Positions 1 to 64,000 of a stretch of 64,000 nt of DNA are shown here, in pieces. The translations under genes were made by a program, and so were the position numbers. The DNA is taken from contig CM026426.1 of NCBI GenBank assembly GCA_014871385.1, positions 35,961,918-36,025,917 of the forward strand. The letters run 5' to 3'. This DNA comes from Ceratodon purpureus. Its lineage: Eukaryota > Streptophyta > Bryopsida > Pseudoditrichales > Ditrichaceae. Under the pieces are notes generated by a model, which was given only the letters and a program-made list of their open reading frames with translations, was not told the origin of the DNA and made no database searches. The first letter of the stretch is position 1; each line of letters begins with the position of its first letter.

Positions 1-3000
1 AAGAAGTCGCGCATGATGGTCCCCCTCTGCAGGATGGTCTCCATGGCGAAGGTTAGACCAGTGGGCGAAATGGGGGTGCAGCACTTGGAGCGGGAGTTCG
101 TGAAGGGATATAGAGATGGGGACCGCGTTATGTACATCTCCATGTACAACAATGAAGAGCAGACGAAGGATGTTACGGCGGATGTCATGGCTACTTGGAG
201 CCCTTTATGGAGGGCCGCGAATGAGCATTTTGAAGATGAGATCCGTGGCGACAAAGACTGGATGCAATTCTCCAACAAGATGTTTTTTGTCTGGGAAGGT
301 AATCATCGCCTGGCCGCATGGCTCCGGCATATCAACAAGCATCATGCGGACGACCCATCATGGCACATATCAGTGCATTGCATTGTACTTGAGCCACGCG
401 GCCATGTGGGCAATCTCCTACATGTCATGCATGACATTAATTGGTACGTTGTTCTGTATTTGTATATGTTTGACCATTATATATTTTACGTATGTGTTAA
501 GAATAATTCTTCTAAGTTCTTGATTTGATATTCAGGTCGACGGAGAATGACCACGTGAAGGGTAACCTACCAGCAAAACTATTTCGAATCCGCTCATTTG
601 GAATGATGAAGTTGGAGGAGTTTAAAGACCTCCTGAGTGCAGAAGAATACGATGCTTGTTTGAAACACAAGCCCCCTAATCCGTCGTGGTTCCCTTTGAC
701 TACAAGAATATTCATCGCATTTCTGTACCGAGTAAGTTTCACGCCCTTCACCTTGTCCTAATTTACACTCTGATAAAGTGTTTATTTTTCTAAAACATGT
801 TTGAGTTTCGGAACAGCGCGAAATCGCAGTGGCCTCTGATGAAGCAGCGAAGGCCTATGAGGAGAAGACACCAGAGGCGGACTGAACTGCAAGTGCAGTT
901 TGGGATGTCATGAATGAGGCAGCTGAAAGGATGGTCGAATCCATCAAGAAGAAGGACTTCACGAAGTACCTTGCTATCGCAAATCCCAAAAACGGTGACA
1001 ACTTCCTCAATGAGGTAAATCCGATGGTCTATAAAATATTTCGTATCATTACATTCTTATTTTGCATCTCATATTGTCTAAAACGATCATTATTCGTGTA
1101 GATCAATCGGCATTTCAGTGAATTCTCAAAACCAGAGATGACCCTTGACAAGCTACAGAAGATTGTGCCAGCGGCAGTTGAGGCCAAATACAAGGCTCGC
1201 TGGTTAAGGTGGTGGAACTCATCTCCGAGTTCCAGAGTATCTTACAGATTTCTACCCCTCGAATTCAAGGAAACGGACCTCGACCCCTGGTTGAACAAGG
1301 CTTCATTCTGGGCAGGGGTATAGTTTCTTTACAAACGTCTTCATTCCATTTACACGTTGCTTCCTTCTCTGTCTGCATTTTAACTCGTCGGTACTGAAAT
1401 GAATTGTTTATTACAGTTAGAGGAGGCTGTCGTCAATGCAGTTGAAGACATTTGCAAAACGGAGAATCTGGATATCAATTGGAGGGATTTTCCTGATATC
1501 CAGGAACCGGGCGCTTATGTCGAGAGTTCACGTATTCTTTTATGGGACAAGGCCTTTCCTACGTTCATTGGAAAAAAGGTTGAAAAGGCTTTCGACAAGA
1601 AGTCCAATTTCGCAAAATTCCCTGGAACTGCATACGTTGTTAAGCGGGTTACTTACTGGTATGATTCTTAACTTCATCACAGTCGCCCTACATAATGGGC
1701 TTCATATTTTTCTCGGTAACTAACCTTGTACATAATTGTTTCCTTAGGTACTTCAAACGGGAGCTTCTTCCAAAAGGCGCCGTCAAGTTCCACCAGCTCC
1801 CTAAGTACTTCAGTGCTTGGACGTCGAAAACCTCGAGCCAGTGTATCTATTCTCCACAACAGTTGAAAAGGTACAAAGCTCCTCACTTGCTTGAGGGATG
1901 CTGGTATCTTGATTGTTTTCGCGGTTTCACTATTGACTCTGAGGTGGACATCAAGACTTTACATGATGCCGGTGAGGTAGTGGCCGAAGAAACGGTGGAT
2001 GCTACTGAAGATGACAATGGCCCTGAAGACCAATCATCGGCTCCTCCACCGAAGAAAGGGAGAGCTCGGCGGCTGAAATCTTTGCGATCACATTCACAAG
2101 CTTCACAGCAAACTGGTGCGGCGTCTTCCGCTCCAGAGCAGACGGCTCCAGAGCCCTCTCCGGGTAATGTGGTTACGAAGCCTTCTTCAACTTCTTCACC
2201 GGGTCCTTCCTCGATCAGTGCTTCGGAGATCACCAGAGGTCTCCTTCAGCAAAGGAAAGCCAAACTATATCCTCAAGCAACTTCTTCCGCTGGAGCTTTG
2301 ATTTCCACACATGTTTCCGTCTTCAACTCATCTGTGGATTCCATGTTACGGCGAAATAGGAGACTGGAGAGAAAAGGTGGCGACCCGGATTGGATCAAGA
2401 CTCAAGACTTCATTCGCAAGGTTTGTTCCTATATTTTGACATTTAATGGATTCTGCCACCTCCACTCGCTATGTAGTTACTAACTCTCCTTTCTTGTTTC
2501 CTCAAGTTTGGAGCAGGCCGCGGAAACAGAGTTCCGGACCGGTGCAAACAAGAGGACCATCTGGGAGTCGACTTGATCATTGCCGACATCCTTGAGAATC
2601 TTCCCGTCCCATCCGTTTCCGTTCCCCCCACGAGTATTCCGCCTTGGAACTCTCGCGAGAAGGATTATGTGTTCGACATCTTCCGTTTTGCAGATGAATT
2701 CCTGCAGAAAGATGGTGCCCTCTGCCTCATCTACAACACTGATCAGAAGCTGGCTAAGGATATCGACGAAGAAGCTGCTGGTGGTGACTACGTGCTCTTC
2801 AAGGACTGGTGGGGCGTCAATGTTCTCGGCCTCACTTCTCCTACGAACCCCGAGAACTTGGTACTTTTCCTAAACATACCCTTCTCTTTACTTACTGTTA
2901 ACCCTTCCGCTTAATTTTACTCACTACTTTTGCTTGACTGCAGACTATGCGGTTCTGGATTCGCGTCTACGTTCGTAGTGGCAGTACTTTCTCCTTCCAG

Positions 3001-3823
3001 ACGAAGAAGGAAGAGCTGATACATGGGCTCCTCAACATTACCGAGAGTGATGCCATTTTCAACCTCACCGATGTGGACTCGCAGCTCATGAATGGGGAGG
3101 TGCCGTGGAGAGGCCCAAGGGAGAAATCCCCTGAGATGATGCAGGGCATAATTGAGGAGCTGTCAAAGCCCGGCGACATAGTCCTTGATTGGAATGCTGG
3201 GACAGGTAACTCTTCTTACATATCTCTGCTTAATTATTCCTCTCGTTTTTCCCACAGTTTCTCATTTCTTTGTTTCTCTCCGAGTTTCAGGGGCCTCCAT
3301 CAAGGCCGCCCAGGCTGTTGGTCGTCACATTCTCGCTTTTGAGAATGACGAAGCCATATTCAACGCCCTTCTCAAACCATCCGCCATGGGTCCTCCTAAA
3401 CATCCAAGGCCGGCAGCAGCAGGCGAAGCGCCTCCAAAGAGAGCAAGACCTGACAAGTGGTGTAAGTCTTCTATTCTTTGTTCAAATTATCCAATCATTA
3501 CTTCTCTTGCCAGCTCTACGTACTCTATCTAACCACAATCCGTTCTCTATTGCAGAGTAGTTTCAGCAACACCAACACGTGGGCCAAGAGCAGTGTCCAC
3601 TCCATCGTGGCGTCTTCATTCCAGCCCGATTCAGCCTTTCATACTTCCGGACTACGCAGAGGACTTAGCACAGGCGTTTCAATCTGGAGCCCTAACATAT
3701 GTTCCTAGTCGGCCAACTACTTTTGATCCCAGGGCCCTTCTATTCGTCGATGACGAGGCGGTAGAAGGAGATTCAGAGTCATCTAGTTCTGAGAGTGGAA
3801 GTAGCGATGGTAGCATGTTCTGA
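1..3823 (+). CDS. Intron-rich ParB/sulfiredoxin-like plus DNA-methyltransferase-like fusion gene, 5' partial, one premature stop
   Basis: Ten exons join through consensus GT-AG introns. The first opens in frame at the window edge; ATGs at 34 and 43 precede the fold, but the exon may be internal, so the 5' end is open. Exons 1-2 encode a ParB/Srx-like domain: an RPVGEMGV start and the box WEGNHRLAAW, matching the GxxRxxA nucleotide-binding motif of the family. Exons 3-6 encode a variable middle part ending in a Ser/Pro-rich linker. Exons 7-9 encode a Rossmann methylase-like domain in beta-class order: a putative motif IV region, then motif X, then motif I (DWNAGTG, split by an intron). Exon 3 has a TGA at 883-885, one C-to-T step from CGA, so this copy is probably not fully translated. 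The last junction is unclear: the predicted splice gives a stop, while another frame continues to 3823 with an acidic serine tail. The partner and target are unknown. DNA binding or modification is inference from the domains. Confidence 0.72.
34..731 (+). other. ParB/sulfiredoxin-like domain (exons 1-2)
   Basis: Exon 1 runs to 443 and exon 2 spans 536-731; joining them restores a TGG codon, which supports the splice. The key motif EGNHRLAA lies at about 295-320. ParB N-terminal domains use a comparable GxxR box to bind CTP, and Srx-like relatives bind ATP, so nucleotide binding is the family expectation. The exon 2 helices (AKLFRIRSFG, LEEFKDLLSAEEYD) may be a helical extension. The link to ParB is by eye and needs a profile search. 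Confidence 0.55.
2507..3461 (+). other. Beta-class N4/N6 DNA-methyltransferase-like domain (exons 7-9)
   Basis: Exons 2507-2860, 2944-3205 and 3291-3461 form the domain. The strand VDLIIAD is where motif IV (D/N/S-PP-Y/F/W) is expected, but is followed by ILENLP. An IPPW tetrapeptide lies about 20 residues on. Neither is a canonical catalytic motif. Motif X (EKSPEMMQGIIEEL) leads into motif I (PGDIVLDWNAGTG) and the second glycine-rich stretch IKAAQAVGRHILAFEND, the usual SAM-binding arrangement. SAM binding looks preserved and catalysis doubtful. Confidence 0.6.
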
Positions 3824-4271
3824 GTTTGAAGGAGGCTTTGGTCTTTCATTGTTCTGATTGGATTTGATTTGATTTAATTGGAGTTCATTGCGTAATTCTT
3901 CGTCTACTCTACTACCCTGAATCTATACTTGTTACGATTCTCATTTCCAAATCGTCTCCTCCTATGTAGAGGATGAAATGTCACAACCGTAATGCTCAAA
4001 ATATAATATGAAGAATGAAATGTTACAAAAGAAATGCTCAAAATTTAAATTGCGCTGTAACTTATATTTTAACCATTCAAAATCCCACATTTCCTAACCA
4101 TGTTACCTATTCTTGACTTGGTGTACATCTTGGTTTCTGCTACTCCATTATTCTACACGAACTCTGAAATATTCCACGAACTTTTAAGACCATCTCTTTT
4201 AGTTGGTTTCGAATTGTCTTATTCCTAAATCTAAAGGAATGTATTCGAACACCCCACTAGAGTTCACAGTA
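3824..4271. other. 3' flank of the ParB-methyltransferase gene
   Basis: AT-rich sequence follows the last open frame. A near-duplicated stretch of about 40 bp (around 3975 and 4015, sharing AAATGTYACAA and ATGCTCAAAAT) could be 3' UTR. No gene is visible. Confidence 0.3.
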
Positions 4272-4871
4272 CTAATCCTTCGAAGGATATACAGTCCAAC
4301 TCTTGTCCATATCAAACCAGCAAGTTTCGCCATCCGATATGATCACTTCGGGCAGCTGAACAACTGGATTCTCATCGATGTTCAATAGCAAGGGATACGG
4401 GATTAGGGACAACTCCATAATACGGAGAAGCTCATTGGTACACAGCACTGTCCAACGCCATTCACCTTCACCAACATGGAGGCTTCCGATGTGCCTAAAC
4501 GGTGGCAAGTCCATGCCTCGTTCCCTGGCGCGTTCCACCTCCAGCAGCCACGGCCGCAGCTCCTCATAACTCGCCGGTGCCTTTGGGGGCAAACCTACAG
4601 CCGCTCTCGTCCTCCTGGATCTCGCATTACACACCTTCGGCATTGCGCAACACACTGAATTCTTGTAGTCTTCAAACGTTACAGTCAAGCTTGTAGATTG
4701 ACATCCCCGAACTCCTACGCTACCTTCGCATACAGCACAGCATGCCAAGGACTGTGTCACTATCCTAATACGCCACCTACAGACAAGCTCAAGAAACCAA
4801 GAGTGACCTCCTTCTCTGTAACCCAGCTTACCAAGTGTTGTTTGATGATGAAAATCTCCTACTTGTATCAC
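4272..4871 (-). CDS. Hypothetical protein, up to 199 residues
   Basis: An uninterrupted minus-strand frame. The ATG at 4643 (start MPKVCNARSRRTRAAVG) looks likelier than the upstream one, because the translation before it is Cys/Trp-rich and irregular while the part after it has ordinary protein composition. The product would be about 124 residues: a basic N-terminus, a helix (YEELRPWLLEVERARERG), then a mixed region with WRWTVLCTNELL and NPVVQLPEVII. I do not recognise the family. It has no intron and no visible promoter, and could be a fragment of a longer decayed gene. Confidence 0.3.
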   Translation of the reverse strand: MIQVGDFHHQTTLGKLGYREGGHSWFLELVCRWRIRIVTQSLACCAVCEGSVGVRGCQSTSLTVTFEDYKNSVCCAMPKVCNARSRRTRAAVGLPPKAPASYEELRPWLLEVERARERGMDLPPFRHIGSLHVGEGEWRWTVLCTNELLRIMELSLIPYPLLLNIDENPVVQLPEVIISDGETCWFDMDKSWTVYPSKD

Positions 4872-5153
4872 TCAAATGAAGATGCTTTGCTGCCTACGAA
4901 GAGAGAGTAATCTTCGATGAAGACAAGGACTCTAAGAAGGTATATCTTGGTTTCAGCAGTTCAGATATTATACACGAATTTCGAAATATTCCAGGAAGTT
5001 TTCAAACCTTGCCTCCTTTATGTTCTGTGAAATTTGTTTCTTTCCTTTTGCATTTACATAAACCTATGAAAGAATTAATTGTTTGATCTAAAACTTAACG
5101 CCTGATCATTATATCTTGCCTAAATCCATGACAAATCTAACAAAATATATGCA

Positions 5154-5172
5154 TGACGTCATCATGACATCA
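5154..5172 (+). promoter_or_regulatory. Paired TGACGTCA / TGACATCA sites (as-1/CRE-like)
   Basis: A perfect palindromic TGACGTCA at 5154-5161 is followed 11 bp on (start to start) by TGACATCA at 5165-5172. Plant TGA-type bZIP factors bind two TGACG cores about 12 bp apart, so this fits an as-1-like element. No gene starts close by, so function is unproven. Confidence 0.25.
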
Positions 5173-5344
5173 GCCCTAATTTGTATCTTAGAGAACAAAC
5201 GTAATAAATTCTTACCAGAGATAACCCTGATCTCCACGGTAATATACTCTTTTCCTAAAAAAAGTGTCAAAATCAAGCCTTAATTTAGTAATTTTCCACG
5301 GTTATAGGGTCTACTTTGCTTTTGAAGATTTTGCTAATTGTCAA

Positions 5345-5402
5345 TTCTGTGCTCTCCATTCTGTGCTCTCCGCTCTCCGCTCTACGCTCTCCGCTCACAT
5401 AC
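5345..5402 (+). repeat. CTCTCCGCTC-type simple repeat
   Basis: Degenerate tandem units of GCTCTCCGCTC/GCTCTCCATTCTGT. Related sequence recurs at about 11941-11976 and, inverted, at about 41598-41618. Confidence 0.5.
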
Positions 5403-8400
5403 GAACTTTCCCCGCTCTGAGCCTAGCACACTTTATTACTCCCCCTGAATTCGACTCTATATCCAAGTTTGGTGGCTGACAGTTCTTTCGCAAAGCAAGC
5501 AGTTTATCAATTCATCCGGCTACGACTATGTGTTCTTGGATTTGAGCAGGCTGGAAGTATCCTACAATGATTTTCGAGGAACACCAAAGGCATTGACTAG
5601 AGGGACCATAACGCCACAACCACGCCCTAGCAATGGTGACAAGCAGTATATTAAAAGAATCATTGAAGACGATCGACTGGGTCACCAGCCGTGCTAACGG
5701 TCTGCTATGCTCCCTGCACACCTCATTCCTGAGTCACTTCTAGGTAGAAGGTTCGCAAAGTTAACCAAATAAAACCAATACCCTCACTTACAGTGTCCTC
5801 TCCCACACACGTTTGTTCGAAAAGCATGTAGACCTAAACCCAGAATCTAGAATGTCGGAAATTAATGGGTGGGTTCAGAAGCTTGGTTACCTCGATAGAT
5901 GGTTGGTGATCTTCTTCACCTCCAACGCTAGACGGTCCTGCGTCCTCCATTCTTCGAGGGTGCTTAGGAGAAGGGGTATCGGATACGGAATGCTACGTCT
6001 TGGTACTCGAGGGCAATTCTAGTAATGCTTCCCATGCGTACGCAAATGTAGGGGTCATCTCGTCTGGAACATATTCTAGACTACTTTTAAGAAGTACCCC
6101 TCGGCCCAAAGGACGCAAGCTACAGAGTAGAGGATGCCGAGCAGTTCATATATAGCACATAAGGAGGAGAAGAAGATAGTAACAATGATTCCGCTGCCGC
6201 TCAGAGATCTATGAAACGCAGTCATCAAATGTGATATAGATACTAGGGGTAGCTTTTATTAGTTACTTCTAGACCATTATGAATTGAGTGGTTCCAATGT
6301 AACACTGAACTATTTCATTCAATTTTTGAGGATAATATTTTAGGAAGTTGCTGTCATCAGAAGTCGTGACTGTCGTATCGCAGCCTCTGGATCAATTCTG
6401 CTGATTAGGGCGGGTACGTGTACTAGTCGCTATGTATTAAATTACAGTTGCCAAACTAAGTATGTACAGAGCGTCTCATTAAGATTGAACAGTGCCATAG
6501 CTTGCAGATTCGGTTTCCTTCTTATTCCACCTCTCGTAGTTAACCACTCGATGATTCTATTTGGTGTCATTCTTAACCACTCGAGAATTCTTATGCGTCC
6601 CTCTTTGTTTTTTATTCCCCTTTACAGAGCTCACTGTTGCAGGTGCCGCTTCATCTGAACACGATGGCGTATCTTTGTGCAGACTCGCATTCCGTTCCTA
6701 TTACCTTTCCTTTGGGTGTAGATGGCCGTGCTATGATCAGTTCTACCACTCTTAGTCTTCGGTTTCGGTTTTGGGAGGAATCAGTGCATGTAGAAGAGGA
6801 GTTCTTTGACGACATCACTGGCGCTCTCTCGCATGCCGTAGGTCAGTTGTCAACTCAGAATGAGATTGGAAGGTTCTGGATGCTCAAACGTGGAAAGTAT
6901 AGAGTTTACGGAGTTACCGAGTCTCTACTAGGTGCCTCTACTGAATTGTTGACGCCCCGATCGTCCACAACAGTGTGCATTGAGTCTGAACCCTTGTTGA
7001 GGAAGGTCAAGACCGAGCCAGGTCTTCAGACCATCTATGAGCTGAGTGATGACTCCGATAGTGAAAAGGCAGAAGAGATTCCGGTGATCCATGAGAGCAT
7101 AGAGAAGACAGTGCCAATTGCAGTTGATACTCGTGAGGAGGTGGTTGTCCCTGTGAAGTCTTCGGTTCCTTCTACTGTTACAGTCTCCCCTTCAGAGAGT
7201 GTCGTCCAGTGCCTCATGAAGCTGAACGTCCGTAAGAGGTCCAAGAGTGTTCTCTCGCGCATTGATTTCAATGCAATTAGAATGCAGGAAGTTCAGTTCT
7301 CCCCACCTCAGTACAACGGCGATGTTATTTTTGAGTTCCCACCAGTAGGTGCTCATGGCCATCACTTTGCTGCAAAGCAATTACGTGGAATGGATAGAAA
7401 GTACGACGGCCACCCCTGGACTCGAACTGTGACTTCTAACATTCAAAACGACCTCAAGCTGACATTCCGTTCGTCGTCGTGCCTTGGCCATCTCCACTGT
7501 GACAATGCCAAATGTGAGTTCCTGACACGTGAAAATAGGACTGTGCTAGTGAACGAGACTGAGTGGGATGGAATTTCCGAGAAACTGTTTGAGGTTGGAT
7601 CCACTCAGCCGCATAGTTCCACTGTAGTCTGTAAATCTTGCGGAACTCCACCAACCTGCGTTGCACTTTGCCCTGCAAAGATTTACTATGTCACTGCCGG
7701 ACCTCACATGACGAGAGCCTGAGTTCACCTGGGAACTCACGATCATCCAGTAAAGTGCGGTGAGAACCGCAACTTCGTCGAACATACGGAAAACTTGATC
7801 AGGGAGCAGGTGGAGCGAACGCCGACCGCCACTAATTCCGCCATCGTCCTCAAAACTGCGAAGGAGCTGCTAGGCCCGTTACTTCTGGCCAAGGAGGGTG
7901 AACCGCAGAAGATTCTGGAATTGGAAAAGCTCGAACCAATATTCGACCGCTGTAAGCACCTCTCTTCCCCAAACATTCGAAATTGCATTACATCGTTCAA
8001 GGCTGTTAGGCGCTTTGGGACCATGGACAGCATCAGAATGCTGCGAGGCTTCAGCAACTGGAAGTTTATCCAAAACAACTTGTTTCCGGGGCAAGGCGAT
8101 GATACTGCGAAGGTGTATGTCTTCAAGATGTCAGAGGTAGGGCCGGGTAGTGGAGTCGATTTAGTTAAGCGTATGCAGACCGGCGGTGACTTGGAGAACG
8201 CGTGGATCATGTTTGACCACGTGAGGCGAGTCAGGGACTGGGTAACAATGGCCTGCCACGTCTATAACCCCACCTATTGTCGGATCATGACAATGGCCGC
8301 CTGCGACATGCAGTCGGAGGACACGGCAGCCTAGTCCGTCCTGTGGAAGAATTTGAATGCTATCATGGAGAGTCACAGGGTCGTCAATGTTAACTTCCAC

Positions 8401-8757
8401 CGGTTTATGGCTGACGGTGCCCAAGCCAACTGGAATGCAGTTCGCATTATCTATAGGAGCGGAAACGCCTCCGAGATGATGATAGACAGAGAGAGAACAT
8501 GCCTATTCTATTGGAGGCAGTCTTTGGAGCAACATACAAAGGCTAACATTCGACCGGACCTCTGAGCGCAGCACATCAAACTCTGCCAGCAATACAAGAA
8601 CGCGACGACAATGGCCGAAGCTGAAACGAAGTTCTTGGCAATCCGAGCATGGTGTATGTCATCTGGCGCTGCAACAGAAAAAGGGCTCTCAAATCTGGAA
8701 ACGTGGCTTTTGTTTTGGCAGTACCGCTATCGCCAATGGGGAGGCTTCATGGAATTG

Positions 8758-8862
8758 GTAAGCAATCTCTTGTCCTTTCAATCTTTGTCGCATCTAAAGC
8801 AACTTACCCTATAGTCAGTTATCGAATAGTCAGCTATCCAACCTAACCTCGAATGTTTGCAG
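8758..8862 (+). other. Probable intron in the transposase gene
   Basis: It begins GTAAGC after WGGFMEL and ends TTTGCAG before NHNEEELAEMP. At 105 nt it is divisible by three, and removing it drops a stop-containing stretch while keeping the frame. Confidence 0.65.
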
Positions 8863-10086
8863 AATCACAACGAAGAGGAGCTCGCAGAGATGCCGTCCTG
8901 CAACCTTGTTGAATCAATCCACAACAGGTGGAAGCAACAGTCCGGAGATCGGGGCAGCGACTTGTATGTCGCAGCTGTGGACAACTTTGTACGAGCCTTC
9001 ATGCAATGCGTTGCCTACTTCCAGTTCCTGAAGGGGGAGCGTCCCGGGAAAGGTCCGTGAAAAGAAGAGCTCAAGCTCCGACGGGCACAGAGATCTGCAG
9101 CGAGGACAGGAAACCCAAAAGTCCTGCATGAAGCGATTCTGAACATGCCAAGAGCGGACGAATGGTGCACCAGGGACCCGCATCTTGAAGGGGAGGAGGT
9201 CTGTGTCTCTCTGAAACAAAAACCTGATGTTGCCTTTGGAGATGAACGGGAGTCTCATAGGCCAGACAAGATCACCGTGTCAAGACCTCGTGTCCAGACC
9301 AGATGTGCACGCCGGGAGAGCGACTATCCTCCGACGGTGGTAATAGCAGACTCTCCGACCTTCACCCTGAGCAGTCTCCACCTCCACTCGACTACCATCA
9401 CGTCACTTCAGTTGAGGAGACCGCCTACAACCCTTCCGAGTGGCACATTGCACGACTTCCTAACACATCCGCTAAGGCTTGCTTCGCCCAACATGCTGTA
9501 ACCAAGAACAAATGTGTGGCACGGATTGTGCAGCACGGGAAGAGCACGGCTGTGCCCACATACACAGGTCCCATCAAGAACTACAAGAAAGACAGAATAG
9601 AGACTCATCAGTTCTTTTTCTGCAATGACGACATTGACAGGTGCGTCAAGGGTAGCAAACGGAAGTGGGTCCTATCAGTGCCAAAGGTACCTAACAACTG
9701 GCCGGTGAAGCTTGGGACCAAGTTGACAAAGAAAGAGATCCTGTCTCTAGAGAATGCCGGCTTCAGACTCCCGCAGCAGAAGGAGATGTCACCGAGAAGA
9801 CTCTTTCAAGACCAGACAGCAGCAGTGGACTTCTCAGCCTACCCTACGCCGGCAAACCCGGATGAGTTGCCTACCCGGCGATCAGGAAAGCACATCCGAC
9901 GGAACAAGAAGGCCCCGTCGACGAAGCATAGCAATAATTGTGCCTCTGCCTTAGCATTGAACGCGAAAGTCAGCAAGTTGTGCATGCTGCCTGCCCCAGC
10001 CCTGGGATGCATCGTCACATTGGACTCTGGGAAGCTTCCAAAGGTACAGCAATATTACCTGACCATTTCGCAACACCCTGCCTGCA

Positions 10087-10155
10087 CTTGCCCGTATTTC
10101 AAGGAGATGGCAATTACGGCACTTGGGAAGCGGGGTCAATGGGCTAATTGTAAGC
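10087..10155 (+). other. SWIM zinc-finger segment of the transposase
   Basis: The CxC...CxH pattern (CTCPYF ... NCKH) is typical of the C-terminus of Mutator/FAR1-type transposases. Confidence 0.7.
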
Positions 10156-10289
10156 ATCTGTATTACCTGTTCACTGTAGTTTGCGGTCTTGAATCAGAGT
10201 CGGATACATTTATTCATGCAGCTAGTTTTAGCTTCAACGAAGTCAAGTGAGTCCTGGAGAGTGGCCTTCTCAAGTACTTGGACAACTAG

Positions 10290-11340
10290 TGATATCTGGT
10301 TTGTTGTTCGCACATGTGTACTCAAAATTTATTTCAATGGTGACGTAGTGAGACTAAAAGGGCCACTACCAAAAATTTGCAGTACCACTGGTTTCAATTT
10401 CCTCAAATTGGTGTGAACATTGCTCGGAATATACATAAACACTGTAAAGAACTATTGAGTAAGCAATGTAAAGCACTGTTTCATTTCTAAGGAGGCCATG
10501 ATAAAAGGGCTTATGAGGGAGCCACGTAAGTGTGCTCGGGCCTGAACAAACCTTTTTCAGGGTCTAAGAGGGAGTCACGTAAGTGTGCTCGGGCCCTCCC
10601 AAACCTTTTCCAGACTCCCAGAACCCAGAGAACTGTCAATCAAAGGAAGGTATACCGTGACCCAACTTTGTCATAAGTTAATGAATAGGGTAAAAGCTTC
10701 TGATCATATTACACCAACCAGAAGGTCCATGCACGACCTTGGAGACTCTAGACCGTTTTCATTTCACGGTCCTCTGGAGTAATTTATATCCTCCTCCGAA
10801 CTGCTCCTTCTGTCGTAGATTGCTGTCCTAGGGTTGTTCTGATTGTAGCCTCTTGTATCCAGAAAAATACCACTTTCATTTGCTTTACAAGCGCAATCAA
10901 TACACATCATGGGATCATCGGGGTCATCAGGAGGTATCCATAGAAAGACATCCTTGCGGAATTGCCTTGTAGCTGCACAATTCTTTGGCACAATTCACTG
11001 TAACCGGAAAAGGAGATGCGTTTTGAATCTGGAGGGGACTATGTGTATTCGGTCTCGAAGTATGTACGCAAGGAGAAACTAAAGACATTAAGAAAATTAG
11101 AGAACACAGTCGATTCCTGGAGATCTGGTTTTGCATCTCTATGAATGGACGAGAACTATTACTATGTGCAACAATGTTATTTTTTTATTCGGCCTGGAAA
11201 TTCTGACGGACGAATTACTGGCTGGCGAATGTTGTGTTCAAAAAAGGATCACGACGTATTCAACTCAAATTCAAGCAGTCATTCACTCGGTTGAATGTAG
11301 GCAAAAAGTGATCAATAATTGAAGTTCGATGTTTTGAACC
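10290..11340. other. Downstream flank with no firm gene
   Basis: It contains a two-unit direct repeat (see 10508-10620). On the minus strand, around 10764-11136, two overlapping frames give a Cys-containing translation with a hydrophobic start (RLCSLIFLMSLVSPC), possibly a decayed secreted protein. This is too weak to call a gene. Confidence 0.3.
10508..10620 (+). repeat. Direct repeat of about 55 bp, two units
   Basis: Two adjacent units share GAGGGAGYCACGTAAGTGTG and CTCGGGCC, then an AAACCTTTTYCAG end. Each holds a CACGT core. Confidence 0.6.
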
Positions 11341-11705
11341 GTCAGAGGCATCTGAGGAGGTTACCGGTTGAAGGTTGTTGTAATATGAAAGGTCAGTTTA
11401 CCATGCTTACAAAGATACAAATTCTCAAGTATCATCTGAGGAGGTTACCGGTTGAAGGTTGTTGTAATATGAAAGGTCACTTTAGTATGCTTACAAAGAT
11501 ACAAATTCTCAAGTATCATCTAAGGAGGTTACCGGTTGAAGGTTGTTGTAATATGAAAGGTCACTTTAGCATGCTTACAAAGATACAAATTCTCGAGTAT
11601 CATACAAGAGTGACAAAACTTGTACAAGACAAACGTTTTCGAATTAGAACAGGAGGCCGCTATCTCGTGACCTCAGTGCATGTCCCCAAAATAGGCACCG
11701 GCTGA
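11319..11705 (+). CDS. Possible repeat protein, 128 residues
   Basis: An ATG-started frame of 128 codons, two thirds of it the 84-bp tandem repeat. The peptide unit is basic with a CC pair and no recognised domain. The frame may be open only because the repeat length is a multiple of three. Confidence 0.2.
   Translation: MKFDVLNRQRHLRRLPVEGCCNMKGQFTMLTKIQILKYHLRRLPVEGCCNMKGHFSMLTKIQILKYHLRRLPVEGCCNMKGHFSMLTKIQILEYHTRVTKLVQDKRFRIRTGGRYLVTSVHVPKIGTG
11349..11600 (+). repeat. Three 84-bp tandem repeats, open in one frame
   Basis: Units start at 11349, 11433 and 11517 and differ at only a few bases. As 84 is divisible by three, each translates to the same 28-residue block (HLRRLPVEGCCNMKG, then KIQILKY) inside an ORF at 11319-11705. 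Real peptide or accident is undecided; no family is recognised. Confidence 0.8.
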
Positions 11706-11940
11706 ACTGTTCTTATGACAACATTCCACGGGTGTTGGTCAGTACTACCCACTTACCCTAAGCGAAGATTTGCACGGCCATAGATCTAGGTCCTCCAGTC
11801 ATTTTACTGAAATTGTCCACGGCCATAGGTCACATTACAAACTATATTTAGTTTTTTTATTTTAAGTAATTCTTAATCCATAAAAGACCGTAATCTTACT
11901 GCTCTAAATCATATTTTCATCAAAATATCCAAAAAGTTAC
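11706..11940. other. Spacer before the coiled-coil pseudogene
   Basis: No gene seen. A short motif, CACGGCCATAG, occurs twice (about 11774 and 11819). Confidence 0.3.
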
Positions 11941-11976
11941 TGCTCACCGCTCTCCGCTCACCGCTCACCGCTCGCA
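11941..11976 (+). repeat. CCGCTCACCGCTC simple repeat
   Basis: Tandem CGCTCWCC-like units abut the 3' end of the minus-strand coiled-coil pseudogene. They are related to the repeat at 5345-5402. Confidence 0.55.
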
Positions 11977-14019
11977 CTTTAGCGTCGTCCTATATATCTT
12001 GCGTGATTTGGATCGCATACAGGATGTCATGCTGAAGATTATTGCACATGTCTTCCAGGCTCTTGACAAGCTTGTCGTTGGCCCGATCTTGATCTGCAGT
12101 GCCGGTTCTTGACGCAAGGCAGGTTGCCTCCTTCGGTACCTGGATGTTTTTTGCTTCCAATGCCACAACCTTAGTAAAGTTTTCTTCCTTCGTTGCTTCT
12201 GCCTTTGATTGTAACAAGCCGTCATTCTGCTAGGCGACCTCCCTGAAAGCGTTGAGTTTGCCTTGTGTCCCCTTTGCCAAAGTTTCTGCATCTAGTGCTC
12301 TTTTTTTAGTATCGGTTAGTTTGACTTCTAGTTTGACCTCTTTTGCCTTTGTTGCATTCCTATTAGCCTCCTCGAGTTAGAGAGACATTCTCCAACCTTC
12401 TTATTCCGTTGCCTTTGCTGGTTTCTTAGCCTCTTCTAGCCGGACATTCAGCTCCTTGGATTGTGCTTCCACCGCTATTGCTTGTTTAAGAGCATCTTCA
12501 AGTCGGACATTCATGTTTTTGGAATCCGTTTCCAATGCCATTGCTCGTTTGTTAGCATCCTTGAGTCAGACATTTAACTCCGTGGCATGAGCCTCGGCCA
12601 CAGTCGCTGCATCCATAGACCTCTTTATATACTTTTCCCACATAGTTGCCCTTGCCTCCGCTCTCTCGGCGGATCTCATCGCCTCATCCCTTTCCTGTGA
12701 CAACATCGTATCCGGCCTTCCAATGCTCTGGTCCCTTGTGTCCGATAAGCCAAGAGCCTCTAGCCTGAGTTCTAATCCACCTATTGTTGCTTTTAATTCG
12801 CAAACGTCCGCGTCATCTTTGGCAAAAACATCCTTCAATAGCCGCCGTATTATAGGTTCCGTTCCCAGTACAACATTTTTTGCACCTCCTAGTTGAGGTG
12901 GATTGTGATGGGCCCTGCTAGTTGTCGCACGATGTCCGAATATACCCTGTTCCGACCCTTGCATCCGCCAATGTGGTCTAGTCGTCACCCCGACTCTTCC
13001 ACCAAATACCTCTTCCGACCCACCTAAACTCTGGTCCGCCCCATCGATCCCATCATGGGCCCCGTCGAACTCCATGTCCGCTCTTGAAAAGCCGGCTACA
13101 ATCGACCCCGACCATAGCAATGTCTGGCCCAGAACTCCCCTTGCTGCCTAGGATGCCCCCCTTTTTGATGCCGTCTGCTCATTCCCCCTGTCCCTCATTG
13201 GCAATGCAGTCGCAGCTCCAATCTCTTCTCTCGCACTCCCACCAATGGTGTGGTCCGACCAAGTTCCCCGCCATCTGGATCCAAGCATTCCATCCATCTG
13301 ATTATCGTAAGTCAGACTCTTAATTGTGCATTGTTGTGGTCTGCTCGCCCTTGATGGCTCCCCGTCCGCCGGTATCGCCTTATCAGGATTTTAAACGAGT
13401 GAAGGATTTCTTTTGAACCAATCGAGGACATCCGTGTAAAGAATGTGCACCAGCTTCTTCGCTGTCAATCTGTCCTCTAGCTTCCGAAGGAGGAGCCAGA
13501 AGTCTTTAAAGTAGAGCAATCGACTTTCTTTTTCAACACATGCTCAACGTACATCAAGGCAAGGATGCTTCTCGGAATCTCGTCCTTTGGCCACTTTGGT
13601 TCATTGGATATTGCCTGAAGATTGCACAGGAACGTCCTCTTGACGTCCACATCTGTTAAGGCATGGTACTTGGCAATCTTTGCCTTGCAATGTATTGCCT
13701 GCTGACCTTTTGGTCAAAGCCAATAGAAGTCAAGAATGTCAACAAACTTCATAGCAGCCGCAACATCCCCCGGCTCTCGCGGTCTCTCCTAGCCATTGTA
13801 TGCCAACAGAGCTCGATTGTTGAAAATGTCCAGCTGCAAATCCGAATCCATGCGGGCTCTCTTCTTGAAACCACTTGCGGACTGCGATTGGCTAGCGGAC
13901 TCATCTTTGTCGGGTTCGTGCGGCCTCCTTCTAGACACTGTGCTCAATTCGCTAGTGGACATCCTCGTGCCGTGAACTTCGGCCCTGTTCACAATATATG
14001 GGTAAGTTGCAATTTCCAC
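11960..14019 (-). pseudogene. Decayed gene for a coiled-coil protein of unknown family
   Basis: Protein-like sequence runs leftward from about 14019. The first part has a basic, Ser-rich N-terminus (SRRRPHEPDKDESASQSQSA). A middle part around 13400-13700 reads like a globular domain (KYHALTDVDVKRTFLCNL, ALMYVEHVLKKKVD, LTAKKLVHILYTDVLDWF) in more than one frame. A Gly-rich linker follows (12950-13120), then a long charged coiled coil (RDEAMRSAERAEARATMW). Several in-frame stops and at least one frame change show it is broken; one stop in the repeat NVxLKDANKRA is CGA-to-TGA-like. I do not recognise the family, and the middle block is the best query for finding intact relatives. Confidence 0.45.
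12360..12605 (-). repeat. 63-bp (21-residue) coiled-coil repeats
   Basis: On the minus strand, successive 21-residue blocks share (E/N)xNVRLEDAxKxAxAxExxSK, three heptads each. They are the repetitive tail of the coiled-coil pseudogene. Confidence 0.6.
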
Positions 14020-16650
14020 TTTTCTTAAACATTAACGAAACACTTTGCAAATGCTGGAGGCGGATAAGAAATACCCTTTTTGCATATGATATGACAAAGG
14101 TAGCCATTTGAGGCCATTCAATCCTTACGGAATATTACGGTCCTACAAGGACCCGACGCTCCACTCCGCACCCCGCGCGCCCACACAATTAGAGATAGGC
14201 AAGCGGTCTAGGCGCAAAAGCTGAGAAGAGTGAGGGACAAATGTGCGTCCAGAATTGCCTTTTATACGAGTTCGCCTTTGCCTCGTGCACCCGCCCAACC
14301 CAATGTCCATCCTACTCTCGCTCCTTTGTATTACTTGCTCCCTTCCACATCCCGCGCTCCCTGTCAAGCGCACGACGTTTCCTTTTGGTTCGGGGGCAAA
14401 TTGGACATGGCCCTAGACGTCTTGTCTGCTCCTTAGTCCGCAATCCGCTCAGTAGTTGTCAGTCCAACTTGCAGTCCATAGTCCACTCTGCAATCCGCAT
14501 TGTAGTCCGCTGCATGGCCTCCACATGCGATTTTTCCAGAAGAACCCCGTCACTAGCACTATTCGACCTCGTCCGTAGAATCGCCCTTCTAAACTTTGGT
14601 ATCCGTCCGCTCTTGTCTGATCTTAACCAGCAAGTTGCATATGAGTGGAGATAGTCTTTGTCTGGCTCTTTTATTATCACCCCATCTGGGACAGTGTCCC
14701 GCAGCGTCCTCTAGGCAAGAATAGCACTAACATCCATGAAGACGATACGTGACTGAAACGATACATGACACTATCTACATTTAACATGTCTTTGAGGCAT
14801 CGCACCCTCCATCCCCAAGTCTTCCCACCATTGATTCCAAGCTTCTACTCTGTGCGGCATGCCTACGATAGAAAGCAAGAATCTCGAAGGCGAGTGCACT
14901 ATTTAAGGCGCAGTGGACCTATTACACATATTGCATCCAACAACACACTTCTAGCGTTGTTAAATCAAATTCAAGGAATTGAGTCAATTAGTTATGTAGA
15001 AGATCCGCATTGGATTTCGGACGGGCCATTCCATCGTGGTATGTTGGACCCCTCGCGCACACTTGGTCGCATGCAGAGGAACCTGAAATGAGACGCCAAA
15101 GACTTGAGACACGCAATGCAAAGAAGGTCAAACAAATCCGGGTGTATTGCATCCTTATGCGGCCCCGCAAAGGTCAAGATGATGCATTGAAGGAGCGAGT
15201 ACGGGACACGAAAGCAGAGTTGGAGGATTTGTTTGGGGTGGTGCGGACAAGGTCGAACAAGACCATGTTCGATGGCGGTCAACCTACGAGATTTGATTCT
15301 TGATAGCATTGTAAAAAATAAGCGGTAAGATTTGCTTGTAAAAGGCAATCAAAGACAACATCGGAGGATTTCAGTGGCACGCACTGAGAGTGGCCACTAT
15401 ACAAAGAAGGACCAACCAAGCATGGGCGGACAAGTTGTAGTCTAAGCAATAGGCGAACAGCGGTCGCTCTGTAATCAAACTTGGAGGAGGTACTTTAACG
15501 GATTGGAGGGTCGGACGTGGTCAGCCGGCCCGAATGTGCGTGTACTATAGGGTTTGACGTGATCCTTGGGCAGAGATGTTGCAAAGGCCAACATAGCTGA
15601 TTACAAAGGCAAATAAACAATATCATATTGTTCTTCTAGAGTAGAGACGAGAGGCCAAACCCCTGTGAAATACTACCCGACGCCGAACAAACGGACTGCT
15701 CCATAGACAATGAAAACAGCGCCGGCGAGACAGATACCGAACTTCGGGCCTCCTGCACGAGGTTGTTCCAATCTCACGTGAATGATGATCCAATACAGTC
15801 GGATTGGGGCAACAAGCAGAATACGGGCGGATTCAATCCGAGGCAGCGTCGCCCAGCAAAGGGCGTACGGCGTACGAGATCGCGCGATGTCTGCAATGAT
15901 ATGTGAGTGGAAAGTGAGAGAAAACAAGTCTCTTTTTATGCATCCAACCTGCAGGTACGTGTGGACGATTCCTTCCTAGTTTTAAGATGGTTCCTTGTGA
16001 CATCACTAGTCTTGAGGATGAGGTCTTAGAGTTCTTGCTCAATTGGAATCCCGACCCAAACGAGGTGGTTGGGAACATCGATAAGGAAGCTGCTCCAGGA
16101 GCGGGCAGGAGAGACAAGGACATCAGCGTAGACAAAGTACAAGGGTTGGGGGGAGGTGTCTGCATTCTAGCTAATAAAGAATGCAAGTGGAAGGACAACA
16201 ACGTATATGGATAGCCCGGAGGCGGTTGTAACGAGAGGTCATGCCCAGCACATGGTCCAAAGCATTTACGCTACTATGGGCACGGGAGGTCCAATAGAAA
16301 GGTACATGCGGAGTAGAGCAGCCTCATTGATGGCAACCAAATCTTCAAAACCTAGGACGTACGTCAAGAAATTGGAGGCAAATTGGCCATCCAAGTAACT
16401 AAAATTATAAGTACATTGAACAAGCTAAAAATTCTAAGTTGTGTAGAAGTAAATATTATATGATTTAACACGGAGAATCTCCGTCGTCGACGCTACGCAT
16501 TGGCAACTAGTTTTCTACAGTAAAAAGGTTGGAAGATGTTTGTTTGCTTAGAAGCTGCACGAGATGGATAACCACAACGAACATAAGTACCGGAAACCCC
16601 AAAATTGAAAAGAGGATTTCAAAATATGGGGCACATTCAGAGCAGCACTA
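14020..16650. other. Region with only short, uncertain frames
   Basis: Frames of 60-140 codons occur on both strands (14241-14654, 14765-15091, 15010-15303 on plus). Two at 15987-16214 and 16207-16398 have ordinary composition (starts MVPCDITSLEDEVLEFLLNW and MDSPEAVVTRGHAQHMVQSI) and may be remnants of one gene. Nothing is recognised. Confidence 0.3.
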
Positions 16651-16669
16651 TCCTTATGAAGGTACCATC

Positions 16670-16945
16670 AATATATTTAAATGGTGTCAGCAGGTCGCCA
16701 AATGCTGCCAGCAGTGCCAGCAGTTGGCATTTGGGGGGTCGAGCCAATCGCTTGCAGCGAAGGCCTTGCCCACTGCTGTCACCCCATTGGACAATACAAG
16801 CAGTAATGACACTGTCAACGAGCGTGTGCCCACTATTGTCACCCCATTGGACAGTAGCCGATCTTGTTGTCAAAATGGCAAATCTCGTTGTCAGCGGGGC
16901 GAATTTTGTTGTCAGCAGGCACGATATCCACGAAGGAGATTTCGC
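16670..16945 (+). repeat. Short degenerate repeats and a small palindrome
   Basis: CCAAATGC ... GCATTTGG form an imperfect hairpin at about 16697-16732. TTGTCACCCCATTGGACA occurs twice (about 16785 and 16837, slightly varied), and TTGTTGTCA-type units repeat from about 16862 to 16915. It may be the edge of a decayed small element next to the foldback element. Confidence 0.4.
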
Positions 16946-17027
16946 AGAGAAGTGTCAGCGGGCAGGAAGCTCGCCTAATCCGAGCTGTCTTGCAAGGCCC
17001 TTTGGAGACCCAATTTTTCCCCTAATG

Positions 17028-17530
17028 TTTAGCTAATAACAAGGTTGGAAGAAACTAGGAGCTATAACCGGACATGGTGGCACAAGTATTTGATATTGGC
17101 TAGCCGGACGGTTCCGGATGGACTGCAAGTTTCTAGAATTCGGAAATCTGAAGTCCGGAAATCCGGAAATCTGGACTCTTGAAGTTTGGAAATCCGGAAT
17201 GCAAAAATTGTTGGACAAATACCGGAATTGAAGAATAGCAGATGGGGCCAGCTCTCATACTGACTGGAACCTCAATGCCGGTAGGTAGATGTCCAAGATG
17301 CCGGAAGTCTGGCTCTTTTATAATTCCGGATCAGGTCAGAAGTAGAAATAGGTAGTTAGAAATCTCCCGACTCTTAATAGCGACTAACGATGGGGCTCAA
17401 TTGCATCCGGCTATTAATAGGGAGTTAGATATAGTAATTTGTAGTTGTTGAGATCCGGAAGTCTTAGATCCAAAATCCGGAAGTCTCAGATCCAAAAATT
17501 TGGGATCTCAGATCCAGAATTCTAGGATCT
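17028..17530 (+). repeat. Left inverted arm of the foldback element
   Basis: Matches the reverse complement of 18510-19013. Its inner end has direct repeats of the form GATCC-AAAAT-CCGGAAGTCT. A TATA-like box reads outward on the minus strand at 17315-17322. Confidence 0.85.
17315..17322 (-). promoter_or_regulatory. TATA box facing out of the left arm
   Basis: CTTTTATA on plus is TATAAAAG on minus, followed by GAGCCAGAC as in the other arm. Confidence 0.35.
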
Positions 17531-18024
17531 AGTGGGCTACTAGGCTGCGGGAACTCTATGTAGGAGATAGTACTAAAGCTAGAAGTTTTCCCAAGGCTTG
17601 GACCTTGTTTTTGTATTCCATTAGCTTGTGAATTTCAGAATATGTTTTGAAAATCTGTTGGAGTTTGAGCGAGTGACAGTTGCATAGCAAGTCCATTGTG
17701 GTTTCGGTTGGAAGTACCATTATTGCCGGTAGGATTCTAGAAGTGTGGTTTTCTGGTTGAGTGAATCAGGAGAGAACCCAGAGAGATTGGAGAGGTGTCA
17801 AGCGCCGAGCGTTGACGGTTTCCAAGGTCCGGAAGGAGCCTGGTGACAGGGACAAAAGCTTGACTAGCCGACCGGAAACCGTCCGGAAGGGGTAACAGTG
17901 TAGAAACAATACTTGCAGCTAGACCAAAATGTCATTGTAGTATAGGATTTTGTCCCTGTATCCGATACTGAGTAGCCATCCGGCTCAGTAGAGTAGATAT
18001 ACAGAAATCATACCATCCGGTTGT

Positions 18025-18140
18025 TAGGACCAATGAGTGTCTAGCCACTTTAAGCTACGGGGTAGTGGGTGTCCAGCCACTTTAAGTCAAAGGATAGTGG
18101 ACAATCCAGCCACTTTAAAGCATAGAAGGATCAGTGGGAA
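18025..18140 (+). repeat. Three short repeats in the foldback centre
   Basis: The motif CCAGCCACTTTAA (first copy CTAGCCACTTTAA) recurs three times at about 35-40 bp spacing, each next to a GTAGTGG/ATAGTGG variant. Confidence 0.6.
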
Positions 18141-18509
18141 CCGGCCAGTAGTCTAAAAACCCGGAAGTTTGTCCAATAAACAGTAAGAGACGTCCGTCCA
18201 AGTACCATCCGGTAGGGAATTTGGGACGAACGGTAACTAGAGTGGACGGAGAGTAACCGTCCGGAAGCCGGTATCCGGACGGATCCGGATCTAGAGGGTG
18301 ACAATTCGGAAGTTCACATAAGTAAGGAATCCGGTCGGCTAGGTGCCGGACGGGAAAAGGTAGCTAATTGTCTAATAGAGGAAAAACTATAGTTCTTTGT
18401 GGAAACGAGGACGGAGTGGTTCACTTTGGAGGGTATTTAGTGTCAATTAAGTACTTTCCGGAGGAAAACTGAGGCCACATCGTGCTACATGTGATTTTTG
18501 GCGCATCTC

Positions 18510-19013
18510 AGATCCTAGAATTCTGGATCTGAGATCCCAAATTTTTGGATCTGAGACTTCCGGATTTTGGATCTAAGACTTCCGGATCTCAACAACTACA
18601 AATTACTATATCTAACTCCCTATTCATAGCCGGGTGCAATTGAGCCCCATCGTTAGTCGCTATTAAGAGTCGGGAGATTTCTAACTACCTATTTCTACTT
18701 CTGACCTGATCCGGAATTATAAAAGAGCCAGACTTCCGGCATCTTGGACATCTACCTACCGGCATTGAGGTTCCAGTCAGTATGAGAGCTGGCCCCATCT
18801 GCTATTCTTCAATTCCGGTATTTGTCCAACAATTTCTGCATTCCGGATTTCCAAACTTCACGAGTCCAGATTTCCGGATTTCCGGACTTCAGATTTCCAA
18901 ATTCTAGAAACTTGCAGTCCATCCGGAACCGTCCGGCTAGCCGATATCAAATACTTGTGCCACCATGTCCGGTTATAGCTCCTAGTTTCTTCCAACCGTC
19001 TTATTAGCTAAAA
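18510..19013 (-). repeat. Right inverted arm of the foldback element
   Basis: Reverse complement of the left arm. It carries TATAAAAG at 18718-18725 facing outward (plus strand). Confidence 0.85.
18718..18725 (+). promoter_or_regulatory. TATA box facing out of the right arm
   Basis: TATAAAAG followed by AGCCAGACTTCCGG; the mirror of the site at 17315-17322. Confidence 0.35.
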
Positions 19014-19060
19014 CTATCATATTTCTGTTTTTCCTATCTACCTAGTATTCTAGCAGCACT

Positions 19061-19088
19061 ATAATTTCCGGTTTAGCCGGAAATTTAT
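19061..19088. repeat. Short perfect hairpin
   Basis: AATTTCCGG and CCGGAAATT flank a TTTAG loop just outside the foldback element. Confidence 0.5.
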
Positions 19089-21760
19089 GCTTACTTCCGG
19101 CAACATGTGGGAACGTCTTCCCACAATGCACGCATGCACACTCTTCCCGCACTCGATCGGTCACTAGACCTCCAGTCCGCGTCTACATGATCGTCCGACC
19201 TTCCTGTATCTGCCTAACCCAACTCTTGGCCACGCATTCTGCGGGAATGCACATGGAGATCGGATGCATAATGCTTGTGCAGATCGCCACAGATTGGAAC
19301 TACAAGTGTGCTACGCGGTCCTAGTTTGATGCCCACAAACAGGTTTCCATGCGGCGGACGGCGGAGATGTCGGGACACAAGAGCTCAAACTCCCGAAACG
19401 CGTCGACAGCTTCGAGCCAGATCCATAGACACTCCTACAATCTCCGTACATCTCTTGCATGTTGATACTCCCTTCGCCTTCTCCTCGCTGCATTTGCTGA
19501 CACAGGAAAATCCGCGGATTTGTAGTCCAAAGAGAGAAACTCACTTAGACAACGGCTACTCCCTTGCGTTCCTAATGGCGGGCCCTCACGCGAGTAGACC
19601 ATCAGGCACGGCTTGGAGTGGTCCAACATGTGGTTAGTTCAGCATGCACAAAAAATGGTTAGTTATACCACCCAGGAAGAATGATTTCCCCTATGGTGCT
19701 GCAATACCTGCAACAATCAACACATAGAAGAAGGGAGGCAATGATCATCATAGCTTCAAATGGGCATTTAATTTTCCCTCTCAATTGCAATAAAACTAGC
19801 AACCCACCTGGACTTCGGATTATGAAATCGATCCCAGCAGGCAAACAGACGAGCACGTAGTTATAACGGGTTTAATGGCCTAGTCATAAAACGCAATACG
19901 CTTGATACATCTAGGGATTAGGATATCATTCAAAATACCACCTATTCCACCACCACCACTCGAGAACACAACTCAATGCAGTACTAGGACATCTATACGC
20001 ATCATGAACTTATTAGTGACAACACATGAAAAAAAAATGATTTTGATATCATAACTTCTTATGCAATTGTAGTTTCATAATGCCAATACTAAGGAATTCA
20101 AGGTCGAGAGCAATCAGTTTGATTCCGGCGGGATGCATGTCCGACCCGTTGTCCAACCAATGCTGTACTCTAGTTGACACCAATCCGACCACCACGGACT
20201 TGCAAATAGGCTCATCCCTAAGCCTAAACAACAGTTCAAAGTGTATTTAGGAGGAAGGAGATGCAGAAATTGGGAGATGAGACCATGTACCAGACTATTC
20301 AACATATACAGAAGACGACGCTTTTGGAAGAGACGTGGAACGATAGACAATAAATACGGATTCAAAGCTAAGATAATAAGGAGTGAAGGCGACTATGATC
20401 AAAATTTTACCTGCATACAATGGCATTTGGTCCACAATATGAACTGAATGATGGAGTCCAACCGTGCATATCTTGTTGTACTAACCTTCGCTGGTTGGTA
20501 TCCTACACCTCTGTGTTTCAAAGAACAATTTTCTAGGACTCGTCCTCAGAATCCATATAAGGCCGCAAGTTGAATGCAAGTCGGCCTTGCATCCAATGTG
20601 GCTGGTAATCCACGAAGTTCCTCCACCCTCTACAAACACAACGGACGACAGTGCATGTTGATTTTCTCGATGTTGTCATCGTCGACCATCAACATCTTCT
20701 AGATGATGCCCTGTGAGATGTCTACTGGGATGGCAGGTAAGAAACTTTGCCTGAACCTTAGTTCCATGTCGACAATTGACCTATACTCTACATCATCGCT
20801 TCAGTTAGAATTGTTCCTGATCTAGGCTGCCTCTAACAAGGGGATAGGACTCCGAGGACTCCTAGCACTGTGAGCCATAGCTGAGATGCGGTTAAGGTGT
20901 CATGTTTCAACGAGCCAATCGCAAGCGTGGTTGCGAAGTGGAAGACAATGCACTGGTTCCTAGAACAACTATGGAGATAAAGCAGGCATAGCATAGTATA
21001 CCAATCCATTCAATGGTAGGCGGATGAAGATATGCTGTCGGACAAAGGAATTTGGTAAGCGTCAGAACATATCGACTAGAACTTGGGTAGGAACTTGGCA
21101 ATTGAAGGTACAATGTTGGTGAAGTGGCTGGACAAGGGTTCGACAATAACGCGTACAAGAGAATGTCGCGGACTGGTGAGGGGGCAATGGAAGCGAACAG
21201 CACGCGGGTCGGATAAATGCATTGGGGGATGCGGGAATGCAAACGAGAGTAGAAGGGCACAGCGGATGACTGGACATCGATCCGGCGGAACGCGGACGAC
21301 AGCTCGGACAATGGAGTAGGTGTTCGGGATGTATGGTAGAGAAAGGTCATGTGACGTGGTTGCAAATTGTCCACGGTGGCGCGGACAACGCTCCGGTGAG
21401 GGGACTAGTAGAGGGACCCACCCTCCTTTACACGTATCAGACGACTCCTCACGCAGACGTGGACATATGTTGTCCAAGGTGTCACCAATCAGAAAATGTA
21501 AACGTGAAAACGCTGCCGTAAAATTTTTGGCCGTCACAATAAAGACTGTATAGGACGTCCGTTCGTGACGACAAACTGTCGCGACGTCCCAACATTATGA
21601 CGCAAGAGGCTCACGTCGCGACGAAATAGAAAACCCTAGGTATAAGGAAATATGAAGAATATACACTTCAATTTTTCTTATTAAAGGGAGCTAATTTTTA
21701 TTGTGAACTTCACTAGAATTAGCTCAAAATAAGAGTCAAAAAAGGTATTAAAGCTACTAT
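19089..21760. other. Intergenic region with no convincing gene
   Basis: Several 60-150-codon frames overlap on both strands (for example 19275-19637 plus, 20907-21374 minus, 21083-21319 plus), and none has a recognisable domain. Around 21550-21620, GTCGCGAC-type palindromic motifs cluster (TGTCGCGACGTCCC, CACGTCGCGACG), as in subterminal repeats of some DNA transposons. Confidence 0.35.
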
Positions 21761-21761
21761 T

Positions 21762-21782
21762 GTAGATAGATCGATAGATAGG

Positions 21783-21826
<44 letters not shown>

Positions 21827-21827
21827 A
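21762..21827 (+). repeat. (GATA)n microsatellite
   Basis: About 16 tandem GATA/TAGA units with a few interruptions at the left end. Confidence 0.95.
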
Positions 21828-23365
21828 ATTTTGGTCTCTTTGTTTGGGGTCAGCTTGTATGAAGTGTTTGTTTGTAATGCAAATGATCAAATGCTACTAT
21901 TGTTTTATAATCTTGATTCTTTTTTAATCTTCAATTTCTAATATTAAGGATTTAATTGTAATTTGGATATTAAACTTTTTCCATGGAAGTGTTAATAAAG
22001 AATAATCACGCACTACGTGTATGACGAGGGCACCAAACATTGCCATGCCACAACCACATGTAATTACCTGAATTAACCAATTTTAACAAAAGTAACACTA
22101 ATGTAACTTACTAAAAAGTACCAAAATCAGCACTACTTTGCTTCTTGTTCTGTAAATAGACGTGTTAAAAGTACGACTCTAGATAAATGCGGGGAAAAAA
22201 ACGTGAAGTAAATGTTAGAATGTTAATGGATAATTATGTTGTAAATGATCTCCATGAATTCCAACCTATCCATGCATGAGAATTCAAATGCACATCTAAC
22301 TAGCAGGGCACATTTGTTGCATAAAGGATATCTAGAACAGATGAAACGATGTGTTCCGTCTAAACCCATTCATCAAAATGAAACCAACAAAATTTCACGT
22401 AGTGAAAATTAGAGAAATTGACAATTACCTCTGAACCCGACCTTTACTTTGGGCAAAGGCATTCCAAAATCTCATGTAGGCAATTCAGCTTCGTCCGTGA
22501 CCCTCGCACAATTGTTGCCCTTTCCTATCGCGTACCCCGTTGCTAAAACACCTCTTTTGGCGTCATACCTTCAATGTAATGTCCTAGGCGTCGCTAAAAT
22601 ACTTTTCGGATATTGCGATAGTCTCGGTTTTCAGTGTATCCAGCAAGGGCCTAATCGTTGCTATGGACCTTGTTTTCTTGTTGTGATCCGACGGGATATA
22701 ACCTCCAATGGAAATATAACTGCTGACCATGACGCAAGTAGATATTAATCCACCTCCTGTCCATTGATGAATGCTTAGAAATACACTGAGAGGAAAACTA
22801 GAGAATCTTCCCAATATTGGTGGCCCCATAAGTATTGCCTACTATTTCTCAAAGCTCTTTTGTCTTCTTAAATATTAATCAATACCCACTCTTGAAAGTG
22901 TGCCATGTGGACATCCATGTAGGATTGATAATTACTAAAGTATGTAGGTGGGAACACACACTTTTTAATGGAGATAACACCCCCTCTTAAGACCTCCTCT
23001 AAGGCCAAGTGGGAACATACCCTAAAGACCCCATAATAAAGAATTTTGTTCTTCAACTTTCTAAAGGAAGCCTTGGTTGTGCAATTCTTTGGTTATCAGT
23101 CTTACAACCTAAAAAAGGGAATTGTAATTCTTTTATTTTAACATATACGTTTTTCTTTCTGCGTAAAGTTGTTCCTCGTTGAAAAAACTGGTAGATTCTT
23201 AGGAAATTTATTTGTGTTAATTTACTATGATGGTTCATCTCCATTCATCATGACATTTAATAACAAATTAATAACAAAGAATCAAAAAATTAATCAATTT
23301 ATTCTTCAATTTATATGAATTTTCATATCCAATTTTTTTCTTATTTGTGATAGGTATCCGATGTG
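21828..23365. other. AT-rich spacer
   Basis: No gene, TIR or LTR is recognised. The stretch 22449-22748 is less AT-rich and open for 99 codons, without domain features. Confidence 0.35.
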
Positions 23366-23520
23366 GGTGAGTTATACTCTCTATTGTACGCATACCCAAT
23401 AGATGCCATGAATCCAAATTTTTGGTAGAAGGTAGAAGTCATAATGAGGATAAATATGGTCATATAAAAATAATGGTAATCCTAAGAATTTTTGTATCCA
23501 ATTGCAATTCAAAATTTTAA
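23366..23520 (-). repeat. Local interspersed repeat, copy 1 (inverted)
   Basis: Its reverse complement matches 23690-23830, sharing AATTTTGAATTGCAA, TACTTAGGA-like and CTTCTACCTTCTA blocks. The two copies could fold into a hairpin with a loop of about 170 bp. Confidence 0.6.
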
Positions 23521-23689
23521 TAAGAAGGCTAAATTTTAATTTAAATATACAATAAAGTAGTTTTTCACTTTTCTCACTTTTTGTTACAGCATGTTGTCAT
23601 AGTAAGGAATAACTAGGTGTCACAAGAAGATGAGAAAAAGGTCATTTGATACTTCATTTTGTAATCAAACCAAAATTTGGAATCATTAC

Positions 23690-24035
23690 TATAATTTTGA
23701 ATTGCAACTGGACACAAAAATACTTAGGAATACCGTTATTTTTTATATCATTATATTGTTCCTCGTTTGTCTTCTACCTTCTATAAAAAAATTGGATCGA
23801 TGGCAGCTATTGGGTACCATATATGATTCTTTTTTAACAAAGCCCAAAAATTAGCAAAGTAGCTCTATTTCATAAACCGTTCATTTTTAACATACCAAAT
23901 TTGGCCTAAAAATGCTTTTTGTCCAAGCGGTGGTGCATCCAAAATTCATGGTCAACATCTCGTTGTAATGAGTGTGATAAATGTTTTTAGTGTGAGGTTT
24001 AGAAGTGGGATTGCAACACTTTTAACATGGTATCG
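23690..24035 (+). repeat. Local interspersed repeat, copy 2
   Basis: Shares with copy 3 a stretch of about 300 bp including GGTACCATATATGATTCTTT and AGCTCTATTTCATAA, estimated at 80-85% identity by eye. Confidence 0.7.
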
Positions 24036-24282
24036 TACATCCACTATAATACCCGAACATTCTCTTGAACACTAAACTATACAATTTGCCTTCAAGACAT
24101 ACCCTGTGTCGCGTGGATATGAAGTCGCGACGCCTGATGAGTAATATTGGCACATAGTATGTACTAGGGACAAATGATATGGTGTAGTAGTGCAGGGTAT
24201 GTCTCGATGATGTAACATTACTATGCGTACAATTGAGAGTATAACTCCGCCATATCGAAAATCTATCACTGGCAGGGAACTG

Positions 24283-24600
24283 TTTTAGGAATACCATTAT
24301 TTTTATATCATCATATATTTCCTCATTACAACTTCTACCTTCTACCAAAAATTTAGATCCATGACATCTATTAGGTACCATATATGATTCTTTTTTAAGA
24401 GAGGCCCAAAAGTTATCTGAGTAGCTCTATTTCATAATCCGTTCATTTTTAGCATACCAAATTTTGCCCAAAAATGCTTTATGACCAAGCTATGGTACAC
24501 GGAAAAATTTATGGTCAACGTTTTGTTGTAGTGGGATAAATGTTTTATTGTGAGGTTTAAAAGTGGGGTTGCAACACTTGTTACAAGGTACCGGTGACAT
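24283..24600 (+). repeat. Local interspersed repeat, copy 3
   Basis: Direct copy of 23732-24035. Both end with GTGAGGTTTARAAGTGGG-RTTGCAACACTT. About 250 bp of other sequence lies between the copies. Confidence 0.7.
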
Positions 24601-25209
24601 GGTATATTCGAATAGTGCAATTGATATTGAATGGGTCACAAGGCTATACACCGCCATAGGGGTACATACTATGTATGGCTAGCTACTATCTGGAGGTGCT
24701 TGGTTTCTCGCTAATAACCATGCAGGACAACCAAAATAAACACTATGATCCGGGTACATTTGGAAGGCCTTGACTTTGTGTATGGACGGGTTTGAGTTGT
24801 AGAACTTATTGACATGGTGGTACAAATTCGCAGAATTGAGGAAATAAAAGTTTTGTTCAAATTGTTTTGTATGAAAAGAATTTTACAGTTACTCTCAATT
24901 CTCCTTGCATTTCAACACAATTTGAGTAAAGACTGTGAGAAGTGGGGTAGCTAAAATAATATAACTTCACTTTTGGTGTTCTTTATAAGTTAATATCTCT
25001 GGCTCACAATTGCATATTTATGGATAATGACCACTGTTGAGTTATCAAGGATTGATTGCGGATGAAATATTTGGGGAACATCCGCAATTTTGTGTGAGGA
25101 TAAGTCTGTTTGAACACCCAACAAATGGAGTTATATAATTCATTACTTTTAAAATCTAATGTTGCATTAATAAAGCATAATTGTTCTTACAATAGTATAA
25201 GGGGAGAAA
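24601..25209. other. AT-rich spacer
   Basis: No feature recognised. Confidence 0.3.
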
Positions 25210-25575
25210 AACAAAGTGAACCAATGAAGTGCTTAGTTGTTTGTCGATTTCAATCTTTTTGCAAAAATTGCACATAAGTGATGCAAAGATGAAATTTGCT
25301 ATCAATGGTTTTGGATAATATAGAATCTAGACTTGTATTTCTACAACTTTAAAAGAAGCCTTTTGTGCAAACTAGACACGTTGAAGATAATATATGAGGC
25401 TTTCAAATACAAGCAAAGCCAATGCAATTGTTTGAAAAAGTAGCTACATAAGCATTCAAATACCACAAAAAATTCACTTCTCATGGGGTGCTTCCCTTTC
25501 ATACATTTGAGAGCTATTCCAAAATGGTCACTTCATATACTCATTAATTGGTTTAGAGTTCCAAAAAAAAGATAA
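25210..25575 (+). repeat. Dispersed repeat related to the TIR element at 62.7 kb
   Basis: Parallel to 62715-63000: AAAGTGAACCAA, then TTGCAAARATTGCACA, TTTCTACAA, and ATTAATTGGTTTAG-GTTCCAAAAA at the end. The right terminus is missing here, so this copy appears truncated or strongly diverged. Confidence 0.55.
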
Positions 25576-26506
25576 AAAAATCAATATTTTCATGAAAATA
25601 CTAATCCATGGATGATAAAATATTTTATATAAAAGTCAAGGATAGATATTGATACACTTGAGCACAAATTAAAACTGTACATTGCTTACAATTGATTATT
25701 TGCCAAAAAAGAAATAATAAATAAAAATAAGATATATTATTGACTTCTTATTTTTTTCAATTGCCCCCTTATTGCCTCAAACGCCATATTCATTAAAATG
25801 GCCATTCTACGTTATATTGGCCGCTACAAATGGTGTGACCTCAAAGAAATCAAAAATATTTTACACTGGCTGACCGCACTATCGATTACTTTTGTTGTTT
25901 TAGCCAGAAAGTATGACCTTTATTATAACTTAGAATGACGGCTTCAACGTATATGGCGTTCTCATGTCCTTCTTGTTTGACTTTCTTTGTTAGTCATCCT
26001 CTTTTTCATCTAACCCCTCTTTCATCCCCCTCTCTTTCCACTTTTCAGCTCTCTTCTATAGAGCTTTAAACAGAATTAATACCATTAAGGTATCAAAGAG
26101 TGAACGATAATCTCTTTGAAAATTTTTGAGGAAAAAAATCACAAACGGTTTGAATGTAGTTGATACAATATATTTTCAAAACTAAAGGTATAATTTACAT
26201 TATTCAAAGAATTTGTATAGTAAAATTTCAAAGAATGGTTCATTGAAATAATTTTTTTCTTAAGATGCTATCAAATAGCTTTTTATATTTATTTTTTATA
26301 AATTGTTATAAATCTTGGATGTCAACTACCTTGCTATAGGCAAAGAGAAGTCTAATGCTTCGATACATTTGTCAATATAATCTGTGTTGTTTCAAATTAT
26401 TTCTATTCAACAAAAAAAATTAAATGGAAGGTACAAGTGTGACATGATACATTAAAGATAAAAAGAAATACATAATATTACTAATTTGATAAACAGTTGT
26501 GACACT
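25576..26506. other. AT-rich spacer before element A
   Basis: No gene recognised. Long A/T runs. Confidence 0.3.
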
Positions 26507-27071
26507 AAAAAGAACACCTCTACTTATCCTCCCCGATCCCCTTTGAGTCTACTTGCACTTGATACCCTGTCACATACACACTTATCTGACTTAGACCGGA
26601 GATACCCTGGCGCAGCGGAGAAACCAGAGGGTAATTTTAGGACGAAGCACTGGACTTGGTCACTCTTGTAACCACCTGCCACTAAGACTCTTCACCTTTT
26701 TCGCTGACTCTGACGCACTAATTGCTCACACAATACACACAAGATGCCCAAAACGTGTAAAGCTTTACTCAAAATAAACTCTCACACAAGCACTTTTAAG
26801 GCACAATAACTCAATGTTTCTACAGTGATCCATTCCCCCTTAAGTATTCTCCTATACGATCACCCCACTCCTTTCCCTTGCAACTCAGCCGCCACATTTA
26901 TCTTGTTACTAACAAATTTACCTACTCTTGATAACTACTTGCTGGTAGAACTAACCACCTGTGCTACCAAGTGTGCGGTCTGCGGTTGTGTCTCTTCCAC
27001 CACTTGTCTTCCAGATCAACCTCTTCTAAATGCCGAGTTGGAAGTGCTAGGTCAGCACATTCCTTGTCACA
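26507..27071 (-). repeat. Element A, 3' LTR (left in window)
   Basis: 565 bp. In element orientation it begins TGTGACAAGGAATG, after a purine-rich tract, and ends GGTGTTCTTTT. Confidence 0.85.
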
Positions 27072-27100
27072 TATGTGACAGTCCTCCCTTGCTTTAAGTG
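27072..27100 (-). other. Element A polypurine tract region
   Basis: On the minus strand GCAAGGGAGGACTG lies just before the LTR start, the expected place for plus-strand priming. Confidence 0.5.
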
Positions 27101-27229
27101 GGTGCGCCCTCGCCACCCAATAGTTCACCTTCATACATCCTCACATCTCTTCGGGCACGCTCCCATAGTTTTCCTTCAGCATCCAGCAATTAACACAAAC
27201 GGGCTGCCTCATCATCAACTGCGTCTCAT

Positions 27230-28270
27230 TCACTTGAATACCCCTTAAAAATAAAAGGGCCTTCCCAATTTTGATCCAGTGCACGTCGTTTGCCAGGCAC
27301 ATACATCTTTACCGTACAATTGATTTCAAGTCGCGGAAACCTCTCGGTTTTTCCCTTGCGCTTCGTGTAATCCTCCTGCTGTTCTCTCTGAGCCGTGGCG
27401 ATGTTCACTGCTACAGCTTTGTGTACATCTTCAAGAAGCTGAACTCGGTCCATAACCATGGAGCTCATCTCCTCCACGATAGCATGCTCATCGATAACTT
27501 CCTGGAACTTTTCCCTGATGTTGTCTAAGGAGAGTCTCGGAGCTCTACCTGTGAAAACAAAGTAGGGAGAGAATTTTGTACTGCCTTGATTGCTGAAGCG
27601 ATAGCCGTACAATACACGCCCCACATGGCGATCCCATTCATCTCCCCACTAGCTTGCCATTGCCGTTAATCCAACTTTCAGCGTTTGTACAAAGCGCTCG
27701 GCCATGCCGTTGCATTGTGGCTAGGCATGGGAAGTTCATTCATGCTTTATGCCATTGTGCTCACAGAGCTCATCAGACTCTGCGCATAATTCTGATCCGT
27801 TATCCGTCAATACTGCTCGTGGCACCCTATATCGACAAATCACTTGCGTTTCAAAGAAATCTGCGGCCGTGGCAGCATCGTGGCTAGTCACCTGCAACGC
27901 CTCTACCCATTTTGAGAAATGGTCGATGGCTATTAACACATACTGGCATCCTCTCTCGGTGATTTTTAACGGCCCTGCAGTGTCAATAGCGACACGATAC
28001 ATGAAATCCACCACCGGGATGCTATGTAGCTGGGCATTGCCGGACCTGAGACTCCCATGCATTTTTGTTAACTGGCAGTGTTTGCACTCTCCTACCACCC
28101 TCCTGACAGTCACTACTTGATCAGTCCAGTAGTAGTTTCGCATAATTGCTGCCAATGTGCGGCCTTTTCCTGCATGTCCCAAATCTTCGTGTACTTGTCC
28201 TACCACCTCTCCACGCTCTTCTAGCTTTGGCACTATCAAACCATCTTTGCAAATCCGACCCTCGTCCAAA
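27230..28270 (-). other. Element A integrase region (fossil)
   Basis: The zinc-binding region (HEDLGHAGKGRT ... CKHCQLTK), then the catalytic core blocks AIDTAGPL and LTDNGSE, then a C-terminal part. The order RT - RNase H - integrase places it in Ty3/gypsy. Confidence 0.8.
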
Positions 28271-28789
28271 TGGTACCGTGACTGAATCTGTATGTTAATG
28301 CGTTTCCGTTCCTTTCGATTCTAGCTTTCCTGCATGTGGTTCGTGATTATAAAATCCATAACATTGGTATCACGATGGATGTCCAACTCTGCCTTGTCCC
28401 TAGCTGAGTTCTCGGCCCTGCTTGATGACCCCTCGGCTTCTCGAATTAGTCCCCACAGCAAGTCTCTCGAATAAGCCTCGTATGGTCGTTTGCGACTACC
28501 ATGCTCTTGCTGCATGCATGCGTCCATGCTATCCAATGAAACTGGCTCAGATTCCATACTGGTCTCCTGCTCAGGTTGGTTGGGCGGATCGGTCGATGTC
28601 TTTGTCGTCACCGAATCATAAGTCGTGAGCTCTAGATTTGTACATGGGAGAGGGGAGTACGGCTCCTTCCCAACATTCTCCTCGTCACTGATCCGATCCA
28701 ACATGTGCACTCGATGTACGTGATCGCCAATCTCTGCCCCATTTTCTGGTGGTTGGCTGCTTGCGTTTCGGTATAAAGCATTTGCGTTA

Positions 28790-29100
28790 GAATGCTTGGC
28801 TCCAGAACTGTGAATAATTTTAAAGTCATAATCTTGGAGCATCATTATCCATCGCCTTCTTCGGCCGTTGGTATCTGATACGGTTGCCAACCACTCAAGT
28901 GGTCGGTGATTTGTCCTGATGGTGAACTCCTTGCGGTAAAGATACTGCCGAAAGTGCATTACTCCCCATATGAGTGCGTAACATTCATCCTCCATGGGGT
29001 GGTACTTCCGCTGTATGGCAGTTAGTCCTCTGCTAGCATAGGCCACCGGATGCTCTCTTTGACTGATCCTTTGCGACAATACCGCACCCACACCTGTCTG
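28790..29100 (-). other. Element A RNase H region (fossil)
   Basis: Blocks VAYASRGLT, YHPMEDECYALIW and TNHRPLEWL are typical of Ty3/gypsy RNase H. Confidence 0.8.
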
Positions 29101-29239
29101 CGACCAATCGACGTCAAGGATGAAAGGCAGTCTGAAATCTAGTCGGATGAGTACCGGTGCTGTAGCTAATCTCAGCCGTAGTGCTTCGAATGCATTCTGG
29201 CGGTTAGCGGTCCATACAAAAGGTTCGTCCTTCTTTGAG

Positions 29240-29760
29240 AGTTCAAATAATGGTGCCGCAATCTGGACATAGTCCCCGAATATATATCCTATAGTAGCCA
29301 GTAATGCCCAAGAAGCTCCTTATATTAGTCACATTCTTCGGTAATGGAAACTGCATAATGGCTTTGATCTTTTGCGGACTGGGTGCACAGCCGCTTCTTG
29401 ACACGGAGTGACCCAAGAAAACAAGCTCCACGAAACCAAACCTGCATTTATCAGGATTGAGCCGAAGCTGGGCATTGTGCAACTTCTATAGCACCCGTTC
29501 AATGTGCCGAAGATGCTCCTCCCAACCTTTACTGTGAATATTGACGTCGTCAACAGACACCTTGCACATCTCGTTTAAATCTTCTTCCAGCACTTGGTTT
29601 ATGATTCGTTGGAAAGTTGCTGTAGCATTTTTGAGTCCAAAGGGCATTACTGTCCACTCATACAGCCCTCTATTTGTGATGCTAGCCGTTTTCTTAATAT
29701 CAGGCTCATGCATTCTCATCTGCCAGAATCCTGACTGTAGGTCTAATGAAGAGAACCACT
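29240..29760 (-). other. Element A reverse transcriptase region (fossil)
   Basis: VMPFGLKNATATFQ and the active-site region VSVDDVNIHS are visible, then LNPDKCRFG and FLGHSVS. SVDD stands where Y/F-x-DD is usual. Confidence 0.8.
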
Positions 29761-30599
29761 GTCCGTCCCCTAACTGGTTAAGACATCGCTAATTAACGGC
29801 ATTGGAAAACTATCCTTCCTTGTCTGTTGTTTAAGAGGCCTATAATCACCACAAAAACGTTTACTGCCATCCCTCTTGGGAGGCAATGTCACTTTAGTTG
29901 CATATTCTGACTCACTGCTCCTCATCTTCCCAATCTCACATAGTGCTTCAATTTATTTCTGTACTTCCTTCTCCTCATAATCAGAAAGTTTGTTGGGAGC
30001 GCTTCTGCAGGGATAGAATCCATGGGTGTCTATACGGTGCTCTCCCACTGCACAATGACTGAATTCTGATTTGTCGACAGCAAATGCATGGCTGTTTCGC
30101 TCCAGTACCTCCCATAAAAGAGTCCCCTATATGGATCCGAGACTTAATGCTCGCCCACCGGTCAGTTGAGGTCATGTCTTTTGGTGTAGGCGGCGTACTA
30201 TTCTCCCCTTGCAGTTTTGGCTTTGCCGACCATCAAATCCAATCAGTGTAGTCATCGTCTTCTGCGGTAGAATTTAAAAATCTTTAGCGCTTGCTCGTTC
30301 ACGAGCAATCTGGTCATCTCCTGCGCCGTATTGTCATCGATCCAAGTAGTGAACTCGTCTGGCTCTATTTCAGCATCGAGTATTGCGCTACTGATCAGCT
30401 CGCGCATTATCTCTTCCTAGCTATCAGGTGATTCGCATTCTCCATCGCTGGATCCATCCAAACCACTGCTCTCCTGGGTCAAGGTATTCACCTGATATGG
30501 GAGACCATCCATGGTAGCTTCTGAACTCACACCCCCTTGCACATATATTTTGTCCTGTGCACAATCAATGACGGCCCGGGTAGCTAGCAGGAAGTCGTG

Positions 30600-31330
30600 G
30601 CCTCAGAGTACTTCATATGCATGGGTATGAATCACCATGACTGGTATAGTGCATTTGATTGCTCCAATGTTTAAGTGTACCAGTGGAATTTTTCCCACCG
30701 CATCCTCAACATTCCCTGATGCTGTGCAGTATTTGTCGCCACTTACCATGCTATCTATCAGTCCCAGTCGTCTGACTGCACCGAGTGAGCATATGGTGAT
30801 TGATAATCCCGTATCCACTCTAGCCATGAGTTCTCTCCCTTCTATTCGAACCTCCACACATAAGACTCCCTCACTCGTGCTTCGAAGGTGACACTCAGAT
30901 CTGATATCACTCGAGGTTTCCATGCCCATCCTCGATTCTTGCTCAGTTAATCGATGAATCTCATTCAATGGAAGCACCTGCTCGTCCTCTCCTGGGCCTC
31001 TGCGAATTTGTATCAAAGACTGCTCGAAGTCTACAACCGCCCCCATCTTTCCTAGGAAATCATATCCCAATAACATATCGTATGAGTTTGTGGAAGCCGC
31101 TAGGAAAGTGATGGAGCAAGATACACCTCCAACTGCAACTGTGGTCCTAAGCCTTCCTAAGGCCTTCTCTATTGCCCCGGACGCGGTCCTATACAGCTCC
31201 GCACCTGTTACTTCTTTCAACATGCCGAGCTCACGAACAGTGTCCGCAGCCAACACAGACGTGGTTGCACCGCTGTCTACTTGCCTGCTCACCTCCTGTC
31301 CTGCAATTTCTACCCTAAGATGCACCGCCT
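30600..31330 (-). other. Element A: two retropepsin-like domains in tandem (fossil)
   Basis: Two aspartic-protease-like segments follow one another: one with QVDSGATTSVL and a YDMLLGYDFL end (about 31.0-31.3 kb), and one with RVDTGLSITIC (about 30.6-30.85 kb). The flanking patterns (RELG / RRLG, then YRTASG / YCTASG) are alike, so this looks like a duplicated domain. Most Ty3/gypsy elements have one. Confidence 0.65.
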
Positions 31331-31779
31331 TGCCATTTCCCATGCTGAGCAACAGCTTAGTCACTTCCTCTGAGCTCATGGAATTAACAGGTGGTGCCTC
31401 GGTGATGTCAACAGGATGATTTTTGGGTGCACTTCGATTTGGCTTCACCCTTTTGATTAGATCCTCCAAGTACTCCATCCCACCAAGGAGTTTCATAATA
31501 CATTCCAGTGGACTCAGCGTCACCCGCCCCTTCATAAAATGTGATAGGATCTTTGATTTTTCTGCTAGGTCCCCTAAACCCTTGAGACTTGTTGCTTCTA
31601 GTAGCTCGGCCCTAACGCGAGGCAGGGGGTCATTAGTGCCAAATGGCGTGCGTCTTTTTGGCAATCGCGCTGTGGTGTGCGTGTCTGCCAAGTTCAGTTC
31701 CTGCGTGAGTTCCTCTAAATAATCTGCACCATCGTCTACAGTTATCCGTTCCGTTAGATGAGTAGCGTGTGCTTCTAAA

Positions 31780-31960
31780 GCAGGACGATGTTGGCATTCA
31801 TGATCGAAGTGCCCCATTCCTTTGCATAAACCGCATCTTACTCCGCACGCGATAGTGCGTTGCCCTGGCCCCTTGCACTTCTCACATAACGTATCCTTGT
31901 CCGGACATTCTAGGGCCCGATGGCCTTCCTTATAACACCTGTGGCACAAGAATGGACTGC
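31780..31960 (-). other. Element A zinc knuckles (fossil)
   Basis: A CCHC-type knuckle (CHRCYKEGHRALEC) followed by further Cys-rich units (CEKCKGPG, CGLCKGMGHFDHEC), as in gag nucleocapsid. Confidence 0.8.
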
Positions 31961-32618
31961 GAATACTTATCCGTCTCTCACTATTCTCCGTTGGTGTGGT
32001 GCCCACGATCTTTTGTACAATCGCGGTCATTGCGCTGCTCAGCGTTGCTAGATGGCGTTCTGTCTCGGATGCTCTCTGCAATATAACTGCATTCTCCTCT
32101 TCTTCGGGCAAGGCCTCGAATGGCATGTCACCAATCTTGCTTAGCCCCTTCTTTATTATAAGCACATTCGTTAATGCAGCATCAATATTCGCATAAGTAC
32201 GACCAATGAATGCTCGCTGTAGTTCAACCCTTAGTCCGCTGATGAATCTTTCCACCTACTCCGGATCAGGGATTTTACCCTTGTCAAACCAGCGTTCCAA
32301 GCGGTCATAATATGCTTGAACACGCTGCCTGGGTTCGTGTTTGATAGCGTCTACCTTCCCTTTTACTTCCACAGCATCATACTGAAAGAACTTCCCTTTC
32401 AAAGCTTCCTCTAAATCGTCCCAGGTGGTGAGTGGAGGTGTATGTCGTTTGACAAACTCTTTCGCCTTGCCACATAGATTGAGTCGAGTCACCTTGAACA
32501 ATATGTCGGATGAGTAATCCCATATTTCTGCCGTAATCTGCAGCCTCTCTCCCCAGTCGTACACATCTTCGTACTCCTTCCTGGCAAAGGTCTCGTCAAC
32601 GCCTTTCGGATTAGTCAT
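31960..32618 (-). other. Element A gag capsid-like region (fossil)
   Basis: Retrotransposon gag pattern: AKEFVKRHTPPLTTWDDL, LKGKFFQYDA, YYDRLERWF. Confidence 0.75.
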
Positions 32619-33194
32619 CTTGCTGATATGTCCCGATACTGTTCTAATCCTAGTTGTTGTCTATGGATATACCCTTACTGTATGGCCGTTACTTGACAAA
32701 GAGCGTAGCTGTGCTATGATATTCGTGAAACAGGCCTGACACTCCCTGTTCCACACAAATGGCTCATTCAACGTGGTGGCTATGCTCCACATGGGCGATA
32801 CATCTAATTCTACTCGCAACAGGGGTTGCACGATTCTCACAGTGTTCAAGAAATAAAACAAAGCTAATCTATTCGAAGGAGGATTGCAGTCTATACTAAT
32901 CAGTATGTAAAAAGAAAGTGCGTGTGAAAAGTGAACACTAGACAGAGCCATGTTTATTTCAACGCCTTTAAACCGGCAACCTCACCTTGCATGAAGATGA
33001 TCCTAAGTAGCAGTAGTATTATCACGATCAGCACCATACGGCTCTTCCACCCGTCATGGTATTCCCACATTTGTTCAGCCGGTGATGCATTGTGCGGACA
33101 CGAATGAGTAGGTATCTGTTGACGCCTCAATCATTTGGATCTGGGTGCTCCTGTCATCTTTAAATTTTGTCTCCTACGACTTGATTTGTAACCT
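32619..33194 (-). other. Element A leader between the primer site and gag
   Basis: No domain seen. It lies in the 5' untranslated position of the element. Confidence 0.5.
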
Positions 33195-33206
33195 GCTCTG
33201 ATACCA
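33195..33206 (-). other. Element A primer-binding site (initiator Met tRNA)
   Basis: The minus strand reads TGGTATCAGAGC directly after the 5' LTR end, complementary to the 3' end of plant tRNA-iMet. Confidence 0.9.
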
Positions 33207-33407
33207 AAAAGAACACCTCTACTAAACCTCCCCAATCCCCTTTAAGTCTACTTGCACTTGATACCCTGTCACATACACACTTATCTGACTCAGCCCGGAG
33301 ATACCCTGGCGCAGCGGAGAAACCAGAGGGTAATTTTAGGACGAAGCACTGGATTTGGTCACTCTTGTGACCACCTGCCACTAAGACTCTTCACCTTTTT
33401 CGCTGAC
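33207..33407 (-). repeat. Element A, 5' LTR, part next to the primer site
   Basis: Matches the first 201 bp of the left LTR, then is interrupted by element B after CTGAC. Confidence 0.9.
33403..33407 (+). other. Target-site duplication of element B, left copy
   Basis: CTGAC, identical to 39540-39544. The empty-site sequence TTTCGCTGACTCTGAC is present in element A's other LTR near 26698. Confidence 0.9.
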
Positions 33408-34190
33408 TGTAACAAACCTCCCAACATGTTTGCCACCAACTCTCAACAAAAAGACAAATAAGACAAGGGAAAGATAAAAACTCAGTAGAACTACAAAGAT
33501 CAAAATATATTGACTGAAGGCTCACCACCCAACCATAGAGAAGTGATCACCAGAGAAGTGTCTCACCATCTCCCCCCCGAGCCTTTATATATGAGTTCCT
33601 TCCCAAAAGGAACTACAGTCTATCTTAGGCTATGTCCCAGAGTCTAGCCTATTCATAGTTCATTCTATCTCCTTTACTCCTATATCTGGAGTAAAGGTAA
33701 TCCACAAATCCTTCTAGGTTCTTCTATCTCTCCAACTTAGAGACTCTTCTAGATCTTTCCATCTTCTTTACTCCTATATCTGGAGTAAAGGTAATCCATA
33801 GATCATTCTAGATCCTTCTATCTCTTTAACTCAGAGACTCTTCTAGATCTTTACTCCTATATTTAGGGTAAAGATAATTCACCACTATCTTTACTCCTAT
33901 ATTTAGAGTAAAGCTAATTCACTACTATCAGTAGTCTAATTCTAGTGTACCTCATCTTGAGTTGTCTAATTCTTGTACACATGTTCTCAATCTTGGAGTG
34001 GTCTGACTCCAATGCACTAAATATAGAGCTGTCTAACTCCAGTGCACATGTTCTCAATCTGGAGTTGTCTGACTCCGGTCCATCCATTCTCAGCTGGGAG
34101 TTGTCTGACTCCTTTCATCCTCTGCTTACACACTGTCCAATGTGATTAGAAGATTTCATTCATCCATCTATCAATGTAAGTTACATTACA
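33408..34190 (-). repeat. Element B, 3' LTR (left in window)
   Basis: 783 bp, plus-strand ends TGTAACAAAC and GTTACATTACA. Has internal repeats of the CTTTACTCCTATATCTGGAG / AGTAAAG type and a TATATAAAG box on the minus strand near 33583-33592. Confidence 0.93.
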
Positions 34191-34206
34191 ATCCTCCCCT
34201 TCCATT
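34191..34206 (-). other. Element B polypurine tract
   Basis: The minus strand reads AATGGAAGGGGAGGAT immediately before the 3' LTR start TGTAATG. Confidence 0.8.
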
Positions 34207-34249
34207 AAAAGTCATTGTCCTCAATAACAAAGTGAGGATAATCCCTTCT

Positions 34250-34390
34250 AAAATCAACTTCTCTCTCCCAAGAAGCTTCTTCTTCCGGATAATCCTTCCA
34301 CTTCACATAGAATCTACGGAATGTCTTATTCCTCAGATGCTGATTCTCCACCTTCAAAATCTTCTCTGGTTAAGCAAGTAGTTCTCCCTT
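34250..34390 (-). other. Element B chromodomain region (fossil)
   Basis: FYVKWKDYPEEEASWE at the C-terminal end of the integrase region is a chromodomain-like core, which places B among chromoviruses. In that clade it guides integration to particular chromatin. Confidence 0.75.
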
Positions 34391-34399
34391 AGGAGCAGT

Positions 34400-35450
34400 T
34401 TTTGGAAGATCAGGCAAAACATGACTAGGATCAAATACATATTTCCTCAACAAACTCACATGAAATACATCATGTATCTGCCAATCCTCAGGCTACTTCA
34501 GTTTATAAGCAACTTGTCCTATTCTCTCAATAATTTCAAAAGGACCACTAAACCGAGGCGATAACTTCCTTGACTTACCAAGCTTGAGTCCAGATCTTTT
34601 TGGAGTTACCTTCAAAAATACTTTATCACCCACTTCAAATTCACGAAAGATTCTTTTTCTATCAACATAGTGTTTAGCTCTATCTTAAGCACTCTTCATA
34701 GCCAACTTTGCCAACTCTCTAATTTCATTCATTTCCTTAATCATTTCAATAATGCTTTCAAAATTAGTAGTAGGATTAGACAGTGTAATGGGAGTTCTAC
34801 ATTCTTGACCATATAAATCATAGAATGGACTTACTCCAATACTACTATGAATATGATCATTGTAAGCAAATTCAATTTAATCCAACCACCTATCCCATGA
34901 GTGTTGTTTCTTACCAACATACATTCTCAACATATCTTCAAGAGTCCTGTTAGTTCTTTCAGTCTGTCCATCACTCTCAGGATGATATGCAGTAATCAAC
35001 TTAATTTTGGTCCCACACAATTTGAAAAGTGTGGTCCAAAATTCACTCACAAACTTACGATCTCTATTACTTATAATCTCACGCGGAATTCCATGGTGTT
35101 TGAAGATCTCTCTCATAAATAACTCAGCTACCCCATAAGCAGTTACAGTAGTAACTGTAGGAATAAAATGAGCTATCTTAGTGAGTCTATCTACAACCAC
35201 CATGATGCTATCAAAGTTACTTCGAGTCTTAGGCAATCCAACAATAAAATCGATACTGACCGATTCAAATTTCAAGTTAGGAACACTAAGAGGTTGCAAC
35301 AATCCAGGGCTCTTCACTTGTTCAGACTTAGAGACTTGACATTTCAAACATCTTTCAATATATTCTTTGACATCCTTTTTCATTCCTGGCCAGTAATAAT
35401 GACGCTTGACTGCCATATAGGTCTTTTGAAAACCTGGATGGCCTGCTATT
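34400..35450 (-). other. Element B integrase region (fossil)
   Basis: Zinc finger [11 protein letters not shown] ... CLKCQ, catalytic blocks [10 protein letters not shown] and [13 protein letters not shown], and a GPFEIIERIG-type C-terminal block are visible. Confidence 0.88.
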
Positions 35451-35649
35451 GGAATATCATGAAGGTTATTCATAATATTGAGTCTATATTCCCCAGCCTT
35501 GGGAATACAGACTCTGTCATTATAATATAAAACTTCATCTTTCAATTCAAAAGACTTAAACCTATCGATTTCATTCACAGTTCTAGCTTCCTTAGACAGA
35601 CTTTCAAATAGAATTTTAAAGAAATCATCATTAGGATAAAGCAATTTGA

Positions 35650-36130
35650 TTTCATCCATCAGAGAATTTCTGATGCATGAAATAGCATTTGCTAGCGGTC
35701 TTCTAGAAAGAGCATCAGCCACCACATTTTTCTTACCTTTAACATATTCAATTTCAAAATCAAACTCTTGTAACAATTCCATCCACCTACACTGCCTTCT
35801 ACTCAAATTTGATTGGGTTGATAAATATTTCATGGACTGGTGATCGGTTTCTATCTTAAACCTTACTCCTAGTAAATAATGCCTCCAAACCTTCAAAGAA
35901 TGAATGACTGCAAGTAGTTCCTTCTCGTGTACTGGATAATTTAACTCAGAGGAATTCAATTTACGAGATTCATATGCAACTATCTTTCTATCTTGCATCA
36001 AAACTGCACCAATAGCTAAATCGCTAGCGTCGGTACACAATATTATGTTTCCTTTCAAGGAATCCATAATAATCAAAACAGGAGTTTGGGTTAATACTGA
36101 CTTCAAAGTCTGGAAACTCAAGTCACACTC
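35650..36130 (-). other. Element B RNase H region (fossil)
   Basis: [37 protein letters not shown] and [10 protein letters not shown]. Confidence 0.88.
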
Positions 36131-36149
36131 AACAGTCCAATCTATTTGA

Positions 36150-36930
36150 TTACCCTTTCCTTTCAACAAATTGGTCATAGGAGCAGCTATTTTAGAAAAT
36201 CCTTTGACAAATCTTCTATAATAACTTGCAAGACCTAGGAAACTTCTCACTTCACTCTTGCCTTTTGGTATTGGCCACTCAGCAACTACCTTGACCTTCA
36301 TAGGATTTACTGAGATTCCCTCATCAGAAACGATGTGACCAAGAAATTCAATACGAGAGGTAAAGAAATCACACTTACTTAGCTTAGCATATAACTTATT
36401 CGCTCTCAGAATTTCAAAAACTTGTTTAAGATGTTTCTTATGTTCTTCTACATTTTTAGAATATACAAGAATATCATCCATAAATATTAACACAAATTTA
36501 CCCAAAAGATCACGAAATAAGGAATTCATCAAAGTCATAAACGTAGCAGGAGCATTTGCCAGTCCAAAAGGCATTACAACATACTCGTAATGACCTAAAC
36601 GCGATCTGAAGCCTGTTTTCGGAATGTCAGACTCTTTAATTCGAATTTGATGATAACCACTCTTCAAATCTATCTTGGAAAATATTTTTGATCCATATAA
36701 GTGATCAAAAATATCATCAACACGGGGCAACGGAAACCTATTCTTGACAGTGAGTTTATTAAGACCACGATAATCTACACATAATCTTAATGATCCATCT
36801 TTCTTCTTAACAAAGAGGACCGGGGCACCCCAAGGTGATTTGCTAGGTCTAATGTAACCTTTGTTCAACAAATCTTTCAATTGATTCTCCAACTCAACAT
36901 TTTGAGTTAGAGAATGACAATAGGGTGCCC
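36150..36930 (-). other. Element B reverse transcriptase region (fossil)
   Basis: [25 protein letters not shown] and the active site FMDDILVYS are intact by eye, followed by [11 protein letters not shown]. Confidence 0.92.
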
Positions 36931-37289
36931 TAGCAATAGGAGCGGCATCGACAATTAAATCTATAGCGTGATCAACATCTCTCCTAGGTGGCAATTCCGT
37001 CAACTCCTCAAGAAATATATCTTTAAATTCATCTAAGAATTCATTCATTCTTTTGTTATCCTTACTTTCATCCTCAACTTCACTCACATGTATTAGAAAT
37101 ACTTCGTGGTTTTTCCTAATACATCGTTTCATTTGTAAATGAGAAAGCATAGGGACCCTTGGTGAAGATCTCTTACCTCTTATGGTGAAAGATTCCCCGT
37201 TGTGAAGCTTTCTATGGACTGCTCCCTCCTTGCATGCAATCCATGCGTCCACTTGCTTCAGCCACGCCATCCCCAATATCACCTCATAT

Positions 37290-37720
37290 CGTGCTCCATT
37301 CCAAACTTCAAAGTCCACCTCAGTATCTACACCTTGAATGTTCACAAGAACCTTCAACATGCGGTGAGTGATGGAACTAGTTTGGTTGTTTGGTAACAAA
37401 ACTGAGCAAGGTTTGATAGGAACTAGGGGAAGTCCTATCTTGTGAGCAAATGAAGTTGATATCATATTGTGAGTGCTACCTGAATCAATAAGAATTATAG
37501 AAGAGAAGGAAGAGTTCAGAAAGCCTTTGATTTGGAGCACCTTTGAATCTTGCTCTACTTCCATGTTCATAATAGCAGCTGAGACAGTTGGGACAACATT
37601 CTTGCATGGCTCTTCATCAGATGTATCTTCATCTCCTTGCTCCACCTCCAAAGCTGCTGTCTTCCTTTTGAATGATGGACACTCAAAGCTTCGATGTCCA
37701 GGCGTATGACACCTAAAGCA
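37290..37720 (-). other. Element B zinc knuckle and protease region (fossil)
   Basis: CCHC knuckle [14 protein letters not shown], then the aspartic protease site [11 protein letters not shown] and ILGMAWL. Confidence 0.88.
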
Positions 37721-37779
37721 AAGACCTTTCTTCACATGCTCCCCCTGCTCTTCTTTGCTCAACATGGCACGCCTGTGTC

Positions 37780-38739
37780 CTGGATTGAACTTGGAACCTT
37801 GAGAGGGATTAGAACCTTGAGAGAACCTTGAGAGGGATTAGAACCTTGAGAGAACTTTGAAGACTTAAAGTTATTAGACCGATTGAACTCAGAGGGCCTC
37901 TTTCCCAACAGACTCTTGTTCTTCTTTAACTTGCTATTAACCTCCCTCTCAAAGTTCAAAGCCAAACCATAAGCATCATCTAGAGTCCTTGGATGATATG
38001 CATTGACTTTAAATCTAATTGAATCCTTTAAGTTACGAAGAAAAAACTCAACCCTATCACTTTCACCCCAATTGGGAAAATAGACAATATGTAAATCAAA
38101 CTTTGACTTGTATTGGGTTACAGACAAACTTCCCTGTTTCAAGTCATAGAGCCCTTGGCGCATGTCTTCTCCGTAATTCCCAGGAAGGAATTCTTGAAGA
38201 AACAAGTGTTTGAAAGTGCTCCGATTTGACAGAGGTTGAAGTCCACGATTCTCTCGGTCGTTCTTCAAATTATCGTACCACAAACGAGCTTTGTCTTGAA
38301 GACAAATCACCATAGCCTTGATCTTTTCATCATCTTGGTAATCTAAAGTGAAGAAGTCCTCCAGCATGGAAATAAAAGACTTGACCTCCTCCGGTTTGCA
38401 GTTCCTTCCTCCAAAAGAAGGCTTGAAAGGATACTTCCTCAAGTCCTTCAAAACTTCAACTCTTCTAGGACCAGGACCCCTCAACGTAGATGTTGCAACA
38501 GACTCTATCTCTCTTGACCTAACAGGTAAAGATGAAGGAGGGCGAGGAGTGTCTGAACGAACACCTCTGGGGAGAGGTGGAGCTCCAGATTGTACAGAAT
38601 CCCCTCTAGGAAGAGGATGAGCTCCAGATTGAACAGAATCCAAAATTTCCCTCATGGCTTCCATCACTCCTCTCATAATCCTCTCTTCCAAACCCGCAAG
38701 AGGATCAACTCTCCCTTCCAAACCCTGCAGAAGATCCAT
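37780..38739 (-). other. Element B gag capsid region (fossil)
   Basis: Starts near 38739 (MDLLQGLEGRVDPLAGLEER). Gag blocks include FFTLDYQDDEKI, ARLWYDNLK and FLQEFLPGNYGEDMR. Two short duplicated Pro/Arg-rich units (SVQSGAHPLPRGD) lie near the N-terminus. Confidence 0.85.
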
Positions 38740-38744
38740 ACTGA

Positions 38745-38756
38745 TCTGATACCAAT
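38745..38756 (-). other. Element B primer-binding site (initiator Met tRNA)
   Basis: The minus strand reads TTGGTATCAGATC just inside the 5' LTR, matching the plant iMet primer TGGTATCAGAGC except for one base. Confidence 0.85.
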
Positions 38757-39539
38757 TGTAACAAACCTCCCAACAGGTTTGCCACCAACTCTCAACAAAA
38801 AGACAAATAAGACAAGGGAAAGATAAAAACTCAATAGAACTACAAAGATCAAAATATATTGACTGAAGGCTCACCACCCAACCATAGAGAAGTGATCACC
38901 AGAGAAGTGTCTCACCATCTCCCCCCCGAGCCTTTATATATGAGTTCCTTTCCAAAAGGAACTACAGTCTATCTTAGGCTATGTCCCAGAGTCTAGCCTA
39001 TTCATAGTTCATTCTATCTCCTTTACTCCTATATCTGGAGTAAAGGTAATCCACAAATCCTTCTAGGTTCTTCTATCTCTTCAACTCAGAGACTCTTCTA
39101 GATCTTTCCATCTTCTTTACTCCTATATCTGGAGTAAAGGTAATCCATAGATCATTCTAGATCCTTCTATCTCTTTAACTCAGAGACTCTTCTAGATCTT
39201 TACTCCTATATTTAGGGTAAAGATAATTCACCACTATCTTTACTCCTATATTTAGAGTAAAGCTAATTCACTACTATCAGTAGTCTAATTCTAGTGTACC
39301 TCATCTTGAGTTGTCTAATTCTTGTACACATGTTCTCAATCTTGGAGTGGTCTGACTCCAATGCACTAAATATAGAGCTGTCTAACTCCAGTGCACATGT
39401 TCTCAATCTGGAGTTGTCTGACTCCGGCCCATCCATTCTCAACTGGGAGTTGTCTGACTCCTTTCATCCTTTGCTTACACACTGTCTAATGTGATTAGAA
39501 GATTTCATTCATCCATCTATCAATGTAAGTTACATTTCA
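38757..39539 (-). repeat. Element B, 5' LTR (right in window)
   Basis: 783 bp, about 98.7% identical to the other LTR. As the 5' LTR it would carry the active promoter. Confidence 0.93.
38932..38941 (-). promoter_or_regulatory. TATA box in the 5' LTR of element B
   Basis: The minus strand reads CATATATAAAGG, followed by GCTCGGGGGG, a plausible LTR promoter core. Confidence 0.6.
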
Positions 39540-39544
39540 CTGAC
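39540..39544 (+). other. Target-site duplication of element B, right copy
   Basis: CTGAC, matching the left copy. Confidence 0.9.
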
Positions 39545-39944
39545 TCTGACGCACTAACTCCTCACACAATACACACAAGATGCCCAAAACGTGTAAAGCT
39601 TTACTCAAAATAAACTCTCACACACGCACTTTTAAGGCACAATAACCACTGCTAAAACTAGGAGCTCGTCTTCTGTTTCGACTACCCACTTTCTACAGTG
39701 ATCCATTCCCCCTTAAGTATTCTCCTATCTAATCACCCCACTCCTTTCCCTTGGAACTCAGCCGCCACATTTATCTTGTTACTAACAAATTTACCTACTC
39801 TTGATAACTACTTGCTGGTAGAACTAACCACTTGTGCTACCAAGTGTGCGGTCTGCGGTTGTGTCTCTTCCACCACTTGTCTTCCAGATCAGCCTCTTCT
39901 AAATACCAAGTTGGAAGTGCTAGGTCAGCACATTCCTTGTCACA
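39540..39944 (-). repeat. Element A, 5' LTR, part beyond element B
   Basis: Continues the LTR interrupted at 33407, with a 36-bp stretch absent from the left LTR (about 39650-39690). Ends CCTTGTCACA. Confidence 0.88.
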
Positions 39945-41129
39945 TAGTCACCAAATACACTAAACAAGTACTATAATTTGCTATTTCTGTGTGAGCGTTG
40001 TGTGGGTCACGTTATGTTTCCATTTAGCATAGTGGTACAATGACTTTGTTTATATCTGGTTTAAATTCATAGATGTATAATTCATAACTTGGCCCAAGAA
40101 GTACATCATTATTTGTTCCATAACAAGATCTTACTTCTGTTGCATAGTGAAAGATTTACGGTTACAAATGATGTGTGTACAAAGATGCCACGTCATTTGT
40201 ATGCATTTTCATATGGAAAAGATCGACACCTACCGTTTCCAACAAATCATTATTTTAAACTATTTGAATATGAATTTAAGAATTCACTCATTCTTATATT
40301 TCATTTATGAGAATGCGAGTATGGAGCATTTTCAAGGAAAAACAGAAGGATGCATCGTTAAAAACACGAGACAACAAATCCTTGACACATGGGTAGGCTC
40401 AGGAAGGCGGTTTGAACGTATCCTGTACATCACCGTACAAGTCTTCTCTGGCCAAAAGTACTTATACCGAGTGAGCTAAGCTATGCATACGCTAGGAAAT
40501 ATGCTATAAGGCTGACGTGGGATTTGGATTCAGACTTACAATAGTTGTAGAACCACTGACACAGGATTATAAACACCACCTTATCTAAGAAGCATACATT
40601 TACTTGAGAGAAAGGACTAGTACGAATATAAACAAACATATATTAACAGAATGCTTGTGCATTAGATATCGGTAGGGTTAGTGCGGCCGAGACTAGTATC
40701 TAGAATGCCATGAGGTTGTGTATGGTCCAGAAAAAGAAAAAGCATCCCACTCAAAAAATATGTAAACCAGAATCCCACAAACCTTCTCCATTCCTTTGGA
40801 AATACGGAATGAAGACTAGTTTGTGGTTGTTACCCTACAAAGTTTACATTCCGGAACCCCTACTACGGCAAGGTTGCAACCTCTAGTGCTAGTGCGGCGC
40901 CTATTGCACAAATCTCACCATGCATTGCCAGAATTGTCACTTCCTCTTCTTGATCTAGGTCAGACGCCAATTGTCCACGTTTTGTAGAAGGTTGTTTGCT
41001 GAAGACATTATCATCTCCAAAGGGGACCTTTCAGTGCAGCAAACTTCTTAGTCCACTCTCCAATCAAAGAGATCTCCGCCTCTTCTACCTTTACATGTGC
41101 GAATTCTAAGTCAAGGGGCTTCAACCACC
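39945..41129. other. Right flank of the retrotransposon nest
   Basis: AT-rich. A 110-codon frame at 40147-40479 has no recognisable domain. No other feature seen. Confidence 0.35.
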
Positions 41130-42330
41130 TCACTTCATCCATGCTAGCTCTGCAAGTAGAGATTGCGGTGCGCATCTCGTTGTTGTTAGTAGCATATCCT
41201 CTCTACCTTTGCCACAGACTATTAGGAGCATAATTGCAAAAAAACACCAAAGATCCTCCAACAACACCACCTTAAACATGCAAAACGGATGCACGAAGCA
41301 TCCACATAAAAGAGAAACTAATGCATTATCCACCCACAATCTACTGCACAGTACGCATAGAACAGTTGCTTCTAATTTTACAGGCTTCATGCATGATATA
41401 GGGAGCCGTGTGAGGACTTGATTAGGGCAAATGCTATCGCTATCAACATTGAGCACGTCGATGTCTGCTCTAATAACCCTTACGTCGTCCTGCAGCTCTT
41501 TGGTGGTTCGGCAAAGGAATTGAATGCAATCTTGCAGCTCCGCCATTTTTTTTAAAACAGTAGCAATGGGCTCAGAAATGGAGGAGGAAAGATTACATGT
41601 AAGCGGTGAGCGGAGAGAGGAAATGGGAGAGCAGAAAATGAGAATTTTTAGAGGCAAATGAGGGTGATTTACCACCTATCATCGTGGATATATTGGCCAT
41701 TTTTTATAACATTTTTAATCATTCATATATAAGTCAAATTACAACTATGTGAAGTTTTGATCCTAACTATAGAAATCACCGACATATTCCAATCAGCAAA
41801 GGCTCTCACAAGTAGAGACCCCTCTCCATCCCGACACAATTTAGCGGTGACGTCATAGCAAAGTGATTCAAAGAACACCAATGATGAATTTGGAACATTA
41901 TACATTTGCAATGGTGCATTAATAATTTCAAACCAACAAGGAATACAAATAAAATTGTGCACATCTATTAACCAATAATGAAACTTGTACATAATCTGGA
42001 GCCCATAGCTCGGGCACAATAAAAACAAAGCAACTCTGCCATATCTAGCTACATCAGAGCTAAGCAAAGCTGATTCTTGAAAACCCCAAATATGGGTTAA
42101 CATTGTGAACGGCCGCTCCTAGGTTTACTTGCAAATGGTGACAAGTTGAGAAAATTCAACGCCCGCCCTGTAGTTTGAGATTGTGATAAAGTCAATGGAG
42201 TTCACAATATTCTCCTTCAGAATACGACAGTATTTCTACACCTCTCCCTCAATCTCCAACATATACCCAATAAACTACATGTCCCCAAAGAAGCTCTTCA
42301 TCTACGACTCCGTATGCGGCCACGCCATCT
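41130..42330 (-). pseudogene. Decayed minus-strand coding sequence, unknown family
   Basis: Protein-like stretches on the minus strand: an ATG near 42330 (MAWPHTES), a stretch with LKENIVNSIDFITISNYRAG, a 126-codon frame (41723-42103) and a 181-codon frame (41130-41675). The last includes a short coiled coil, MAELQDCIQFLCRTTKELQD. Stops separate them. The order of parts and the purine tract just upstream suggest one gene or several fragments. No domain is recognised. Confidence 0.25.
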
Positions 42331-42354
42331 CAAAGTGTTATAATAACAAAAGGG

Positions 42355-42545
42355 ATAGATGAAGGAGAAGAGAGAGGAGGGAAGAGAGGGGTGGGGGAGA
42401 GGGCAGAAGGAGAGGAGAAAGGAAGTGGAGAGAGGTTGGAGAGAAGGAGGAAGGAGATGAGAGAGGAAGAGTAGAGATGGAAAGGATAGACATTGAGAAG
42501 AGAGGGAGAGAAGACAGAGAGAGAGGAGTGTGTGGAAGAGGGGTA
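42355..42545 (+). repeat. Polypurine (GA-rich) tract
   Basis: Almost pure A/G for about 190 bp on the plus strand. Confidence 0.85.
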
Positions 42546-42654
42546 AGAGGGGTGCCCTTATAATGGGCACCTCTTCAACCCAGGGTTAGGATAAAGTGGG
42601 GGCACCGCAAAGGCGCCTCCACTGGGAAAGAGACCGCGCGACCTCCATGGTGGA

Positions 42655-42845
42655 AGGGGTTCACCGCAAGGGCCCTCTCCTAAGGGCTCTCGGTACCCAG
42701 AGCCCTATAACCGCAGGAGCTCCCATTATCGAGAGCCCTCTAGTAAGGGCTCTCAGTACTAAGAGCTCCTACGGTTGTAGAGCCTACAGAACCAAGAGCC
42801 TCTACTATATGGGCTCTTGGTACCAAAAGCCCTTAGAGGGGGGGG
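42655..42845. repeat. Array of AGAGCCCT / AGGGCTCT quasi-palindromes
   Basis: Alternating GAGAGCCCT and AGGGCTCTYRGTAC units occur at roughly 20-50-bp spacing; neighbours are inverted and could pair into stems. Confidence 0.65.
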
Positions 42846-43056
42846 GAGGGCACCGACTCCTAGGGATGGCGACCATCCCTAAAGATGGCAGCCAGCCCTA
42901 AAGAGGGCGATTGCCTCCGAGCTCTAAGGGAGGAAGGCAGCTTCTTCCCAAACCTGGGGAGGCCGCCTTTCTTAGGGTTGGGAGGAAGCCGCCTTCCTAC
43001 CCTAAGGGAGGCGGAAGCCCTGAAGGTTAGATGGGGCCCATAAAATGACTCCCCCT

Positions 43057-43200
43057 CCTCTTCTCCACTTATACTCTCCTCTCACACTCTCATCTCCTAT
43101 CTTCTCCTCTCTTCTTGTTTTCTCCTCTTCTCTTCGTCTCTTCCTCTCTTCTTGTCCTCTCTTCTCCTCATCTCTTCTCTTTTCTCCTCTCCTCTCTTTA
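43057..43200 (+). repeat. Polypyrimidine (CT-rich) tract
   Basis: Nearly pure C/T for about 145 bp, the inverse composition of the tract at 42355-42545. Confidence 0.85.
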
Positions 43201-43205
43201 GGAAG

Positions 43206-43700
43206 ATGGTTTGCAAGATGGCGAAGGTGGCCATGAAGGGGCAAAGCTCCAAGTCTATATGCATGAAGAGGAGAAGGGGAGCAAGCTATTGTGGAGTGCC
43301 CAATGTTGGAGTGGTGATAGATGCTGGCCGAGGCAAGGCCGACACCAAGCGGGAGCTGCCCAAGAAGGAGGCCAATTCTTTGGTGGACAATGGGTGCCGG
43401 CGGAACCAAAGAAATAGTCCCTTATTTTCACCACAGTTGAGTACATGCCGGTGAAGGATGATTGTGCACATACAGGTGAAGGATGCCGCCGACCATGACG
43501 CCGATACTCACCTCCATTGGTTGGGCTTTGAAGACCAAGAGGTTGCACAGGCCTATCGGAGGAAGTTGGAGGAAAAAGCGACAGGAATTGCGACTCAAAT
43601 TGACAAGAATCTGAAGGAAGTGAATTTAATGGCAAGCAAGGGGGAGGAGAGGATTGCTCTAGGAAACAACGCTAAGGATGACAGCAAAGTAGTAGCCTAG
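43206..43700 (+). pseudogene. Possible small gene with one in-frame stop
   Basis: From ATG 43206 (MVCKMAKVAMKGQSS) the frame runs to a TGA at 43452-43454 and continues, open, from 43458 to 43700 with a charged helical tail (EVAQAYRRKLEEKATG). An 18-bp direct repeat (ACATRCCRGTGAAGGATG-like) lies next to the stop. An overlapping frame starting at 43211 looks equally protein-like in its first half, so a frameshift is possible. No family recognised. Confidence 0.25.
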
Positions 43701-44004
43701 AAGTTGGCTAGATAGTGTGTAAATTTTGGGGGTACCATTTTGTTCTATAGAGTGGCGCCTCCAAACATGATTACCATCCTTTTGTAGAGGTTTTGTAAAC
43801 ATTTTACCATTTTGTATGTATTGTTAAATGCAAAAATATAATGATGTCATTTATTTCTTAAATCTTGCTACTTGTCCCCAAATTAATACTCACTTCTAAA
43901 AGTACTGCCTCCAGATCTCTTAAGTAAAATAAACATCCCCGTGACAACCAATTTCTCTACTTAATGAAGGAAAAAAAAATTAAAAGAACAATGATGAAAG
44001 ACCT

Positions 44005-44120
44005 CCTTCCCTCCCTCCCTGTCCCTCTCCCTGTCCCAACTCTCTCCCTCTCCTTCTTGACACTCTCTCCCTCTCCTCTCTTTCTCCCTCACACCTTCTC
44101 CCAAATCCCTCTCTCCCATT
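44005..44120 (+). repeat. Polypyrimidine tract
   Basis: CCCTCTC-rich stretch. Confidence 0.8.
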
Positions 44121-44204
44121 AGATGTCCCGATACTATATTTTGTTTTTTGCTTTATTTTTACTCTTGGGTGTCTCTATGATTCAAGGTTTTTATTTTTTA
44201 TTTT

Positions 44205-44291
44205 ATTAAGGAGTGGAGGAAGGAGGGAGAGTGAGTGGGCAAGGGAGAAGAACATGGAGGGGAGAGGAACAAGGAGAGGAAGACGCAACAA

Positions 44292-44323
<32 letters not shown>

Positions 44324-44385
44324 GAAGGGTATTAGAAATAGGGAGGAAGAGGATTAGGAAGACGAGGGAAGGGAAGGGAGAGGGG
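44205..44385 (+). repeat. Polypurine tract with a run of 31 G
   Basis: GA-rich sequence containing (G)31 at 44292-44322. With the preceding CT tract it forms a second inverted pyrimidine/purine pair. Confidence 0.9.
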
Positions 44386-44729
44386 TATTGGACATCAAGT
44401 CCCAGGGTCCAAGATTCATTCACAAAATAAAAGAACCAATGAAACGTTGAGGCTCTAGTAACAAGCAATCGGCTTGTAATGATCCGAGTTGTCGTCATCT
44501 ACATGAAATGTGTTATCAATTGCGGCCTCCAATTGTATATAGCCTATAATTATCAGGTTATACCTTTGTTACTTCGTTTGTTTCATAGGAGATGGCAGCG
44601 CAGCCTGAGCCCTTGCCAACTGTTCATCTTAGACATGCATGCGCTTAAACAGAATTGAAGGCGAGAAGGATAATGGGGCCACTCTGCATACCAAGGCACT
44701 AATTGAGAAAAGTCACTACTATGTAGGCC
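44386..44729. other. Spacer
   Basis: No feature seen. Confidence 0.3.
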
Positions 44730-46200
44730 TACGTTAAATTGCAATATCTTTGGTTAGGAGTATTGACTCTCTTAGTCTGCAATAGTGTGGCAGTGGACCC
44801 GCTGTTGGTTGGCTCTGTCTTCTTAGTCTAAAAATATAATTCCTCTCTGAAGCATATGTACGGTTGGTCTCACAGCACCGGGCTAACTCCTTCATTTTTT
44901 TCAGGGTAGTAGCTGTAGAGTTTCTTGTGGTCACGTTCAGGTAATCCAACAGTCTTGCTTTGATAGAAGTGAGCTTGAATCCTTCTCCCACCTCGGTCTG
45001 CAGACACTTGACCAGTTTCATGATCCGTTCATAATAATCGTGGACTTCTTCTCCTTCACCTTGTTTGAAAGTCTACAATCTCTTGCACACTTGCTCATCA
45101 AGGTCTTTTTCTCTGTACCTCAACTTAGATGCGTCCTTGGCCTCCTCCCAAGGGCAGTATGGGTGATGGTCTAGCTTATCGTCAAACCAGCGTTGGGCCT
45201 TGTCTACTAGTGTTGTCGTAAACATTGAGATGATGATTGTTTCATCCGTCTTGTCATGGAACCAGGCGTACTTGTCAAAATATCTGAGAAGTGCATCAGT
45301 ATCGTTTCCCTCCTTGTAGGCTGTGTATGGTAGTTGTTTTTGCTATGCACTCACGGTCGATCGTGCACTGGAATGGCAATACATGGGGATATGCCACTCA
45401 TGTTGCTAACTAAAATGCCAGAACTTGCGGAACGAGGTGGTCCTTAGAACTTTGGCTAAACTGTAGCCTATATGTGGAGAAAAAAATCAAGTGACTGTTG
45501 GCTAACCCACATGGGTAGGCATATGGACTACGCCTCAAATAGTCGGCTATGTTGATTTTCCTAAATACCTTGTTGACTGAGTCGGCTGCTAAGACTGGTA
45601 TGTATCTCTGGCCAGCAGATCCACGTACCCCGAGAGCCAATGAGTGGTCGTAGGAGTGGCTTTAGGAAGTGGTCAAGAGACGCTCCTGTCCATCGTCACC
45701 TCCGGAGCGATAGTAGATGATTAAGGAGGTCTTGCGATTATCCCTTTGATGCCTTCTACTCTAGCCGTCTTTGTTGCTCCTCCTACAAGTCCTGCATTTG
45801 TGTAAGCTCCTGTTGCTCTCTTTCCAGCTTCGCTTGCTCCCGCTGCCGTGTAGCCAACTGTTGAGCTGCCTCCAACAAGGTCAGGTGTTGTTTTGCAGTC
45901 CGCTACTACTCACCCTGCCATTGTCGTAGGGTAGACACTCCTATTGGTACAGATGGCTGCAAAGCTTCCAACTGCGTAATGTACTTGCTAAACTCTAGCT
46001 TACTCTGAATTTGTGACTGCTCCACGCGATACTGTTTGGCAAACTCCCGTCTAGCCAGCTGTTTGGCTCTAACTGCCTCTAACTCATTCCGGTCTTCCTC
46101 CTCCTGGTCCTACTCTCTGTGGAGCTTGTATTCATCAAGGAAGTAAACGTTTTTGGTAGGAACGTTGTTGGGTTGGGTAAGTGGGACCTGCTTTAAAATT
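44730..46200 (-). mobile_element. Gag-like fossil of an LTR retroelement
   Basis: The minus strand shows a retrotransposon gag pattern: LLRYFDKYAWFHDKTDET, AQRWFDDKLDHHPYCPW, EVHDYYERIMKLVKCL. A Gln-rich, coiled-coil-like region lies upstream (45.7-46.2 kb). Protease and RT parts were not seen nearby, so this is a fragment. It is broken in several places. Confidence 0.6.
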
Positions 46201-47807
46201 GTTGGCTCTTTGTCTCATCCAACTTCTACCAAAGGTTCTGAAAGAGCACTAACAATGTCTCTGGTGTTGTTGGCAAGCAGAGCAAATATGTCAATCGTCT
46301 ACGCAACGAGGTCAGCTCTGCTTCCAAGTTGGCTCTGACAGTGACTCAGCTGGGCCACTATATTGGCTTTGCAAAGGCTTCTTGCGTCTGGCGCCTCTCT
46401 TTGTGGAAGGTGTTGTAGTCATCCACTGGAGTGAGAAAGTCCTTCTTAAACAACGCTATTTTTCTCATATTTTGATTTCTCCAAGGGATGTTGGATTGAT
46501 CATGTAGACTGCTGAGCCTATTCCTTTTTTCAAACTACAATGCATCTTCAAATTGGCTCTCCTTTGTCCTCCCATCTGATGAGGAGATGTCATTTTTTGT
46601 CTTAATATTGATGAATTCATCTACTTGCTTAGTTGCACTACTCTACAAACAAAGTCAGTGAATTACCTCTCGTAGAGTCGGCTCTCTTGATTGCTCCTCA
46701 TGTTGTGACCAACGCCTATACCTCACCATGGCTTGTCTCTCACCCTGTAAATTGTCCAAGTCTACTTCCTTTATGGTGAGTGATTGTCTAGCAGTGAGCG
46801 TCTTGTGATAATCAGTCGGATGCGCTTGTTTGGCTGCAATAGCATCCTGGTTTTGGCAGTTTTTCCCTTACGACTCATGTGGTTGGCTCTGCTTGGCCTC
46901 TCAGCCAGTCAGATATCAAAACTCGGCCCCCTCATTTATATTTCTTGTAGTTCGTGCCAGCTGATACTTAAAGACTCAACAGCCGATCCTGTTGGCCTAG
47001 TTAGAACTTGCCAAAAGTTTTCTAGCAATTTTAGAAGTAAATCAAGGCAGTTCTACAAAATTGCTCTTGACTACTTCCTATCCCCCTTTTCATACATTTT
47101 AGCACCAAAAACACCTTGTCCTAGTCCAGTAATTAAAGATCGTCTTACAACTGTGTAGGTACTTAGGAAAGAAATTGCCCTTCTGCCCAAATAAACTGAG
47201 CGGCGAGAATTCCAAGTCTGTCCCAAACTTGTCATAAACCCAGGTCGTGGTTCAAAGTTCAAACGAATTTTTGAAAATGAGGTCTCACGAGCTGTGGGAT
47301 CCGAGAAACTCAGAATAAACCGGATAAGCCCCAACCGGAGTTAGGATTCAATTAATTTTTCATTTTTTTGGTTAATTAGGTAAAAACTAGCTAGACACTA
47401 TCCGTATTAAGAGTTACTGCAAACCGGATGCTCCAGAATCCTTAAAAAAGTTTACGCAGGAGATGTTCTCGAAGCTTGATCCCGGAACTCGGAAGAGAAA
47501 ACTTGGATCGGGGGAGCGTACCGAGAGTTGACCGTTATCGTAACCGCGTGCAGGATCTGATGCGACGCGGAAGTCATCATGAATCGGATAACGCTTGGCC
47601 CGGTACGATGGCGGCTACAATTACACGCCGCTGCGGCATTTATGATCCCCTGAGTATATATGCTGGAGGGTTTGGAGTTCCTTTTTGCGGACTGGGAGTA
47701 GAGAGTGAAAGAGCGGTGAGGTGTTTTTGTCTTTTCCGATTCACTAGCAGTTGGATTGCCGGGTTTCTTGTTGTCGGCTCGTAAAGGGAGAGAAGTGAGA
47801 CGTAGCC
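46201..47807. other. Degraded region between two retroelement-like fossils
   Basis: No domain recognised. 47341-47807 becomes rich in CCGGA/CGGAT and may be the leader of the next element. Confidence 0.3.
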
Positions 47808-49991
47808 ATGGCGTCCGTTCAGCTTAGGGTTCTCAGCCCCATAGTTCCGAGGACTGATCAGAAGATGAAGGAGTTGGTTGACGATCTCACCCGGATGAGG
47901 TGCCAGGGGTTGCTATCGCGACCCTGGTTGCTAAGGGATGAGGAGATGGTGACGGAAATCCTAGACGGGCCGGATAATAGGTGGAATAATACAATCCAAG
48001 GTCACCCAACTCAGTGCACCGCGGAAATATGGGCGGCCACTTAGGATTTTGTTCAGGAAGGATACGGTTGGGCGACCAAGACGGATAAGTACGTGCAGAA
48101 TAGGATCCACCGAAAGATCCATCAGAAAAACGGATACGTGATAGACGCCTGCAAGGATAGGAGACAAAGATAGGTCCTAGCCTTCCTCATTCCGATTCTG
48201 TATCCGTTGAAACCGGATCATGTCACCATCACGGTCCAAAACACGATCTTCGAAGCCTATACGGGTCAGCGTAACGTAAACAGGGCCGCGCTCATCGGAG
48301 AAACTGTGCACAAGTTGCTGCCCGGAATCGGAAAGAAGCCAACTCCGATCACCCCTTTCCTCTATCACCTCTACCATGCAAGTGGCCTGCTGATGGACCA
48401 CAAGGAGGAGAAGCACAGAACACCAAAGGATCTCATTTTCTTCCAGGAGATATCGGCGGGATTTGAAGATGAGCAGCACGAGGATGACTCGGATACGGCG
48501 TCCACATAAGGGAAACCAGATGTGGAGATAATTCCCGAGCCCGACCCGACGAAAGCCTAGTCTAAGTCGCGATCGGAAAGAGCCACATCGCATCACGCAG
48601 AACCCTCCACGGCCCGAGATGACCCGGCTAGGAGGGCGGTTTGTTCCGAGCGAGGGTTTCCGATTGACCCGTTCCGGTCACTTAGGGAAGGGACCCACCA
48701 GGCTCAGGCCACTTACGAGCGGATTGAGTCGCTGTTCCGGAGAGTCTGCACATCACTAGGAGGCTGTGAACCAGAAGAGGTTATCCGGGAGGTCGAGCTT
48801 CTGAAGGATGCACCGAAGTTACGGGGCGAGAAGCAGCGGCTGGAGCTTCAAATCAAGGAACTTACCTCGGAACTGGCCACGAAGAGCGAGGAGATCCGTA
48901 AGTTCCACGCCGAGCAGGAGCAGACCTTGGAAGAGATCCGGAGGTTGGTGGGAGTTCCGGGCGACATAGTCAACAAGGTCCGGTTGTTCGATGAGAACGT
49001 GATGGAGTCGGCTCACTTGCAGGATAGGGAGAGGATCATCACGATCATCTCCAAGTACGAGTACTCGATGAGCAAGACTCTGAAGATGATGAAGAAGTTG
49101 CTCAATCCGGGAACCGGAAGTCCCAGCGTCAGAACGAGACTTCCCGGATCGCCCTCTGGGACATTGGTGGGGGAATCCTGTGGAGCGGAGTTCAAGACCC
49201 CGCAGATACGGACTAGGTCGCCACAACTCCGGTTTGAGGAGAATAGGGCCATGGATTCGGTCATTTTTGGTCCACCTCGGACAATCGCGTATCTGATAGC
49301 GGATCATATAGCCGAGGCATCACCCGGAGCCAGTATTGCTCACCAAAGTTGCGCAATTCCCATTGGAGAGGCGGAGGTTACGGGAACCACATTCGCCGTG
49401 AGGCGATCCGAGGAGCAGATGGTCATAGAAGAAGTCACTCGGAGCGTGCAGCCAATCGATACCACAACGGTGGGGGCTGCGGTGATTCCGGTTTATCAAG
49501 GAGAGGTAGCCGGGAGTGAATGGAGGAGATCCCTATCACCACCCGGACGTACCCGAGTGATCCAGGATGGGACGCTCACTCCTTCACCTACGGCCCGGAC
49601 CGGGACTGTGATACCTACTTCGACCGGAACGCCCATAGCGGAATCTCCAGCTGATTCTTCCAAGCGCTAGCTAAGGAAGTGGAAGGATCCCGCGGAAAAG
49701 GGGCCGATTGAGATTTATGGGTCTGACACGGATTCTCGCGGGAGTTCTTTGGTAGGGACAACCGGAACTGATACCTGGACCCCGACATCCGCTCCTCCTC
49801 CCTCAAGAGGTACCCCCATCAAGTCCCCCACGACCATGATCGTTACCCGATCTTTGGACACCAAGGCAAAGGAAACGAAGGAAGAAAGGAGGACGAGGCG
49901 ACAGGCGGATCGTGTTGCAAAGGCAGGAGGATCCGAGCCACGAATGACCCGGTCGAAGGAGAAGGAGAGCAACAAGAAGACAAAAATATGA
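47808..49991 (+). mobile_element. Fossil ORF region of putative plant-transposon-protein type
   Basis: A long plus-strand coding stretch from ATG 47808 (MASVQLRVLSPIVPRT), with about five interruptions. The N-terminal half resembles the plant-transposon-protein domain found beside gypsy-type elements: TVQNTIFEAYTGQRNVN, ETVHKLLPGIGKK and ITPFLYHLYHASGLL. A coiled coil follows (EKQRLELQIKELTSELATKS). The tail is Thr/Pro/Ser-rich and basic. No RT or transposase was seen. It may be the extra ORF of a large non-autonomous element. The class is uncertain. Confidence 0.5.
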
Positions 49992-51100
49992 TAGATTCCT
50001 CGTACCGGAACTGCTAGTCTTTTTCCGGATTTATAGGAGTAGGTATTGGACAGACGAGATCCGGATTAAACGTAAAGTAGGATTCTAGGTAGATGATTAG
50101 GAATTAGGGTTTTGATTGAAATTTCGGCGCCGCCGATTTTGTCAAAGCCCCTGCTTACTTAAGTAGGGTAGGCGATGCAGGCCGGATCTTCATTTTGCAT
50201 GGTTTCTTCCTATATTCCTTATCAGTAAAGTATTCGTGTTTTGCAAGTACTGTACGTGGTTTCCAGCTAAGTGTGAATGATCCGAGAGGGTGTTGAGAGT
50301 TCTACTGTAGCTCGGATAGGAAGGTGATGGAAGTTGTGACGGGACCCCGATCAGAACGGTTTTGAGATTGAGCGGAAAGATTGAGCAGGTTGTCGTAGGA
50401 GTTGAATCCTCACTGTTCCGTCTCTAATCCAACCTCACGCGGAATAGCCGTCGCTAGGGTCAAAGCGGATCGAGGGGTATTTGATCGGGCTCCCTGAACT
50501 TCTGAAGAGGTTCTGCACTCTGTGAGAGGGGGTTTTTAAAGTGATACGGGTCGCCTAGGGATAACCGGATCTTGGTTCTCTCAGATCCGGATCGGTTTGT
50601 TGTTTTAGCCTCACGGATCAGAAGTGGCTGCCTATGTGACCTACTGACCTGAGTGTTCTAAGTCAATTGTGAGGTAGCATCCTATCCAAGACGTTTGGGT
50701 TTTTTTTGACGAAAAACACAAAGTAACGGAGAGAATAGAGGAGTGTTAAGTTCCGGAAATACTATCCGAGCAATAAGGAGACTCGGAACGATTGTGAGTA
50801 ACTACTTGACAAAGCACTATTGAATCCCTGGACGATACTCGGAATCTAGTTGACAATACGGGAGTTTATGCTCATTTTGAGTGTTATCCGGATGTTAAGC
50901 AAGTTTCCGTGTTCCAACACGAGCCAACCGAGATCAGCAGATCAAGGTCTTTGGAGCAATCTGTAGTACCAACTCGAGGTCTGTAAATCAAAATTCAAAT
51001 TTCTAAGATCCTGAATTTTTGAATCTGAGATTTTGAAATTTGAAATCTTAAACTTTTGGACTACTTACCTTGTGCTTGTTTTTTTAGAGTGAGAAGTTGA
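49992..51100. other. Possible 3' region of the same element
   Basis: Rich in CCGGAT. Near 50990-51060 the repeated AAATTT / GATC patterns resemble the inner arms of the foldback element at 17-19 kb. No matching left LTR or TIR found. Confidence 0.3.
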
Positions 51101-52900
51101 GAACTCTTACTAGACAGCCTTTTATCCCTTTTTGAGGTAATACTGCCCTCAGTTCACGAGAATCGACTCCATGTCATATGTAGCCCTTCCACTGCTCACA
51201 GTACCTGCGCCCAACAACCACGGAGCAGAGCCAACCCTGCCATGCTGCCCCCATGATACGTACTAAATTGCAAATGTTGCTGCACCACAACTTCAACTCT
51301 TGGAAACAACTGAATCTCTTGCCGCCACTACTCCTCTCCTTCTGCAACGGTTGTAGACCTTAACACCTCTAGGACCCTAATAGTGATGAGACAGCACCTG
51401 TGCTACGCCAGGTTCAGCATTACAGTGACTTCTTAACCCTGACAGTGACTGCACAGCTCTTTGGAAAGCAATTCAACAGTTCAGCATCTCTAAAAACCCC
51501 TGATAGTGACTGGTTGTACCTTTGCCAAGCCAGTTTTAGCACTTCATCACCTTTCTAGGATGTGGAACAACACACAACAAACAAGAGATCACATGGTTTG
51601 AACTATAGCATGGTCGCTAATGGTAAAAGAAGGAACTAACTCTTAAATCCGAACCCTTCACAAACCCATCAAAACCTAACCAGTTTGGGCACTCAAAACT
51701 CTCAGAGAGTGCTGGAAACATACAAATACAAGTGAAAAAGAGGTTAAAAGTACATAAAAGAAGACAAGACAACCCAAAAAAATGGTACAGCTCCTCCTAA
51801 TAATTCTAAGACCTCTCTGACTCTACTTGTCTCAGTGTAGAATAATTGCAGAAATGGAGTTCATGCCCCTAAGCCCCCCTGAAACTGCTGACCTAACTAT
51901 GTTAATCCAAGTCCGCCGACAGAAATCATCCAAGTTGGCTAATAGAGTTCATCCAAGTTGCCTAACAGAGTTCATCTATAGGAACTGGATGACTTTTGGA
52001 GAACTACATGGATGAAACTGGGAGGGAGAGACCAGTTGGGTCCCTAGTTAATAGTAGATTGTAAAATTGTTCTATACCCTCACAAAATAAAACCAATGAA
52101 GAAAAAGGGTCCATTGAAGGCTCACTTGATTCTTGATGATGTTGCAACTATTGCTATGGCCAAATTTGAAGCTCATGAGGTTGTTGTAAACTGGGATAAA
52201 CCGGATGAAGACTAAAGGTCATCGTCGGCTGCCCGCTGTCACATGTGATTGTAGGGGAAGAAATTGTTGATTGAAATGTTCATCTCAGTTGAGGTGTTTA
52301 TATGCATCTTAATACCAGTTCCTAGTTCACTACTTCTATGGGAAGGCAATGCACTTTCACTATACCGCAACGGTTGTTTTATTGATATTGTAATCTAGAA
52401 TTCTCAATTATGATATGAATGTAGAGGGTCATTGTCAGTTGCCTTCCAATATATGTGAATGTAAGGGACAAAACTGCAAACAATTATGTTTACGTGAGAA
52501 GCGGTGTTTATGTGGATCTTAGTATTACTTTTTGTTCTTTATCTTTTGAGTTTAAGCACTTAACTTTCATTATATTGTAACAAATGAATATTTTGGTTTT
52601 TTAAACTATCATTTTTAGACACATGCAAAACTCTTTGTGGACTTAAACATCCTAGTTCTTGCTTTGAACTACATTGATTATAATGTACAACTTTGTCAAT
52701 ATATATTCCAACATTCGTCGGCTACTGGCCGACGGAGACTCATTCATTATGTTCTAGTTAAATTGACTGCAATTTATTGTACAATATATTTGGATCATTG
52801 GATCATTTATTTATTTCACCTCATATACAATCCTCTTAAGGCTTTCTTGTAACAATAGGACATACATATAATTTATTGCATACTATGTATTTTTTCACAT
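51101..52900. other. AT-rich sequence with no firm gene
   Basis: A 40-codon frame at about 52096-52215 (MKKKGPLKAHLILDDVATIA) has natural composition but no support. ACAGTGAC / ATAGTGA motifs recur at 51380-51510. Confidence 0.3.
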
Positions 52901-52905
52901 TTTAA

Positions 52906-53744
52906 CCCCTAATTGACCAAGGATGTTTTTGCTCAAAACTGCCACCATATAGTCCCTTTTGAAAGCAAGCTGGATAGTGCAAAATTGAAACTAATTTTGG
53001 TATTTTCAACCGTAAGATCTTGTATTTGACTACTATCTCTATATGCCTACCAAATCTCACAATCTCATTCCTTACCATTTGAGAGATTATAACATTCAAA
53101 GTTGAAAAAAAAGTTTTTTTTACCCTGCAAAAAGAGGACAGCAGTATTTTGGGGTCCAAAAAAACCATTTTTTTGAGTAAATTTGGATAGCGTTTCTTCA
53201 GATTCTTGTTCCTAGGCGAGTTAGGTACATGCCCACAAAATCCCATACCCATGCAAGGTGTAGAACCTTGAGAAAATCATCAATTTCCACAAGGGGGTAT
53301 GCTGAAATTCACATACAAAGGCCGTTTTTTTACAATAAAAATAGCATATGAAAAATTCTTGGATTAAAAATCCAAACAGTGGAAAAATGCTCTAGTGGCA
53401 CTTCTACATGTGCAAATTTTTATTTTTGGAAAAAACTAAAATCTCGATTTTTGGTGGAATTTCAAAGTTTTGTTGTTAGGCAGATTTGGGCAGTTTTGGG
53501 CAGTTTCGGGCAGAAATTGCTGCATTCACAATGGCTGAGAGCCTGCCCGTGGAAGGGCGTTTTATGCTCAGAGGAGCATAACTTTTGCTCACTTCATCCA
53601 AAAAAAATTTAAAAATATCCCCATAAACCTTTTAAAAAAACCTTTTTCCACAAAAAAATTCAAAAAAATTCAAGTAAATTTGAATTTTTAGGAACCTGCC
53701 CAAATTTCAAAAACGCCCATTCTAGGACTTTGGTCAATTAGGGG
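52906..53744 (+). mobile_element. piggyBac-like MITE, copy 1
   Basis: 839 bp. The ends CCCCTAATTGACCA and TGGTCAATTAGGGG are perfect inverted repeats, and TTAA lies on both sides (52902-52905, 53745-53748). TTAA duplication with CCC...GGG ends is the signature of piggyBac-type elements. No coding capacity. Contains TTTGGGCAG tandem units at about 53485-53520. Confidence 0.75.
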
Positions 53745-53748
53745 TTAA

Positions 53749-54606
53749 ACAACTTCTTCACACAGTTTTATAACAACAGATGCTTTACTCTGTACATACA
53801 CGGTAATAACCACACCATTTGGAAATGTTGCGCTAGAGTAAATTTTAAGGCAATTGCTTGGCTAACCTCAAACCTATATAGTACTCTAAGAACCCCTTAC
53901 CTAGATTTAAATGCAGTGTGAAAGGAGTAGGTCCTTGTTTGGGTTCATCATGTGGGCAGAATGAAAATTGAAGAAACCATTAATCATGAGAAAATTATTC
54001 TTTGTAGATAACATGTGTATCTAGCTTAAACAATTTAAAATAGGATGAATATCTCGTTTTTTGTTCTTTTTGATTTTATCTTTAATTCAATATATATAAA
54101 TTCACTATAAGTGTTCTTTTTCTTTGTGAAGCAAGTATTATTAAAATAAAAGAATTTTTTAAGGAAATCATTAATTGAGGTAAATTTAGTACTGTAACGG
54201 CAGAACCTTTATCCTTGCTCAGATACGGTAAGAAACCCACATCGTTTGGAAAGCTGTCCTGATGTAATTTTTAAGGGGAATTTTTTCCTATTCTTGTACA
54301 CATAGGGTATCCAAAAGACAACTTACCCAAAGTTATGTAGATTATCCTTCATATTTCCTTGTGCAAACAACAAAAGGTAAACAGGATTAGAAACCTGTTT
54401 TTTGTATCATTTATTAAGTCCACATTTGGTGACATTTTTCCAATGTGTATATTATTTTCTACGTTGATTAGAATGGTATTTGCAATATTGACTTGGATTC
54501 TATTTAACAAAGGAAAAAATAAAATATGAAATACTGAAAGCAATTTCATTTTTACTCCATCATCCTTTGTAGACATTCAACTTGTTTGTGTAGGTTGATT
54601 CTTTAA
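53749..54606. other. AT-rich spacer between the two MITEs
   Basis: No feature seen. Confidence 0.4.
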
Positions 54607-55469
54607 CCCCTAAAATTCTGAGGGTATTTTTCATCAAAACTGCCTCAAAACAGCCCCTCTTCAAAGCAAGGTGGATTTTGCAAACTTGGGGTCTTTTTTA
54701 GTACATCTAACCGTAAAATCTTGTAGCTAACTTCTATGTCTACATGTCCACCAAATCCCACACACTCATTCTTCACCAATTGCAAGATCATAACGTTCAA
54801 AGTAGGAAAACAAGTTTTCTTTCCCTGCGAAAAAAGGGGACAGCAGAGTTTTGAAGGCCCAAAAAACCATTTTTTTGAATTATGGATTTTGGTGATTTTG
54901 ATGCACGTCAAAGAAGAATAAGTTTGCTAATTGTATTAAAAAAAAATATATTCAGAAAAAATGTGGAAAGTTTCCAAAAAAATCATTTTCGGCTAGGGGG
55001 TATATTGAAATTCACAAACAAAGGCCGTTTTTGGACAATAAAGATAGCATATTAAAAAAAATTGGATTAAAAATCCAAACGGTGGGAACATGCTCTACTG
55101 CCTTCTCTATAAATGGGAATTTTTATTTTTGAAAAATATCAAAACCTCAATTTTTGGTGGAATTTCAAAGTTTCTTCTTTGGGCAGATTTTTGCAATTTT
55201 GGGCAGTTTTGGGCAGTTTTGGGCAGAATTCGCTCCATTCACAGTGGCTTAGAAAATTTCAGCAGCTCCCCAACGAGCATCGTTTGACACTTAAACCTTC
55301 ATGACTTTTGATCCCGATGTCGGAATTGAAAAATAAAAATACCCACACGAGGATCTCCAAACGGCCCATCTTCAATAAAAATTTCAGAAAATCCTGATAT
55401 AAATTGCATTCATAGGTACATGCCCAAATTCCAAAAAAAGCCCAAATGTGGCAGATTGTCCTTTAGGGG
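54607..55469 (+). mobile_element. piggyBac-like MITE, copy 2
   Basis: 863 bp, the same orientation as copy 1, clearly related along its length (about three quarters identical by eye). Ends CCCCTAAA / TTTAGGGG. Flanks are TTAA (54603-54606) and TTAT (55470-55473). Also has TTTTGGGCAG repeats (about 55195-55228). Confidence 0.7.
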
Positions 55470-58025
55470 TTATGTTAAGCTCTTCACATTGATGGCTAGC
55501 CGAGTAGGACTTATTCCTCAACATGGCCCTTCTAATGTTACTTCAAGAATGCGTGTTTAAAGCAGAGGTCCAGAGTGAAGACAAGACTTTCCTTAGGCTT
55601 TCTCTAATTAAAGGCTTACATACTTGACTACTCTTGTGATTGGAAGAGAGATCCAAGAGCAGTGGGGAGCCTTCACAAAAATAGGGTTACAAATGACACA
55701 TGTCCATTGCAGCTTTACATACTTGCACCTTCGGTTTAATTAGCTTATGTACTTTACATGGACAATGTTTGTTCATGGTAGAAGTATTTCTCTCAAATAA
55801 GGCGCAATATAGCCATCCTCTTAAGGCCTAGCCAACAGTGATCTTGGCTTCACCTCTTTGACCCCACATATTGCATCGCAAAGAATATCTTTAGATTTTC
55901 AAGTTTGGTTGTAGGATTTAGGGTTCAAGATAAGCCATTTCTTGAGAATTATGGCTTTGAAAGTGATGCTTGTATGTTTTAATTTTTATCTTAGAATAAA
56001 AACCTCTAATGTTTTATTTCCTTTTAAGCGGAATGCTGACATTAAATGCATCTTCTCTAAATATTTCAATTGTTTCTTTTCAATTTTAAGAAAATACATA
56101 AAATGCACATTTGATGTTGATACAATGTTCTTCTAAAGTAGTCCATAACTGAGCGTTTTGTCCATAATTACTAAATGATGGAATTCTGGCATTCATAGAA
56201 AAACTCTAATATATCATGTATCACGCCTTACAAACATAGCATTGTCTTAGTAGTTGACAAACCTATAATAGGACTCTAACATCTAACTTCTAATTGTATA
56301 TATTCTCTACAATTTATTTTAGCAATAGAAAAGTTTTCATTTTTTAGAAATACTATGATGCATTGGCTTTTTAAACTGAATTATAGAGAAAATTGCTTGC
56401 CAAAATTTCTTTAAGAAAATCCAAAAGGTCTCCTATACATCCCAACATCTTTAGATGCTATAGAGATAGTATTTCAAAATCTGTATCCAAACGTCCATAA
56501 GCATGTCATAGGATTTAGTTAGAATTGCTTTCTTAGAGGTTTATGAGTGTTTGAAAGGCGTGGATGTCAAGGATGATAAAATTGTGCTATTTGTGTTGAT
56601 GAAGAATATTTTTGCAAATTAAACTTTCATTTATAAGCTCAATATGTTATTTTTTATAATGTATTCGATGTAATCAAAGGACAAATGTATAGTATGGCAA
56701 GTATGAGGTTATTATATGGGAAACCAGTATTGGATACCATATCTTGTAAACGTGGATGTGATATGTTTAATGTTGAAGATGATGCATTTTCAGAATCTTT
56801 GATTGCCTAAGAAAATATACTATGGAACCAGATTTGATAATGTTTAGAAATGATTAGAAGAAGAGATAAGATTATCCCATTAATGCTTACATAAGATTAA
56901 TTAAAGTTGTTGTTAAGGCTGCTTAGGTAAAAAGTGATTAATTGTTAGAGTTAATGGAGGTGCATCAATTTTAGACTACTCTGCAAATCAAGTGTATCGT
57001 ATACAAGAGCAAAGGGGCTCAAAGATGGCATTGTATGAGAAGAAGTTCTAATGTAGGAGAAGGATGGTAAGGTTCCAAGGCAATGAATCCGTACATCATC
57101 TTTGTAGAGGGCAGATATTGTTTTCTAAGGATTTGATTCCTAGAAAAACCTTGTAAATGCATTTGAAAATGTTTGTTCGCACTTTGATTATTAAGAAATA
57201 AAAAAAAAATCAATTGAATAAATGCGTCTCTATGAAATATTCATGTTATAAAACAAAAGTATAAAACAATGTTATATGACATGGATATCTAGAAAAAATA
57301 GAAAAAAACATATAAAAAATTTATAACTTCTATATATTATGATAACTCATTGTTTTTAACGAGTTGTTTCTGTAAGTAGACAACATACAATCTTTATGTA
57401 AGAAATATATTTTGTTTCGCACGGAAAATGTGTGTGGACATAGTGCCTTTCCATCTCAGAAGGGTTATTATGATTCTTGCACTCTTTACATACGATAATT
57501 TTTATTGTGTTTTAATCAAGGAGGCAAATCTATTTTGCTAAAAGCTGCAAAATTAATGAAAATTTTAAATATATTAAAGGAGTGTATTTAAGTATGCAAT
57601 AGTAAATAACCATTATAGTAGTCGGTCTTCAGGGAAGCATTATTAAATAAGAAAAATATCAGGCAATCTAAACCCTAAACCCATAATCCAAAATACCAAA
57701 ATAATTTGAAAATTCATGAATATGTTCTGTTTGTTGTATTGCTCTTTAGGACAAAATGGCATGCATCAATAAGATAGAATGTGCATTTGGATTCACTCTC
57801 TTCAAAGGATCAGTCAAAAAGTTTTGAAGTACTTAATTTCATATACCCATTAGTTGATAGTTGATAGTTGATATTCCATAGATGTTATTTGAGGTCCTTT
57901 CATAATCTTCTATCTAAGTTTTTAATTTTCATTATGTATTTTGATCAAAGTTCTTCATAGAATCTCTCATGTATCGTAGGATAGAAGATAGTGCTTCTGT
58001 ACTAAAAGAAACTTAAACCAAATAC

Positions 58026-58029
<4 letters not shown>
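55470..58029. other. AT-rich region with no convincing gene
   Basis: A weak coding-like patch at about 56690-56810 (MRLLYGKPVLDTISCKRGCD) ends quickly in stops. Otherwise nothing seen. Confidence 0.3.
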
Positions 58030-58089
<60 letters not shown>

Positions 58090-58137
58090 TTATATTTATA
58101 TTTATATTTATATTTATATATTTATTTATTTATTTTT
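58030..58137 (+). repeat. (TA)n and TATTTA repeats
   Basis: About 24 TA units followed by TATATTTATA and TTTA units. Confidence 0.95.
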
Positions 58138-59960
58138 ATGATATGAAATAATACACAAATAAACTTGTACAATATATAAGATTATATGATGCATTATATA
58201 TTTGGTTCAGAATGTTTAGATAATTTTCAAAGTTGCAAACATCATTAATATCTTTCTCTCAGAACCTAAATTTTTATTTTTGATTGAATTCGATTTATTC
58301 AAATTAGATAAATCCAACTAAGAAGATGTTGATTGAAATTATAATATAAAATACATGTTATTTGAGATCAAATATCATGTGATTGTAGGAATTTAAATTT
58401 AAATATAATTTTTTTAAACCCTTTATTTATTGAGTTTAAATTCATACAATTCTTACAAGTCAAGTTTTCATATGTTTTAAACTAAAAATCATAATATCAA
58501 GTATGAATTACACATCATCTTTTTTAGGGGTTTATATCGGTTGAAAAGTAACATGTGGCACATTCTCAAAGAAGAAAATATGTATGCAAATTTAAACCTC
58601 AAGCCTAAGTAGTAGCAAATCTTAAACTCCCAATCTACATTTTAAATTCTTTACACATTTGTTTTTTCCTGATTTGAATTTTAAATTACATACCACTTAG
58701 TAAGAAGAATGTGTTAATTTTTCATGGTTATTCTGAGTGTCACCTTTGCTTTTCATTCAGATATGGTTGGATACATCAAATCTAGTAATGTGGTTGAGTC
58801 ATGAAAGCAATTTCATCAAGGTAGGAGTATCTTTTCCTTCCATAGATATTTAATTCTTCATGTATTAGATGTCTTTAGTTTTAATGCATGTAGACATTTT
58901 TTTGCAATAAGTGAATAGTGAAACTTATTGTGGAAGTCAATTACAGCACCCTAAATTATGTGTATACATTTGTATTGAAAAGAAATTCGTCTATGATAGG
59001 TTTTTCTCCCCTGTGAACTTAACCCCAAAAAATTTGAATGAAATTCATGAACCATTGAAGAATTATCAACTTGTCATATTAAGAAGCACTTAATGAGACA
59101 AACTAGTTAAAAGTCATTATGCACTTCCATGTGAATGAAATTTTCAAAATGACACTTATGCTCCCGCCTTAACACATGCTATTTCATACATCAATTTAAG
59201 AATACCATACGCTACTTTCCAGTACACAGTGTTGTTTCCTTTACAGAAATTTTTGATGTTCCCAATTTTTAGGGTTTCCCTAGTGTAGCCAACAAGAATT
59301 GAATGGTCAGCTTAAGATTGAATAATGCATGTAGTTATGGAGTCAGATGCACATGAATTGGAAGGATTTTGTGGAGTTCACGTGCTAATATGGAGGTTAT
59401 AATCAAATAATCTTCTCCGAATCCAAACAAAGCAGCATGAACTTGTGGCCTCCAAACAGCCATGAATCCTGCAGGGCTGTTCAAGAAATTGATGCATGAA
59501 CAACTGTGGACCAAGAAAATGCATTACTCAGGCCCTCAATGTCTTGGAGCTGACATATACAATACATGTGTACAATTGTTAGGTGGAGCATGAATGGAGA
59601 AGCAAATAAAAAGTATACAGACCCAATTGGTAGAAAAAAAAAGGTCAACTAATTTTGACACCAATCCTAATCAAGTGTTTGTTGCTTTAAAACTTATTAG
59701 TCTTTATCCACTAGTTAATAGAAAAAAATGTCTAAAATAATGGACTTCAACTTATAATCATAAATCAAATTTAACTTTTCATATCAATGTCTTTGACAAG
59801 TATATACATTTTTAGTTTGCCATATGGCATGCAATACTTGTCTGCAAGGAATGCATTGTGAACAATTAACGTAGTGGATGGCTTGTACTATGGATTGGTC
59901 ATGGCCAGTTTTGCCTTCTTCGTCAAACACAATAAGAGGTCAGCTTACATCAGACAATTT
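58138..59960. other. AT-rich region
   Basis: No gene recognised. Confidence 0.3.
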
Positions 59961-59967
59961 CAGAAGC

Positions 59968-60111
59968 GAAATTTCTGCTTTATCCATTACACCTTAGCTT
60001 ACAAGCTCCTTACTCTCTCGCTTTGGGATTCCAATGAATCATCAGCAGGTACCCCTTCAGTTGTACAATTGTTTCAGCAAGGGATTCATTTTCTCAAAGG
60101 AAAGGAGGTTT
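59968..60111 (+). CDS. Possible isolated internal exon
   Basis: After a TTTCAG acceptor an open stretch encodes KRNFCFIHYTLAYKLLTLSL, then WDSNESSAGTPSVVQLFQQG and IHFLKGKE, up to a GTTTGT donor at about 60112. Composition is protein-like and less AT-rich than its surroundings. It resembles a helical-repeat segment, but no family is recognised. Other exons were not found. It may be a captured exon or part of a gene with long introns. Confidence 0.28.
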
Positions 60112-61471
60112 GTGCCATTTTGTTCACTTTCTGAAAATGATGAAAGACTTCTGAGTAATTTGTTGAAATAGTAGCAAAGCCAACCCTTTAAGATTGATTT
60201 CACAGTGCCCTAGTTTTAAGTATCAACTTTAGTCCCAGAAACTTCTCTTGCGCTTACGTGGATGTTGCTTTTGTTTCAATACTCTGCATGCATTGCACAC
60301 TTATGTTTCAGTACGCACATGCCTTTACAATATAAAGATCTACAGAAGAAAAGAAGGAGATCCCTAGACTTTTCTATTAAGGGGCTGGCATTGTATATAT
60401 AGTTAAGTGCATTTGTCAAGTACACTTGTCATGTACCTTATATCCATGTCCCTGTTGAACTTTTTTTACAATTGTATTTATTTGATCCCTAAAATTTTAT
60501 TTAATATTCAATTATGATATTACTAGTATCAACCCCAACCAACCCCAACCAGTTCTTTGATTCATATTGGTCGTTCATTTAAAGTTACATCTCTTCTATG
60601 AAACGAATCCGATAATTGTTTTCTTTAAAGTTAACAATTTAAAATTTTATTTTTTTTATAAATTTTTACTGAACTAGGCATATAAACTACACCATTTTCT
60701 TCAATTGGTATTACTGTTACAAATTACTTTATAAATGGAAAGAACTTTTACTTTTAATAAATACTTTTGCGTGCTATAGGTAGAAGATTTCTTCTATTTA
60801 AAAAATATATAAACATATGATCTTGGTAAGATTATTTATCTTTTGTCTCAATGATGGCTTTAATTAAATCCTTAGAGTCAGCAGCACTAAAAGGACAGAA
60901 GAGTGTGTGTTTTTTATAGAATACTATTTAAAGAATTTATAAAGAAAATTCATCACACGTTGGAGTCAAAGATCTCTTTCCTCTATTAATAAGTGGTATA
61001 AGAAACCATTTTTCCTTCAAACCATGTCCAATTTCAATAAGTGTTTGGTTCAGTACCAATTCATGTCTAGTTAATGTAGTAAGTGCTTGTGTCAATCTAA
61101 TGGAGAGTAAAGGTAAAGGAGCATTCTAATTCAAAAATATATATATTTTTAACATTTTATGCTGTCCAAAAATTGGTCCATTTTTGGACATAGAAAAGCC
61201 ATATTTGGATACATCAATGTATTCACATGACTTTTTGTGCCCTATGTGTTTTTAAAGCAATGTTGGAGAAAATTCTAGTTGATTGTTACTTTCCAGGAAT
61301 AATTGAGTGATGGAAGTGTAACCCCAAAAGTGTTGATCATTGCTGTAGATTTTATAACATCACAATCATCCAACTCATGAGACTTTAAGAGCTTAGATTT
61401 TATCTCCATCTTCAACCACAAGGGTATATAAAATTTTGTGGTTGATAATTATTGAATCTACATGTTGGATT

Positions 61472-61474
<3 letters not shown>
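60112..61474. other. AT-rich region
   Basis: No gene recognised. A CAACCCCAACCAACCCCAACC short repeat sits at about 60533. Confidence 0.3.

Positions 61475-61505
<31 letters not shown>
61475..61505 (+). repeat. (TA)n microsatellite
   Basis: About 15 AT units. Confidence 0.95.
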
Positions 61506-61506
<1 letters not shown>

Positions 61507-62715
61507 CAATGATTGAGAAATATTTTATTTTATTTTTTTATCCTTCAAGTAAATCGAATGTTTAAAAAGTCACTTTCATAATCTATTGAATAGTATTTTA
61601 ATAAATATTTTCCAATCAAATATTGAAAATTAGTCTATTTAGTTAAGTGTTTTTCAAAAATAAAAATCAAAATAACAAATTGAATGTCAAAATGAAGTTT
61701 GAAGCTAGAAGGATTTATGACAAGAGGAAATCAAATACATCTTTATCATTTAAAGAAAAGGAAAATGATAAAAATATTTGGATCTTTATTGGTGTGAATA
61801 AGTTATCTATTTTTCCACTATCTAGTCTATTTCCATAGGATATAGGTCAGTTCTAAAGAATTATTCTTTATGATCAAGAGTAGAAACTTTATTGATAGCA
61901 AGTGATTTGTGATTGAAAACCATAATTTGGAAAGTGATTATGTGCTAAATTGGAGATTTGTATCTTGGTTTTGTGGTATGACTACTTGGTATTTCTATGC
62001 AATATTTTCTAGACTTGTTTAAGCAATTGTGTAATACGTAATGACTTTGTACGTTCAAAGAAGCAATTGCAAGGAGGGAAAAGATTGTGCTTAGCAACAA
62101 ATCCACCACAAAAGAAAAGTCAAGTGTTGCATTTCCTTACACGAATAAAGTGATCTTGACTACTAAACATGTTTTGTTCACCTAAAGTCGATCATTTTAA
62201 AAGAAATTGATCATTTTAAAGTCTATTTTTATAGAGAGAAGTTGACATGGTATGCTAAATTGCTATGGTTTAATTGTCTATCAAAGGGTTTCTAACACAA
62301 TTTTAGATATTTTAAATTTACTTTTAATCAACCTCCTTGATGGTATGTCTGTAGCAGGATTTTAAGGATTTTAATGAGTATACGTCATTACAGTATGTAT
62401 ATTTATTTAATTGTATAGTGAAATCTTTATTTGAATTTTTAGGTAAATTGTAATTCTTTTGACACATGATATGTCAAAGTTAAATCTACTATTGCACTAG
62501 TATTTTTGGTTTCTACATATGCATAGTTGTAGCAAAAAAGAGTTGTATCTTTTGTTGCTAATTGTTAAAAGTAGTTGCATTCTTGAGTGGATGATATCTT
62601 AGTATGTTGGAGAGACAAGCAATTTTATATTTATTTTCCAAATCCATTTGTTGTATTGTTGGATACATAGATGTAAAGCATCTATGTATTATTGTCAAAC
62701 CAAGACGTGCGGGGA
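61506..62715. other. AT-rich region
   Basis: No feature recognised. Confidence 0.3.
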
Positions 62716-63366
62716 GGAGCACAATAAAGTGAACCAAAAAAGTGCTGAGCTATTTGTCATTTTCAACTCTTTTGCAAAGATTGCACAAAAATGATGGAAA
62801 GATGTTATTGAAGTCAATGTTCTTTGCTTGTGTAGATTTTCGACTTGTTTTTCTACAAATTTGAAACGTTTTGTGCAGAGAAGAGCAAAAATGTATTTGA
62901 AAATCACTTTTGAAGTAGTGGTGCCCTCTTAATGTTTAAGAGGTATTCTAAAATAGTCAATTATTAAGCTTATTAATTGGTTTAGGGTTCCAAAAATACC
63001 CCAAGGATTTTATTTAAAAGGGCCACTACTGCGGTACTTTTGTAAGTTTTTTTGACCAAACCTTGTTTTTCAAATTGGAAAAAACATCCTCTAAAGACAA
63101 TAGAGGGCACCAAATGAAGAAATTAAGACTTTGAAAAAGTTTATTTTCACGATTTAGAACTAGTGGTCAAATTAAGTTTCAATCAAACATGTCTTATACT
63201 GTAGATACGTGCGAGATAACTTATGACACCCTTAAGAGTGATCAAAATGCTCAAAAACTACACCAAAATGCTCAAAATCAGCTTTGAGCTTTGAAATACA
63301 TCACACTTCATATTCACTTCCTAGTAATCACATGTTGCACTTTGTGGTACACTTTATTGTGCTCTC
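62716..63366. mobile_element. Small TIR element (MITE-like)
   Basis: The left end GAGCACAATAAAGTGAACC and right end, inverted, GAGCACAATAAAGTGTACC match for about 29 bp with few mismatches. Internal sequence is non-coding and related to 25210-25575. The TIR may extend a few bases further out. No clear target duplication was seen, so the superfamily is open. Confidence 0.55.
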
Positions 63367-64000
63367 TTCCGTGCCCTATTATTCTCTAACTTTGATTCAC
63401 TGCACAAAATGTGAGTAACTATTATAAGACCCTGACTAAGGTTAAGAATTATGATCAAGACATGTGGAATTATAAACATAAAAAGAGGTCATAGATTTGA
63501 TGCTAGGTTCACATAAGTAAATTGACTTAGCACAGTGTTGATTACGCGATCCCATGCGAGAGTCTAGGGAGAATTGCGTCAAAGTATTGAGAAATAGAAG
63601 TGTTTTGAAAAGAAGAACATGTTTGCATTTAGGGAAGATATTGATAGTTCGTACAACCTACGGTCTTTGATGGGGAGGAAGGGGGGAATTCAAGTAAGGC
63701 AACTGGAAATCAATCTGCGATGGACTTTGGGCCTCTTGAGGAAGACAATGTTTCTCCCCGAACCTTATTTTTGGTTGAAGAGGAGGGCACTAGGTCATGA
63801 AACCAATTACTAAGGTATTATCACTTTTACTCCTTGATTGTTGTTATGATACAAATTTGTTCTTTGATTGTAATCATCTCGGATGATGGGATGTGCTCAG
63901 GTTTTAGCAATCATGCTAACAAGATTAGTGATTAAAATCATTTTGGATGATAGAATGTGGATAGATTTTGTCATCATTTACCCTAATGAGTGCTAGATCT
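63367..64000. other. Right edge of the window
   Basis: A 64-codon frame at 63619-63813 (MFAFREDIDSSYNLRSLMGR) has fairly natural composition but no recognised domain; it may be a small coding remnant. A repeat of AATCATYTYGGATGATRG-like units occurs at about 63870 and 63937. Confidence 0.3.

Follow-up and report, generated by a model that had tools for sequence, protein, structure and literature searches.

What does a gene that joins a DNA methylase domain to a putative ParB-like region do in a moss? The gene lies at the start of a stretch of 64,000 nucleotides from Ceratodon purpureus (the window), located on the 110.5-Mb contig C6 of an assembly of 362.5 Mb. A first-pass annotation had described it as a spliced ParB-like/methylase fusion, either acquired horizontally or belonging to a eukaryotic mobile element, and possibly reading or writing DNA modification.

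Gene structure and the copy in the window

Ten exons separated by nine introns occupy window positions 1-3823 and, as read from the genome sequence, make up a genuine spliced gene. Each of the introns is of the GT-AG type, in agreement with the first-pass annotation, with lengths of 83-105 bp and a G+C content of 0.26-0.38, against 0.43-0.57 in the exons. The initial version of the exon 9/10 junction broke the frame and was replaced by an intron at 3462-3566. The first window exon starts 141 bases upstream of the window (L010:9860-10000), and the predicted long protein has at least 1,050 amino acids. Both peptides highlighted in the annotation were recovered: WEGNHRLAAW, near the N-terminus, is encoded at 292-321, and the C-terminal string PGDIVLDWNAGTG is split over 3169-3205 and 3291-3292. 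The features of the gene are the following.

1-443, + strand: exon 1 of the window, ParB/Srx-like candidate region (dN/dS 0.13-0.14, three pairs)
292-321, + strand: WEGNHRLAAW box; an AGNH box in a phage protein with a ParB-like annotation aligns here (suggestive)
536-731, + strand: exon 2
817-1014, + strand: exon 3
883-885, + strand: in-frame TGA in exon 3 of the window copy, absent from open-frame copies
1102-1317, + strand: exon 4
1417-1658, + strand: exon 5
1748-2420, + strand: exon 6, with a Ser/Pro-rich linker at its end
2507-2860, + strand: exon 7, first part of the methylase domain
2585-2596, + strand: motif IV position, D-I-L-E in the window copy
2944-3205, + strand: exon 8, methylase domain with motif I PGDIVLDWNAGT
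3291-3461, + strand: exon 9
3567-3823, + strand: exon 10, acidic tail and stop codon

The window copy has two nonsense codons, the TGA in exon 3 and an in-frame TAA 7-9 bases before window position 1, and is therefore unable to make the whole protein.

The surrounding element

When the window copy was aligned with nine others, similarity stopped at about window 5413 and continued far upstream. For the element ends, 8 kb of extra sequence was taken for three copies. The element in the window runs from C6:35951095 to window 5413 (16,236 bp, or 16.2 kb) and has imperfect terminal inverted repeats of 53 bp that are 85% alike.

5345-5413, + strand: right terminal inverted repeat, outer end AACTTTCCCC
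5414-5423: target-site duplication of 10 bp, GCTCTGAGCC, with its other copy immediately left of the element

MULE elements combine terminal inverted repeats with target duplications of about 9 bp (8-11). Of these MULE-type end features, 10-bp duplications were found in all three copies tested (GCTCTGAGCC, AAGTTGATGG and ATAGAGACAC), and the 53-bp inverted repeat in the window element.

The element is composed of a leftward SWIM-like gene, a tandem array in the middle, and a short rightward ORF followed by the long gene. The left gene, divergent from the long gene, has a SWIM-like motif (C-x-C-x(n)-C-x-H, recognized by eye) and long frames of 712 and 475 amino acids in copy c2_19; in the window element it is broken further. 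Six pieces of two SWIM genes gave no Pfam match to a transposase, including the MULE domain, and the term transposase is therefore inferred from the motif, the position and the element ends; we refer to this gene as SWIM-containing and transposase-like. Since the element ends at window 5413, it does not include the SWIM-type reading frames at window 6660-10250. Together, the element ends, the target duplications and the copies strongly support the earlier proposal of a protein from a eukaryotic mobile element, and the long gene is almost certainly part of a DNA transposon, as a passenger gene.

The short ORF upstream of the long gene encodes Y-x-P-T-S-P-x repeats of the YMPTSPV type, four or five of them in 16/18 copies, the other two copies being frame-shifted. 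Its dN/dS in eight pairs is 0.11-0.18 for the proposed frame and exceeds 1 for both of the others. As an N-terminus of the long protein this exon was rejected: the TAG at its end is the first stop in 13/18 copies and a conserved donor is absent, so that it is better read as a separate ORF or an isoform.

Gene copies and selection

The DNA of window 1-1000 has at least 40 genomic copies, 79-100% identical (the best 40 of 806 candidates were scored), distributed over ten numbered contigs. Contig C6 holds 23 of the 40 scored copies (binomial p 4e-4), an excess that is biased because the query came from C6 and the best 40 of 806 alone were scored. All nine introns are intact in nine of 18 copies, and 5-8 of the nine in the remaining ones. 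Five of the 18 (c6_46, c6_79, c10_3, c12_8 and c12_2) have an uninterrupted frame between the first window exon and the stop, together with 9/9 intact introns, and in these both halves share one open frame. Between the window copy and c6_79, the introns differ less (0.002) than the synonymous sites (0.023).

Eight pairs of copies gave a dN/dS of 0.15-0.38 for the first window exon in frame, against 0.77-2.95 in the other two frames, showing that this frame is under selection. Values of 0.13-0.14 (three pairs) were obtained for the ParB-like region and for the middle part. The same three pairs gave 0.48-0.85 for the methylase part, which is uninformative between close copies, as recombination has rendered them almost identical in this part. 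Five pairs between subfamilies have a dN/dS of 0.24-0.59 in exons 7-8, with 0.62-0.88 in the +1 frame, and in the within-subfamily pair c6_34/c1_21 the values for exon 7 are reversed (1.42 in frame, 0.43 in the +1 frame). Overall, the methylase exons show a less distinct signal of selection than the N-terminal half, with a weaker contrast between frames. For the tail, a dN/dS of 1.32 was obtained from c10_3/c6_101, where one copy carries indels.

Bacterial or phage contamination, or motifs that align by chance, would account for two motifs best known from phages and bacteria, but is hardly conceivable for a gene that has introns intact to this extent, is present in 40 or more copies over ten numbered contigs and shows frame-specific selection. 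The low dN/dS over the N-terminal half and the middle could also be a signature of domestication, with a former element gene serving the host at some locus. This is very unlikely, as the conservation seen is explained by copies that bear element ends and arrays, and the window copy is broken by two stops.

The methylase half

The methylase part matches PF01555 (N6_N4_Mtase) with 36.6 bits, above the cut-off of 26.7 (E 6.2e-9), which supports this half as a genuine relative of the family by descent, as distinct from a demonstrated enzyme. Beta-class N4/N6 methylases have a motif I of the D-P-F-x-G-x-G type and a catalytic motif IV with the pattern (D/N/S)PP(Y/F/W). Here motif I (SAM binding) is kept as LDWNAGTG, with E in place of D in the second subfamily, and aligns with LDPFMGSG and similar strings of phage enzymes. 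Motif IV is D-I-P-E in 15 of the 18 copies, D-I-L-E in one (the window copy), D-I-P-K in one and D-V-P-E in one; the DPPY/F/W pattern is missing in all 18, the second-position proline and the aromatic residue both being absent. In contrast, the phage methylases aligned, which were found by similarity, keep DPPY/F at motif IV in 7/7. Pfam scans of two of them showed one standalone enzyme and one with a restriction-endonuclease-like domain, and ParB in neither. The genome has at least 54 other PF01555 matches at E <= 0.01 (150 scored of 772). One separate locus that we read has D-Q-P-Y at motif IV and one stop inside the frame, so the aromatic loss is not common to all PF01555 relatives in the genome.

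An active N4/N6 DNA methylase that marks the transposon encoding it, the role suggested for the brown-algal homologue, would be in keeping with the PF01555 match above the gathering score, the kept motif I, the between-subfamily dN/dS of exons 7-8 and the D-Q-P-Y of the separate locus, though that locus has a stop. For the moss protein we find such an activity distinctly improbable, given the state of motif IV in all 18 copies and the less clear selection on the methylase exons, where the +1 frame is also low and one pair is reversed. This half is probably dead, a pseudoenzyme-like domain that would no longer methylate. The suggested writing of DNA modification is thus unlikely for these copies, because motif IV lacks DPPY/F/W in every one.

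The ParB-like half

ParB and sulfiredoxin proteins share a fold with a nucleotide box of the G-x-x-R type, and the EGNHR box of exon 1 resembles the AGNH of a phage protein annotated as ParB-like. A stretch of 41 amino acids around the box, compared with 50,697 phage records (tblastn), matched 10 records, the best being an annotated ParB-like partition protein with 42% identity, at a non-significant E of 5. Using hhalign, 76 columns were aligned with this phage protein at a probability of 36% and P 4e-4, for a match picked as the best. Among plasmids the same stretch matched nine records, none annotated as ParB and six without an annotated feature, and the whole N-terminal half gave four weak matches in phages (tblastn). 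No relatives of either half were found in viral contigs; in one viral contig, 17 consecutive bases are identical to the WEGNHR DNA, a match taken as chance because the peptide is absent from the contig's listed ORFs of at least 60 amino acids. No close relative was found in the phage, plasmid and viral-contig searches.

The protein matched no ParB profile in Pfam, PHROGs or NCBIfam. The best NCBIfam match was MoaC (E 0.005, in one of 11 copies), and a PDB sequence search returned two chance-level matches, ParB not among them. This profile test is weak, however, because the phage protein annotated as ParB-like is likewise without a Pfam match. Structure prediction, which the first-pass annotation had named as a check, was run on window exon 1 as a single sequence and gave a poor model (pLDDT 48) that did not confirm a ParB/Srx fold. 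Its order of elements (strand-helix-strand, an insert, then strand-strand-helix-strand) is compatible with that fold at low confidence. A VIA comparison with this poor model yielded common ferredoxin-like arrangements alone, and ParB/sulfiredoxin chains were not among the 50 entries listed, an absence that carries no weight against the fold. The resemblance of the N-terminal half to ParB is thus suggestive, and we take a ParB-like identity as likely though unproven; of the fusion originally claimed, the methylase relative stands through PF01555, whereas the ParB-like label is without any profile support.

Palindrome arrays between the two genes

The tandem array between the divergent genes has a unit of 86 to 204 bp that differs among copies. 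TRF analysis of ten copies identified arrays in nine, whose units fall into three 128-bp types and one of 86 bp, and the string GCAAxTxTCGGCCCCGACAxTTGGTCGGG is common to all nine. For another ten copies, we read 1.2 kb of sequence upstream of the gene. Copies c3_3 and c8_3 have the same palindrome, c3_7 and c6_101 have ATTCGG-type variants (both arms changed in the latter), and the arrays of c4_8, c12_2 and c2_08 (the last with a 204-bp unit) have a CCTACTGTC-N6-GACAGTAGG palindrome. Copy c6_9 has a two-unit array with a decayed right arm plus one near-identical full palindrome, and c6_57 a decayed ATTCGG-type array, also with its right arm decayed. The array is absent from c1_21 (two palindromes) and c6_34 (one palindrome). 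Overall, arrays are present in 18 of the 20 copies read.

The units turn over around a kept palindrome (86/128 bp in one class, 128/129/204 bp in the other). The palindrome is 22-24 bp long, its spacer is not kept, and its arms have changed together between classes (CAAGTGTCGG, AGCATTCGG, CCTACTGTC); one arm has diverged in c10_3, c11_5, c12_8, c2_19 and c3_7. The longest inverted repeat of the unit was matched by 0-4 of 1000 mononucleotide shuffles in nine of ten unit types and by 60 of 1000 in c3_7; in c10_3 and c12_8, this longest repeat is a second one and not the conserved palindrome. The T1 palindrome, CAAGTGTCGG-NN-CCGACACTTG, occurs at 291 places in 362 Mb and its reversed control at none. 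Among 50 distinct listed places, 48 are 1-4 kb upstream of scored gene copies; the remaining two, at C2:344723 and 344849, are perfect palindromes with no listed copy beside them. These palindromes may be landing sites of the protein.

Alternatively, the arrays could serve the SWIM transposase, or RNA or chromatin functions (hairpin transcripts, enhancer repeats), while the ParB-like/methylase protein acts elsewhere, for instance on the host. Here the array itself could act as RNA, or the true site might be the unit's second inverted repeat: in the 128-bp units this repeat has paired changes and a T-run, like a structured transcript, and the array sits between two divergent genes. However, arms that change together around an unkept spacer also fit a DNA site bound by a dimer, and the 86-bp unit type has the palindrome and lacks the second inverted repeat. 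We regard this alternative as possible, if somewhat unlikely. Rfam at gathering scores gave no match in the array of the window element.

Matching of palindrome and protein

The palindrome class corresponds to the N-terminal clade in all 18 copies with both array and gene data; c3_3 and c8_3, for which the gene sequence was not fetched, were left out. Exons A, B and 2-6 all give the same grouping of copies; the methylase exons place two recombinants differently. One, c12_2, has a T1-like methylase on a T2-like N-terminal half, with the switch near window-equivalent 1700-2000; the other, c6_57, has a T2-like methylase on a T1b-like N-terminal half. In both (2/2) the array class follows the N-terminal half. 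Because the array adjoins the N-terminal exons, the matching is consistent with a matched pair and is not proof of one; linkage alone could make palindrome class and N-terminal clade agree.

From these patterns in the DNA, we give about an even chance to the proposal that the protein binds the palindrome array of its own element in order to counter silencing or assist transposition. The ParB-like N-terminal half would read the palindromes, making the protein an accessory factor that recognizes its own element through the array, and the methylase-like half would be a SAM- or DNA-binding scaffold and not an active methylase. The job of such a factor would most likely be to mark, protect or de-silence the element's own copies, or to load the transposition machinery on them, in the way of VANC proteins on VANDAL elements. 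Starting at the array, it might also spread over neighbouring parts of the element, much as bacterial ParB does from parS.

A complete bacterial-style partition module, with all of its parts taken jointly, is rather doubtful. A ParB-like clamp would load on parS-like arrays and spread over the element, keeping host silencing off or holding copies together. Protein and palindrome would evolve as matched pairs, the methylase would be a pseudoenzyme, and the short YMPTSPV protein, with repeats like those of the RNA polymerase II tail, would add a transcription arm.

Comparison with known systems

Bacterial parS is a 16-bp palindrome. The moss element resembles the ParB-parS system in having a ParB-like candidate protein beside a palindrome array, and differs from it in the lack of a ParB profile match, in palindromes longer than 16 bp and in being a eukaryotic transposon. 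Phage and bacterial fusions of ParB with N6/N4 methylases are known, as far as the account in PMC12704722 extends, and have the same two kinds of domain, if the ParB call holds; the DPPY/F of the aligned phage enzymes is lost in the moss copies.

ParB-like/methylase accessory genes have already been reported from algal transposons, and the moss gene is a variant of these. The portion of PMC12477816 that concerns them describes Sola1-1_Ec32, a 21.5-kb transposon of Ectocarpus with a ParB-like/N4-N6 methylase accessory gene of 1,104 amino acids, cites Iyer 2011 and Petroll 2025 for relatives in green and red algae, and offers the guess that such proteins bind and mark their own element. On that description alone, both are large DNA transposons with the accessory gene on the strand opposite the transposase or transposase-like gene, a methylase domain of the same general kind and a protein of similar size (1,104 amino acids there, at least 1,050 here). 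The ParB-like N-terminal half is claimed for Ectocarpus and suggestive in the moss gene. In the moss element the other gene is SWIM-containing, the target duplications are of 10 bp, motif IV is degenerate, the palindrome arrays are class-specific and the host is a moss; we do not call it Sola1. New are the arrays with a retained palindrome, turning-over units and classes that match the N-terminal clade, and a literature search covering mostly open-access papers found no description in mosses or charophytes. The arrays give the algal guess a concrete, testable target, and our results argue that the function kept is DNA binding and not methylation.

In Arabidopsis VANDAL elements, VANC anti-silencing proteins recognize arrays of YAGTATTAY-type motifs, according to the sections of PMC5735166 that treat them. 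As in the moss, an accessory protein of a transposon is paired with short motifs in tandem repeats of non-coding element DNA, the repeats turn over fast, and motif and protein change together between families. The VANDAL motif is a 9-base directional word, against palindromes of 22-24 bp in the moss element, and those sections of PMC5735166 describe no ParB- or methylase-like character for VANC; the likeness drawn here is one of mode of action. If the proposed binding is true, sequence-specific self-recognition by transposons, as in VANC of Arabidopsis, would extend to a protein of bacterial type. By these analogies, the closest precedent is VANC for the mode of action and the accessory gene of Ectocarpus Sola1 for the gene itself.

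Related loci, array repeats and the upstream reading frame

Beyond the 16.2-kb element, the window holds a second, diverged SWIM-type gene, which shares 77% identity across 259 bp with the element's leftward, transposase-like gene, and further repeats and reading frames:

6660-10250, + strand: second SWIM-type gene, several in-frame stops
11349-11603: direct repeat of an 84-bp unit, present about three times at 95-96% identity
11948-11975: CTCACCGCTCTCCGCTC-type repeats, resembling the element's subterminal repeats
27226-32660, 34877-38895 and 48561-49670: retroelement-like frames, read by eye

The CTCACCGCTCTCCGCTC-type repeats are possibly the end of the second SWIM element. Stretches resembling zinc knuckles, protease, reverse transcriptase, RNase H and integrase were recognized by eye in the retroelement-like frames, of which that at 48561-49670 would be gag-like at best.

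Regarding methylases, PF01555 was found 54 times in the genome among the matches listed (E <= 0.01; 150 scored of 772). One separate family locus, different from the element gene, reads D-Q-P-Y at motif IV and has one internal stop:

C8:9595650-9596450: methylase-family locus

The 128-bp array units (L010:6596-9068, in the DNA directly upstream of the window, and the arrays of other copies) carry a recurrent second inverted repeat (GGCCCTGC...GCAGGGCC, GGCTCTGCC...GGCAGAGCC, GGCTCACCCC...), with changes paired between its arms, and a likewise recurrent T-run. Two perfect palindromes of T1, one of the arrays' palindrome classes, lie 126 bp apart at C2:344723 and C2:344849, with no neighbouring copy among the best 40 of 806 candidates.

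The upstream DNA also contains a reading frame under purifying selection:

L010:9321-9731: ORF that encodes YMPTSPV-like repeats, four in number

Of 18 copies compared, 16 carry four or five of these repeats, the remaining two being frame-shifted. The repeats resemble the heptad of the RNA polymerase II tail.
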